Assembly: GCA_021300155.1 (NCBI GenBank)
Contig: JAJTID010000126.1
Span: 1 to 47,152, forward strand
DNA length: 47,152 nt
From: Pirellula sp.
GTDB taxonomy: Bacteria > Planctomycetota > Planctomycetia > Pirellulales > Pirellulaceae
Direction of reading: 5' to 3'
The translations under genes and the position numbers were made by a program. Numbering within the stretch: the stretch's first letter is position 1; each line of letters opens with the position of its first letter. Below, in pieces: positions 1 through 47,152 of the stretch. The notes beneath the pieces are model-generated. The model did not search any database. It was not told the DNA's origin and saw only the letters and a list, made by a program, of their open reading frames with translations.

Positions 1-383
1 CCTTGTGTTGTTTCAGCCACGATTCCTCTGCCTCGATGTCAATGATCTGTGGTTTGACCGAGGAAGATTTTTGCAAATCAAACTTATGTTCGCTCTTGTA
101 TTCTTTCAAATCACCGTCGGTTACCGTCAAACACGTTAACAACGCGTCTCGATGGATAACATCATTTGCATCGCAAGGCGAGAAGTAGGTATCCAAGAAG
201 CGATCTCCAAAATCGATCCATCGCATATTGGTACCAAAACGGCGCAGAATATTCGCTCTCACAGGACTTTACGTTGGATGTGTCATGAAAAACAAGCTTT
301 GGGCCAAATTGGATTCCGTTCTTAAGAGCCACATAGGACTTTACCGATTTGTCTTCAAAATAGTCTATTTCGAACTTTATCAT
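1..383 (-). pseudogene. Hypothetical protein, apparently frameshifted, cut by the window edge
   Basis: On the minus strand two overlapping open frames look like pieces of one protein. The first starts at an ATG at 383 (MIKFEIDYFEDKSVKSY...) and stays protein-like to about position 260. The second is open from 268 to the window edge and reads as an ordinary soluble, acidic protein (RWIDFGDRFLDTY, then VTDGDLKEYKSEHKF). They join only with a one-base shift between about 240 and 268. Alternatives are a real gene starting at GTG 262 or ATG 226 with the upstream frame a chance opening, or a sequencing error. I do not recognise the family. The eboD-like gene lies upstream in the same direction, about 145 bp away. 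Confidence 0.4.
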
Positions 384-425
384 CTCATCCCGATTCTTTA
401 GCGTTCTCGGCAAGCGTCTTCATGG

Positions 426-444
426 GTTCGAACCGAATTCGAAC
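426..444. repeat. Perfect 7-5-7 inverted repeat (GTTCGAA...TTCGAAC)
   Basis: GTTCGAA at 426-432 and TTCGAAC at 438-444 are separated by 5 bp, in the gap between the eboD-like gene and the edge gene. It could be an operator for the gene to its left or a small hairpin. It resembles a tRNA T-arm in sequence, but there is no acceptor or anticodon arm around it. Confidence 0.4.
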
Positions 445-527
445 GATTGGGACGTAGCGCTACTTCGATCGATTGTTTTCGTTCCGACGGAGAGACGCTT
501 GTCAATGGCAACTAACCCATCAAACCG

Positions 528-1706
528 TCAGCCGAGTGTCCTAGCTTCGGAGTATTGCTGAACAATCTCGATCGCTTGAAGCATCGCCTTTCGGTCGATC
601 TCGTGAACTGAGATACAACCGCCCACTCCGCGTAACATTGTCACCGTCAATCGTCCTCCCAAGTGTTGACGGAACTCTTCGAGTCCATCGAACAAAGCAT
701 CAGAGGAAACGGCCGGATCGAAGATGGGTAGCCCCAACTCGGTCAAGACCTTGAGCGTGGCCATCATATCAGATCGTTCCAGTCCATGTACCAAATGCGA
801 GTAGACCGTATCGATCGCGACACCGATCGACACTGCTTCTCCATGCCGAAGACGAAACCGTGTGAGATGCTCCAGTTTATGCGCCGACCAATGCCCAAAG
901 TCTAAAGGACGCGACTCCTGCATCTCGAAAGGATCGCCGCCATGCGTGATGTGATGCAAGTGCATCAAGACGCTGGATCGAATGGCGACCATCACTGCAT
1001 CCCAATCGCGTCGGGCAATCGAGGTAGCATGCTCGCAGAGAAATCGAAACGCTCCAGAACTTTTCAATAGAGATACCTTGACGGCCTCGGAAAAGCCTGC
1101 GACGAAGTCTCGATCCGAGAGTTGTGACAACAAGGACTGATCGTTGACTACGGCCCATGGCACAGCGAACGTCCCTTTCCAATTCTTCTTTCCATAGGCG
1201 TTGATCGCGTTTTTGACTCCAACCCCCGAATCGGCCTGCGCCAAGGTCGTCGTGGGAAATCGAATCAATCGAATACCGCGATGCGCGATAGCGGCTGCGT
1301 ACCCCACGGCGTCAAGCAATGCACCGCCGCCGATCACGCAAACATAGCTTCGACGGTCTAATCCATCCGCATCAATCGCACGAAAAATTTCTTCGACCGA
1401 TTGCTCTTGATTCTTGATCTGCTCACCACCCAGTACAAATCGCACGGGCGATGTCAGTTCTAGTCGGTCGCTCGATCCGATGAGTCGGCGTTGAAGTTCC
1501 TCGCCGATCGCCGGGTTGGCTTCGACTACGGCACGGTCCACCCAAAACTGGACACGCGCTTTTTGGTGGTCGGCATGGAAAAGAGATTGAACCTCATCCC
1601 AGTCGGATCCGAAACACTCTTTGGTGAAGCGGAGCCGCATGGTTTGCGGAACGGAAAAACTGACATCGAGCGCATCCTGTGCGACGGACCAAGGGAAGGA
1701 TGTCAT
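528..1706 (-). CDS. eboD: EboD-like 3-dehydroquinate synthase family protein
   Basis: The protein belongs to the dehydroquinate synthase superfamily, whose members cyclise sugar phosphates using NAD and a divalent metal. It shows the NAD-binding stretch VCVIGGGALLDAVGYAAA, the signature DSGVGVKNAINAYGKKN, and the metal/active-site segments GFSEAVKVSLLK, GHWSAHKLEH and RHGEAVSIG. The form of these motifs matches EboD, of the ebo cluster thought to process or export a prenylated precursor, better than housekeeping AroB. The start at 1706 (MTSFPWSV) is preferred; an in-frame ATG at 1784 would add 26 residues that do not fit the family. The order of about 390 residues is normal for EboD. No other ebo gene is visible in the window, so the substrate is unknown. 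Confidence 0.8.
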   Translation of the reverse strand: MTSFPWSVAQDALDVSFSVPQTMRLRFTKECFGSDWDEVQSLFHADHQKARVQFWVDRAVVEANPAIGEELQRRLIGSSDRLELTSPVRFVLGGEQIKNQEQSVEEIFRAIDADGLDRRSYVCVIGGGALLDAVGYAAAIAHRGIRLIRFPTTTLAQADSGVGVKNAINAYGKKNWKGTFAVPWAVVNDQSLLSQLSDRDFVAGFSEAVKVSLLKSSGAFRFLCEHATSIARRDWDAVMVAIRSSVLMHLHHITHGGDPFEMQESRPLDFGHWSAHKLEHLTRFRLRHGEAVSIGVAIDTVYSHLVHGLERSDMMATLKVLTELGLPIFDPAVSSDALFDGLEEFRQHLGGRLTVTMLRGVGGCISVHEIDRKAMLQAIEIVQQYSEARTLG

Positions 1707-1822
1707 AGCAGATTGATGAAAACAGGCAGGAATGCAACATTGGCCACGGTGGGAAGGGAACTTCACGCCCCATGATAGTCTCATGGGAGCTTCGTTGCGA
1801 GGCGTTTCTGAGTCCAGCGATC

Positions 1823-3166
1823 CTATTCTTGGACGGCTCGGCCAGCTTCTTTCAGCAAATCGGACTGGGCAAAACCGATAGACACTCTCACCACTTGACG
1901 CGGCGTTGATTGTGTTACTTTGATGTTATACCTCCCGATTCCGATCTCCGTGCCCGTTTGCGGCAATGTTCTGGTCGCTCTGATCACCATTCCCGCAATG
2001 GTTTCGTATTCATCCGATTCCGGAAGCTCGAGGGACATTTGGCGGTTGGCGGCAGCGACTTCCATCGTACCAGCGATGCTAAAGCCCCCGGTCGGCTCTT
2101 CCATGTACAACGGCTTGGTTTCCTCTACATCGAGCTCGTCCGCAATTTCGCCAACGATTTCTTCGAGTGCATCTTCGATCGTGACGACCCCAATCGTTTG
2201 TTGAAATTCATCCACGACGATTGCCATATGGTTTCTTCGAACAAGAAAGTCCTTGAGCAGTTCGTCCACTTTGCGAGTACCGGGAATCAACCAGGCTTCT
2301 CGTAGAATACGTCGAAGCTGAGGTCCATCGAGTTGATTGTCTCCCTTGGAAAGGAGAGGCAGCAGATCCTTGACGAACAAGATGCCCACGATGTTGTCCA
2401 AGGACTCTTCATAACACGGGATTCTCGTGCGTCCAGACGATATGATACTCGTCAAGATATCTTCCCACGACAAGGAGACATCGATCGCGTCGACTTGACT
2501 TCGCGGTGTCATGATCTGAGACACTTGGCCTTCGTCGAGATTCATCACACTCGTAATCATGTCTCGCATGGAGCGGGTAACCAATCCATCGCGTTCCCCC
2601 ACCATCACCATCTTGCGAATTTCATCCTCCAAGGATTCTTCTTCCCAAGCGCGATCGATACGACTATCGCTTAGACGATACCCAACGCTCAGAAAAAGAT
2701 ACTCGAGGGCTCGAAAGGGCTTAGCAATCATGCTGACCCCTTGCCACAGCCACCAAGTATGAAAGAGGAGTACGGAGGCGCTGTTGCGCACGAGGATTTT
2801 GGGGATCCATGAATACAGACTGGCTAAGATTCCGGTCGCGATCACTCCGACGGAAGTCAGTTGCCAAACGGAGATAGGGGTACTGGCGAGCGTTCCAGCG
2901 TCACCCCAATTCCATGCAAAACAGAGCCATGTGACCCCCGCAGTTAATGCGATGCTCGCTCCTAAGATGAAGAGATAATTCGTCGCAATCTGTGCATCTT
3001 CGCGTCCATCCAAGATTGATCCGAATCTTTCTCGGCGTCCTTTCATTCGAGAGTAGGCTTCGAGTGCTCGGCCACGGAAGTTCGATAGCAGATGGTTTCC
3101 CAGACCGCCCACGGCAGCAGCCACCAGTCCGGCTATTGATAGGATCATCCAATCCACATGAACCAT
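1823..3166 (-). CDS. CorC/HlyC-type CNNM transporter-like membrane protein with CBS pair
   Basis: The N-terminal part (about residues 1-180) is a DUF21/CNNM membrane domain with several hydrophobic segments, for example near residues 5-25, 65-90 and 100-125. It is followed by two CBS motifs (about 205-330; VSQIMTPRSQVDAID and VDEFQQTIGVVTIEDALEEI) and a C-terminal CorC/HlyC domain ending near residue 435. Such proteins are inner-membrane proteins linked to Mg/Co efflux or homeostasis; haemolysin is only a historical name. The start lies 3 bp after the stop of ybeY, so the two are probably co-transcribed and translationally coupled, a common pairing in bacteria. Length (447 aa) is normal. Confidence 0.9.
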   Translation of the reverse strand: MVHVDWMILSIAGLVAAAVGGLGNHLLSNFRGRALEAYSRMKGRRERFGSILDGREDAQIATNYLFILGASIALTAGVTWLCFAWNWGDAGTLASTPISVWQLTSVGVIATGILASLYSWIPKILVRNSASVLLFHTWWLWQGVSMIAKPFRALEYLFLSVGYRLSDSRIDRAWEEESLEDEIRKMVMVGERDGLVTRSMRDMITSVMNLDEGQVSQIMTPRSQVDAIDVSLSWEDILTSIISSGRTRIPCYEESLDNIVGILFVKDLLPLLSKGDNQLDGPQLRRILREAWLIPGTRKVDELLKDFLVRRNHMAIVVDEFQQTIGVVTIEDALEEIVGEIADELDVEETKPLYMEEPTGGFSIAGTMEVAAANRQMSLELPESDEYETIAGMVIRATRTLPQTGTEIGIGRYNIKVTQSTPRQVVRVSIGFAQSDLLKEAGRAVQE

Positions 3167-3169
3167 CGT

Positions 3170-3688
3170 CTACAACTCAGTTTCCTCGGAGGAGCCACCA
3201 CCGTGCGAATCACCGTGCAAATGACTGTGTGCTTCGCCGTGAGTTGGATGACGTTCCCAGCCATTCACTTGTAGCGCCTGCAAGTAGTGACATTCCTGGA
3301 CTCGCATTTCATCGCGTTGCTCGGGCGTGTCGTCTTCGTAGCCCAGTAGGTGCAGCATGCCGTGGATTGCATACAAAAGCAATTCATCCTCGGATCGCCA
3401 ACCGACCTCCGCCGCAACTCGCCTTGCCGTGTCTGCACCCAGCAATAGCTCTCCTTCGAGGAAATCGTCGTCGTCGCTCAGATTGAAACTGATCACATCC
3501 GTTTCATAGTCATGATCCAGATACTGTCGATTGAGTTCCTTCATTTCGGGATCTGACAGAATTGCAATAGAGATACGTCCCTGCTCTATTCCGACGTCCA
3601 ATGCCATCATTCGAATAGCTTTGGTCAGTCGGGAAGCATCAATAGCTTCGGTTTGGTCGGAATGATGGATTTGAACCTGGAACTTCAT
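3170..3688 (-). CDS. ybeY: Endoribonuclease YbeY (rRNA maturation)
   Basis: YbeY is a [14 protein letters not shown] RNase acting in 16S rRNA 3'-end maturation and ribosome quality control. The family signature is present as HGMLHLLGYEDD, preceded by DVISFNL. The usual third metal ligand in H-x3-H-x5-H is histidine; here that position is Asp. After the conserved core there is a short hydrophilic tail unusually rich in His, Gly and Ser (WERHPTHGEAHSHLHGDSHG). The start at 3688 (MKFQVQIHH) is chosen over an ATG four codons upstream because it matches the usual N-terminus. It is the first gene of a two-gene unit with the CorC-like gene. Confidence 0.93.
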   Translation of the reverse strand: MKFQVQIHHSDQTEAIDASRLTKAIRMMALDVGIEQGRISIAILSDPEMKELNRQYLDHDYETDVISFNLSDDDDFLEGELLLGADTARRVAAEVGWRSEDELLLYAIHGMLHLLGYEDDTPEQRDEMRVQECHYLQALQVNGWERHPTHGEAHSHLHGDSHGGGSSEETEL

Positions 3689-3699
3689 GCATCTAGGCA

Positions 3700-4067
3700 A
3701 TCTAAGGGGACTGTAATCATCAGTCGGATTATAACCACAGACGGCGATGGGCGGACTAGGAAAACTTTACGCAGGTAAGCGTGTGCAGAATCTTAGGATT
3801 CATCGCGATGGTCGTCAAAATTGGTAAAAACACTTCGTTCCTAGCTCGAAATTGCCGAAAGATAGGTTTGTATTCGCAAACCATGAGTCTGGTCATAGGA
3901 GGGGGCCTCTAAGACGAGCCATGACAATTCGCTACGAGCGAATTGTTCAATCGGTGCGTCGAAGAGATCTTTCGAATAGAGCTGGCGAGGAAGTTTGCAG
4001 GTGCTGAAGTTGACACACAGCTCCAAAGCGCCGTTTTTCCCGCAAAAAAAACCGTAGGAGGGTTTCC
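3700..4067. other. Intergenic region upstream of the BON gene
   Basis: No convincing gene is seen between divergent ybeY and the BON gene. The stretch holds a perfect 23-bp palindrome (listed separately), a shorter inverted repeat GGTTTG/CAAACC at 3865-3882, and a strong Shine-Dalgarno AGGAGGG just before the BON start. A TTGACA at about 4008 has no matching -10 at 16-18 bp, so no promoter is assigned. Confidence 0.5.
3924..3946. repeat. Perfect 10-3-10 palindrome, candidate operator
   Basis: ACAATTCGCT (3924-3933) and AGCGAATTGT (3937-3946) are exact reverse complements around a 3-bp centre. The site lies about 120 bp upstream of the BON gene and about 235 bp upstream of ybeY in the divergent direction. 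Its size and symmetry suit a dimeric repressor site. There is no T-run, so it is unlikely to be a terminator. Confidence 0.5.
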
Positions 4068-5129
4068 ATGCGACGATATTTTATGGGCATGGCGATCGCC
4101 TCGCTGACCGCCGGTGCACCTATGACGGCGTTCGGTGGGGATCGCGAGATCGCCGATGCCATCATCACTCAGTTGAAGCAACAGCAGTCTACAGGCAGTC
4201 TCAAGGGATTTGATATCAACTTGAGCGTCGAAGAAGGTAAAGTTTTGGTCGACGGTGCCGTCGCCAACCAAAGCCAACTCGATTCGATTTTGAAGGTAGC
4301 ATCCACCACTGCTGGCGTGACTCAGGTAGTGAACAACGTCAAAGTTCAGCAAACACCCATTGCTGCTCCTGCCGTTGAGCCATCTGTGGTTCCAGCATCT
4401 GCAAGTGACGAAGCTCCAGCTTTGTTGAACTTGCCAGCGACAGAGACTGCAGGTACAGAGACTGCAGCTACAGAGACTGCAAGCACTGTCCGACCGGAAG
4501 ATGCGAACATTACTTCCGAAGTTCTATCGCGACTAGGCGCTGCTCAAAAGGCAGGTAGCCTGCGAAACTTCGATATCGATGTTTCGACCATTGAGAACGA
4601 AGTTTGGGTTCGTGGCCATGTCGCTTCCCAAGAACAGAAGAACTTGGTTCTCGGAACCGTACAACGCGTACCTGGCGTTACACGCGTGGTGGATGAAGTA
4701 ACAGTTGGACAAACTGTCCGACCTGTTAGCAACCAAACAGCCGTGGCTGCTCCAGCTTCGTCGATGCCAGTGGTTGGAAACGGTGCACCACGTGCATTCG
4801 CCCCAAGCACTTTGGTAAACGGATCCTTTGCTCCAGCACCGATGCAAGCAATGGGCCCTGGCCCATCCGCTCCAGTGCCAATGCAAGGCGGTCCATCCTA
4901 TGGTGGTGGCGTTCCTCGCTACGATCAACCTTCGATGCCAAACTACGCTTGGCCAAGCTACGCAGCTTACCCAAACTACTCTGCTGTAACGTATCCAAAA
5001 CAATACAGCGCTTCGGCATGGCCCTACATCGGTCCATTCTACCCATACCCACAAGTGCCGTTGGGATGGAGAAAAGTAGCGTTGGAATGGGATGACGGAA
5101 TGTGGTACCTGGACTTTACTCACAAGTAA
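4068..5129 (+). CDS. Secreted protein with two BON domains and a Pro-rich tail
   Basis: The start is fixed by a strong AGGAGGG 5 nt before the ATG. Residues 1-23 form a signal peptide ending around MTAFGG. Two BON domains follow, near residues 26-95 (DIAD..LKGFDINLSVEEGKVLVDGAV...) and 145-215 (AGSLRNFDIDVSTIENEVWVRGHV); both begin with the same KAGSLxxFDI-like element. They are joined by a Thr/Glu/Ala linker made of repeats of TETA. The last 130 residues are rich in Pro, Tyr, Ala and Met. BON domains bind phospholipid or cell-envelope surfaces; the protein is probably periplasmic or surface attached, with no enzymatic role visible. It is monocistronic, with a strong hairpin downstream. Confidence 0.8.
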   Translation: MRRYFMGMAIASLTAGAPMTAFGGDREIADAIITQLKQQQSTGSLKGFDINLSVEEGKVLVDGAVANQSQLDSILKVASTTAGVTQVVNNVKVQQTPIAAPAVEPSVVPASASDEAPALLNLPATETAGTETAATETASTVRPEDANITSEVLSRLGAAQKAGSLRNFDIDVSTIENEVWVRGHVASQEQKNLVLGTVQRVPGVTRVVDEVTVGQTVRPVSNQTAVAAPASSMPVVGNGAPRAFAPSTLVNGSFAPAPMQAMGPGPSAPVPMQGGPSYGGGVPRYDQPSMPNYAWPSYAAYPNYSAVTYPKQYSASAWPYIGPFYPYPQVPLGWRKVALEWDDGMWYLDFTHK

Positions 5130-5160
5130 TCCAAGTCCTTAAAGTCCTTCTCCTATCGCC

Positions 5161-5211
5161 CCTCAAACACGGAAAGAGCCATCGAGTCATCGATGGCTCT
5201 TTGCGTTGAGG
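5161..5211 (+). terminator. Strong hairpin terminator after the BON gene
   Basis: A perfect 13-bp stem, AAAGAGCCATCGA (5173-5185) with TCGATGGCTCTTT (5190-5202), encloses a 4-nt loop. An outer CCTCAA/TTGAGG pair (5161-5166/5206-5211) extends it. The 3' arm ends in TTT but there is no long T-run, so termination may be only partial. It lies 44 bp after the BON stop and upstream of the dGTPase-like gene. Confidence 0.65.
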
Positions 5212-5290
5212 GAGGGTTACTTTCACGCGACTGGCCGTGTATTATTGGAAAGCCATGAAATTCCCTGTCCTGAAACACAATCTCCCTGCC

Positions 5291-6409
5291 ATGAGCTGGC
5301 AACAGCGCGAGCATTTTCTTTTGGCGCCGTACGCCATGTTCAGCGTGCAAAGCCAGGGCCGAGAACACCCTGAAGAATCTCATTCTTATCGCAGTCCCTT
5401 TCAACGGGATCGGGATCGGGTATTGCATAGCGCTGCCTTTCGACGCCTGAGTGGCAAGATGCAGGTCTTTACGGGGGATATGGGTGACTATCACCGAACG
5501 CGTCTCACCCACACGAACGAAGTCTCGTCGTTGGCCAGAACGATCGGCCGAGCCGTTCAACTGAACGAAGATCTGATCGAAGCGCTCGCGCTGCTCCATG
5601 ATGTTGGTCATCCGCCGTTTGGACATTGCGGAGAAGATGCATTGAATGAATGCACCCAGCATCTCGGAGGCTTCTCGCATAACCGATTCGCCCTAGAACT
5701 CGTGACTTTGGTCGAGCAACGCTACACCTCGTACAGTGGACTGAACCTCACTCGCGAAGTCCTAGCAGGCCAGGAGTTTCGCTCCGACAAAGATTCCGGG
5801 TTTGCCCCCATGCTCGAAATGCAAGTGGTCGATGCAGCGGATAGCATGGCCTATGACGCGCACGATGTCGATGACGCACTCAAGTTAGGTTTGTTAAGCT
5901 GGAAACAACTCGAAGGACTTGCGCTGGTCCAACGAGCCAAAAAGGTGGCACCACTCGATCAGTGCGGCCAAGGGAATCGACGGCAAATGCTGGTTCACGC
6001 GTTACTCGATGTCCAAATGGAAAACTTCTTGTCCTCTGCCTTCGAAACACTCGCAGACATTCGACAATTAGATTCTCAGTCGGTCCAAGAACTCGGCATA
6101 CGTCTGGAAATGTCGGCTGAGTTTCAGTCGGACAAAGAAGAGTTAGAAGAGTTTCTCTTCGATCAGGTCTACCGTCATCCAAAGCTCGCTGAGATTCGTC
6201 AACGCGCAGCGACACGTATTCATCAACTCTTCCGCCTCCTCAAGGCATATCCCGAGCGATTGCCCGAACGCTTTCAATTATGGGCCACCCACTGGGGTGT
6301 CGAACGGGCTGTGGCTACGTACATCGCAGGCATGACGGACCGCTTCTGCGATGATCAGTACGTCAACATGGTGGAACTAGGTCGAAGCCAAGCGGCCGAC
6401 TGGAGTTAA
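5291..6409 (+). CDS. dGTPase-like HD-domain nucleotide triphosphohydrolase
   Basis: The protein matches the deoxyguanosinetriphosphate triphosphohydrolase-like family: RDRDRVLHSAAFRRL, then the HD metal site (RLTHTNEVSS and ALLHDVGHPPFGHCGE), then the family-typical GGFSHNRFALELV and VVDAADSMAYDAHDVDDAL. These enzymes cleave dNTPs to nucleoside and triphosphate, controlling dNTP pools. At 373 residues it is the shorter class without the extra segments of E. coli Dgt. The start at 5291 (MSWQQREHFLLAPYAM) fits the family N-terminus; an ATG at 5255 with GGAAA before it is an alternative that would add 12 residues. The gene converges with the lipoprotein gene 20 bp away. Confidence 0.85.
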   Translation: MSWQQREHFLLAPYAMFSVQSQGREHPEESHSYRSPFQRDRDRVLHSAAFRRLSGKMQVFTGDMGDYHRTRLTHTNEVSSLARTIGRAVQLNEDLIEALALLHDVGHPPFGHCGEDALNECTQHLGGFSHNRFALELVTLVEQRYTSYSGLNLTREVLAGQEFRSDKDSGFAPMLEMQVVDAADSMAYDAHDVDDALKLGLLSWKQLEGLALVQRAKKVAPLDQCGQGNRRQMLVHALLDVQMENFLSSAFETLADIRQLDSQSVQELGIRLEMSAEFQSDKEELEEFLFDQVYRHPKLAEIRQRAATRIHQLFRLLKAYPERLPERFQLWATHWGVERAVATYIAGMTDRFCDDQYVNMVELGRSQAADWS

Positions 6410-6428
6410 GAATTTGGAATTGGGCGAC

Positions 6429-6785
6429 CTAGCGGCCCAAGTATGGCTGTCCGCCTGGAGCACCCGGAGCAGGTCCATAACCGGGTTGCGGATACGGTGC
6501 ACCGGTCGGATATCCTTGCGGTGGTGCGGCAAAGGTCGTAGGCTGACCTGGCTGTCCCGGCATCACCGCCCCAGGATTCAGCGGGGTTCCCACCATCTGG
6601 CTGGGATAGACAGGCTGTTGGCCGGGTTGGCCTGCGTACGGATAACCATTGTACGGCCCATACGGTTGGTTCGGCATACAACTATTGCGATTGGCACACC
6701 CGATCCCAGCGAGCAACACCAAAGTTACTGCGAACAACGGCATACTCCGCAACGACAAGGATTTTTGTAAACGCGCTAGTTTCAT
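6429..6785 (-). CDS. Small Pro/Gly-rich lipoprotein
   Basis: The start at 6785 follows AAGGACAG at a good distance. The 118-residue product has a positively charged start (MKLARLQKS), a hydrophobic core (LFAVTLVLLA) and a lipobox GIGCANR, so Cys near residue 30 should be lipidated. The mature part is low in complexity: PYGPYNGYPYAGQPG-like runs of Pro, Gly, Tyr and Gln. Such small proteins are common in planctomycetes and their function is unknown. The glycosyltransferase gene lies upstream on the same strand, 110 bp away. Confidence 0.7.
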   Translation of the reverse strand: MKLARLQKSLSLRSMPLFAVTLVLLAGIGCANRNSCMPNQPYGPYNGYPYAGQPGQQPVYPSQMVGTPLNPGAVMPGQPGQPTTFAAPPQGYPTGAPYPQPGYGPAPGAPGGQPYLGR

Positions 6786-6895
6786 GTTGATTCTGTCCTT
6801 GCGGCAATAAAGAAGAAGCGACGAGGACCTCTTCCGTGATAATTCCCGCAACCCTACAAAATCTTGCGACCCATGAACATAGCGGTTTTGCAGTT

Positions 6896-8203
6896 TCAAC
6901 CATCACCTTCGGGCAATTCACGATTGTCTGTAATGCTTTGGTACAAATCTGTGTAGTACCGCGCTTCCTGCTGCCATGAGAACTCACTTTGAATCATCTT
7001 CACACAATTCTCTCGCATCGCGTCGAGACTCGATGATGCTAGCGTTCGTCGGATACAGTCTGCGAGAGAGAACGAGTCTTTCGAATGAGCTAGCCCACCC
7101 GTAACACCGGGACGGACAAAGTCTGGAACTCCACCCGTTTCGAAGGCCACCACTGGAGTTCCACATGCCATCGATTCCATACCCGTTTGCGGCAAGTTGT
7201 CTTCGATGGACGGCAGAACAAATAAATCACAAGCTGAATAGACAGCAGATAGCTCCTTACGATTCGAAAGATAACCACAGTAATGAATCGACAATCGCGT
7301 TGCGACCTCTGGATCGATTTGTCCGTTTCCGAACACGATCGCTCGGAGAGGAGTTGAAGGGCTTGGCTGTGTCTTGTGGAGCTCTTCCAGTGCTTCGATC
7401 ATCAAATGGAATCCTTTCCTGCGATTGTCAAAACCATCAGCTCCAAAGCCTATGATCATTGCTTCGAGTGGAAGACCCAAATTGGCCCGTGCGACGGACT
7501 TCTCCATCCGCTGATAGTCCTCAACCATGAGGCCGTAAGGTATATGATGAAAACTTTTGACATGCTGAAATAGTGGACTTGCTTTCGCTTGTTCCAAGAG
7601 CCAGTGACTCGGTGCAACGACATGCAAATTGAGATTCGCCTTTAAGGCTCGGTGCTTCACCTGGAAGTACTTTTTTGAAAGATCATTCGGACCTTGAAGG
7701 ACCAATTGTGGGCAGCCTCCACAACCCGTCCGAAATTTGCCACATCCGAAATCAAAGTGACATCCCCCTGTGAACGGAAACATATCGTGCAATGTCCACG
7801 CGATTGGTTGTTCTGGGGCTAAGGTATCGAAGAAGCGAGGGTAATCGATCAGCCGAGGAATCCAATGCAGATGAATGATCGAATCCTGAGGAGTTGTCTC
7901 TCGGGTCAGCGGAGCTTTACCATAGGGAAATGAGAATAGCTCATTGCCAGGTGTCCGACCGTGAAGCGATCGTTTCAATGCCCTCTTTTCGATTCGATAC
8001 AGCAACAAAACCAACAGTTGTTTGTACCAGGTCAGTCCACTTTCGATGGGAGAGTAATCTGATCTGTCCGGATGCTTGGTTTTTCGCTCGCTCAAGTATC
8101 GAAAAGTACTATCAACTCCGACACGCAATAGAGATTCATGAAGCCGCCTCGATGCTTGCGCAGCACCACCCTCCAAACGTGTATTGAGATGGCAGACTCT
8201 CAT
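6896..8203 (-). CDS. GT4-family glycosyltransferase with Cys-rich insertion
   Basis: The 435-residue protein is a GT-B fold glycosyltransferase (family 4). The N-terminus MRVCHLNTRLEGGAAQASRRL is the acceptor-side start, and the donor-side site ends with SIEDNLPQTGMESMACGTPVVAFETGGVPD, which contains the E-x7-E element. Around residue 150 there is a cluster GGCHFDFGCGKF followed by TGCGGCP, known from WcaC-like and related exopolysaccharide transferases and probably metal binding or structural. It likely transfers a sugar from a nucleotide donor onto a cell-surface glycan in the cytoplasm. No other polysaccharide gene is adjacent, so the acceptor is unknown. Confidence 0.85.
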   Translation of the reverse strand: MRVCHLNTRLEGGAAQASRRLHESLLRVGVDSTFRYLSERKTKHPDRSDYSPIESGLTWYKQLLVLLLYRIEKRALKRSLHGRTPGNELFSFPYGKAPLTRETTPQDSIIHLHWIPRLIDYPRFFDTLAPEQPIAWTLHDMFPFTGGCHFDFGCGKFRTGCGGCPQLVLQGPNDLSKKYFQVKHRALKANLNLHVVAPSHWLLEQAKASPLFQHVKSFHHIPYGLMVEDYQRMEKSVARANLGLPLEAMIIGFGADGFDNRRKGFHLMIEALEELHKTQPSPSTPLRAIVFGNGQIDPEVATRLSIHYCGYLSNRKELSAVYSACDLFVLPSIEDNLPQTGMESMACGTPVVAFETGGVPDFVRPGVTGGLAHSKDSFSLADCIRRTLASSSLDAMRENCVKMIQSEFSWQQEARYYTDLYQSITDNRELPEGDG

Positions 8204-8583
8204 GAGACGATCACCTTACTAGCCAGCCTCCAGCTTAAAAGATCGAACAATGCAGAGGGAAGAGGGAAATCCCAGATCGAAGCTATCACTCTGAAGTTAC
8301 ACATTTTGGAAGGCCGTAGACAAATACTTGTTCTGCTGCCCCCATTCTTCCGTCAACGGATCGAATCGGCCATGATCGCAGCTCAACTATTGCAAAGCAA
8401 AAAGGGCGAGTCAATCGACTCGCCCTTTTGAATGTCTTGAAGCGATTGGCAAGCTGTCCCGATCTAGATTCGGGACTGAACAGTGGTTTCGTGCTGCGAC
8501 TGGTAATTTGCCGCACGCATTGCTGCTTGAATATCGACTTGCGAGGATATCGACGCAATGATCTTGATAACTGAATAGGTCGA
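8204..8583. other. Intergenic region between the glycosyltransferase and HU genes
   Basis: I see no gene here. It contains the HU terminator (8400-8429). The remaining part presumably holds the promoter of the glycosyltransferase gene, but no clear -35/-10 pair was found. Confidence 0.4.
8400..8429 (-). terminator. Terminator of the HU gene
   Basis: AAAAGGGCGAGTC (8400-8412) and GACTCGCCCTTTT (8417-8429) form a perfect 13-bp stem with a 4-nt loop AATC. It is A/T flanked on both sides, so it can act in either direction. It lies 155 bp downstream of the HU stop, before the glycosyltransferase gene. Confidence 0.75.
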
Positions 8584-8910
8584 TTAGACCATGTCTTTTA
8601 GCTTCTTGAGAGCTCGGACCTTGACGGTAGTGGACGCTGGCTTTGGGTCTGCCCATTTCATTTCGCCAGTTTGCGGATTTCGCACTTGTCGCTTTGGAAG
8701 TGCCTTCTTTTGGTGGCGAAGAATCTTGCAGAGGTCAGGAATCACGAAAGCGCCAACGCCCTTTTTGCCAATCGAGTTGGCGATTTCAACCTTCAGCGCA
8801 TCAAATACTTCTGCTATTTGCTTCTTGGTCAAGCCGGTTGCTTCGGCGATGTTGCTGAAAATCTGGACTTTTGTGAGTGGCTTTTCTGCTTTGGCAGCTG
8901 CTTTTGCCAT
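8584..8910 (-). CDS. HU/IHF-family DNA-binding protein
   Basis: The protein has the HU fold: LTKVQIFSNIAEATGLTKKQIAEVFDAL is the helical body and RQVRNPQTGEMKWADPK is the beta-arm that wraps DNA; the arm keeps the RNPxTGE motif and ends in VKVRALKKLKDMV. The start at 8910 (MAKAAAKAEKPL) follows AAAGGG about 8-10 nt upstream; longer in-frame starts exist but add nothing conserved. At 108 residues it is slightly longer than E. coli HU because of the basic Ala/Lys N-terminal tail. It should act as a nucleoid-structuring dimer. It is monocistronic with its own terminator. Confidence 0.92.
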   Translation of the reverse strand: MAKAAAKAEKPLTKVQIFSNIAEATGLTKKQIAEVFDALKVEIANSIGKKGVGAFVIPDLCKILRHQKKALPKRQVRNPQTGEMKWADPKPASTTVKVRALKKLKDMV

Positions 8911-9092
8911 GTGACGAATCCCTTTCAAACGATCACGGATGGGTTCCATGTCCGACAATGAACATGCGAGTTGGCTGAATTAAAGGATGCGGGGGGTAAA
9001 ATGCAACCGGGAAACAAGCAAAACACGCAAAAAACCCTGGGAATTGAAGTATTTTGTCAAAAAAACATTGAAAAAATGAGCTGGCGGTTAGT

Positions 9093-9431
9093 CTAGACCG
9101 GATATTTCTGGGCATTCTTGACCATTTTCGCCTCCAAAGTGCTTGCCAAATCAATACCCATCACGCTGGCCAATCGCAACACATACGACAAAACGTCCGC
9201 GATTTCTTCGCCAATCTGCTGCCGTTGCTCCAAACTCAAAGTGGCGTCAGGTTCCAACCACTGAAAGTGCTCCATGATTTCCGCCGCTTCAATCGCAATC
9301 GACATCGCCAAATTCTTGGGCAAATGAAACTTGCCCCAATCCCGTTCGGTCGAGAATTCGTCCACCCAACGTTTGATTTCGGCAATCGTCGTTTTCGCGT
9401 CCGGTGCATTAGGGTTATCGATGCTATGCAT
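9093..9431 (-). CDS. MazG-like nucleotide pyrophosphohydrolase
   Basis: The 112-residue protein matches the single-domain MazG-like/dCTPase family of all-alpha NTP pyrophosphatases. It has the two acidic helices that bind Mg: AIEAAEIMEHFQW and IGEEIADVLSYVLRLA, preceded by RDWGKFHLPKNLAMS and ending in KNAQKYPV. Such enzymes hydrolyse non-canonical or excess dNTPs to monophosphates and act as house-cleaning enzymes in the cytosol. The start at 9431 (MHSIDNP) has AAGG 7 nt upstream; an ATG at 9458 would add nine residues. It stands alone between HU and the peroxiredoxin gene. Confidence 0.85.
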   Translation of the reverse strand: MHSIDNPNAPDAKTTIAEIKRWVDEFSTERDWGKFHLPKNLAMSIAIEAAEIMEHFQWLEPDATLSLEQRQQIGEEIADVLSYVLRLASVMGIDLASTLEAKMVKNAQKYPV

Positions 9432-9563
9432 GCTTTTGCCTTGACGAATGCCTAACATTCGAGAGTATGGAGGTTAGTTACTAGTTCTGGTCTTCGCAGG
9501 GATACCAGTCTACAAAGCGTATCGATCGCAGCGAATAAACAAAGAGATTCGGAGTAAAGCAAA

Positions 9564-10166
9564 ATGGCAGTCTTGGTCACCAAACCCGCACCTGACTTCA
9601 AAGCACAAGCAGTCCTGAAGGACGGTTCCTTTGCAGAGGTTACCCTCAGTCAATTCAAGGGGAACAAGTATGTACTGCTGTTCTTTTACCCATTGGATTT
9701 CACCTTCGTTTGCCCAACGGAAATCATCGCCTTTTCTGACCGTGTCAAAGAATTCAACGACCTAGGAGTGGAGGTCATCGGTGTTTCCGTCGACAGCCAT
9801 TTCTCGCATTTGGCCTGGAGAAATACGCCGCGAAATCAGGGTGGTATCGGACAGATCGATTACACGTTGGTCGCCGACCTGAACAAACAAATCTCCAGGG
9901 ACTACGACGTCCTGATGGGAGACGCTGTCGCGCTCAGAGGTTTGTTCTTAATCGACAAAAATGGCTTTGTTCGCCACCAAGTCGTCAACGATTTGCCTCT
10001 CGGACGTAGCGTGGATGAAGCGTTGCGAATGGTCCAAGCTCTTCAATTCTTCGAAAAGAACGGCGAAGTCTGCCCAGCCAACTGGCAAGAAGGCAAGAGC
10101 ACGATCAAGCCAACCGTCGACGGTAGCAAGTCATTCTTCAACGCGGAATACTCGGCGAAAGCTTAG
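9564..10166 (+). CDS. Typical 2-Cys peroxiredoxin (AhpC/Prx1 type)
   Basis: The protein reduces peroxides in the cytosol through a peroxidatic cysteine, Cys50 in [10 protein letters not shown], and a resolving cysteine near residue 170 in GEVCPANW. The conserved Pro, Thr and Arg of the family are present ([18 protein letters not shown]). The C-terminal extension after the second cysteine ends in [11 protein letters not shown] and lacks a clear YF hyperoxidation motif. Length is 200 aa, normal for Prx1. GGAG lies 9 nt before the ATG. The reducing partner is not encoded nearby. Confidence 0.93.
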
Positions 10167-10527
10167 ATAGCCTGTTTCGCGTCCGACAAGAGTCTTGCTC
10201 AGACTGTAGCTTTGAACCTTTGCCCCGAGCGGATGGATTTTCCAGGGAGCTATGGATTTTCCAGGGAGTTAATGTCGGCCGGGACAGTTAATGTCGGCCG
10301 GGACAGTTAATGTCGGCCGGGACAATGGTCTCGGCCTACTTTTCACGCAGCGTTGGCTAGTTGGATCGCGAGCAACTAGTCTGCCCGACAATTATTTCCG
10401 CGATTCTTCCTTGGCCGGTTAAGTTCGAACTGCGTAAATCGGTCACCGACTAGGCCTTTATGGGAAACAGCGTTTCGAGTAGGTTCGAAGACCACCTCGC
10501 ACCCTGGATCTCAAGGAAATATTGGCT
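10167..10527. other. Intergenic region with short tandem repeats
   Basis: About 360 bp between the peroxiredoxin gene and moaC without a gene. It holds the two tandem-repeat families listed at 10233-10324. The rest shows no promoter or terminator that I can support. Confidence 0.5.
10233..10324 (+). repeat. Two adjacent tandem repeats (17 bp x2 and 19 bp x3)
   Basis: ATGGATTTTCCAGGGAG occurs at 10233-10249 and again at 10252-10268. It is followed directly by three exact copies of a 19-bp unit, GTTAATGTCGGCCGGGACA, at 10268-10286, 10287-10305 and 10306-10324. The unit carries a dyad TGTC-N6-GACA, so each copy could be a small protein-binding site or hairpin. Confidence 0.85.
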
Positions 10528-11046
10528 ATGTCGTCTTCATCCTCCAAACCTCCGACCAACACCGATTCCGAGACAATGACTCACGTCGATAAACGTGGGG
10601 CAGCTTGGATGGTCGACGTCGGAGCAAAGCCGATTTCGAAGAGAGTCGCAATCGCGTCCAGCAAAGTCGCGATGTCAGCCGAAGCGGCGAGTGCAATCCG
10701 AGCGAACGCACTCGCCAAAGGGGACTGTCTTCAGGTCGCGAGAATCGCTGCGATTCAAGGAACGAAGTGGACAAGCCATTTGATTCCACTATGCCACGCC
10801 ATTCCAATCGATTCGGTAGAAGCACAATGTAATTGGCTCTCCGAAACGGAGTTGGAATGGAAAGTAACGGTAAAGTCGACTGGTAAGACGGGTGTTGAAA
10901 TGGAAGCTCTCTCAGGAGCGAGCATCGCAGCACTCACCGTTTACGACATGTGCAAGGCGATCGATCGTTCCATTACCATTCGCGAAATTTGCTTGATCGA
11001 AAAGTCAGGCGGTGAACGCGGAGATTACGCGAGAGAAATTTCGTAA
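10528..11046 (+). CDS. moaC: Cyclic pyranopterin monophosphate synthase MoaC
   Basis: MoaC converts the MoaA product to cyclic pyranopterin monophosphate, the first intermediate of molybdenum cofactor synthesis. The conserved segments are MVDVGAKPISKRVA, LIPLCHAIPID, the catalytic-site block TGVEMEALSGASIAALTVYD and IEKSGGERGDY. A Ser/Thr-rich stretch of about 18 residues precedes the family N-terminus. AAGGA lies 10 nt before the ATG at 10528; a TTG at 10522 sits 4 nt from it and is less likely. The polyprenyl synthase gene begins 1 bp after the stop, so the two genes are co-transcribed. No other moa or moe gene is present. Confidence 0.92.
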   Translation: MSSSSSKPPTNTDSETMTHVDKRGAAWMVDVGAKPISKRVAIASSKVAMSAEAASAIRANALAKGDCLQVARIAAIQGTKWTSHLIPLCHAIPIDSVEAQCNWLSETELEWKVTVKSTGKTGVEMEALSGASIAALTVYDMCKAIDRSITIREICLIEKSGGERGDYAREIS

Positions 11047-11047
11047 C

Positions 11048-12160
11048 ATGAATGCACCCGAAGCTGGTATCCGTTCCGCAATTGCAAACACATCGGTGCA
11101 CCGAAGAAACGTTCCCGTCCGGCTCGTTCCGCCCGCTCGGTTCAAGGATGTGCGAACGGCACCTCAGCCCGAATTGGGCTACCGGCAAGTACTCGGGTCA
11201 GTCACCGCATCGATTCAATCCGAATTGAACGAAGTCGAGAAATGGATTTCGGATGGTCTCCGAGTTGCTAACCCATCCTTGCAGCCAATGTTAGACCACG
11301 TTCGTGATCTGGGTGGGAAACGTCTGAGACCTATCTTGACGTTGTTGAGTGCGAAAGCCTGCGGCAAGATTACCGAGGAGACGATCCGGCTAGCTGCAGT
11401 TGTAGAGTTGTTGCACACAGCGACACTGGTGCATGACGACGTGTTGGATGGAGCGGAAAAACGAAGACACCGACCGACGCTACATAACCTATGGGGCGTA
11501 CCTGCCAGTGTATTGGTTGGCGATTGGTTATTCACTCATGCATACGGATTGGCGAACCAAGGGGAATCCACTCAGCCCGGCCGATGGATTGCAACCGCAG
11601 CCAAAATGGTTTGCGAAGGTGAGATACTACAAGGGCAAAGCGTTGGGAACTTTGATATTTCAGAAGATGAATACTTTGAGCTGCTGAAAGCAAAGACAGG
11701 TGCTTTGTGCAGCGTCAGTTGCCAATTGGGGGCTTGGTCTGCTGGAGTACCAGCCGATTGTCATGAACGGTTCGCTGAGTTTGGGATGACTTTAGGTCTG
11801 GCGTTTCAGATATACGACGATTGGTTAGATGTGTGGGGTGACGATTCCGTTGCTGGAAAGACGCTGGGTACAGATCTAGCGTCCTTCAAACCGACTCTTC
11901 CTGCGTTGCACGCGATAGCACTGAATCCTCGTTGCGAATCGGACCTAACACCCCGACTTCGAGCCAAGGATGCTCTCGCTAGTCTAGAGCTTCGCAACTT
12001 GATGGAACTCTCGGGTGCGTCGGGTTACACGCTGCAAAAAGCTCGATCGCTAGCATCAGACGCATGCAATTGTGTGGAAAGTGTTGGAATCCGCTTGGAT
12101 CGGACCGTCGTCGAGCAACTGGGAAGATTGGCGGTTGCAGCAACTCACCGCCCTGGATAA
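11048..12160 (+). CDS. Trans-polyprenyl diphosphate synthase
   Basis: The enzyme condenses isopentenyl diphosphate units with an allylic diphosphate to make a prenyl chain for quinones or carotenoid-type lipids. The two Asp-rich Mg-binding motifs are clear: DDVLD near residue 130 (after LLHTATLVH) and DDWLD near residue 257 (after GLAFQIY). GGKRLRPIL and the KTLGTDLASFKPTLPAL element are also present. The residues before the first motif suggest a medium to long chain product, but chain length cannot be read safely. The start 1 bp after moaC is used. The N-terminal 40 residues are not conserved. Confidence 0.88.
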   Translation: MNAPEAGIRSAIANTSVHRRNVPVRLVPPARFKDVRTAPQPELGYRQVLGSVTASIQSELNEVEKWISDGLRVANPSLQPMLDHVRDLGGKRLRPILTLLSAKACGKITEETIRLAAVVELLHTATLVHDDVLDGAEKRRHRPTLHNLWGVPASVLVGDWLFTHAYGLANQGESTQPGRWIATAAKMVCEGEILQGQSVGNFDISEDEYFELLKAKTGALCSVSCQLGAWSAGVPADCHERFAEFGMTLGLAFQIYDDWLDVWGDDSVAGKTLGTDLASFKPTLPALHAIALNPRCESDLTPRLRAKDALASLELRNLMELSGASGYTLQKARSLASDACNCVESVGIRLDRTVVEQLGRLAVAATHRPG

Positions 12161-12255
12161 TGCAATAATTGACCCCGGTGGGTCTGTGGGGTATGCTAGA
12201 TTTGTTCTCGGAGTGCGTCACACCCCAAGGCTGGAAGCAATTGGAACTATCCAAA

Positions 12256-12287
12256 CCCGACGCGTAAGCGAGGGACTGTCCCTCACA
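12256..12287. repeat. GACGCGTAAGCGAGGGAC motif with inverted arms
   Basis: In the gap between the polyprenyl synthase and the large cytochrome gene, CCGACGCGTAAGCGAGGGAC is followed by a T and GTCCCTCAC, giving the inverted pair GAGGGAC/GTCCCTC (12270-12276/12278-12284). From memory, very similar GACGCGTAAGCGAGGG strings are scattered in intergenic DNA of many planctomycete genomes; this was not checked here. It may be a REP-like dispersed repeat. Confidence 0.5.
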
Positions 12288-12402
12288 GGCTATTCTCGTT
12301 GGGATGGTTTAACTGCATTCGCTACTGCCTGAACACCACACAACCCACCTAAATTATCAACATGGCTTGTCCCCGGAGCCATCTTTCGGACACGGTCTTT
12401 AT

Positions 12403-15400
12403 ATGTCGCTTGGATTTCATTGGCGATGGCTAGTTTCACTTGGCCTGATCGTCGCAACCACATGTTTGCTTGACGGACGGTTTGCTATCGCCGACTCAGG
12501 CGCAACGGTTAGTTTCTCGAAAGACATTTATCCAATTCTTCAAGCGAATTGCATGGGATGTCATCAACCCGCCAAGACACAGGGTGGCTACTTGATGACT
12601 GATTTTGAATCTCTATTGGCCAAAGGGGAGTCGGGAAATCCGGCCATCGTCCCTGGCAAATCGAGCGAGAGCTACCTGATTCACGAGATCGTCCCAGTCG
12701 ATGGCAAGGCGGAGATGCCAAAGAATGGCAAACCGCTTCATGCCTCTGAAATCGAATTGATCCAACGTTGGATCGATCAAGGGGCGAAGAACGATTCGAC
12801 ACGCTCGGAACCGAAGTATAGTGCGAGCCGACCTCCGCAATATGTTCGACCTCCAACCATTTCCAGTTTGCGTTTCTCGCCGGACGGGTCCGAGTTAATT
12901 GCGACGGGCTTCCACGAAGCCTTGATCTTCAAAACGGAATCGTGGCAGCTCAGCAAGCGATTGGTCGGCATGAGTCCTCGGCTCGAATCGATTGCCTACT
13001 CACCGGATGGCAAATGGATAGCTATCGCTGCAGGTGAACCTGGCGTTCGCGGGGAGTTGCAGATTTGGAATAATGAGACGAAAGAACTGGAGGATAGTTA
13101 TTCGATCGCGGCCGATACTCTTTTCGGTGTCAACTGGTCTCCCGATTCCGAGTTGATCTCGTTCGCTTGCAGCGACAATTCCGTGCGTGCCGTGAACCGA
13201 CAAGGTGTTCAGAAACTATTCCAACGCGTTCACGAGGATTGGGCGCGATCGACAACCTTTACGGTGGATGGCAAGCATCTGGTTTCTGCCAGCCGCGATA
13301 TGACGGTGAAGCTGACCGAAGTTGAAACAGAACGATTCATCGACAACATCACTTCGATTACGCCTGGTGCATTGCGCGGTGGCATGCAAGCAGTCGCGGT
13401 TCATCCAACGCGAAATGAGATCGTTGTCGGTGGCGCTGATGGTTCGCCAAAAATCTATCGAGTGTTTCGGCAGACCGCCCGAGTCATCGGTGACGATGCC
13501 AATCTCATTCGCCAACTAGAACCGATTCCGGGGCGTATTTTCGATGTTGCTATTAGCAAAGATAGTCGCTTCCTTGCCGCAGCATCGACTGTTGACAATC
13601 AAAGCACCATTCGTGTCTGGGCTTACGATGTTGATGCTCAATTGCCTGATGATATCAAAAAGATCCAATCCAAACGTAGCCAGCAACGAACGGAGGAAGA
13701 GAAGAAGAAACTAGAGACCTACGTCACCGCGCAGCCAGCAGTTCTCGCGACGTGGAACGTGGCGGATTCAGCGATCTACTCGATCGCTATCGATGACAAG
13801 GGTAGAGTTGCGTCGGGCGGATCCGATGGCAAAGTGCGAGTCTGGAACATCGCGGACCAACAATCGGTGGCTAGCTTTGACACGACCCCACCAAACTCGA
13901 ATGCGACCGCGACCGCGGCGTCGATGTCCGAGGGGCGAACTGCTCGTCTTCAACAGATTGCCGCTTTGCATCAATCAGAACGAACCGCCCCCGAGTCGCT
14001 TCAGGAACTTCACCAGTTCCCGATATCCAAGTTGAGTGGGATTGAAGTCTCCCCCTCGGAAATCAAGATGAACGCTTGGAACGAATCGGTGCAGTTTGTT
14101 GTTGTGGCGAAACTTGACTCTGGCGAGTTGAGGGATATTACGAGGCTTGCTAAATACTCTAGCTCGAGCGCTGTCGTTTGGACCTCCGACCGTGGCTGGG
14201 TACAGCCGCTGGAGTCGGGCGAGTGCAAGATCATCGTCCAGTTTGCGAATCAAGCGATAACAGTACCTGTGACTGTCGATCTATCGAAGCCCCAGTCTGC
14301 AAACTTTATCCGCGATGTGAATCCGGTTCTTTCGCGTTTGGGTTGTAACTCGGGAACGTGTCACGGTGCGCAGGCTGGTAAGGGAGGATTCAAACTCTCG
14401 CTGCGCGGTTACGATCCCATATTTGATATTCGCTCTTTGGCTGACGATCTGGCTAGCCGCCGACTCAATACAGCTTCGCCACTCTCTAGCTTGATGATGA
14501 CGAAACCGCTGGGCAAAGTTCCACACGTCGGCGGCAAGCTCTTTCAGGAGAGCGATTCGCATGCATTGATTATCAAACAATGGATCGCTGAAGGAGCTCG
14601 GGTAGACTTGACGACTCCGCGTGTTCAATCGATTGCGTTGAGCCCGACAAATCCCATTTCGCCAGATGCTGGTACGGTACAGCAGTTCCGGGTGATGGCA
14701 ACCTACACCGACGGCACGACACGCGATGTGACTCGCGAAGCCTTCGTCGAATCGGGCAATGCAGAGGTTGCAGGCGTGCAAGAGGGTGCGAGGATTGTGG
14801 CAGTGCGTCGCGGTGAAGCTCCGATCTTGGCTCGTTACGAAGGTGCTTATGCCGCAACAACATTGACCGTGATGGGAGATCGAACCGGGTACGCTTGGAA
14901 ACCATCGCCAGGTAGCAATGTGATCGACAACTTCGTCGCGACCAAGTTGGAGAGAATGAAGATCGAGCCGTCGAACCTCTGTACGGACAGCGAATTTTTG
15001 CGGCGAGCAACGATCGATTTGACAGGTTTGCCACCGACCGCAGATCGCGTTCGATCTTTCTTAGCCGATACGACTCCGTCGGCTCAAAAGCGAAACAATC
15101 TGGTTGACGAGTTGGTGAGTAGCGAAGCGTTCGTCGATCACTGGACCAATAAGTGGTCGGATCTGCTTCAAGTGAATTCCAAGTTTTTGGGTAAGGAAGG
15201 CGCGAGCGCTTTCCGGGATTGGATTCGGTCGAGCGTTGCGAGCAACAAACCGTATAACCAGTTTGTGCATGAGATCGTCAATGCGAGCGGATCGAACAAA
15301 GAGAACCCAGCTGCGTCTTACTACAAGATCTTGCGAAACCCTGAAGACACGGTGGAGAACACGACCCACCTGTTCCTCGGCGTGCGATTCAATTGCAATA

Positions 15401-17532
15401 AATGCCATGACCATCCCTTTGAACGATGGACCCAGGACCAATACTACCAAACGGCTGCTTACTTCACTCAAGTTACACTGAGCAAAGACGAAGCGTCTGG
15501 AGGCAAGACCATCGGTGGAACTGCAGTGGAAGGTGCAAAGCCCCTCTACGAAATCGTTGCTGATTCTGGCAAGGCGGAAATGAAGCATCAACGAACACAA
15601 CAGAACGTTGCGCCGAAGCTCCCTTTCGATGCAGAGTATTCGGTACCCGAGGGTAGCTCGCGTCGCGCCGTGTTTGCTGCATGGCTGACGAGCTCGAAGA
15701 ATCCTTACTTTGCCAAGAGCTTCGTTAATCGCATGTGGGGATACATGTTAGGCAAAGGACTGATTGAACCGATCGATGACATCCGTGCTGGCAATCCAGC
15801 TAGTATCCCAGAGTTGCTCGAGTTTTTAGAGAAGGATTTTGTTGCAAACAACTTCGATGTGCGACATATCCTGAAGACGATTTGCAAATCCGAAACGTAT
15901 CAACGTTCGATCCAAACGAATTCTTGGAATGCAGACGACGATCGCAATTACTCGCACGCCATGCCACGTCGATTGCCCGCAGAAGTTCTCTTCGATGCGA
16001 TACACATGGTAACAGGTTCGGAGATCAAATTGCCGGGCCTCAAGCCGGGGACTCGCGCTGCAGCGCTGGCAGACGCAGATGCCAATCTGCCAGATGGATT
16101 TCTGAACAATTTGGGACGACCACCCCGCGAAAGCGCTTGCGAGTGCGAACGATCGAGCGAACTGCGATTGGGGTCGGTCATGGCTCTCGTGAGTGGTCCT
16201 ACGTTAGGGACAGCGATCGCGGATCAAGGGAACTCGATCGGCAGTCTCGTGGAACAGTTCCAAGAAGATCGGCAGTTGATCGGTGAATTGTTTATGAGGG
16301 TACTCAACAGGCCAGCCACCGAGAAAGAGGTGGATGCCTCGACGACGGTGATGGCATTTATCGAGGCGGATCATGCGAAGCTCGCCAAGAGCCTGGAAGA
16401 ACGAGAAGCGTGGTGGGTCGAAGAGAAGCCCAAACGGCAAGCCCAATTGGATGCCGATAAAGCACAAGCGGAAAAAGATCTGATCGCGAGACAAGATGCG
16501 ATTCGCGCTGACCGAGAGGCAGCCGAGAAAGCTCGCTTGGAGCGATTGGCGGCCGCAAAGACCAGTATGGAATCGTATGAGTCGAGTATTCAATCCAAAC
16601 TGGACGAGTTTATTGCGAAAAGAAAAGATCAACCACAGTGGACAACATTGCTAGCCACCAAAGCGAAGTCTTCCAACAAGGCGAAGCTGATTCCACAAGC
16701 GGATCGATCGATCGTGGCTCAAGGTGCTGCGGACAAAGGAATTTATACGATCGACACCACAGTGCCGTTCGCGTTCAACTCGATTCGACTCGAAACATTG
16801 ACGAGTCCCGAACTCAAGGGGAATGGACCTGGCCTTTCGGACGTGGGTAATTTTGTCATCACCGAGTTGGAGCTTTATGCAGGGAACCCAGCGAAGCCGA
16901 AAGAGATGCGAAAACTCAAGATCAAACGCGGTTTGACCGATTTTGACCAAGGTGGATTCTCGGCAGCAGCCGTTTATGATGACAAAACCAACGACCAGGG
17001 TGGTTGGGCTGTTTCGGGTGCTACGGGTGCGGAACACTGGGCGGTATTCGAATTGGCGGAACCAGCACAATTGGCCGCAGGCGAAACGCTTCAATGGCGA
17101 ATCCATCAGTTTCATAACGCCGACAAACATCGCTTAGGACGCTTTCGGTTGAGTATCGCTAGCTTTACGGGCGAAGTACCGATCGGGCTTTCCGAAACGC
17201 TGACTGCCTTTGCGAACTTGCCGAATGAAGATCGAAACGAACAAACGACCAAAGATTCGCTAGCTTACTTCAAAGCTAGCTCCGGCGAATACCTGAAACT
17301 AAAAGGTGCTTTCGACAAAGAAAATCGTCCGCTACCTGAAGACGAACAAGTGGTTGCGCTGAAGAAGCGAATCGAAAGACTCTCTGCTCCGTTGGTCGAC
17401 GATTCTCGATTGGTGCGATTGCGAAACGATGTGAAAGAGAGTGCAAGCCAGAAGGCCAAAGCCCGACTGACAGCCGCTGAAGACATCACTTGGGCACTGA
17501 TCAACAGTCCAGCCTTTTTGTTCAATCACTAA
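12403..17532 (+). CDS. Large secreted planctomycete cytochrome: heme + WD40 + DUF1549/DUF1553
   Basis: A 1709-residue exported protein. After a signal peptide (about 1-31) comes a c-type heme domain (CMGCH, Cys50; PSCyt1), then WD40 propeller repeats (about 140-480), a short coiled coil and a bacterial Ig-like segment. A second heme-like motif follows in LGCNSGTCHGAQAGKGGF (near 648, CX4CH) and then DUF1549 (about 840-1040) with a third motif, CNKCHDHPF (near 998). DUF1553 starts around 1085 (NPYFAKSFVNRMWGYMLGKG) and finishes at the extreme C-terminus (ALINSPAFLFNH). Inside it sit an Ala/Glu/Lys coiled coil (about 1325-1410) and a carbohydrate-binding-like beta segment. The start at 12403 gives a good signal peptide. 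Function is unproven; it pairs with the DUF1501 gene 63 bp downstream. Confidence 0.88.
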   Translation: MSLGFHWRWLVSLGLIVATTCLLDGRFAIADSGATVSFSKDIYPILQANCMGCHQPAKTQGGYLMTDFESLLAKGESGNPAIVPGKSSESYLIHEIVPVDGKAEMPKNGKPLHASEIELIQRWIDQGAKNDSTRSEPKYSASRPPQYVRPPTISSLRFSPDGSELIATGFHEALIFKTESWQLSKRLVGMSPRLESIAYSPDGKWIAIAAGEPGVRGELQIWNNETKELEDSYSIAADTLFGVNWSPDSELISFACSDNSVRAVNRQGVQKLFQRVHEDWARSTTFTVDGKHLVSASRDMTVKLTEVETERFIDNITSITPGALRGGMQAVAVHPTRNEIVVGGADGSPKIYRVFRQTARVIGDDANLIRQLEPIPGRIFDVAISKDSRFLAAASTVDNQSTIRVWAYDVDAQLPDDIKKIQSKRSQQRTEEEKKKLETYVTAQPAVLATWNVADSAIYSIAIDDKGRVASGGSDGKVRVWNIADQQSVASFDTTPPNSNATATAASMSEGRTARLQQIAALHQSERTAPESLQELHQFPISKLSGIEVSPSEIKMNAWNESVQFVVVAKLDSGELRDITRLAKYSSSSAVVWTSDRGWVQPLESGECKIIVQFANQAITVPVTVDLSKPQSANFIRDVNPVLSRLGCNSGTCHGAQAGKGGFKLSLRGYDPIFDIRSLADDLASRRLNTASPLSSLMMTKPLGKVPHVGGKLFQESDSHALIIKQWIAEGARVDLTTPRVQSIALSPTNPISPDAGTVQQFRVMATYTDGTTRDVTREAFVESGNAEVAGVQEGARIVAVRRGEAPILARYEGAYAATTLTVMGDRTGYAWKPSPGSNVIDNFVATKLERMKIEPSNLCTDSEFLRRATIDLTGLPPTADRVRSFLADTTPSAQKRNNLVDELVSSEAFVDHWTNKWSDLLQVNSKFLGKEGASAFRDWIRSSVASNKPYNQFVHEIVNASGSNKENPAASYYKILRNPEDTVENTTHLFLGVRFNCNKCHDHPFERWTQDQYYQTAAYFTQVTLSKDEASGGKTIGGTAVEGAKPLYEIVADSGKAEMKHQRTQQNVAPKLPFDAEYSVPEGSSRRAVFAAWLTSSKNPYFAKSFVNRMWGYMLGKGLIEPIDDIRAGNPASIPELLEFLEKDFVANNFDVRHILKTICKSETYQRSIQTNSWNADDDRNYSHAMPRRLPAEVLFDAIHMVTGSEIKLPGLKPGTRAAALADADANLPDGFLNNLGRPPRESACECERSSELRLGSVMALVSGPTLGTAIADQGNSIGSLVEQFQEDRQLIGELFMRVLNRPATEKEVDASTTVMAFIEADHAKLAKSLEEREAWWVEEKPKRQAQLDADKAQAEKDLIARQDAIRADREAAEKARLERLAAAKTSMESYESSIQSKLDEFIAKRKDQPQWTTLLATKAKSSNKAKLIPQADRSIVAQGAADKGIYTIDTTVPFAFNSIRLETLTSPELKGNGPGLSDVGNFVITELELYAGNPAKPKEMRKLKIKRGLTDFDQGGFSAAAVYDDKTNDQGGWAVSGATGAEHWAVFELAEPAQLAAGETLQWRIHQFHNADKHRLGRFRLSIASFTGEVPIGLSETLTAFANLPNEDRNEQTTKDSLAYFKASSGEYLKLKGAFDKENRPLPEDEQVVALKKRIERLSAPLVDDSRLVRLRNDVKESASQKAKARLTAAEDITWALINSPAFLFNH

Positions 17533-17595
17533 CCTGCCGTTGAGACGAAGCCCGCTCCTAACCTACTAACTTTTTGCTAACACCGAGGACAAAAC

Positions 17596-19068
17596 ATGTT
17601 TCGAATCATTGGACGACCTGGCCGAGACTTGTGCGATAATCACTTGAGCGTCTCGCGGCGAGATGTACTTCGCGTGGGAGCGTCGGGGCTCTTCGGACTT
17701 TCACTTCCGACGTTGTTGCAATTGCAAGCGGCTCAAGCGTCCGAGAAGTCAGCCACTGGCGGGCCAGGTTGGAACCGGGCCAAACGGATGATCATGGTTT
17801 ACCTTCAGGGAGGTCCGAGCCATCTCGATCTATGGGATCCAAAGGAGAACGTGCCGGACAAAGTCAAAAGCGTTTTCCAACCGATCTCGACCAAGATACC
17901 GGGGATCCAATACACCGAGAATCTGCCAAAGCTCAGCCAGATCAACGACAAGTTTACGATGATCCGATCGATGAGCTACACCCCCAACGGGCTGTTCAAT
18001 CACACCGCGGCCATCTATCAAATGATGACCGGTTATACGACGGACAAGGTCAGCGCATCAGGTCAGTTGGAGCCGCCATCTCCCAAGGATTTTCCAAACT
18101 TTGGCTCGAACATCATTCGATTGCGACCAGCCGATGAACCCATGTTACCGTTCGTAACATTGCCACGTCCATTGCAAGAGTCGAACGTTGTCGGAAAGGG
18201 TGGTTATGCTGGCTTCTTGGGCAAATCCTATGATCCGTATACGTTGTTTCCCGAGGGAGACGATTTGGATATGAACAAGATGGATCGGATCAATGTGAGC
18301 GATCTGCAATTGCGTCCAGAAGTGTTTGCCGTTCGACTGCAACGTCGCGCAGCCCTTCGCGATTTGATCAATGCTCAGATGCCAACGATCAACGCAGCGA
18401 TCGAGAACCAACAGCTCGACGAGTACTTTAACCAAGCGTTGTCGTTGGTCGTGTCGGGCAAAGCTCGCGAAGCATTTGATCTTGGACAAGAGTCGGAGGC
18501 GGTTCGAGACTCATACGGTCGAAACACGTTCGGTCAAAGCTGCTTGCTAGCGCGGCGATTGATCGAAGCGGGAACGCGAGTGGTCGAAGTTATTTGGCCC
18601 AAGGTGGCGAACAGCGATAACCATTCTTGGGATCACCACGTCGATTTGTCGAAGCGAATGAAGAACCAATCGGCACCGATGCTGGACGCGGGTTTGACCG
18701 GTTTGATCAGCGACTTAGACAGCCGAGGGATGCTTGAAGATACGTTAGTGGTAGCGGTTGGTGAATTCGGTCGATCGCCTGAGAGAGGTGTGAGCACCAG
18801 TGGTAATGGAAACTCGGACGACGGACGAGATCACTGGCCGTACTGCTATACATCGGTCTTGGCAGGTGCGGGCATCAAACGTGGCTATGTACACGGCAAG
18901 AGCGACAAAACAGCGAGTTCCCCAGTCGATTCTCCGGTTCATCCAGCGCAGTTGTTAGCAACGATCTATCATGCATTTGGAATCGATCCAGAGACGATCG
19001 TTTACAATCACCTGAATCAACCCCGAGAGCTTGTCAAAGCGCAAGCCGTTTCAGAGCTCTTTGCTTAG
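17596..19068 (+). CDS. DUF1501 family secreted protein (Tat-type signal)
   Basis: DUF1501 proteins are related to the alkaline phosphatase/sulfatase fold and usually lie next to DUF1549/DUF1553 cytochromes in planctomycetes, as here. The N-terminus carries a twin-arginine-like signal ([21 protein letters not shown]). The mature part starts with [21 protein letters not shown], contains [11 protein letters not shown] and [10 protein letters not shown], and ends in [14 protein letters not shown], all family hallmarks. GAGGA lies 7 nt before the ATG. Export by the Tat route suggests a folded, metal-containing periplasmic protein. The reaction is unknown. Length of 490 aa is normal. Confidence 0.88.
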
Positions 19069-19235
19069 ATTTTAGATGCAATCCTCGAAGAATTACTTTA
19101 CTCTTCGAAGCTTGAGACGATTGGCCCGAGCATGGATTGCTATCCGGGCAGTAACTGAAGCGACGTCGACGAACAAGTTATCGTGCAGCGAATGCGACTC
19201 TCAAAAGTTGATAGTACGCTTGACGAGGAACGACT

Positions 19236-20549
19236 CTACTTACGAACGCAAAATAGTCGTTCGCCGATTCGAAGTACAATGTTGCCATCCGCGATGGCAA
19301 CCCCATAGACAGTCGGTCCTGAAAACATAGCAGCAGCTCGGCGACGTTCTTCGGTCGTTTCGTTTGCACCGGCGTTCTCTGGCGGCTTGATCGAATCAGG
19401 CTCCCACAGAACATTCTCGGCCAAGATTTTGAACGCAGGTCCAGCCGCAAGCACGGTAGTGATACCGTCCTTTCCAAAAAAGTAGACTCGATCGCCGATG
19501 CCAACGGGAGTTGCCCAACACGATTGTTTTGTGCGTTGCTTGTAGTTCAGTATGCCTGACTCCATATCGATACAATAAACGACTCCCACACGATTCACCC
19601 AGTAAGCGCAACCGGCATGCTGAATTGGCGATGCCCAACTCGGCGTTGCTTCATCGCTGAGCCACTTCGGTTTGGCTTGCCAGCCTGTCGCCGTCTTTTC
19701 GATCTGCATCAGCATGTTCGATTTCTTAGCGAGCTCGGTATTTTCTCCTTCTCGTCCAGCGGATGCAGCTACAAAGAATCTACCGTTTCCAAGATCAAAT
19801 GGAGTGGTGGCTGTGTTGCCCCCCACGTCGGTATACGTCCACAACAATTCGCCATTTGTCTCATCGTATCCATCCACGGCACCAGCCGAGCTTACCACGA
19901 TGTGGTTCTTGTCTCCTGCGCGAACGAAGCCAGGAGAACTCCAGCTCACCTTCTCTTTGCGATCTTTCTTCCAAACGGTATTGCCCGTCTTCTTATCGAG
20001 TGCGATGAGATAGCTAGGGCCTTCATCGTCGATGAGGATGAACACATGGTCTTTGTTCTGGATAAGTGAGCTACCAATTCCAAACTTGTTCTTGAACTTA
20101 CCAATATCCTTGCTGATCGATCTTTTCCATTGTTCTTTCCCATCATGACTGAGGGATACGATATCGCCACTTTCGAAGAAGACGATCAATCGGGATTCAT
20201 CTACGACGGGGGTTGGAGCTGCCCGACTGACATAGACGCTATTCTCGACTGGGTCGGACGAGTCGAGAGCATATTGCCATTGCTCTTTGCCATCCTTGAG
20301 CGAATAGGCGACGACGATGCATTTGTCCTTCTTCGGGCCGTCCACAGTGGAGACGAAGATGCGATCATTCCAAATAACGGGACTGGATTGACCATGCCCC
20401 ACGATCGGGCTTTGCCAAGCTACTCCCATGGAAGGGGACCATTCGACAGCGACACTTTGCTCAGCGGGAGCGGTCGCGCCGATACCGAGAAATCCAGGCC
20501 AAACATCACCTGGAACAAAGGCGAGAAGGGCCCAAACTAGTAAACTCAT
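19236..20549 (-). CDS. Secreted PQQ-type beta-propeller protein
   Basis: The protein starts with a signal peptide (about residues 1-24) and then shows repeated propeller blades of the PQQ/BamB type: SSPVIWNDRIFVSTVDG, EQWQYALDSSD, SYLIALDKKTGNTVWKKD, VDGYDETNGELLWTY and VYCIDMESGILNY. No catalytic dehydrogenase domain or heme motif is present, so it is probably a binding or scaffold protein in the periplasm, not a quinoprotein enzyme. It converges on the DUF1501 gene with a 167-bp gap in which I see no gene. Length is 437 aa. Confidence 0.8.
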   Translation of the reverse strand: MSLLVWALLAFVPGDVWPGFLGIGATAPAEQSVAVEWSPSMGVAWQSPIVGHGQSSPVIWNDRIFVSTVDGPKKDKCIVVAYSLKDGKEQWQYALDSSDPVENSVYVSRAAPTPVVDESRLIVFFESGDIVSLSHDGKEQWKRSISKDIGKFKNKFGIGSSLIQNKDHVFILIDDEGPSYLIALDKKTGNTVWKKDRKEKVSWSSPGFVRAGDKNHIVVSSAGAVDGYDETNGELLWTYTDVGGNTATTPFDLGNGRFFVAASAGREGENTELAKKSNMLMQIEKTATGWQAKPKWLSDEATPSWASPIQHAGCAYWVNRVGVVYCIDMESGILNYKQRTKQSCWATPVGIGDRVYFFGKDGITTVLAAGPAFKILAENVLWEPDSIKPPENAGANETTEERRRAAAMFSGPTVYGVAIADGNIVLRIGERLFCVRK

Positions 20550-21004
20550 CGTAGATAACTTTCTATTGAGATTGAAAAACCGTGTTTGATCTGAAGTCTA
20601 GGACTCTGTGTTGGTCAGACCAGAGCGTCGTAGCCACTTGACGATAATTGAATGGCAAATTGTCCATGGATTTCCAAATTACAGTGAGAACGACGCGACG
20701 AATCCACTGTTTTGTAACGTGTCCTGGATGCTCAAGCAAGCGCTTCGAAATGGCTTTGCAGAATCACGGATCGCCGTGCTCGTATTCAAAAAATGGTGCT
20801 CGTACTCATGCTCGAATCGGCACTCGGTTTCGACAACGTGCACAAACACTTTCTTAATCCACTTTCTGAAACGAGTGCGACATTTAATCTGGATGGTATT
20901 CAAAAAAAGATAATTATTGGCGATCTATTCCAATGAGACGCCTTGGCCCAGATCAGAGACTTACTTCTCTGCAGGCTGTGCAAGGCAATCGAGGCGTGGC
21001 ACTG
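20550..21004. other. 455-bp intergenic region
   Basis: Short open frames exist here but none looks like a protein. The only structure noted is a near-exact 13-bp direct repeat (GTGCTCGTAYTCA at 20776-20788 and 20796-20808) and a small CACGG/CCGTG hairpin just before it. The promoter of the PQQ-type gene should lie here, but no clear elements were found. Confidence 0.4.
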
Positions 21005-21751
21005 TTACCATATGCCGGCACTCGTCAATTGCTTTGTCACCTGTCCTGCCCAATCTTTGTTGGCTGCGGGCGATGCTGGACTGGGGTGAAGGATTCGTGA
21101 AATTTGTATCTCGGATTCTGAACCGAGAATTCTTTTTAAGCAGTCTTCAGCGTACCCACCTACCCCCACACCACGCATTGGTCCCAACACCTCGATTACT
21201 CTCCAAAGATATGAGTCGCAAACGTCTTGTAGCGCCTGTATGTCCGCTCGCTGAAGTTTGTCAGGAGTAACATTCCTGGCACCTTCATCCATAAAGACGA
21301 GAGGACAATAGTTGATTACAAAATGCTCTTCAAAGAAATTCTCTGGCTTCTCATATCTCTCCGCAAACAGTCCCCACAATCGCCTTCCTGACACTTCGGA
21401 CTTCTTGCATGCAAATCCTTCAATGCGTCGCTTGGGATGCTCGCAGGCAGGTTTATCAACATCTTCATCAATGCCGAGCCAGTCACGAACGGCTGCGATC
21501 TCGCCAAATGGAACGCCGGTTTGTGCCATGCCAAAGGGACCTGGATTCATCCCCAAAAAAAGAACTTTGCATGTCGCCTTCGCATACTTTGTCAAATACG
21601 CATGGTGCGGTTTCCATGCATACTCCAAGGGGTTGTAGACGTATGCGACCGGCGGTTGAAAACGGAGTTTATCGACGGCACGACTCAACTCTTTCGCCAA
21701 AACAATGAGTTGAGCCGAAGTTGTCGATGAAACCGATTTGGAACTTGGCAC
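21005..21751 (-). CDS. SMUG1-type uracil-DNA glycosylase
   Basis: The 248-residue protein matches single-strand-selective uracil-DNA glycosylases, which remove uracil and oxidised pyrimidines as the first step of base excision repair. The water-activating motif GMNPGPFGMAQTG is at residues 67-79 and the DNA-intercalating motif HPSPASPAANKDW starts near residue 222. Between them, RRLWGLFAERYE and the NYCPLVFMDEGARNVTPDKL segment are typical of SMUG1. Bacterial SMUG1 is patchily distributed, and planctomycetes are among its hosts. It stands upstream of the long intergenic gap and 30 bp downstream of the YhaM-type gene on the same strand. Confidence 0.88.
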   Translation of the reverse strand: MPSSKSVSSTTSAQLIVLAKELSRAVDKLRFQPPVAYVYNPLEYAWKPHHAYLTKYAKATCKVLFLGMNPGPFGMAQTGVPFGEIAAVRDWLGIDEDVDKPACEHPKRRIEGFACKKSEVSGRRLWGLFAERYEKPENFFEEHFVINYCPLVFMDEGARNVTPDKLQRADIQALQDVCDSYLWRVIEVLGPMRGVGVGGYAEDCLKRILGSESEIQISRILHPSPASPAANKDWAGQVTKQLTSAGIW

Positions 21752-21781
21752 GAAAAAACGCCTCGCTAATGTTGAGTTGCG

Positions 21782-22741
21782 CTAGCTAGTCGGTTTGAGG
21801 ATTTTCCGACCGAGGGTCGGATTGTACGGTGTCCATCGATCCTTGGTGCGATCGGCAAGCACCATCGCACGAGCGGAACTCAATTTGGCATCCATTTCGT
21901 CTAAATAATGGAAGACGATCGCTTCCAATGTCATCGGTACCTTGGGACTACCATGCTCGAGGTAGCCATGATGACTAACGATGATATGCTGCAACTGTAA
22001 AACGGTTTCGGAGTCGACATGGATTCCGCGTGTCTTCAGCTCCAAAATGCGGCGATCAATCATCTGCACACCTTGTATGAGATGCCCCAGCAATTGCCCA
22101 CTGTCGGTATAGCTCAATTCACCATCAAATGCTAACTCTTCGAGCTTTCCTATATCGTGCAGAAAGGCCCCAACCACCAGCATGTCTTCGTTCAAATCTA
22201 GATAATGATTGGCAACTCCGCGAGCTAACGACATCAAGGAGACAATATGCTCTAGCAACCCACCGGGGTAAGCATGATGCGCTTTGATTCCTGCGGGGGC
22301 CGTTCGCAACAAATCAGCTATGCTCGGATCCTCGTAAAACAACATTGCGATAGCTCGCAAACCGTCGTCCTTGAGCTCATGGAGCATCTCACCGACCTGT
22401 TTCCAAAGCTCATCCACATCCACGCGACTGGCTGATTCAAAATCCTCTTTCGAAATCTGCGATTCATCGACCAGCTGAAGCTGGTTAACGATGAGTTGCA
22501 ATACGCCATTGTGAACTTGAGACGCAGCGTTGATCCTGACGTAGTTGCCTTTGTTGAATTTCTCCGCCATCTTCTCGTCTGCATTCCAACGCATGGCGGA
22601 GATGGTGCCTGTGTTATCCTGAAGCTGCAGCAGCAAATACAGGTTGCCCTGCCGATTGGCTCGCAATTGTCGATCGACAATGCGATACACCTCGTCGATT
22701 TGCATCTGAGGTTGAATGCTGGCAACAAACGTTCTTGTCAT
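21782..22741 (-). CDS. YhaM-type 3'-5' exoribonuclease (OB + HD domains)
   Basis: The N-terminal OB fold (about residues 10-90; NLYLLLQLQDNTGTISAMRW) is followed by an HD phosphohydrolase domain with metal ligands in HHAYPGGLLEHI, AFLHDIGKLEEL, LLGHLIQG and HIIVSHHGYLEHGSP. This OB-HD order is that of YhaM/CBF1, a 3'-5' exonuclease acting on RNA and single-stranded DNA. The C-terminus ends in TPYNPTLGRKILKPTS. Length (319 aa) is normal. It is 31 bp downstream of the ABC-2 permease gene on the same strand and may share its transcript. Confidence 0.85.
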   Translation of the reverse strand: MTRTFVASIQPQMQIDEVYRIVDRQLRANRQGNLYLLLQLQDNTGTISAMRWNADEKMAEKFNKGNYVRINAASQVHNGVLQLIVNQLQLVDESQISKEDFESASRVDVDELWKQVGEMLHELKDDGLRAIAMLFYEDPSIADLLRTAPAGIKAHHAYPGGLLEHIVSLMSLARGVANHYLDLNEDMLVVGAFLHDIGKLEELAFDGELSYTDSGQLLGHLIQGVQMIDRRILELKTRGIHVDSETVLQLQHIIVSHHGYLEHGSPKVPMTLEAIVFHYLDEMDAKLSSARAMVLADRTKDRWTPYNPTLGRKILKPTS

Positions 22742-22772
22742 GGATGATATCAGTCGTATAGGTGTAGTTTGA

Positions 22773-23624
22773 TTAGCTGCTGGCGCTCGAGTAACTTCTC
22801 AATGCACGATTGAAAACCCATCGACTTCCAACCAAGGCAACGAGTGTTGCCAGAATAGCAAAACCGGCGAGACCCCATTCCCAATTTTGGCGTGGCACCA
22901 GCGGCTGCGCTAGCAGTCGAGCGGGTACATTCACGACAACTAAAACAGGCACAATGAATGTGAAGGTGAACCACAAAGGTAGCCCCCACCCCCCCTGGTA
23001 AATCTCCATCGGATACCGCGAGAAATTGGTGATGTAAAACCAAAAGTCGTAGAGGCTTTGATTGCGTCCCAACCAAATACTCGTAGCTGCCAAGCATATC
23101 ATCAGGCTGTACATCAACAGGACACCACAAGCGATATACATAAAATAAAGCGAGAGTCCTAGCCAGCTCCAATGCCAGACGGGATCCGTTCGGGATGCCA
23201 ATTGGAACAACGCATATGTCAGTATGATCAACCCAAGCACAAAGTTACTCAGCGATGACCATTCCACCTTGCGAAATGAAATTAGGAATTGCGTATCGAT
23301 GGGTTTGAGCAGAGCAAAGTCCAATCCACCCGTCCGTATGAGTTCGCTAAACTCCTGAGCATTGGGCATCAAAAACGCCTGAATGATGGAGTTGATCAGC
23401 CATGTGGTGGCAAGGAATACGAAGAACTCATTGCGTCCCCAGCCTGTCTCGACCCCGATCGACTTCACGTGATAGAAGACGATCAGATAGAATCCAAGAT
23501 TCATTAACAACCAGGACAAACTGGAGATGCAGTCCAGAACAAAGTTGCTTCGAAACGTCATGTCGCGAATCAGACTATTGCGAGCAAACGTGAGGAATAC
23601 TCGACTGTAGTTGGGACTACTCAT
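22773..23624 (-). CDS. ABC-2 family transporter permease
   Basis: A 283-residue integral membrane protein with about six hydrophobic segments (near residues 30-50, 60-80, 115-140, 145-175, 195-215 and 230-270). LIRTGGLDFALLKPIDTQF is characteristic of the ABC-2 permease family (DUF990 type). Such permeases work with an ATP-binding partner, usually as one of two membrane subunits. No ATPase gene is adjacent in this window, so the partner must be elsewhere, and the substrate cannot be deduced. The rplQ terminator lies directly upstream. Confidence 0.75.
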   Translation of the reverse strand: MSSPNYSRVFLTFARNSLIRDMTFRSNFVLDCISSLSWLLMNLGFYLIVFYHVKSIGVETGWGRNEFFVFLATTWLINSIIQAFLMPNAQEFSELIRTGGLDFALLKPIDTQFLISFRKVEWSSLSNFVLGLIILTYALFQLASRTDPVWHWSWLGLSLYFMYIACGVLLMYSLMICLAATSIWLGRNQSLYDFWFYITNFSRYPMEIYQGGWGLPLWFTFTFIVPVLVVVNVPARLLAQPLVPRQNWEWGLAGFAILATLVALVGSRWVFNRALRSYSSASS

Positions 23625-23668
23625 GGGTCAGGCATTCTGGGTGTGCATCGAAGAACCAACTACGAAAA

Positions 23669-23696
23669 GAGGCCACGAGCATAAACTCATAGCCTC
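23669..23696 (-). terminator. Terminator of the ribosomal operon after rplQ
   Basis: On the minus strand GAGGCTATGAG and CTCGTGGCCTC form an 11-bp stem with two G-U pairs and a 6-nt loop, followed by TTTTC. It lies 44 bp downstream of the rplQ stop and is the likely end of the rpsM-rpsK-rpoA-rplQ transcript. Confidence 0.75.
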
Positions 23697-23739
23697 GAAG
23701 ATTTTTTGATTTTTTGTCGGAACATCGTTCCAAACTTAA

Positions 23740-24315
23740 CTATTCTGCCGCTGTTTCAAAAGCTGGCTTTGTAGCCTTCTTGGTTTCGCGATCATTTTTG
23801 CCGACGAATTCTAGAATCGCTCGTGTTCCATTATCACCAAGACGAGGTTTGGCCAATCTCATAATCCTGGTGTATCCACCCGTTCGGTCTGCGAAACGAG
23901 GAGCTACTCTGTCGAAAAGGATGCGTACCGCCTGTTTGTCCTTGATGATCGACAACACGCGTCGTCGCGCATTGACTCCGGGAGCGCGAGCAGCGGCCCA
24001 TTTTTGCCAGTTGTCACTCTTCCGCCAGGCTTTCCATTCTTCACTACCGCGCTCGGCCGTAGTTGCAAACTCTGAAGCCTTTGCGTCTGCAAGGAGACCG
24101 TGCTTGGCAATCGTCACGCACTTTTCGACCAGCGGTCGAATTTCCTTGGCTTTTTCCAAGGTCGTGATGATGCGCCCAGGAACCTTGGGAGCGTTCGGAT
24201 CGAGATCCGTAACTTCTCGTTCTGTCAAAAGAATTGCTGCTACAAGATTGGAGAACAACGCCTTGCGATGGGATGGGGCACGTCCAAGAACTCGCCCCTT
24301 TCGTAAGTGTCTCAT
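23740..24315 (-). CDS. rplQ: 50S ribosomal protein L17, with insertions
   Basis: The conserved start MRHLRKGRVLGRAPSHRKALFSN and the C-terminal block FADRTGGYTRIMRLAKPRLGDNG identify L17, a 23S rRNA-binding protein near the exit tunnel. The protein has 191 residues, against about 120-130 usually. Most of the excess is an insertion near residues 78-122, rich in Ala, Glu, Lys and Trp (SEEWKAWRKSDNWQKWAAAR), placed before the usual RRRVLSIIKD block. A smaller insert near residues 36-50 (DLDPNAPKVPGR) is also present. It is last in its operon, 64 bp after rpoA. Confidence 0.97.
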   Translation of the reverse strand: MRHLRKGRVLGRAPSHRKALFSNLVAAILLTEREVTDLDPNAPKVPGRIITTLEKAKEIRPLVEKCVTIAKHGLLADAKASEFATTAERGSEEWKAWRKSDNWQKWAAARAPGVNARRRVLSIIKDKQAVRILFDRVAPRFADRTGGYTRIMRLAKPRLGDNGTRAILEFVGKNDRETKKATKPAFETAAE

Positions 24316-24378
24316 GCTAACTATCCGATAAGTGATTAATTGATGTTAAATGAAGTAAGGAATCCGAACGCGTTCGGA

Positions 24379-25362
24379 CTATCGCATCGAAGGAACTCGC
24401 ATCCCAAGATGCAATCCCATCGCTCCGAGTCGTTCGCGGACTTCGTTGAGTGTGGTCTCACCAAAGTTGCGAACTTCGAGCAACTGATCTTCCGTTCGTT
24501 GCACGAGATCCCGAACAAGACGTATACCTTCTGCTTCCAAGCAGTTGTTAGCTCGAACCGACAGTTTAAGATCTGAGATGGTCGTGTTGAGCTTTGCTTC
24601 GAGCTGAGCTTCAGCACTTCCAGGACCACCTCGCGCGACAGCGTGCACTTGTTTGCCAAGCTCGCTGGATTGAACGAACGGATTCAGGTGCTTGCGAAGG
24701 ATCTTTGCACCCTCAACCAACGCCATCTCTGGATGGACCGAGCCATCTGTCCAAATTTCGACGACGAGCCTATCGTAGTTTGTTTTCTGTCCAACGCGGG
24801 TCTCTTCAACCAAGTAGCGAACTCGGACAACTGGGCTGTAGACTGCATCGACGGGAATAATCCCTATCTCATGATCGCCCGAACTATGCTCGGACGCGGG
24901 CACATATCCGCGGCCGTTTTCGACAACCATTTCCATCATGAACGGTGTGTCTGCGGTCAGTGTTGCAAGGACATGGTCCTTGTTGATGATCTCCACATCG
25001 GAATCTGTTTGCACGTCCGCACCAGTGATAACACCAGCTTTGTCGGCACTAACAGTCAAAACGCGAGTGTTCTCACTATGATTCTTAACGACCAAACTCT
25101 TCACGTTCAGAACGATTTCTGTCACGTCTTCCAGGACACCCGGAATCGATGAGAATTCGTGCTGAGCACCGCGAATCTTGATCTGTGTAACTGCACTACC
25201 TTCGAGGCTCGAAAGCAAAACACGGCGAAGACTGTTGCCAATCGTCGCGCCAAAACCTCTTTCAAAAGGCTCTGCGGTAAATTTTCCGTAAGTAGGACTG
25301 AGCGTCGATCGCTCAACGCTAACCTGACTAGGAAGCTCTAGGCCACGCCAACGAACATGCAT
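24379..25362 (-). CDS. rpoA: RNA polymerase alpha subunit
   Basis: The N-terminal assembly domain (about 1-230) includes [20 protein letters not shown] and the [13 protein letters not shown] segment. The C-terminal domain (about 255-327) contains [19 protein letters not shown] and [17 protein letters not shown], which contact UP elements and activators. The length of 327 aa is standard. The gene lies between rpsK and rplQ, as in other bacteria, but rpsD is not between rpsK and rpoA. Confidence 0.98.
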
Positions 25363-25409
25363 TCCTTAGGTACTCCAAATGAAACCGATAACTCCAGAAA
25401 CCGAACCCA

Positions 25410-25817
25410 CTAAACACGTCGTCGCTTGCGAGGGCGACACCCGTTGTGTGGAATCGGGGTAATGTCTTCGATCAACTTCACTGAAATGCCTGCCGCCTGC
25501 AGCGCAGTGATCGCTGATTCTCGGCCCGATCCTGGACCCTTCACACGGACTTCGATTTCCTTCATTCCGTACTTCATCGCTTTTTCTGCCGCTTGCTGTG
25601 CAGCCAGTTGGCCAGCGAATGGGGTGCTCTTTCGCGAGCCCTTGAAACCGCTGGTGCCAGCGCTGGCCCAGCATAGTGTGTCACCCTTTGTATCGGTGAT
25701 TGTTACCGTTGTATTGTTAAAAGTCGCCTTCACGTGCGCAATACCAGATGTCACGTTCCGACGAACCTTGCGTCGCTTGTTTTCACTAGACGCTTTACTG
25801 CCTGTCGTTTTAGCCAC
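25410..25817 (-). CDS. rpsK: 30S ribosomal protein S11
   Basis: S11 binds the 16S rRNA platform. The sequence [38 protein letters not shown] and the tail [17 protein letters not shown] are standard. Length is 135 aa with a basic N-terminal tail. It sits 96 bp after rpsM, a gap that contains a hairpin, and 47 bp before rpoA. Confidence 0.98.
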
Positions 25818-25864
25818 AACAAATCCTTAGAAGTCAATATTCAAAAGAAATTCTTCAAACTAGT

Positions 25865-25888
25865 TTGGCCGCCCATTCAGGCGGCCAA
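25865..25888 (-). promoter_or_regulatory. Stable hairpin in the rpsM-rpsK gap
   Basis: TTGGCCGCC (25865-25873) and GGCGGCCAA (25880-25888) make a 9-bp GC-rich stem with a 6-nt loop. No T-run follows, so it is not a classical terminator. It could stabilise the upstream mRNA segment, limit readthrough, or be a protein-binding control site within the ribosomal operon. Confidence 0.55.
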
Positions 25889-25913
25889 CAATAAAACCGA
25901 AACTCGATAAAGA

Positions 25914-26297
25914 CTATCGCAAGTCCTTAACGCCTTTCTTGCCAGCAACCGTCTTCCGAGGCCCCTTTCGAGTTCGGGAGTTCGTTCTGGTTCGTTGTCC
26001 TCGAACGGGCAAACCCACCTTATGACGAATGCCACGGTAACATCTGATTTCACGCAAACGCGAAATCGACTGCCCGGTTTGACGGCGCAGCGGTCCCTCG
26101 ACAGTGTAATCCCGCTCCAAAAGGGTCGATAGTCGGCTCAGTTCGTCTTCGTCCAACAAACGAGCCTGTTTGGTCGGGTCGATTTTGGTCTTCTCGCACG
26201 CTTCTCGAGCGACGGCGCTGCCGACCCCGTAGAGGTACTGAAGGGAATAAACGATCTGTTTATCGTTTGGTATGTCAACACCGAGCAGACGCGGCAT
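25914..26297 (-). CDS. rpsM: 30S ribosomal protein S13
   Basis: S13 contacts 23S rRNA and tRNA across the subunit interface. MPRLLGVDIPNDKQIVYSLQ at the N-terminus, the helix-two-turn segment YLYGVGSAVAREAC and the C-terminal RGQRTRTNSRTRKGPRKT are standard. At 127 aa the length is normal. It is the first gene of the short ribosomal unit; no rpmJ or infA could be found in the 286 bp upstream. Confidence 0.98.
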   Translation of the reverse strand: MPRLLGVDIPNDKQIVYSLQYLYGVGSAVAREACEKTKIDPTKQARLLDEDELSRLSTLLERDYTVEGPLRRQTGQSISRLREIRCYRGIRHKVGLPVRGQRTRTNSRTRKGPRKTVAGKKGVKDLR

Positions 26298-26582
26298 GCT
26301 TGCCTCGCTCCTAAGCCTAGATCTGTAAAGGGTTTTCGTTCAACAAAACTCGAGACAACCTTTGATGACTCGATCCTTCCCAACGAAGGGAGCCCCAGAG
26401 TGTAACGTGGAGTAGTTCGTGCTGACAAGGCTTAATTGTGGGCTTTGGCACGCATTTTTCACGAGGGTTGACACAAAAAAGGCTTCGCAGATCGGAATTT
26501 GACGCCGAACCAAGGTCTGAGGGCACCTTCGCGAAAGGAAATCGCCCTGTTCCGCACTTCCGTTCCATCAAATTGTTTTATG

Positions 26583-27512
26583 CTAGGAAAATTCACCGTA
26601 TTTGTAAAAGCCGCAACCTACCTTGACTCCCAGCCGCCCCTCGTCGATCAACGGGCTTAGCTGATCGAGAAGCGGCTGCCAAGCGGCGTCACCATCAACA
26701 AACCTGGCAGCCGACATCGTTTGGTAGACCAGATCCAAACCTATCTGATCCATCATACCAAATGGACCGAGTGGCATGCCCGTAACCTTCTTCCAAGCTA
26801 GATCAATGTCTTCTGGGCTCGCGACGTCTTTGGCCCGCAATTGCAAAGCGGACTGCAACACCGCCTTCAGCATCCAATTAAAAACATATCCAGGATTCTC
26901 GACGCGCTGAACCAACGGATGCAGCCCGACCCGAATGGACAGCTCCGACAATCGCTCCAAGGTCGATTTGGAAGTATTGGGCGACGATGCAATATCCACG
27001 AGCCGTGTCTGCCAAACAGGTACATGGAAATGAAAATTGGCAAACCGGGATGAGTCGTGAACAAACCTCGATAAAATCGATGGAGTGAAGTAGGAACTAT
27101 TCGAGGCGATGACTGTCGGCGCAGGATATCTCGCAGACACCAACTCCAGTACCTTGCGTTTCACCGATACCTGCTCGCTGACGGTTTCTAGCACCAAGTC
27201 GATAGGCGATCCAGCATCGTCGATGTTTGTGCAGGTGCGCACTTCTTCACAAGAACTGCCCCCCCCTATTGCTCGCTCAATTGAATCTTGATTGGCAGAA
27301 CAAATCTCGGCTCGATGCTCCGCGATCCAGGTTAAACCGGAGTTCAATGCATCGCTCGATTGGTCTAACCACGTCACGCATAATCCGTGTGCTATGAACT
27401 GACCAACGATCTGCCTACCGACCCAACCTGCACCGATCACAAGAACCGTGCGAATCTCCCCACTCCCTCCGATTGCGGAATCTACATCGCTGCTGAATTC
27501 GTTTGAAGCCAT
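26583..27512 (-). CDS. 3-hydroxyacyl-CoA dehydrogenase family protein
   Basis: An NAD-binding Rossmann fold opens the protein (VLVIGAGWVGRQIVGQF, Gly-rich loop) and the catalytic block SNSSYFTPSIL...ANFHFHVPVWQTRLVDI corresponds to the Ser-x-His-Glu region of the family, although the usual HFFNP is here HFHVP. The C-terminal helical domain (NPGYVFNWMLKAVLQSA...GPFGMMDQIGLD) completes the fold. These enzymes oxidise 3-hydroxyacyl-CoA or related hydroxy acids. The start at 27512 (MASNEFSS) overlaps the end of the upstream gene by 31 bp, indicating translational coupling; an ATG at 27563 is an alternative. The altered HFHVP motif suggests a non-standard substrate. Confidence 0.8.
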   Translation of the reverse strand: MASNEFSSDVDSAIGGSGEIRTVLVIGAGWVGRQIVGQFIAHGLCVTWLDQSSDALNSGLTWIAEHRAEICSANQDSIERAIGGGSSCEEVRTCTNIDDAGSPIDLVLETVSEQVSVKRKVLELVSARYPAPTVIASNSSYFTPSILSRFVHDSSRFANFHFHVPVWQTRLVDIASSPNTSKSTLERLSELSIRVGLHPLVQRVENPGYVFNWMLKAVLQSALQLRAKDVASPEDIDLAWKKVTGMPLGPFGMMDQIGLDLVYQTMSAARFVDGDAAWQPLLDQLSPLIDEGRLGVKVGCGFYKYGEFS

Positions 27513-27979
27513 TGGGTCTGATGATGCTCTAGGAGTTCCAGAATCTTCGAAGCCTGCGCGCAAGCTTCTTTCTGAGCATCATACCAAGCTTGTTGTGCAG
27601 CCAGGAGTCGAACGAGTCGCTCACGCCCAACAATCCATTGTTTTTCGTCGGTTGCATTGGTAGCCACGGGCGTCGTTGCAAGAGGAGCGCAATGCCCAAA
27701 ATGCGAGAAAGAAACGACGTCTGGACAGTCCGCGTCAATCCCGCCAGTCAAGAGACTCGTAGATGATGAGTGCTCCTGCGGAGCGTGTTCTTTCAATGCG
27801 ACATGCGCCGCTTGGAATGGCTGGGGCATATCCGCTCTCCAGCGATTCTTTAAACTATCTAAAGGGTCACCGCTCAACCAACGAGAAAACAATACGGGAT
27901 CGGATTCAAAGATCGAAGCCCTCTTGCCAGCAACAAGCGACCTAGATTCCATCGAGGATTGATTGATCGTTACTTCCAT
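27482..27979 (-). CDS. Hypothetical protein in the cytochrome/dehydrogenase operon
   Basis: I do not recognise this 165-residue protein. It is soluble, has no signal peptide, has a low-complexity middle (EHAPQEHSSSTSLL) and a helical C-terminus rich in Gln, Ala and Leu (LVRLLAAQQAWYDAQKEACA, then KILELLEHHQTQWLQT). It overlaps the cytochrome stop by 10 bp and the dehydrogenase start by 31 bp, so it is likely a genuine, translationally coupled gene. The C-terminal helix pair could be a partner-binding coil. Confidence 0.65.
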   Translation of the reverse strand: MEVTINQSSMESRSLVAGKRASIFESDPVLFSRWLSGDPLDSLKNRWRADMPQPFQAAHVALKEHAPQEHSSSTSLLTGGIDADCPDVVSFSHFGHCAPLATTPVATNATDEKQWIVGRERLVRLLAAQQAWYDAQKEACAQASKILELLEHHQTQWLQTNSAAM

Positions 27980-29022
27980 TTATTCTTCGGTGGAATGAAC
28001 GATTCAATAGCGGCCAATTCATCACCTCGCACCGATGCTCCAAACCGAACGCCTAGGTCGTGAATAGCATTCGCTGCAGTTTCAAGCTGTGCTTTGTTGT
28101 TAAGCTTCAACGCTACACCGGAAGCGATTTTCAAGATCTCGTCCAGCATCGGTTGATTCAGTTTCGATTGAGCTGATCTGAGTCTCTCAATGGATCGGGC
28201 CGTACGCTGTGCGGATGTAATGCCGAACGTCGCTTTCTCTGTTGCTGCCGAAGTCGCTCGCATGCTGAACTCAAGGTCCGCAATCATTCCCGCAACGAAC
28301 ATCAACCGAAGCCTTCCTTGGGTTTCTTCCGCGTTGACTTTGCCATCCGTTCGTACAAAGTTATGCCGCACTGTACCTTGAGACCAACTCACCAACTCAA
28401 AGTCGAGACTGCCTGCATTGTGTCCTCCCACGTTGACGAGCTTTTCATCGGGAACGGTATGGCAGCGGTAGCAGCTCTGAGCGAGTAAATAAACATTGAC
28501 TGGGTTTCGCATCCCTAACTCAATGCTCTTAGAAAATCGCAATGCTCGATGCTCCGGTGTCTCCTGAGCTTTCGTAACATTCGCCCCTCCATAATCATTA
28601 TGGACAGCAATCCAATCTTGAGCGGGTCCGTGGCAAGACTCGCAGGATACACCGGCAATCGCTTCTAGCTGATTACCAACTTGATCCATCGTGTAATGGC
28701 ACTGAATACAATTTGAATCCGCTTTGAAATTCGCGATACCTAGCTTGGAGGCAATCTGCTGAGCCTCTGGCTTGCGATGCAATGTCAGAAACGTTTCGTG
28801 ATGCGGTGTTCGCTTCCACGTTTGAATCTCAGCCGCATGGCATTTTTCGCAACTTTGAGCTCCAAGCACTTTATGCGGATCAATAGCCACCTGCCAATTC
28901 CGATCACGAGGGTCTACCTTGGTAGGAGTGGTATTCGCCATCCCAAGACCGATAGAAAGCAACACCACAACAGCAGCTTTGCATTGCCAATTGCGGACAT
29001 ACTTGATCGCAGGAATAATCAT
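27970..29022 (-). CDS. Secreted tetraheme c-type cytochrome
   Basis: Four c-type heme motifs are visible: CEKCH, CIQCH, CESCH and CYRCH, at about residues 58, 105, 127 and 184. Several other His residues around them may be distal ligands (HHETFL, HNDYGG, HRALRFS). The N-terminus has a signal anchor or signal peptide (VVVLLSIGLGMA). The first three motifs and the CHGPAQDW segment recall the cytochrome c554 / multiheme nitrogen or sulfur-oxidation group, so an electron-transfer role in the periplasm is likely. The C-terminal 170 residues are helical and not recognised. The start at 29022 is chosen over an ATG at 29067. The ATG of the next gene overlaps its stop. Confidence 0.85.
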   Translation of the reverse strand: MIIPAIKYVRNWQCKAAVVVLLSIGLGMANTTPTKVDPRDRNWQVAIDPHKVLGAQSCEKCHAAEIQTWKRTPHHETFLTLHRKPEAQQIASKLGIANFKADSNCIQCHYTMDQVGNQLEAIAGVSCESCHGPAQDWIAVHNDYGGANVTKAQETPEHRALRFSKSIELGMRNPVNVYLLAQSCYRCHTVPDEKLVNVGGHNAGSLDFELVSWSQGTVRHNFVRTDGKVNAEETQGRLRLMFVAGMIADLEFSMRATSAATEKATFGITSAQRTARSIERLRSAQSKLNQPMLDEILKIASGVALKLNNKAQLETAANAIHDLGVRFGASVRGDELAAIESFIPPKNKWK

Positions 29023-29192
29023 TGCAGTCACTCTGCCAGGAACGCTAGAACAAAACGGAATTGTCATAAGAGTCAGCAGAACTTTATGACACAGAATCCG
29101 ACAAGTAGTAGAATTTCGGCACTCTGACGTAGCTTCCTACACGAACGACATCCATTGCCGATTTTTCCTGCACAATCGGAACAACAACCATA

Positions 29193-29699
29193 GTGAAGAA
29201 ACCCTCCGCCACTCCTTCGACGCGGTTCTACCGATTGCGAAAAATCGTTTCTGGCGGCCAAACCGGCGTAGATCGAGCGGCTCTCGATGCTGCAATCGAA
29301 GCCGGAGTTGACCACGGCGGTTGGTGCCCGAAAGGTCGACTGGCCGAGGATGAGCCCATTCCCGCCAAATACTGTCTCGAAGAAACCTCCACTGCGAAAT
29401 ACGGGGAACGCACGCGACGAAACGTAATCGATTCTGACGGAACGCTTATTTTGTTTAAAGACGAACTAAGAGGTGGTACTTTTCTTACGCTGCGGTCGTG
29501 TCAAACCTTTCGGAAGCCTCACTTGGCCATCGATTTGCCTCACGATACATCGTCCGTTTCCAAAGTGCTTCGATGGCTCGTCGATCATCGCGTCGAAGTC
29601 CTAAACATCGCGGGACCGCGAGCAAGCAAAGAACCGCATATCTACACCTGGACTCGCGAGTTCCTCGCATCCATGCTTACCGACATGCAAAAGGGCTGA
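29193..29699 (+). CDS. SLOG-type putative molybdenum carrier protein
   Basis: The sequence matches the putative molybdenum carrier family (MoCo-carrier/YpsA-like, SLOG superfamily): IVSGGQTGVDRAALDAAIE, then HGGWCPKGRLAEDEPIPAKY, RTRRNVIDSDGTLILF and LNIAGPRASKEPHIYTW. SLOG folds bind nucleotide-like ligands. The original name came from molybdenum cofactor carrier proteins, but in bacteria the function is mostly unknown. It starts with GTG at 29193, divergent from the cytochrome operon. A link to moaC in this window is tempting but they are 18 kb apart. Confidence 0.8.
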   Translation: MKKPSATPSTRFYRLRKIVSGGQTGVDRAALDAAIEAGVDHGGWCPKGRLAEDEPIPAKYCLEETSTAKYGERTRRNVIDSDGTLILFKDELRGGTFLTLRSCQTFRKPHLAIDLPHDTSSVSKVLRWLVDHRVEVLNIAGPRASKEPHIYTWTREFLASMLTDMQKG

Positions 29700-30139
29700 T
29701 CAAACACACTCGGCAAATCAGGGGCAAAAAATACCCCGGCCTGTGCAATGAGGCGGACACTGCGGACAGGCCGCGGGGTACCTTCGCGGTCGGCGAACCG
29801 ACGCAAATTCCGTGGCAATTGCAATGGAGAAGCCATACAGAGTGCGGGGCTGACGCCCCAACACTCGATGGACTCTTGGGTAGAGAAGGGATAGCCTAAA
29901 TAATAGGCTACGCCCTCGATCGAATGTAGGGAGCAAGCGACGTGCCAAACATCCACCGACACAACGATTCAGAAAAGAGAGGCCCTGGAACCCAGCAAAT
30001 TAGTGACATCTATGCAAAAAATCCGTGAACACCATCGTGTGATGCCCCCAACGAGTTCAAGAAGGTGCCTGGTTTTTAGGCGAATCCTATACACCCATCC
30101 GCATTGCCACGGCAGACAAATTAGATCAGGATCGAACGC
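29700..30139. other. Intergenic region of stacked hairpins
   Basis: About 440 bp without a convincing gene. Open frames on the minus strand here run into the hairpins and look like dispersed-repeat reading, not a protein. Three inverted repeats (listed separately) occupy 29732-29865. Downstream, 29866-30139 holds nothing I can name and separates this region from the leuA stop. Confidence 0.45.
29732..29865. repeat. Three hairpins: REP-like intergenic block
   Basis: The first hairpin pairs TACCCCGGCCTGT (29732-29744) with ACAGGCC-GC-GGGGTA (29766-29780), a 13-bp stem with a 2-nt bulge. The second, GTCGG-CGAA-CCGAC, lies near 29790-29804. The third, GGGGC-TGAC-GCCCC, lies near 29846-29859, with GTG/CAC outer pairing. 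None has a T-run. The block may be a dispersed REP-like unit or an RNA element. Confidence 0.55.
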
Positions 30140-31810
30140 TTAGTGCATCGACATCGCCTGAAGACTACGATTGATCGCGGCCACCAATCCCAGTAACGAT
30201 GCTTTTGTGATCGACCGGTGCTGTCCCACTCCAAAAAGATCTTGCCCATCCGGTGTCCGAACGAGAATGTACGCGGCAGCAGTCGAATCGCTACCAGCCT
30301 CCATCGCGTGCTCGTGATAGTCGAGAATATCGCATGCCAAACTAAATCGGTCGCGGATCGCATGCACAAATGCATCAATAGGACCTGCCCCTTGGCCTTC
30401 AATTTCTAGAGTCTCTCCTCGGTATGTGACCGAGAACTTGTATCGCTCTTCGTCTTCATGGTCACAAGGAACCGGCGTGTGTGAATGATAAACTAACGTC
30501 GCTGGGGGCTTGAGATAGGTTTCCACAAACTTAGCCGCCACTTCGTGCGCAGGCATCTCGCGACCTGTTGTGTCCGTGACTCGTTGCACGACTTGGCTAA
30601 AGGCAATCTGCAACCTTCGAGGCAACTGGAAACCTAACTCGCTCTCCACCAAGAACGAGACACCTCCTTTTCCTGACTGAGAGTTTACTCGAATCACTGG
30701 ATCGTATTGTCTGCCAATGTCCGCCGGATCGATCGTCAGATAGGGCACTTCGAATCGATCGCTCGACGAATCTTTGAGGGCCGCGAATCCTTTCTTGATC
30801 GCATCTTGGTGCGATCCTGAAAATGCGGTAAAGACCAAATCGCCAGCATAAGGCATACGCTCATGTACTTTGAGCTCGGTGCAGAACTCTGCAATGCGAC
30901 GAATGTCCTTCAAATTGGAAAAGTCCAACTTCGGATCCACTCCTTGCGTGAACATATTGAGTGCCATTGTTACGATGTCAAGATTGCCCGTTCGTTCCCC
31001 GTTGCCAAAGAGTGTTCCCTCCACTCGATCTGCACCTGCCATCAAGCCCAACTCCGAAGCCGCAATTCCAGTTCCGCGATCGTTGTGTGTATGAAGGGAT
31101 ATGATGGTGTTTGCACGTGGCTTGAACTTTCGACAAAACAATTCAATTTGATCTGCATAAACATTCGGTGTTGCCAATTCCACTGTCGATGGAAGATTGA
31201 TAATCGTCTTGTTGGACTCCGTTGGTTGCCAAACATTACAAACAGCCTCGCATATCTCGACCGCATAATCGATCTCAGTTCCTGTAAAGCTTTCGGGCGA
31301 ATACTGATACCGAATCTGACTGGAGCCCGATTCCCGTTTCGATAACTCATGAATGTGTCGAGCCCCCTCGACTGCGAGCTGCACAATCTCCTCTTTCGTT
31401 GCTTGGAACACTACTCGCCGCTGGAGTGTCGACGTAGAGTTATAGAGATGGACGATGACTTTCTTAGCACCGCGAATCGCTTCGAACGTTCGTTCGATCA
31501 AATGAAGACGCGACTGAACGAGTACTTGGATCGTTACATCGTCGGGAATCAGATCCTTTTCAATCAGTTCTCGCACGAATTGAAAATCAGTGTCCGAAGC
31601 TGCAGGAAACCCAACTTCGATCTCCTTGAAGCCGATCTTGAGCAACGCGCGATACAAATCCATTTTTTTCGCAGGACCCATTGGATTGATGAGCGCTTGA
31701 TTGCCATCCCGCAAATCGACAGAACACCAAATCGGAGCAGAAGTAATGGTCCGATTCGGCCACGTGCGGTCTGCAAGCGGAATGGTTGGAAATGGAATGT
31801 ATTTGGCCAT
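30140..31810 (-). CDS. leuA: 2-isopropylmalate synthase
   Basis: LeuA condenses 2-ketoisovalerate with acetyl-CoA, the committing step of leucine synthesis. The HMGL barrel carries SVDLRDGNQALINPM, the HxH metal site in SLHTHNDRGTG and GTLFGNGERTGN. The C-terminal LeuA-dimer/regulatory domain (about 440-556; ITKASLLGLVAAIN) senses leucine. The 556-residue length and the N-terminus PFPTIPLADRTWPN identify the long actinobacterial-like type (TIGR00970 class). The start at 31810 has GGGGA about 7 nt upstream. It is preceded by an apparent transcription attenuator. No leuB/C/D is adjacent. Confidence 0.97.
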   Translation of the reverse strand: MAKYIPFPTIPLADRTWPNRTITSAPIWCSVDLRDGNQALINPMGPAKKMDLYRALLKIGFKEIEVGFPAASDTDFQFVRELIEKDLIPDDVTIQVLVQSRLHLIERTFEAIRGAKKVIVHLYNSTSTLQRRVVFQATKEEIVQLAVEGARHIHELSKRESGSSQIRYQYSPESFTGTEIDYAVEICEAVCNVWQPTESNKTIINLPSTVELATPNVYADQIELFCRKFKPRANTIISLHTHNDRGTGIAASELGLMAGADRVEGTLFGNGERTGNLDIVTMALNMFTQGVDPKLDFSNLKDIRRIAEFCTELKVHERMPYAGDLVFTAFSGSHQDAIKKGFAALKDSSSDRFEVPYLTIDPADIGRQYDPVIRVNSQSGKGGVSFLVESELGFQLPRRLQIAFSQVVQRVTDTTGREMPAHEVAAKFVETYLKPPATLVYHSHTPVPCDHEDEERYKFSVTYRGETLEIEGQGAGPIDAFVHAIRDRFSLACDILDYHEHAMEAGSDSTAAAYILVRTPDGQDLFGVGQHRSITKASLLGLVAAINRSLQAMSMH

Positions 31811-31855
31811 TAAATTCCCCGGCTTGTATACGAAAAACCTGATTGTCTACAAAAA

Positions 31856-31888
31856 AACCCTGAAGCCCGCGAAGCGAGTTTCAGGGTT
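31856..31888 (-). terminator. Attenuator terminator upstream of leuA
   Basis: On the minus strand AACCCTGAA pairs with TTCAGGGTT, continued inwards by CTCGC/GCGGG with one A-C mismatch, a 3-nt loop (TTC) and a run of seven T (plus-strand A at 31851-31857). It lies 39 bp downstream of the leader-peptide stop and 46 bp upstream of the leuA ATG. This is the right position for an attenuator; termination of the AlkC-like gene upstream is an alternative role. Confidence 0.8.
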
Positions 31889-31927
31889 GGGTTGGTCTTT
31901 GTTTTATTTTGGTACGACCGCGCCCCT

Positions 31928-31984
31928 TCATTCGCCTATGACGAGAGGAAGTAGTAGTGTTAGCGATAGCGCGGAGTTGAACAT
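31928..31984 (-). CDS. Putative leucine leader peptide (leuA attenuator)
   Basis: An 18-codon frame encodes MFNSALSLTLLLPLVIGE and ends in TGA at 31930-31928. It has six Leu out of 18 residues (codons 6, 8, 10, 11, 12 and 14; four are CTA), followed by Val-Ile. It lies between a promoter and a terminator upstream of leuA. A leader ribosome stalled on Leu codons would leave GCGAATGAAGGGG, around and after its stop codon, free to pair with the terminator 5' arm (GCGA with TCGC and GGGG with CCCT), forming an antiterminator. A weak GAGAT precedes the ATG at 31984. Too short for routine gene finders; no close relative was checked. Confidence 0.7.
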   Translation of the reverse strand: MFNSALSLTLLLPLVIGE

Positions 31985-32019
31985 TCGGTGGTCGATCTCT
32001 GAAAACAAGTTATTCTCTA

Positions 32020-32048
32020 AAACTAGCCTGCCGACCAGCTTGAGTCAA
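32020..32048 (-). promoter_or_regulatory. Promoter of the leu leader
   Basis: On the minus strand TTGACT (32048-32043) and TAGTTT (32025-32020) are separated by exactly 17 bp. The -35 matches 5 of 6 consensus bases; the -10 is weak. Transcription would start near 32013, leaving about 29 nt before the leader ATG. The -35 lies 8 bp beyond the stop of the upstream gene, so leuA has its own promoter. Confidence 0.55.
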
Positions 32049-32055
32049 TATGGTG

Positions 32056-32874
32056 TCAAGACTTCTTGTTAAGCGTTCGCAGCGACCGACGTACGATGTA
32101 TTGCGTGTGTATCGAATCTGATTCTCGCTGCCACCGATCTGTTACTTCGCGCACCCAATCTGGATACGATTTGCTGGCGTCGTTGAGCCAGTTGGCTACG
32201 GAGTCTTGTACATATTTGGATTCATCTTCCTTGAGGGGCTCGAGAATTGGCAGCCCTAACTCGGGCTCTTTCTTCAAAAGCGCGATATGAGCCGTCCAAA
32301 CACCACGCGGCCGTGTGATCTCACTCGCATAACGGCGCAACCGTTCCTGCCTGCTCCCTGTCCACGGAACCAGCGATCGAATGGACCCGAGTGGATCGCG
32401 AAGAACATCGGCACGTAATGCCAACCAGGCGATCTCTCGAAGACCTGAATTCTCATCATCTGCAAGTGGCTTGATCCACGCCAGTTTTTTTGGAAATGTC
32501 AACGAGGAAAAACCGACGATGATCGCAGACCACTCGCGCACAATATCACTCGTATGAGCCGTCATCGATCGCCAGATTGGATCTGTCACTTGAACGAAAG
32601 CACTCAATCGCTGTCCGATTGCCATACTGGCCTTTAATGCAGAAACGCCTTGCAACTCTGCCTTCAACTCTTTGAGCATTGCAGATGGAATCTCGAGGTT
32701 CATCTCCCTGTGGATGTTCTCGAATAATCTCCATCGATCGACAGCCAGCCATTCCACTAGGTTCTTTGCCTCAAGCTGTCCCATCGCCAAAACCGCTAAG
32801 ACCTCTTTGGGAATCTCCGCGATTCGCTTCGCAGGCTTGCGTTGCCTCAGACGATCCAAGTCGCTGGTTTTCAT
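32056..32874 (-). CDS. DNA alkylation repair protein (AlkC/AlkD-like HEAT fold)
   Basis: The protein is all-helical, with the repeated HEAT-like segments expected of the AlkC/AlkD glycosylase group. RPRGVWTAHIALLKKEPELG and LEPLKEDESKYVQDSVANWLNDASKSYPDWV resemble the conserved C-terminal AlkC block; EWSAIIVGFSSLTFPKKLAWIKPLADD is another repeat. Such enzymes excise alkylated purines from DNA or bind alkylated DNA. The start MKTSDLDRLRQRKPAK at 32874 is used. Length is 272 aa. It lies upstream of the leuA promoter, and 44 bp downstream of the Rossmann gene on the same strand. Confidence 0.7.
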   Translation of the reverse strand: MKTSDLDRLRQRKPAKRIAEIPKEVLAVLAMGQLEAKNLVEWLAVDRWRLFENIHREMNLEIPSAMLKELKAELQGVSALKASMAIGQRLSAFVQVTDPIWRSMTAHTSDIVREWSAIIVGFSSLTFPKKLAWIKPLADDENSGLREIAWLALRADVLRDPLGSIRSLVPWTGSRQERLRRYASEITRPRGVWTAHIALLKKEPELGLPILEPLKEDESKYVQDSVANWLNDASKSYPDWVREVTDRWQRESDSIHTQYIVRRSLRTLNKKS

Positions 32875-32918
32875 AGGTAGTCCGTTTCAAAACATCGAAT
32901 CAATCTACTGTCAAAGAT

Positions 32919-34082
32919 TTACACGAACCTATTTGCAATGACGGTCGCAAGCTTGGCTTCAATGCGTTGACGAAGAGATGTAAAATAATCCGCGGCTGCT
33001 TCTAGGCCAGCGGTTTTCGCATAGTGGACGAGTGGATCCACAAGCCACTTTTCGGTCGGTGTCAGTTGCGGTCGGAGTGTTTGCGATTGAATCTGGGTCT
33101 CAAGCCACTTCAAACTAGATGGGTAATGGTCGCCACAACTGGTCGCCACACGAAACGTGCTGAGATGCAACGCGTTGAAGTCTTCGTCAGGACGATACGC
33201 TCGAACAGCTCGCCCGATCGCAAAGAGATGCCCCGACAGCTCACGAAGTTCAGGGCTCTCTGAGTCGTTGAGAATCTCTCGCACCTTCAGAAGTCGAAAC
33301 TGCCCGTTGTCGTCGATGGCCTTGAGTTGCCCCAAAAGATTGCACCACAGATTGACCATCGCTTTGTCGAACTCGACGCGCACGGGTGGATCGTTCATCG
33401 ACGCTTCGAACCAACCTCCCAGTTCGACTAATATGTCGGTGCAAGCACGCCTGACACTTGGGCTCCCGCCTGCGATCGTCGTTCGCGCAGAAAGCCCCGC
33501 ATGAAAGATCGCATTAGGACCGTCCCCTTCGCGATACCCGGTTTGTACCGTCACGCCGCGAAGCAGTTTGCCGACAACAATCCCCATCGAGTCGTTCCAC
33601 AAATCCGGCAATCGTCCGTAAAGCATCGATTCTTCAAGCAACTCGACCATAAACCGTCGCACACGTTCATGATAGATTCCATTGCTGCTCATCACCAAAA
33701 TCGGCAACAGTTCAAGACCTCGTTCAAGGCCATGCGACTCGTATAACACCTCGAGCAATTGAACGTAGTCGCTGATGACGGGAAGCAATTGATCCGGCTG
33801 TGTTACGACGATTACAACATCCGGGATCCAACCGTTGCGACCACACGTAACCAAGTCCGGCCTGCATGCTTTTGCCGTTTCAATGGTATGCGTGACACCT
33901 TGGGAAGCGATCGTGAGAATACCTCGCGCGGCGATGGCGGATTGGAACATTGAGCCACGACGTTCGATAAACTGAATTCGTTCCTGATTCCGAGTGCAGC
34001 CCTGGGAGAGGTGGTAATAAAAGGCTGCGCCCAAAGCTCCGATGGGCAAAATCCCGACGGAACTCAGTGGCGGTCGCGTCAT
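32919..34082 (-). CDS. Rossmann-fold protein, ketopantoate-reductase-like
   Basis: The N-terminus (VGILPIGALGAAFYYHL) resembles the dinucleotide-binding loop of ketopantoate reductase and related oxidoreductases (GxGxxG-like, here GALGAA). A further conserved-looking block is MSSNGIYHERVRRFMVELLEE, near the middle. No catalytic Lys or Glu assignment is certain. The ATG overlaps the ACT gene stop (ATGA), so it is translationally coupled to that gene. Length is 387 aa. The exact substrate is unknown; a conserved planctomycete protein is the safe description. Confidence 0.55.
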   Translation of the reverse strand: MTRPPLSSVGILPIGALGAAFYYHLSQGCTRNQERIQFIERRGSMFQSAIAARGILTIASQGVTHTIETAKACRPDLVTCGRNGWIPDVVIVVTQPDQLLPVISDYVQLLEVLYESHGLERGLELLPILVMSSNGIYHERVRRFMVELLEESMLYGRLPDLWNDSMGIVVGKLLRGVTVQTGYREGDGPNAIFHAGLSARTTIAGGSPSVRRACTDILVELGGWFEASMNDPPVRVEFDKAMVNLWCNLLGQLKAIDDNGQFRLLKVREILNDSESPELRELSGHLFAIGRAVRAYRPDEDFNALHLSTFRVATSCGDHYPSSLKWLETQIQSQTLRPQLTPTEKWLVDPLVHYAKTAGLEAAADYFTSLRQRIEAKLATVIANRFV

Positions 34083-34507
34083 GCATTCTCTCCATGAGTT
34101 TGTTGCAATACTGCCTGCGCATGGCGAGGGTTAGCCGTCTTTACCACCAACCGGCCGAGGTTCCCATCCCTTGCAGCAGACGAATAGGCGTATTCAATAT
34201 TGATCTCTGCCGAAGCCAGCGTCTCACCAACGAACGCCAATCCACCTGGCCCAGGCTCCATCGTGATCATCAACACATCGACCTCGACGACTGGGAGCCC
34301 AGCCTGTTCCAGTGCTGTTCGTGCTGCCGCAGGTTCCTCCGTCACGAGTCGCACCATCGCTTGTTCCACATTGTCGATCACACTAAAGGCGTTGATATCG
34401 ATGCCCTGTTGCGCAAGAAGTCGACCGATCTGCCCCAGTCGCCCAGGCTGGTTTTCAATGGCGACACTAATCTGGCGATTGATTTCGATATCCATTGGGT
34501 TTGACAT
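34079..34507 (-). CDS. Tandem ACT-domain protein
   Basis: Two ACT domains are visible, one near residues 5-70 (ISVAIENQPGRLGQIGRLLAQQGIDINAFS) and one near 75-140 (ITMEPGPGGLAFVGETLASAEINIEYAYSS). ACT pairs bind amino acids and control associated enzymes or regulators. The protein is 142 residues long from the start at 34507 (MSNPMDIEIN); an ATG at 34495 would also do. The stop codon overlaps the start of the Rossmann gene. Its position upstream of leuA invites the idea of amino-acid sensing, but this is only contextual. Confidence 0.8.
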   Translation of the reverse strand: MSNPMDIEINRQISVAIENQPGRLGQIGRLLAQQGIDINAFSVIDNVEQAMVRLVTEEPAAARTALEQAGLPVVEVDVLMITMEPGPGGLAFVGETLASAEINIEYAYSSAARDGNLGRLVVKTANPRHAQAVLQQTHGENA

Positions 34508-34680
34508 CCACTGGTTTGAATTCTCGATGCGAAGCTCGTTAACTGACAGTTCGTTCTGCACCAACCACAACTCGCTTGACTGCCATCGTTGCAAATGAGT
34601 CTATGGGTTATACATTCATAACTCATCATGGCCAAGTCAAAAAGAATGTCGCGTATTCGGATTCGAAGTTTGCGTATAAA

Positions 34681-36132
34681 TCAGTACTTTGGGAAAATAA
34701 CGTGGCTAGGAAAACGTTCCTCCAAGTTGGTTCCATCGTTGAGATATTCCTCGCGCGGCACGTCCACTTGATGCCAACTCGTGGGACGAACGCGGACGAC
34801 ACGTCCAGGGCGAATTCCCTCAATGATAAGGTCTGTTTCAAACCGAATTTGAATACCACTGCTGCCCAGAGGCACATCTCCGTCGTTCTTGGTGACTTCC
34901 AAGAGGGTCCCTTTAGAAGCCATGTGTGCGGGTCCGTAGGCCCCGTGAGTATGCTTTAAAGTGTTCTCGACCGCATTCATCATAGCTGGAACATCCCTTT
35001 GGAAATCCGCGTAGAGAGATGAGTCCATGCCGCCGAACAAAGTTGCGGTCACCGTCGCGTTGCCGAACTTACCGTACTCAACAGCATCAATCCATGCAGG
35101 CATCCAGCGACTGCGGATGAATGCCTTGTGCAATTCGGTTTGGCTTCGCGCGGCGCGTTGCATCGCCGTATCGTCGAGCCAAATGTCCGATATGTGAAAC
35201 CGAGTGAATACACCGCCAGGCGTAGGCTTCCATGTAATCCCAAGCATCGCCATTTGACCGCCGAGAGATTTCTTCCCGTCCGCTGGCCAAATTCCCTCGG
35301 CAATCAAATCTTCAATCGACAGCCGTTCGCGGCCTCGCCATATTCGAATTGCAGCATCAAAAGTTATCGATTCTTCTGTTGCCTTCCCTCTCGCCCCTTC
35401 CTTCGGTTCACGACTGGCGACGATCGTGCCTTCGTTCTTCTTGACGGAAATCTCCTTGAGCATCCATACTTTGCCCTCGCGCAGGCAGTAGCTTGGCTCG
35501 TCCTCCAGGAGTAGGACATGGTTTTCCGCAGGAAAGATCCCAGCGCCACGATTGTGGTTCGCATCCTTCGTTTTGTTCTCGACAGGCAAAACAGGAACCG
35601 CGGAGGTCTTCGGGTCGGGAGGGAGGAAAGCCAGGACGTGCATGACCGTACCCAACGGTATGTCGCGTAAATCCGCCGGTGCGTTGTGATAACGTACCAT
35701 GCCATAAGGGAGCATCGCGATGGGATGCGGATCATTGCGAAAGAACATCCCGGATCCTTGCACGCGGATACTGCCACGCCGATTGGCATGATCCACAAAC
35801 ACCAGCTCACCACGATACGCATGCGCCTTCTCTACCGGTGGAAACTTTCCCACTTCGGGATGAAAAGGCTCTGCTCGTGGTTCTTTGTCCTTCGTTCCCG
35901 GTTCTTCGCTGAAGGCGGCAAAAGGGACAAAAAACCAAGACCCAAGAACTACGAACCAAAAACAAATCGCAAAGATGCACAGAGCGGCGAGCCGACGAAG
36001 ACGCCAGGATTCAGTCGCGAAGCGACGCCAGCAAATAGCTCCGGGTGTAAGCCCGCAGAAAAAGATAGCAACACCGATCAAGCCGCGAAGCGGCGACAGC
36101 AAATAAAGTCTATCCATTTTGTTCGTCTTCAA
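34681..36132 (-). CDS. Hypothetical planctomycete protein with a repeat-derived N-terminus
   Basis: I do not recognise the family. The body (about residue 95 onwards; AYRGELVFVDHANRRGSIRVQG, MLPYGMVRYHNAPADLRDIPLG, RIWRGRERLSIEDLIAEGIWP) looks like a secreted or periplasmic all-beta protein. The N-terminus is odd: from the ATG at 36132 the frame first runs through the downstream end of the RAYT element (REP sequences at residues ~11-39), then through a 7-bp repeat array that encodes a hydrophobic stretch (CFWFVVLGSWFFVPFAAF, residues ~57-74). The original start appears lost or replaced. A non-ATG start near residue 45 would give a short signal peptide. No Met lies between residue 6 and about residue 128. 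Confidence 0.6.
   Translation of the reverse strand: MKTNKMDRLYLLSPLRGLIGVAIFFCGLTPGAICWRRFATESWRLRRLAALCIFAICFWFVVLGSWFFVPFAAFSEEPGTKDKEPRAEPFHPEVGKFPPVEKAHAYRGELVFVDHANRRGSIRVQGSGMFFRNDPHPIAMLPYGMVRYHNAPADLRDIPLGTVMHVLAFLPPDPKTSAVPVLPVENKTKDANHNRGAGIFPAENHVLLLEDEPSYCLREGKVWMLKEISVKKNEGTIVASREPKEGARGKATEESITFDAAIRIWRGRERLSIEDLIAEGIWPADGKKSLGGQMAMLGITWKPTPGGVFTRFHISDIWLDDTAMQRAARSQTELHKAFIRSRWMPAWIDAVEYGKFGNATVTATLFGGMDSSLYADFQRDVPAMMNAVENTLKHTHGAYGPAHMASKGTLLEVTKNDGDVPLGSSGIQIRFETDLIIEGIRPGRVVRVRPTSWHQVDVPREEYLNDGTNLEERFPSHVIFPKY
35880..35963. repeat. Heptamer arrays, convergent pair
   Basis: On the plus strand four 7-bp units (GTTCTTT, GTCCTTC, GTTCCCG, GTTCTTC) run from 35880 to 35907. 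Six units in opposite orientation, ending in C on the plus strand, run from 35922 to 35963 (for example CAAGAAC, TACGAAC, CAAAAAC). The two could pair into an imperfect hairpin. They lie within the N-terminal coding part of the hypothetical gene. Confidence 0.7.
36014..36040 (+). repeat. REP copy 1
   Basis: GTCGCGAAGCGAC (a 5-bp hairpin with GAA loop) followed by GCCAGCAAATAGCT. It is identical to the reverse complement of 36603-36629. Next to it GGG(N6)CCC gives a second small hairpin at 36043-36054. Confidence 0.85.
36082..36105 (+). repeat. REP copy 2 (diverged)
   Basis: GCCGCGAAGCGGC followed by GACAGCAAATA. It keeps the hairpin and the CAGCAAATA tail of copy 1, but both stem arms have changed in a compensating way (GTCGC/GCGAC to GCCGC/GCGGC), so the hairpin is preserved. 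Confidence 0.75.
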
Positions 36133-36571
36133 AAAGATGCTCTAGTCGAAATTCAATGCCGTGGCGTTCCAAGAAGTCAATGTACTCTTCCTGGAATGTT
36201 TTTGTTTTGTGATGTGCTTCTTGATTCCGGATGTACCTGCAAATGGTTTCGACTCTATCGAAGCTGACCGTAAATGCGCCATAGCCATTTTGCCATTCAA
36301 ACGCATCAAGAACTCCTTCTTCTGTTATCCATTTTGATGCATTGGCCTTTTCATCGCGTACCACATCCGAAACTGCCAATGCAGGAGACAAACCTGCAAG
36401 TATGTGGACATGATCTTCGACACGGCCTATCTCAATCAGGTGCCCTTTCTTACCGCGAAGCGTCCCGCCGATGTACTCGTAGAGCTGCTCTTGTACATGA
36501 TTCTTGATCGAGCGTGTCCGGTATTTCGTAGCGAAAACGATGTGGTAGGTTAAACGTGTGAAACTGCCCAT
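36110..36571 (-). CDS. REP-associated tyrosine transposase (RAYT, IS200-like TnpA)
   Basis: The 153-residue protein has the HUH single-strand nuclease fold of IS200/IS605 TnpA: TYHIVFATKYR at the start, the HUH pair in EDHVHILAGLSP, the GYGAFTVS block and the catalytic region ICRYIRNQEAHHK with Tyr and Gln in Y-x3-Q spacing. These proteins cut and join single-stranded DNA at REP hairpins through a 5'-phosphotyrosine. The gene is complete with the active residues in place, so it may be functional. It is surrounded by REP sequences. Length is normal for the family. Confidence 0.9.
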   Translation of the reverse strand: MGSFTRLTYHIVFATKYRTRSIKNHVQEQLYEYIGGTLRGKKGHLIEIGRVEDHVHILAGLSPALAVSDVVRDEKANASKWITEEGVLDAFEWQNGYGAFTVSFDRVETICRYIRNQEAHHKTKTFQEEYIDFLERHGIEFRLEHLFEDEQNG

Positions 36572-36602
36572 GCGGCACCTCCATCTGCGGGCTGTCGCCC
36601 AC

Positions 36603-36629
36603 AGCTATTTGCTGGCGTCGCTTCGCGAC
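36603..36629 (-). repeat. REP copy 3 (inverted)
   Basis: The reverse complement is identical to copy 1 over 27 bp, including the GTCGCGAAGCGAC hairpin. It lies upstream of the transposase start, and CTGCGGGC...CCC (36585-36600) forms the inner hairpin. Confidence 0.85.
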
Positions 36630-36633
36630 TAAG

Positions 36634-36654
36634 TAAGAACTACGAACCACGAAC
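36634..36654 (-). repeat. Heptamer array beside the RAYT element
   Basis: Three 7-bp units read on the minus strand as GTTCGTG, GTTCGTA and GTTCTTA, starting 4 bp outside REP copy 3. Two further degenerate units may continue to 36668. Confidence 0.6.
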
Positions 36655-36672
36655 TAATCACAAACAACGTTT

Positions 36673-38046
36673 TCATAACTCAACCACCGTATTGCTATCG
36701 CCAAACTTGTCGATCTCGACGCCCATGCGTTGAGCCATCATGAGCAACAGGTTACTCATATGCGCATCAGCGTTCGCGGGTCGACTGCAGAGCTGGTAAT
36801 GCGCCGTCGTTAGCGCACCGTCCGCACCTAATGCGTAGCCTTGGAATCCTTTCGCCGTCTTATTGAAGTCGACATGGCTACCATGCTTGAGCCCGATGTC
36901 TGAGCCACCAGCGAGTACCAACGGCAGATTGGCATTTCCATGACTGTGACCATAGGACATGCCGCTACCGAAAAGGGCCATCGTTGAACCGATCAATGGC
37001 TGTCCGTTTAGATCTTTCGTCTCCGCGAGACGAGTCAGGAAGTAACTGAATTGCTCAATGGCAAAGGTGTCGTAGTTCGTCAACTTCTCCATGTAACCTG
37101 CATCGCCCCCGTGGTGACTTAGCTGATGACGCGATTCGGTAATACCGATCTCTGGAATAGAGAAGGCGTCCCCCTCGCCCCCCAAGCTGAATGTCGCCAC
37201 ACGAGTAACATCTGTTTGGAAGGCGAGCACGATTAGGTCATAGACGGTCCGGAAGTAGTCACCGGCCATAACAGCAGCGATATCGCGATTGGTTCGCTTT
37301 CGATCGGCTTCGGAAACGACAGGTAAAGGCGAATCGAGCCAAGCATCCGCTCGTCGCGTGCGAATCTCTGCTTCGCGGACGGAGGTGAGGTATTGATCCA
37401 TGCGTCCTTTGTCTGCAGCTCCCATCGCCTGCTCGAGTCGGCGAACTTCAGCAAGATTGGCATCCAGCACGCTTCCCTTTCGTCGCAACGATCGTCGCTG
37501 CGCAGCCACGCCCCCTTTCGGTCCCTCAAACAGAGAAGCGAATATTTCGCTACAACGACGCATGGCAGGCAATCGAACTCCATCGGCGGTCCAACCCAGA
37601 GACTCTCCTGTCAAGGCGACCTCCATCGAAGGATAACGAGTATGCTTGGCAGTGATCTCAGCCATCTTTTGGTCCACCGAGATCGTATTCTTATCCGAAG
37701 GACCGAGCTTGCCACCCGTCAGCCAAACGGAAATGCAATTGTGATGATGGCTCAGTGCCCCGGGGTGATGCAATCCACTGATGGGCGTTATCACATCGCG
37801 GTGCTTCTCTAGTGGCTTTAGAGACCGAGAGAACTGGTACCCTTCGCCTGATGTGGTGAGCTGATAGTTGAGCGAATGGACACCGTTCGCTAGATAGATG
37901 AACGCGCTGCGTCGCGGCGCAACGGTTTGTTGTTCGACAGCACGAAGCGGTATCATGCACTCTAGAAACGGAAGCGAGATGGAAGTCCCCAGAGCGCGAA
38001 GCGCGTGACGTCGATCGATGAGCCAGGATTGGGAAAGATAGTTCAT
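36673..38046 (-). CDS. DUF1552 family secreted protein
   Basis: DUF1552 proteins are exported planctomycete proteins found beside DUF1592-group cytochromes. The N-terminal signal has a twin-arginine-like start ([20 protein letters not shown]). The mature part has family blocks such as [52 protein letters not shown] and [20 protein letters not shown], and ends [21 protein letters not shown]. The fold is distantly related to sulfatase/DUF1501 proteins and the function is unproven. The gene begins 10 bp after a heptamer array and is separated from its DUF1592 partner by the four-helix-bundle cassette. Length is 457 aa. Confidence 0.88.
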
Positions 38047-38056
38047 TTTTTTATTA

Positions 38057-38238
38057 GTTCTTAGTTCTTGGTTCTTAGTTCTTGGTTCTTGGTGTTTAGT
38101 GTTTAGTGTTTAGTGTTTAGTGTTTAGTGTTTAGTGTTTAGTGTTTAGTGTTTAGTGTTTAGTGTTTAGTGCTTAGTGCTTAGTGCTTAGTGCTTAGTGC
38201 TTAGTGCTTAGTGCTTAGTGCTTAGTGCTTAGTGCTTA
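38057..38238 (+). repeat. Array of 26 heptamers in three homogeneous blocks
   Basis: The 182-bp tract is made of 7-bp units without interruption: 5 GTTCTTR (38057-38091), then 11 GTGTTTA (38092-38168), then 10 GTGCTTA (38169-38238). Within each of the last two blocks all copies are identical and the switches are abrupt. On the minus strand the GTGYTTA units read TAAACAC/TAAGCAC, which place TAA in every frame once in 21 bp. The array ends the four-helix-bundle gene and borders the DUF1552 start. Confidence 0.95.
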
Positions 38239-38590
38239 AGAGATAGCGGATGAATCCACCGACTTTGGATCTTGTCTTCGCGGCTTGCTCGTAGATAGCA
38301 TCGAATTCATCTTCCGAAAGGTACGCTTGGTCTAAAGCAACGTAGAGCTGACTTTGAACCTCCGAGCAGGAACGTTGAGAATATCGCAGGAACTTGATGA
38401 ACTCGGCATTAGAACCGCCGTCAAATCCTTCGGCTATGTTGTGCATCGCAGATCCTGACGCCCGAGTAATCTGATCCCGGAGACCAAAGTCTTTCGCAAA
38501 CGCTCCTCGCATTGCCACTGAATAAACATTCTTCGTCAACTCCCTTGCCAATTGCCAGCCCTCGATTTCTTCAAAACGCCGAATGCTCAT
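38222..38590 (-). CDS. Four-helix-bundle protein (S23/IVP family)
   Basis: The 122-residue protein matches the four-helix-bundle family (23S rRNA-intervening-sequence protein, TIGR02436): FEEIEGWQLARELTKNVY, LRDQITRASGSAMHNIAEGF, SNAEFIKFLRYSQRSCSEVQ and AYLSEDEFDAIYEQA are the helices. Homologues include Avd of diversity-generating retroelements; the protein alone has no known enzymatic activity. The last residues (STKH) and the stop are encoded by the heptamer array. Upstream, four AAGGA motifs come from a second array, the nearest 9 nt before the ATG at 38590. It sits between the DUF1592 and DUF1552 genes. Confidence 0.88.
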   Translation of the reverse strand: MSIRRFEEIEGWQLARELTKNVYSVAMRGAFAKDFGLRDQITRASGSAMHNIAEGFDGGSNAEFIKFLRYSQRSCSEVQSQLYVALDQAYLSEDEFDAIYEQAAKTRSKVGGFIRYLLSTKH

Positions 38591-38597
38591 TTACCAA

Positions 38598-38692
38598 ATT
38601 CCTTGTTCCTTGTTCCTTGTTCCTTGTCCTTCGTGCTTGGTGCTTAGTTGGTAACGAAGAACCAAGAACAAGGAACCAAGAACCAAAAACTC
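38598..38692. repeat. Heptamer arrays as inverted pair with ribosome-binding motifs
   Basis: Seven plus-oriented units (GTTCCTT x3, GTCCTTC, GTGCTTG, GTGCTTA and an initial partial one) occupy 38598-38646. Units in opposite orientation (GTTCTTG, GTTCCTT, GTTCTTC read on the minus strand) occupy about 38655-38692. The arms 38606-38633 and 38655-38682 are inverted repeats agreeing at 23 of 28 positions, most differences giving G-U pairs, with a 21-nt loop. Confidence 0.8.
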
Positions 38693-38693
38693 C

Positions 38694-41156
38694 TTAACGT
38701 TTCTTCATCAACTCCGACATCGCCACAGCGCGTACGATATCCTTTACACCGTATGCTCTTTTCTTCGCTTCCGCTTGAATGGAATCTAGGTCTTCTTGGT
38801 CATCAACAGTCAACACGCGGCGAAGCGCGTAAGTGCAAAGATGCTCGATGAATGCCCTCGCGACCTTGTCCTGATCTTCCAGGAGCAATCGTTTGAAGTC
38901 GACCGAATCCTTGAAGGACTGGCCACTGGGCATCAAGCCTGAGGAATCGATCACTGGATCCTCACCTATTCCCTTGGCTACTTTTTCGTGCGTGCGCCAT
39001 TGTCCAATCGCATCATAGTTGTCCCAAGCGATTCCTAACGGATCGATCTTCGCGTGGCAAGCAGCACAATTCGCGTTGCTGCGGTGAGCCTCGATCTTCT
39101 TGCGAATCGTCGCTTTGGGACTGTCTGGAGGATTTGGTTCAATCGGATCCACATTGGCTGGCGGAGGTGGTGGGCGTTTGTTGAAGATCGTTTCACTAAG
39201 CCACACACCGCGGTGAACCGGGCGTTGTCGAGTGCCATCGGATGTGAGCCCTAATACTGCCCCCATCGTCAATAAACCACCGCGATGGTGATCCGGGGTC
39301 AAAGTCACACGTTGAAAGCCGTCACTCTTCGGTTCCGGTAATCCATAGAAGTCGCATAGCCGGGCATTCGCCATCGTCCAATCAGAATCGATAAAGCGGT
39401 CTATTGGCAGATTGTTATGAAACACTTCACGGAAGAACTCGACAACCTCTGTACGCATGCTTGTCTCCAGCCATGCGTCATAGTTCGGATAGAGTTTTCT
39501 ATCCGGAGGAAACATTCCCAGGCGATGCAATTGCAGCCATTGCCTAGCGAAGTCATCGACAAACCGGCTCGTCTTGCTGTCCATCAAGAGTCGATCGATC
39601 TCCTTCTCCAGCCCCTCACGGTTTGCACTGGCGAGATAGCCTTTCTCAGCAGCCTTATAGAGTGCTTCGTCGGGCATCGAACTCCACAGAAAATACGAAA
39701 GCCTCGTAGCCAATTCCCAATCGTTGAGAAATTCACGAGCAACTGGATTCCCTTCGACTATGTAGAGAAAGTGTCTCGCTGTCAGGACACCGTGTAGGGC
39801 AACTCGGAAAGCATCAGCCGTCTTCTCACCGGCTTGGCGTTCCGATTGGTAAGCTAACAGATAGTCCGCCAGTTCTTCTTTCTTCACATATCGCCGCCAA
39901 GCTCGTTCGGCAAAGCTTTGAAGATAATCGGCAACCAGCTCTGGAGTCGCGTCATCGGGCGGTAGAAGACCTGCGCGCAACGATTTCTCCTCGTCCGTCA
40001 CCAGCGGTCCTTCCCATTCGATCCAATCGAGTAGCACCGTGGAGAATAGTCCGTTCCCTTTATCGTCGAACATCTGCGGCGCGTTCGGGTTCAAGAGTTG
40101 GGTTTCACTACTATGCGTGAAAACATACGAGGAGCTATTGAGTGCGTTGCGAAAGGCAGCTCCACCTCTTCTGTCGACGATATCTGTTGCCACGACGCAG
40201 AAGTCCAACGATGTCGGCATCTCGAGAAACACCTCAAACTCGTACACTTGCGGTTCGTCTTCCGGAGCCGTGAGATCAAATTCGATAAGCCCCTCGACTG
40301 TTTCTTCGCTGGTCCTCTTGCCGATGCTCAAATGTGCTGGTTGACCGCCAAGCGGACGGATACCGCTGGCCTGGATGCGAACTTTGTAGAGACCGCTATG
40401 CTGCGGACCCGTCTTTCCGAACCAGTTGGGAGAAAGCGCGTTCTGCACACTCCCGGGGTAGAGTAGATATCGCAGCGGCCGCTTGATACCGAACCGATCC
40501 AGCGCTTCTTGCTGAGACTTTCCTCCTCGATATCGCAACTCAACAGCCGTCTTGCGCACTTTGCGGACTTCACCCGAGGCAGCATTCAATGCACGATCCA
40601 GAACCAGATCCGCCGCGCGGTAATAGCGATCCACATGCGATGGTGAAAGGGACAATTCTGAGCCAATGCGTTCAAACCCGTGCCACAGACTATCCTCGTT
40701 CAACTCCCCAGGCTTCGTCGGATCGTAACGCACACCGAGAAGATCATAGACTGTATTTTGATACTCCTTGCGACTAAGGCGATAATGCGTGACAGCCGGA
40801 CGCGAAGCCATCCTCGCCGCTCTCCCTTGTTTGATCAGTAGATCGAGATTGGTAACAAAGTTTGCAATCTCCTCCTGGGTTGGTTGCTTTTCCGTTTTCG
40901 GTGGCATCTCGCCAGAATTGATCTGCTCGATCACTTCTGCCCAGTGATGCGCATCTACGCCGATCTTAAAATCGCGGGAAAGTTGATCGACCCGCAACTC
41001 CCCTTTCTCCTTATCCGGCCCGTGACAGCTAACACAATACTTCACGAGAAAAGCCTCAAACGGCTCCTCCCCTTGTGCTGAATAGAAAGCACCAAGCAAG
41101 GCTACCATTGCTAAGACTGTGCGGGCGACTTCTTGCGAATAGGAATGGATTGGCAT
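38694..41156 (-). CDS. DUF1587/DUF1592/DUF1588/DUF1585 planctomycete cytochrome
   Basis: A signal peptide (about residues 1-30) leads to a c-type heme domain ([14 protein letters not shown] near residue 42). DUF1587 follows ([19 protein letters not shown]), then the central DUF1592 region ([20 protein letters not shown]), DUF1588 ([19 protein letters not shown]) with a second heme motif [13 protein letters not shown], and DUF1585 at the end ([17 protein letters not shown]). The order is the standard one. The DUF1552 gene downstream is the usual partner. Function is unproven; a role in oxidative attack on polysaccharides or in surface electron transfer has been proposed for such pairs. Length is 820 aa. 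Confidence 0.9.
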
Positions 41157-41556
41157 GAGAGAACCACAAAGGCTGTAGAAACTTTAAGCTCTTGAAGAGG
41201 TGGAGGGACTCGGCAGTGAGCGAACGATAGGACATAAAAATGTCGTCACGTTGCTCCACGTCGTTATTTATATTGTACGCTAATCATAAACCACTTTCCT
41301 GGCATAAATTCGCAGAGAATTCTGCTCGTCGAAAGTCCAGAGAATTGGAGGAGAAACTCCGCAGGAATCTCAGCGGCTGGGTAAACACTGCGAATCAACT
41401 GAAACGACGTTTACTTCGCTGTCCTGAACAAACCTGACACTTGCGGATTCGATAGCAGTTTGCTTATGCTTACAAAACACTAGAAAAGCAGGGTTGTAAC
41501 TATCCAAGTTACTGTCGTAACGCTGAATCCACTCGTAGCTGACTGCAGATTTTTGT
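41157..41556. other. 400-bp divergent intergenic region
   Basis: No gene is seen between the divergent DUF1592 and TspO genes. It should hold both promoters, but I could not fix any -35/-10 pair. No repeat or terminator stands out. Confidence 0.4.
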
Positions 41557-42051
41557 ATGAACGCATTCCGTTCTCCTCATCTTCGAACCACTCTCGTCTG
41601 CTTGGCGTTGGCATTCGGAGCGCTGTTCCTCGCGCAGTTGCCGAACGATACACGAAGCGATTGGTTTCGGTCACTCGTGCGGCCCGAGGTTCTGCCACGC
41701 AATCTTGAGCGAAGGATTGGCTTCATTTGGACTACGATCTTCCTGCTTGCGGGTGTTGGTACCGCAGCATCGTTAGCGTCCTCACATTCGGCCAAATGGA
41801 AACAACTCCAAGTCGGCTTGATCCTCGGCGCACTCGCCCTCAACATGGGCTACACATTCATGTTTACGCAAATGAAGAACCTCTGGTTGTCGACTGGGAT
41901 TGCTGCGGGCCTCGCAATATTGTTGATGGTGTTGGTCGCGACGGTGGCTCGTCGTCAAATGTGGTTGAGCCTCGCGTGTCACTTGCCCCATTTGCTTTGG
42001 GTTTGTTTCGCAACGTATGTGACCGCACGCATGGCACAACTGAATGGATAA
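41557..42051 (+). CDS. tspO: TspO/MBR family membrane protein
   Basis: A 164-residue protein with five hydrophobic segments, the TspO pattern: residues ~9-28, ~55-75, ~84-105, ~112-132 and ~138-158. Family elements include RPEVLPRNLERRIGFIWTTIF, NMGYTFMFTQMKNLWLSTG and the C-terminal PHLLWVCFATYVTARMAQLN. TspO binds tetrapyrroles and other hydrophobic ligands in the membrane and takes part in stress signalling or porphyrin turnover. It converges with the peroxidase gene, 15 bp apart. The start MNAFRSPHL at 41557 has no evident Shine-Dalgarno, as usual here. Confidence 0.8.
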   Translation: MNAFRSPHLRTTLVCLALAFGALFLAQLPNDTRSDWFRSLVRPEVLPRNLERRIGFIWTTIFLLAGVGTAASLASSHSAKWKQLQVGLILGALALNMGYTFMFTQMKNLWLSTGIAAGLAILLMVLVATVARRQMWLSLACHLPHLLWVCFATYVTARMAQLNG

Positions 42052-42066
42052 TTTGAGCCAATCGAT

Positions 42067-44499
42067 TTACGGAAGATCCGGCGGTCGAATTCGTCGTTTG
42101 GATTCTTCCAGCGTCATCAAGAAGGCTTGAAGATCCGACAGATCTTCGCGATTCAACCCAAGCGGCTTGAGATGCTCTGATTTGATTGGAAATCGAAGAT
42201 CGCTTTGCTGATCGGCTTTGCGTTTGAGACTGGGCATACCTGCATTGTACATATTGAGTACCCCCTCCAACTCGAACAATCCATTGTGCATGTAAGGCGC
42301 CGTCGATGGCAAGTCGCGAAGGGATGGTGTGCGAAACTTGCCTGCATCTCCGTCACTTCGCGTAATCTCGAATCTTCCCAAATCTTCAAAGGCTCGACCG
42401 TAGTAGCTAAGCCCCACTTCATGAAATTTGTCGTCGGTCATCAAGGGACCATGATGGCAATTCATGCAGCGCGCTTCGCGTCGAAACAAGTCTAGTCCGA
42501 TGAGCTCTTCGTCCTTCAACACGTCGCGCGAACCCGACATGAATGACTCGAAACGAGACGATCCACCCTGAACGGTTCGCTCAAAACATGCGATGGCTTT
42601 CGCAACCGACTCTATCGTGGCATAGTCCTGGCCAAAGACACTCACGAATTGCTGCTGATAGGCTGCGTTGGACTGGATGAAGCTCTCAATCAATTCGCGC
42701 GTCGCTCTCATTTCATTCGGGTTATTGAGCACTTGCAACGTTTGATCTTCTAGACTTGCAGCACGACCATCCCAAAAGAGAACTTTTCTGTGTCCTGCAT
42801 TGCGAATGGAAGGAGCATTTCGTTTCAACGGGATGCGACCATGTCCAAAGCTGGTCGTTCGGCCATCGGCCCAACCTAAATCAGGGTCATGACAGGACGC
42901 ACACGCAATCTGTCCACTTCCTGATAATCGCGGATCGAAAAAGAGTTGACGCCCCAACATCTCCTTCTCTTTCGAGTAAGGATTATCGTCGGGATGAATG
43001 ATTTTCGGCAACGTACCGAGTTCCTTCCATTCAACACCTCGATCCACGTGAGGAGTCGGCCATTGGTCGCTCGATTTTGCATAGGCTTCACGAAGGGACC
43101 GAACCCAAGAAGCACGTTCTTCTGGAGTTCGAATCGGTCGCGGCTTTCGCTTTTCCTCAACCGTCGTGACTTTCTCCGAAGACTGCAATCTCGATCGCAG
43201 TTTTTCAACCACTTCCGACATCTCGGTCACGGCCAGTGTTGCTCGATCTTGATAGGACGCAAGTCGCGGCTGAGCATGTTTTGAAAAATGCCGAATACCT
43301 GCCAAAGATTGGCCTCCATCATTAGAAACTCGATGGCATAAAGCGCATTGGGCGGCGAAGGTTGCATGCTTCTTCGTCCCATACTCGACAAACAGAGCTT
43401 GTTCACGATCCGAAATAAATCGAAAGTCGGGCACATCCTTTCTAGTTAACCCAAAACGGCTCAATTGATATACCCAGTGACTGGAACCGTCTCTGCTACT
43501 GGTCAGCATCGGATCACGCATGCTTGGTGAACTATAGACTCGCACGCGAAAATCATCGATCACTTCGGTGGCGACCGGTTCAAGCTGTTCATCGATGCCG
43601 ATCAACTGCTGTACGAGTACGGTGGTCCAACCCGACGGAATCTCGACCGCTTGCTCCTGCCGATCAATCACGCGAGCAAGCACATTCATTGTTTCTTCCG
43701 AGTCTTTTCCTGCTACATAGACACGGCTCGTGCGCAGCGAACGGTTGGCGCGAAACAGAGCCGAACTCTTTCGATCCATCTCCTTCCAACGAGATGTCTC
43801 GTCATTAGTCAATCGAAAGTCGGATGGTATCCACGGATGTTGCGTATCCTCAGATGATGACGCAGCATAGTCTTGCTTGAGCCCTTCCATACCGCTGGGC
43901 AAACTCTCAAGTGTTTGTCTCGGCAAAGCTAACGCACGGATGGCCTGTGCCATCGCACGAAGAAGCTCTTCATCTTGGGATTTGGCTCGTTCGAAACTCC
44001 ACCATACCGACATCAGGTCCCACTGCAATGAAAGCTGAAGGACACGAAATTCTTTTGTCTCTTCTGGAAGAAAAGAATCGGGTTTTCGAACGAGCTCTGC
44101 CAATAATGCCAGAAGCCGCGATCGCTCGTCAGGTTTGAATGCATCGCGGGGTGATGTTCGAACGTCCCCTCCAAAATATCGTTCGTCTGAGGCGACACCA
44201 GGTCGCTTTTGAAAGTACCAACCTGTACGGAAAAACTCGGAATCCGATTTGCCTTGGCTGGCGCGTTCCGAGGGAAGCTGAGACTGGATCTCCGATGCGA
44301 TATGACTCTGCACGAAGAGAAAATGAAAGAGCTCATTCGACTTGTGATTTACATCGGCGTGGTACACAGGTTGAACATCACCTGTTGCCGGCAACCCCAT
44401 AAACCTAGAAGATTCGTCTAGAAAAATCGAAGCACTTTGCGCGTTGGCAGCAATCGTGGTCAGCAGGCAAAGAACGGCTGCCAGAGGAAACGATATCAC
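42067..44499 (-). CDS. Secreted triheme MauG/cytochrome-c-peroxidase family protein
   Basis: Three c-type heme motifs: CALCH (about residue 384), CASCH (about 533, in SGQIACASCHDPDLGWADG) and CMNCH (about 678, in RREARCMNCHHGPLMTDDKFH). The second and third form a di-heme peroxidase/MauG unit (NAPSIRNAGHRKVLFWDGRAASLEDQ, then KFRTPSLRDLPSTAPYMHNG); the first belongs to an extra N-terminal domain of about 400 residues. It is likely a periplasmic peroxidase or an oxidase modifying another protein. The start at 44499 (GTG; VISFPLAAVLCLL) gives a clean signal peptide. ATGs at 44583 and 44637 would place a long charged leader before it and overlap the neighbour. Confidence 0.75.
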   Translation of the reverse strand: MISFPLAAVLCLLTTIAANAQSASIFLDESSRFMGLPATGDVQPVYHADVNHKSNELFHFLFVQSHIASEIQSQLPSERASQGKSDSEFFRTGWYFQKRPGVASDERYFGGDVRTSPRDAFKPDERSRLLALLAELVRKPDSFLPEETKEFRVLQLSLQWDLMSVWWSFERAKSQDEELLRAMAQAIRALALPRQTLESLPSGMEGLKQDYAASSSEDTQHPWIPSDFRLTNDETSRWKEMDRKSSALFRANRSLRTSRVYVAGKDSEETMNVLARVIDRQEQAVEIPSGWTTVLVQQLIGIDEQLEPVATEVIDDFRVRVYSSPSMRDPMLTSSRDGSSHWVYQLSRFGLTRKDVPDFRFISDREQALFVEYGTKKHATFAAQCALCHRVSNDGGQSLAGIRHFSKHAQPRLASYQDRATLAVTEMSEVVEKLRSRLQSSEKVTTVEEKRKPRPIRTPEERASWVRSLREAYAKSSDQWPTPHVDRGVEWKELGTLPKIIHPDDNPYSKEKEMLGRQLFFDPRLSGSGQIACASCHDPDLGWADGRTTSFGHGRIPLKRNAPSIRNAGHRKVLFWDGRAASLEDQTLQVLNNPNEMRATRELIESFIQSNAAYQQQFVSVFGQDYATIESVAKAIACFERTVQGGSSRFESFMSGSRDVLKDEELIGLDLFRREARCMNCHHGPLMTDDKFHEVGLSYYGRAFEDLGRFEITRSDGDAGKFRTPSLRDLPSTAPYMHNGLFELEGVLNMYNAGMPSLKRKADQQSDLRFPIKSEHLKPLGLNREDLSDLQAFLMTLEESKRRIRPPDLP

Positions 44500-44542
44500 G
44501 TTCCCGTTTCCATCGCACTGCCCCCTCCCCTCGCTTCGATCG

Positions 44543-44561
44543 ACCCTCCCAGGAGGAGGGT
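44543..44561 (-). terminator. Weak hairpin after the DUF1559 gene
   Basis: ACCCTCC (44543-44549) and GGAGGGT (44555-44561) form a 7-bp stem with a 5-nt loop, 63 bp after the DUF1559 stop and upstream of the peroxidase start. There is no T-run, so termination is uncertain. Confidence 0.4.
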
Positions 44562-44623
44562 TACTTAACCGGACGATCTCCATCGGTAGGGTGATGTACC
44601 ATGACAACGATTGGAAGTGGTGC

Positions 44624-45604
44624 TTAGAACTGTCCAACTACTTCGCCTCCATTGATGGTAAGCAACTGGACCACAGTATCCGTGCTGATGCTCTCACTCA
44701 AGAAGTGGACAGATCCATCGACGAGTCCGACATTTGCACCGCCAGGATGAAAGCTATAGATGCCAAACAAGTTGGAACAATTGACCATGCATGGACCTGG
44801 TGATCGCCAGCGATCAAACTCGTTCGCTACCGAAGCATCGAATCGAAATCCTCTCACGGCAAAAATATTGCCTGCAGCCCAACTGGAGACGGAAACGTAT
44901 CGAGTGCCTGTGCTCGTGATCAGTCCAGAGTCAGGAACCAAACGCTGTTTTTGATAGACACGAGGACGCCCTGAAGCTTCTACGAAGGCGATGGAATTCG
45001 ACGTTCCATCGATGACATCTCGAATACGCCGACCCTTCTGTCCAGGCCGCGTCGTCCCTTCAAACAAACCGGCGGTGTCACCCATAGGGAAGGTTACAAA
45101 TGGCGGATTGTTGGTCCACATGGAAGTCAAAGGACCCGCATTGCCAGCATAGTCAGAGCCGAAGGATCCCCATCCTGGCTGGGACGAAGTGCTCAACCTA
45201 AATCTAGGATCCGGTACGGGCGTTCCTGGCGTGCTCGGGCACATCATGAACGGAAGCGGAGTCTGTACCGCTTGCCGATTTTTTGCGTCGTCGAATCGGA
45301 CCGTATAGTCATAAATGTTGGCCAGAGGATTCTGCTCTAAGTAAGGGAGCAATTGCGCTCCCCAATAGGTCAATACTCCATTGCCAGAAATTGCTGTTGG
45401 GAACGAATCATGCGCCGCATGAAAGTTATGCATCGCTAATTCCAATTGCTTGACATTATTGGAGCATTGCATGCGCCGCGCCGCCTCCCGAGCCGCTTGA
45501 ACAGCCGGCAGCAAAAGACCAACCAAGATGCCGATGATGGCGATCACAACCAATAACTCTACAAGAGTGAAACCGGAACGCTCTTTCCCAAAAGACCGAT
45601 GCAT
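44624..45604 (-). CDS. DUF1559 prepilin-type protein
   Basis: The N-terminus [35 protein letters not shown] is a type IV prepilin-like signal followed by the membrane helix, and the body shows the DUF1559 blocks: [25 protein letters not shown] and [21 protein letters not shown]. The family is hugely expanded in planctomycetes; the proteins are probably processed by prepilin peptidase and may build pseudopilus-like surface structures. The start at 45604 (MHRSFGKER) has AGGA 9 nt upstream. The longer open frame above it (to 45835) does not look like protein. Length is 326 aa, normal. Confidence 0.9.
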
Positions 45605-46116
45605 ATAGTTTTTCCTAAAAGCACAAAGTAGTGAGTAACTTTCGAGTGAAACCTCTTTCGCATAGCGATTGAGCCCACGAGCGCCAAAGATGGCCAACTT
45701 AAACCTCAACAACGAAGCCTGAGAGGCCCGATTGCCTCCAGCACTTTTGGTGAGAGAATCAACAACTTCGAGAATCGAGTTGGTTGTGACAACAGTAGAC
45801 ATAGCGATAAGGAACCCCAGAAGTTGAACACCCATGTGGCAAACTCAGCACAACAAAGCGAAAACAGGTTATTGGCTGGCTAGGCAATCGTGTGTAACAC
45901 GTTCCAATGGCTGGCTAGTCACACTAAGTTACAATTCTAAACCCGCTCACTCAAGTGATTTTTGAGAATTTGTCTCAATAAGAGCTACTCAATTCCAACT
46001 GTGGAGCGATTGCGATTCAGTAAGCGAAAGGTTTGGACGAAGATGCACCTGAATTCTTGCAGTCTTGATCGCCATCACCTTCCTTTGCATCAAGCAACAG
46101 CCCCTCCAAGACGCGT
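45605..46116. other. 510-bp intergenic region
   Basis: No gene is supported between the truncated permease and the DUF1559 gene. An 11-bp direct repeat TGGCTGGCTAG lies at 45872-45882 and 45907-45917. An open frame covering 45605-45835 continues the DUF1559 reading frame but is most likely chance. Confidence 0.4.
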
Positions 46117-47043
46117 TTAATTTGGCAAGATGGGGATCATCTGTGGTACGATGTAGGCTTGGGCGGTAACCAAAAGGCCGACCAAAACAGCCAGCGCAAC
46201 GCTATGAAAGAACACGTAGCGCAATATGGTTCCCTCTTGGCCATGCTGGCCTGTTGCGATGCTGGCGACCACGATCGATTGAGCATCGATCATCTTCCCC
46301 ATCACTCCGCCGGAACTGTTGGATGCTGCTGCAAGCAACGGGGGAATTCCTAACCGCTCGGCTGTGATCTTTTGCAAATTTCCAAACAGCACATTCGACG
46401 AAGCGTCGCTGCCAGTCAATGCAACACCCAACCAACCGAGCAATGGCGAAAAGAATGGGAACAGAAATCCGGTACTCGCGAGCGCCAAACCCATCGACGC
46501 ATCTAGACCACCGAATCGCGTCGAGTATCCCAACGCTAACATGACTGCGATCGTGACTAACGAAGTGGTCGTTCGGCGTATAGTTCCAACCAAAATCCAA
46601 AAGAGACGCTTCGGTTGAACCCCCAACAATGCTCCCGACAGGATGGCCGAGATAAACAAAGCGGTTCCCGTCGCTGATAACCAGTTCCATTCAAAGATCG
46701 CCTTCTCCGGTGTGGGTTGGGGAACAACCGGCATATCCTTGATCACTCCGAGGTGGAGTAGAGGGACTTCGAATTCCAAGCGAGTCCACGCATTGAGCTG
46801 ACTCTTTACTTGAGGTATCCCCCACAGGAATACCAACAAAGAGAGAACGACCCAGGGCATCCATGCGACCATCGACTCTTTGGTGGTGGGTGGCACGTTG
46901 GAATGTTGCGGTTCTGTAATTTGCTGTTCTAACTCATGAGGAAACCGCCAAGTGTTGGCGGGCTTCCAGAAACGCAGCAATAGGGTCAGAGCGATAATCG
47001 ATCCGATGGCACTAAGGAATAGTCTGCGAATAACTTCCAGATT
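46117..47043 (-). pseudogene. lldP: 5'-truncated L-lactate permease
   Basis: The sequence matches the C-terminal half of LldP, the lactate/H+ symporter: [84 protein letters not shown] and the C-terminal helix. E. coli LldP has about 550 residues; the frame here gives 309 even when extended upstream to the stop codon before 47043, so the first half is missing. Homology still continues for about 21 codons above the ATG at 46980 and then gives way to the tail of another gene. It is either a degraded gene or the product of a rearrangement. Confidence 0.75.
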
Positions 47044-47152
47044 TCATTTTGGCTGAGGAATTGCGGTGTAGTTGAATTTCGGGAGTACTGCATCGAATTG
47101 GATCTTCATCGTTTCTTTGAAATCCTCGGCAACCTTACGGCCCGTTGAGAAG
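47044..47152 (-). CDS. C-terminal end of an unrecognised protein (partial)
   Basis: In the same frame as the permease fragment, 35 codons run in from the window edge and end in TGA at 47046-47044: STGRKVAEDFKETMKIQFD, then AVLPKFNYTAIPQPK. The segment is hydrophilic and unlike any lactate permease region, so it is most likely the end of a different gene abutting the fragment. The family cannot be named from so little sequence. Confidence 0.5.
   Translation of the reverse strand, partial: FSTGRKVAEDFKETMKIQFDAVLPKFNYTAIPQPK

Follow-up and report, generated by a model that had tools for sequence, protein, structure and literature searches.

Four-helix-bundle genes between opposed heptamer arrays: a probable small mobile DNA element of an overlooked type in several bacterial phyla

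A gene for a four-helix-bundle (4HB) protein was found between arrays of 7-nt units in a 47,152-nt stretch of Pirellula sp. DNA (hereafter, the window). Members of this gene family from several bacterial phyla were found in the same setting, at sites left empty in close relatives, and the arrangement has the look of a small mobile DNA element that has so far been overlooked. The explanation that we consider probable is a small mobile hairpin element, with the 4HB gene in the loop and inverted arrays of 7- to 9-nt units as terminal inverted repeats and stem, resembling an rRNA intervening sequence (IVS) but located outside rRNA.

The element of the window (38052..38693, minus strand, ends approximate) is located between a DUF1592 gene upstream (38694-41156) and a DUF1552 gene downstream (36673-38046), both on the same strand as the element. 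Its outer left (5′) arm (38655..38692, minus strand) consists of about five 7-nt units, GGTTCTTG-like in the gene sense, and adjoins the stop codon of the DUF1592 gene; its right (3′) arm (38057..38238, minus strand) consists of 26 head-to-tail 7-nt units and stops just short of the DUF1552 start codon. The 4HB gene (38222..38590, minus strand, 122 aa, PF05635/TIGR02436) has its final codons within the right array. The calculated pairing of the outer left arm with the right array amounted to −48.4 kcal/mol, whereas 200 mononucleotide shuffles averaged −22.7 kcal/mol and did not go below −34.2 kcal/mol, and by this arm pairing the window element possesses complementary ends enclosing an S23 open reading frame (ORF). 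The strongest left array of the window is direct, not inverted, relative to the right array, and folding of the whole element was only modestly better than that of shuffled sequences (z = −2.47; 1 of 20 shuffles was equally good). An inner left array (38598..38646, minus strand) is oriented oppositely to the outer left arm, and the two together could form a local hairpin (−42.2 kcal/mol). The window gene is thus accompanied by three arrays: outer left, inner left and right.

All six heptamer tracts listed in the initial annotation (35880-35907, 35922-35963, 36634-36654, 38057-38238, 38598-38646 and 38655-38692) were present, and Tandem Repeats Finder reported period-7 arrays at 38054-38238, 38599-38631 and 38653-38690. 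Their confinement to one region of the window was confirmed by a self-match scan of the 47-kb sequence (stretches of 28 positions with 19 or more equal at a given lag; tract 35880-35907 is too short for it), in which lag 7 gave five places, all inside 35922-38694, lag 6 gave one, and lags 5, 8, 9, 10 and 11 gave none. Lowering the cut to 17 resulted in four merged places for lag 7 and also four for lag 5. Tracts 35922-35963 and 36634-36654 scored 19/28 each; they are weak, yet above other lags in the same comparison. Period 7 is special in the window. Across the 6.46-Mb genome as a whole, a degenerate pattern of three units matched two places, the window arrays and an array on another contig (C183:5865-5906) that lies about 35 kb from its closest 4HB gene; the control, the same pattern reversed, matched three times.

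The assignment of the protein as an S23/IVP-family relative of the diversity-generating retroelement (DGR) protein Avd was borne out by profile and structure searches. Against the family profiles (PF05635, TIGR02436) its scores were 102.4 bits, with a curated cut-off of 33.8, and 96.8, with a cut-off of 24, and its AlphaFold2 model (pLDDT 95.7) matched the fold of XCC0516 (2gsc) with a TM-score of 0.88, an rmsd of 2.2 and an E-value of 1.9e-5. The match to Avd (PDB 4dwl; DGR RNP 8ub7) had a TM-score of 0.73 by query length and a Foldseek E-value of 0.02, at about 10% identity. The 4HB protein is under purifying selection: dN/dS was 0.03 for the window gene against its homologs at two loci (L075 and L079; dS near saturation, L077 left out) and 0.09–0.32 in five closer homolog pairs. 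Of the 199 genomes sampled from the planctomycete phylum, 102 had a PF05635 match, and such genes also occurred in loci of many phyla; the function of the S23/IVP family is given as unknown in the consulted part of PMC4990558.

Co-occurrence of arrays and 4HB genes, which the initial annotation had set as a test, was found at 28 of 29 one-per-genome loci of the planctomycete phylum (a 7–9-nt tandem array within 250 bp of the gene), compared with 30, 4 and 41 of 1480 windows of 270 bp for periods 7, 8 and 9, this background not being limited to intergenic DNA and, for period 9, being partly coding. Arrays were located on both sides of the gene at 23 of these 29 loci and were also inverted at 20. 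This set comprises the 30 top-scoring genomes with a locus (of 102 with a match) minus one repeated locus, L051, and it leans to typical members because it is the highest-scoring part of the 102 genomes. In the cross-phylum set, an array was present at 76 of 80 loci, on both sides at 57, and on both sides and inverted at 51; these are the best 80 of 584 confirmed loci, which were found by conserved peptide patterns and by their similarity to a single query, with phylum groups assigned from record titles. Periods 7, 8 and 9 were represented at 74, 25 and 10 of 105 4HB genes, and periods 4, 5, 6, 10, 11, 12 and 13 at 4, 1, 11, 2, 1, 4 and 3 of them, in a set where two genes are counted twice (L051 repeats L089) and ten come from the window or its genus, several of these being orthologs at one and the same site. 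Within the genus, an array accompanied 35 of 52 4HB genes and two arrays accompanied 22, re-fetched loci (e.g., L285/L311 and L305/L312) being included.

The general association thus stood; the strict rule that arrays are tied to 4HB genes did not. Arrays also occur without the gene (C183:5865, the second gap of L068, and L154), and a divergent second 4HB subfamily from three genomes (G001, G013 and G189) carries hexamer arrays or none, with two-sided period 7–9 arrays at 0 of 22 loci. Eight loci of a further genome (G175) have period 7–8 arrays; together, these 30 loci with 36 genes lie outside the headline counts, L054 excepted. At the same time, the array–4HB link is general and the array–RAYT link is not.

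The arms share an architecture and not a sequence. The inverted arm match exceeded the direct one in 66 of 76 cases, the 5′ arm was G-rich in 139/158 and the 3′ arm C-rich in 140/160. Arms paired better with their own partner than with the arms of other loci at 124 of 135 two-sided genes (out of 190), and in 29 of 34 same-site ortholog pairs, which are not independent. The units are locus-specific and differ from element to element, which rules out a one-unit genome-wide repeat. Unit identity was 0.52–0.56 where the 4HB proteins shared less than 60% of their amino acids, 0.63 at 60–70% and 0.84–0.94 above 70%. Units are mostly complementary between the arms of an element, yet element-specific, and they change in concert. 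Additionally, the elements tend to sit in sense between co-directional genes: by crude longest-ORF calls, 62 were in sense with both neighbours and 5 antisense to both (both neighbours could be assigned for 101 of the 135 genes), and at 11 distinct sites of annotated plasmids these arrangements were found 8 times and twice, respectively.

Comparison of orthologous loci, as proposed in the initial annotation, yielded sites lacking the cassette, both at the window site and in Nostocales plasmids, and its impression of a mobile-looking cassette was supported. In relatives, the window site holds this 4HB gene, two unrelated 4HB types, remnants, or nothing, with element-free gaps of 33 and 55 bp in two of them (L068 and L078); this one orthologous gap holds three 4HB types within the genus, and array copy number varies among close relatives. 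In one filled/empty pair (site 1) of Nostocales plasmids about 97% alike, the element is cleanly inserted with an exact duplication of 5 bp, GTAAT, and there the arrays extend to both ends of the element as terminal inverted repeats. The picture is suggestive at site 4a, where the duplication is one base off, and not clean at sites 2, 3, 4b, 5 and 6; a pair from the genus (L306/L323) has about 85 bp replaced, with the duplication absent. In Trichormus variabilis ATCC 29413, an element gene is located on plasmid C (60378-60743). The empty gaps at plasmid sites 1, 2, 4a and 4b (a few to 13 bp) contain no array, so that gene and array arrive together. One 4HB family (79–100% amino acid identity to L390) with RAGTCAG-like units occupies three plasmid sites, and one element is present at unrelated loci of a single genome (L037/L087). 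At L406, arms without a gene were found at a site filled elsewhere; heptamer hairpins without a gene are relics, at least in part. The site of the G195 element was sought in three genomes and was held by one, the source itself, and an empty site for the G011 element was sought in a family that contained only G011. The arrays, which had been suggested to be landing sites or by-products, are better read as the element's own arms and ends.

According to the hairpin-element explanation, the two opposite arrays of 7–9-nt units would be terminal inverted repeats and, once transcribed, both strands of a long stem, whose loop would carry the single gene for an S23/IVP-family protein with the fold of DGR Avd. 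By analogy with rRNA IVSs, the stem would fold in the host transcript and be cut by RNase III, and this cutting would make insertion tolerable. The 4HB protein would bind the stem RNA; a relative with a solved structure is a pentamer. Movement would need an enzyme supplied in trans, either a reverse transcriptase (RT) or a DDE-type transposase/integrase; a search among Y1 transposases and RTs found no mobilising enzyme. RT (PF00078) had five matches in the Pirellula genome and none on the window's contig, C6, and within the genus RT and 4HB genes do not track each other (G208 has 4HB without RT, G216 RT without 4HB, and G211 neither).

A bolder extension, which we offer tentatively and rate somewhat below even chances, is a widespread and so far unrecognised class of minimal mobile elements, "heptamer hairpins", with terminal repeats of a fixed build rather than a fixed sequence, whose complementary tandem arrays of 7–9-nt units would be made or corrected from the element's own RNA, with an Avd-like 4HB oligomer guiding a trans-acting RT. 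Such a class would take in, as members or as relics, rRNA IVSs together with the trnL P6b stem and the heptamer pairs known from Xanthomonas and Nostoc; ordinary insertion into operons would then account for the published link between IVP genes and cas operons.

Among the alternatives, which partly overlap with the preferred explanation, a MITE-like passenger, whose terminal repeats would be structural and which a DDE enzyme would move in trans, RNA playing no role, is unlikely but has the best prospects. Inverted ends, the exact 5-bp target duplication and the gene-less arms of L406 agree with it; however, end sequences that vary by element are not fixed for enzyme recognition, and the orientation bias of 62 to 5, the G-rich 5′ arm and the conserved protein suggest a role for transcript and protein. 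It is less probable still that hairpin and 4HB protein are a domesticated regulator tuning the downstream operon gene, mobility being rare and past, although this may coexist with the hairpin-element explanation for some copies: long persistence at orthologous positions of several lineages and purifying selection on the protein point that way, but presence/absence with replacement by unrelated types within one genus, and presence/absence among plasmids about 97% alike, do not.

Template switching in quasi-palindromes is a known mutational process. It could keep the two arms alike in ordinary intergenic heptamer microsatellites that grow by slippage and in which the 4HB gene merely lands, an explanation that we regard as improbable. 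Arrays do occur without the gene and differ in copy number between close relatives, and the portion of PMC4692102 consulted reports an excess of heptamers in the intergenic DNA of bacteria and, for Xanthomonas, their frequent arrangement as inverted pairs. Against this stand the array-free empty plasmid gaps, the arrays at 28 of 29 4HB genes versus 30 and 7 of 1480 background windows for period 7, and the tracking of 4HB lineage by the unit.

The RAYT (Y1 transposase) gene (36110..36571, minus strand), which the initial annotation had treated as part of the system, is an incidental neighbour outside the element. The tracts around it were placed correctly, but those on its far side (arms 35880-35907 and 35922-35963) form a heptamer hairpin without a 4HB gene (35880..35963, minus strand), which encodes the signal-peptide-like start of the gene downstream and has counterparts in five relatives, each without RAYT. 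The short tract at 36634..36654 (minus strand), past the DUF1552 stop, is perhaps a piece of the 35922-35963 array severed by RAYT insertion, since sequence is common to both sides of RAYT. No RAYT match was found at this place in the loci of 14 relatives, and five of these (L068, L070, L075, L077 and L079) keep arrays in the gap. A period-7 array lay within 250 bp at 3 of 20 located RAYT/Y1 loci (30 fetched), one of the three being the window, and no Y1 and 4HB matches among those listed for 24 other genomes of the genus, compared by eye, were within 3 kb of each other, the nearest listed pair being 3.4 kb apart (G199:C179). To our knowledge, Y1/HUH transposases leave no target duplication, which further disfavours a RAYT role. 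A joint RAYT–4HB system with arrays as landing sites or by-products, suggested by the 1.7 kb between the two window genes and by tracts of the same unit around RAYT, is thus highly improbable given the RAYT-less relatives with arrays, the 3/20 association and the lack of close pairs.

Recognition of 4HB genes as cargo of discrete polymorphic hairpin elements would provide PF05635 with a genetic context and suggests an origin for rRNA IVSs and for part of the bacterial heptamer repeats. The presence of 4HB genes within cas operons, for example between cas6 and cas4, would likewise have a simple explanation, and the filled/empty pairs are material for studying element movement.

In the open-licence PMC papers, as far as their text was covered, the only earlier description of 4HB/S23 genes in heptamer arrays was the Coxiella IVS. 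RAYT/REP elements resemble the present case in the RAYT gene near the window element and differ in that the arrays are not tied to RAYT genes. The window protein shares the fold of the DGR protein Avd, but DGR membership needs an RT beside the Avd-like gene, and the window's contig has no RT match. The heptamer repeats of Xanthomonas and Nostoc, in the part of PMC4692102 consulted, are likewise intergenic with period 7, and inverted pairs occur in Xanthomonas; in the present elements, by contrast, units vary by element and a gene lies between the arms, and a keyword search of that portion turned up no mention of S23 or of four-helix proteins. The Nostoc trnL intron P6b stem likewise has complementary arms of 7-nt repeats, one motif class having been repeatedly replaced by the other, but it lies within a group I intron and its loop has no gene (PMC4476775, in part). 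Unlike rRNA IVSs, which lie in rRNA helices, the present elements are located between protein genes, tandem arrays of units peculiar to each element make up most of their arms, and one insertion has a 5-bp target duplication; 12 loci, one of them L113 and the other 11 from the cross-phylum set of 80, were examined and gave no rRNA match, and an IVS inside an rRNA gene is excluded for the window, where the site is between DUF1592 and DUF1552. At the same time, the consulted part of PMC4990558 describes IVSs, e.g., that of Coxiella, with an S23 ORF in the loop of an RNase III-cut stem with complementary ends and tandem heptamers next to the ORF, and the Coxiella-type IVS of 428 nt is similar in size to the elements of 409–423 bp at plasmid site 1 and of about 640 bp in the window.

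All six heptamer tracts reported in the initial annotation (35880-35907, 35922-35963, 36634-36654, 38057-38238, 38598-38646 and 38655-38692) were present, and its claim that the window holds no other such tract stood up to a self-match scan, in which lag 7 gave five places (at least 19 of 28 positions matching), all within 35922-38694. Under the same cut, lags 5 and 8-11 gave none and lag 6 gave one; a laxer 17/28 cut yielded four places at lag 5 too. Period 7 stands out in the window. Short tandem repeats at 10267-10324 and 4435-4481 have units of 19 and 15 bp, unlike the heptamers. Throughout the 6.46-Mb genome, a three-unit pattern matched only the window arrays and contig C183:5865-5906, where a GTTCTTA-type array separates two convergent ORFs and no four-helix-bundle (4HB) gene is close by; the reversed control gave three matches.

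The 4HB gene (38222..38590, minus strand) lies between DUF1592 and DUF1552 genes, all on one strand, and its 122-aa product matched the PF05635/TIGR02436 profiles. The predicted model (pLDDT 95.7) superposed on 2gsc with a TM of 0.88 and on the diversity-generating retroelement protein Avd (4dwl) with a TM of 0.73 and E of 0.02, bearing out the kinship with Avd proposed earlier. Codon comparison with the orthologs L075 and L079 gave a dN/dS of 0.03 at a dS of ~2.6, near saturation; five closer 4HB pairs gave 0.09-0.32.

The association of such genes with short-period arrays proved general. PF05635 was matched in 102 of 199 planctomycete-phylum genomes, and arrays within 250 bp of 105 4HB genes from 100 loci had period 7 in 74 cases, 8 in 25 and 9 in 10 (periods 4, 5, 6, 10, 11, 12 and 13: 4, 1, 11, 2, 1, 4 and 3; periods 14 and 16 are echoes, as multiples of 7 and 8). 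The best period was identical on both flanks of 76 of the 105 (53, 17 and 6 at periods 7, 8 and 9). When co-occurrence was checked with the best gene from each of 29 high-scoring genomes, a set leaning to typical members, an array was found at 28/29, and on both flanks at 23/29, against 30 of 1480 background windows at period 7. These 270-bp windows, drawn from all DNA and not intergenic DNA alone, covered 400 kb of eight phylum genomes (4 and 41 windows at periods 8 and 9); since each gene has two flanks, about one gene in ten would carry a period 7-9 array by this background. The same amount from one genome of the window's genus gave 7, 11 and 11 of 1480 at periods 7, 8 and 9. Windows at least 600 bp from the 4HB gene in the same loci showed period 7 in 6.7% (105-gene survey) and 6.8% (cross-phylum loci). 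The latter set, the best 80 of 584 loci found by protein similarity, spread over 15 phylum-level groups and likewise leaning to typical members, had arrays at 76/80 and on both flanks at 57/80. In the eight-genome background, a single stretch, L148 (G088), accounts for 13 of the 20 stronger period-7 arrays. Its part 9815-16967, ~7 kb, is dense in such arrays around duplicated ORFs, one of which looks RAYT-like by eye, and has no 4HB match.

The two arms behave as pairing partners. Among the 76 genes with matching period, the inverted arm orientation was better than the direct one in 66, equal in 2 and worse in 8; these eight include the window and three orthologs, whose left flank bears an extra inner array and whose outermost left arm is inverted relative to the right array. 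In the window, the pairing energy of this outermost arm with the right array is -48.4 kcal/mol; shuffled sequences averaged -22.7 and went no lower than -34.2. The whole element (~38052..38693, minus strand) only modestly beats shuffles in folding (z -2.47, 1/20 as good). Three arrays in this arrangement recur in L384, a cyanobacterial element. The mean pairing energy is -39.6 kcal/mol between an element's own arms and -16.1 between arms from different loci of equal period, with own arms the better partners in 124/135 two-sided genes. Because own arms are also the better partners in 29/34 pairs of same-site orthologs, several of these with changed units, the arms evolve in concert, through selection for pairing or through copying. 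In gene sense the 5' arm is G-rich (139/158) and the 3' arm C-rich (140/160). Array units follow the protein lineage, with a mean unit identity of 0.52-0.56 below 60% aa 4HB identity, 0.63 at 60-70% (36 pairs) and 0.84, 0.94 and 0.93 above 70% (7, 4 and 2 pairs).

Comparison of orthologous loci, with and without the cassette, covered 14 loci showing both neighbours (the window and 13 relatives). The window's 4HB type occupies four (the window as L067, L075, L077 and L079), a second type with 27% aa identity and GTTAGCT-like units two (L070, L071), and a third with AATGGGT-like units two (L072, L073), with remnants of it in two more (L074, L080). L069 retains arrays only. L068 and L078 are empty, their neighbours lying 33 and 55 bp apart, and in L081, the most distant relative, the gap measures 140 bp and contains no 4HB gene. 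The next gap holds GTTCTTG-type hairpins without RAYT in five relatives (L068, L070, L075, L077, L079), and a search of 14 relatives' loci gave no RAYT match, so the RAYT gene (36110..36571, minus strand) drops out of the array system in which it had been placed. Since L068 has arrays in this gap and no 4HB gene in the first, the arrays do not depend on 4HB or RAYT genes at the locus today. At 35880-35963 and in these five orthologs, the heptamer hairpin is translated and supplies a signal-peptide-like N-terminus to the protein encoded downstream.

The cassette that the initial annotation proposed around the 4HB protein does look mobile, but the RAYT link was not borne out. One genome carries two copies (L037/L087, 94% aa) at different loci, with 444 bp of homology starting and stopping within the arrays; L318 and L319 have 693 bp in common, arrays included, and no further common stretch by blastn. 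Nostocales plasmids allowed filled backbones to be set against empty ones. At site 1 the insertion is clean and has duplicated 5 bp, the empty junction AAAAAGTAATTAACAAATAA in L391-L393 becoming AAAAAGTAAT-element-GTAATTAACAAATAA in L390 and L395; the duplication, the one clean case, spans the upstream gene's stop codon. At site 4a (L400 vs L410), TTCTA on both sides, with one base differing and the array itself similar to TTCTA, is suggestive of a target duplication; no exact duplication was found there. Filled and empty sites 2, 3, 4b, 5 and 6 gave no clean insertion; at site 3, L406 holds arms without the 4HB gene. A single 4HB family (79-100% aa to L390) with RAGTCAG-like units occurs at sites 1, 4a and 5, and sites 4a and 4b, in neighbouring gaps of a single row of genes, are separate insertions. 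The empty/filled pair L306/L323 from the window's genus shows ~85 bp replaced and no duplication.

A second 4HB subfamily, multi-copy in genomes G001, G013 and G189, is accompanied by hexamer arrays or by no arrays at all, and none of its 22 loci there is two-sided at period 7-9. Its relatives occur in the window's genus, where 52 4HB genes have an array at 35 and on both flanks at 22. The subfamily was seen at these 22 loci (L248-L276 minus those of G175), at L295-L301 and at several of L320-L328; its copies are numerous and scattered (25 matches in G001), it seems to have moved recently, and its ends may be better defined.

By crude ORF calls, 101 elements lie in sense with both neighbours in 62 cases, antisense to both in 5 and mixed in 34. 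On annotated plasmids, the element shares its direction with both neighbours at 8/11 distinct sites, for example at cas6/cas4, at an AAA-ATPase/ParB pair and at transfer genes. At two further sites, one with ribonucleotide reductase and one with secretion genes, it runs antisense to both neighbours, and the last site is mixed. The cas6/cas4 site belongs to a type I-D CRISPR operon on a Pseudanabaena plasmid (L384:1-6360). This placement agrees with published reports of IVP genes within cas loci (PMC3936711; PMC10910872).

Taken as a whole, the element is probably a small mobile hairpin element, similar to an rRNA intervening sequence (IVS) and lying outside rRNA, a confidence slightly tempered because the headline set is the high-scoring part of the 102 genomes with a match and the second subfamily fails two-sidedness at 22/22 loci. 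Such an element would be transcribed by read-through, its transcript would fold and probably be cut by RNase III, and its 4HB protein would be a putative binder of the element RNA. As for movement, Y1/HUH chemistry is not known to leave a 5-bp target duplication, so that at site 1 speaks against this chemistry and for a staggered cut. A reverse transcriptase (RT) route may be suggested by one feature, the Avd fold; RT presence across the window's genus is uninformative on this point. Contig 1 of G204 carries eleven scattered RT matches of equal score in a 465-aa frame, which may be a group II intron that spread recently.

The accessible text of the open-licence PMC literature searched gave no statement of a general link between 4HB genes and heptamer arrays. 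Individual components have been described: heptamer inverted pairs in Xanthomonas (PMC4692102), complementary arms of 7-nt repeats in the trnL P6b stem (PMC4476775) and, in the Coxiella IVS, an S23p ORF with tandem heptamers upstream, a terminal-repeat stem and RNase III cutting (PMC4990558). As far as that account goes, the present element resembles the Coxiella IVS in its S23/4HB ORF, heptamers and stem, and differs from it in lying outside rRNA.
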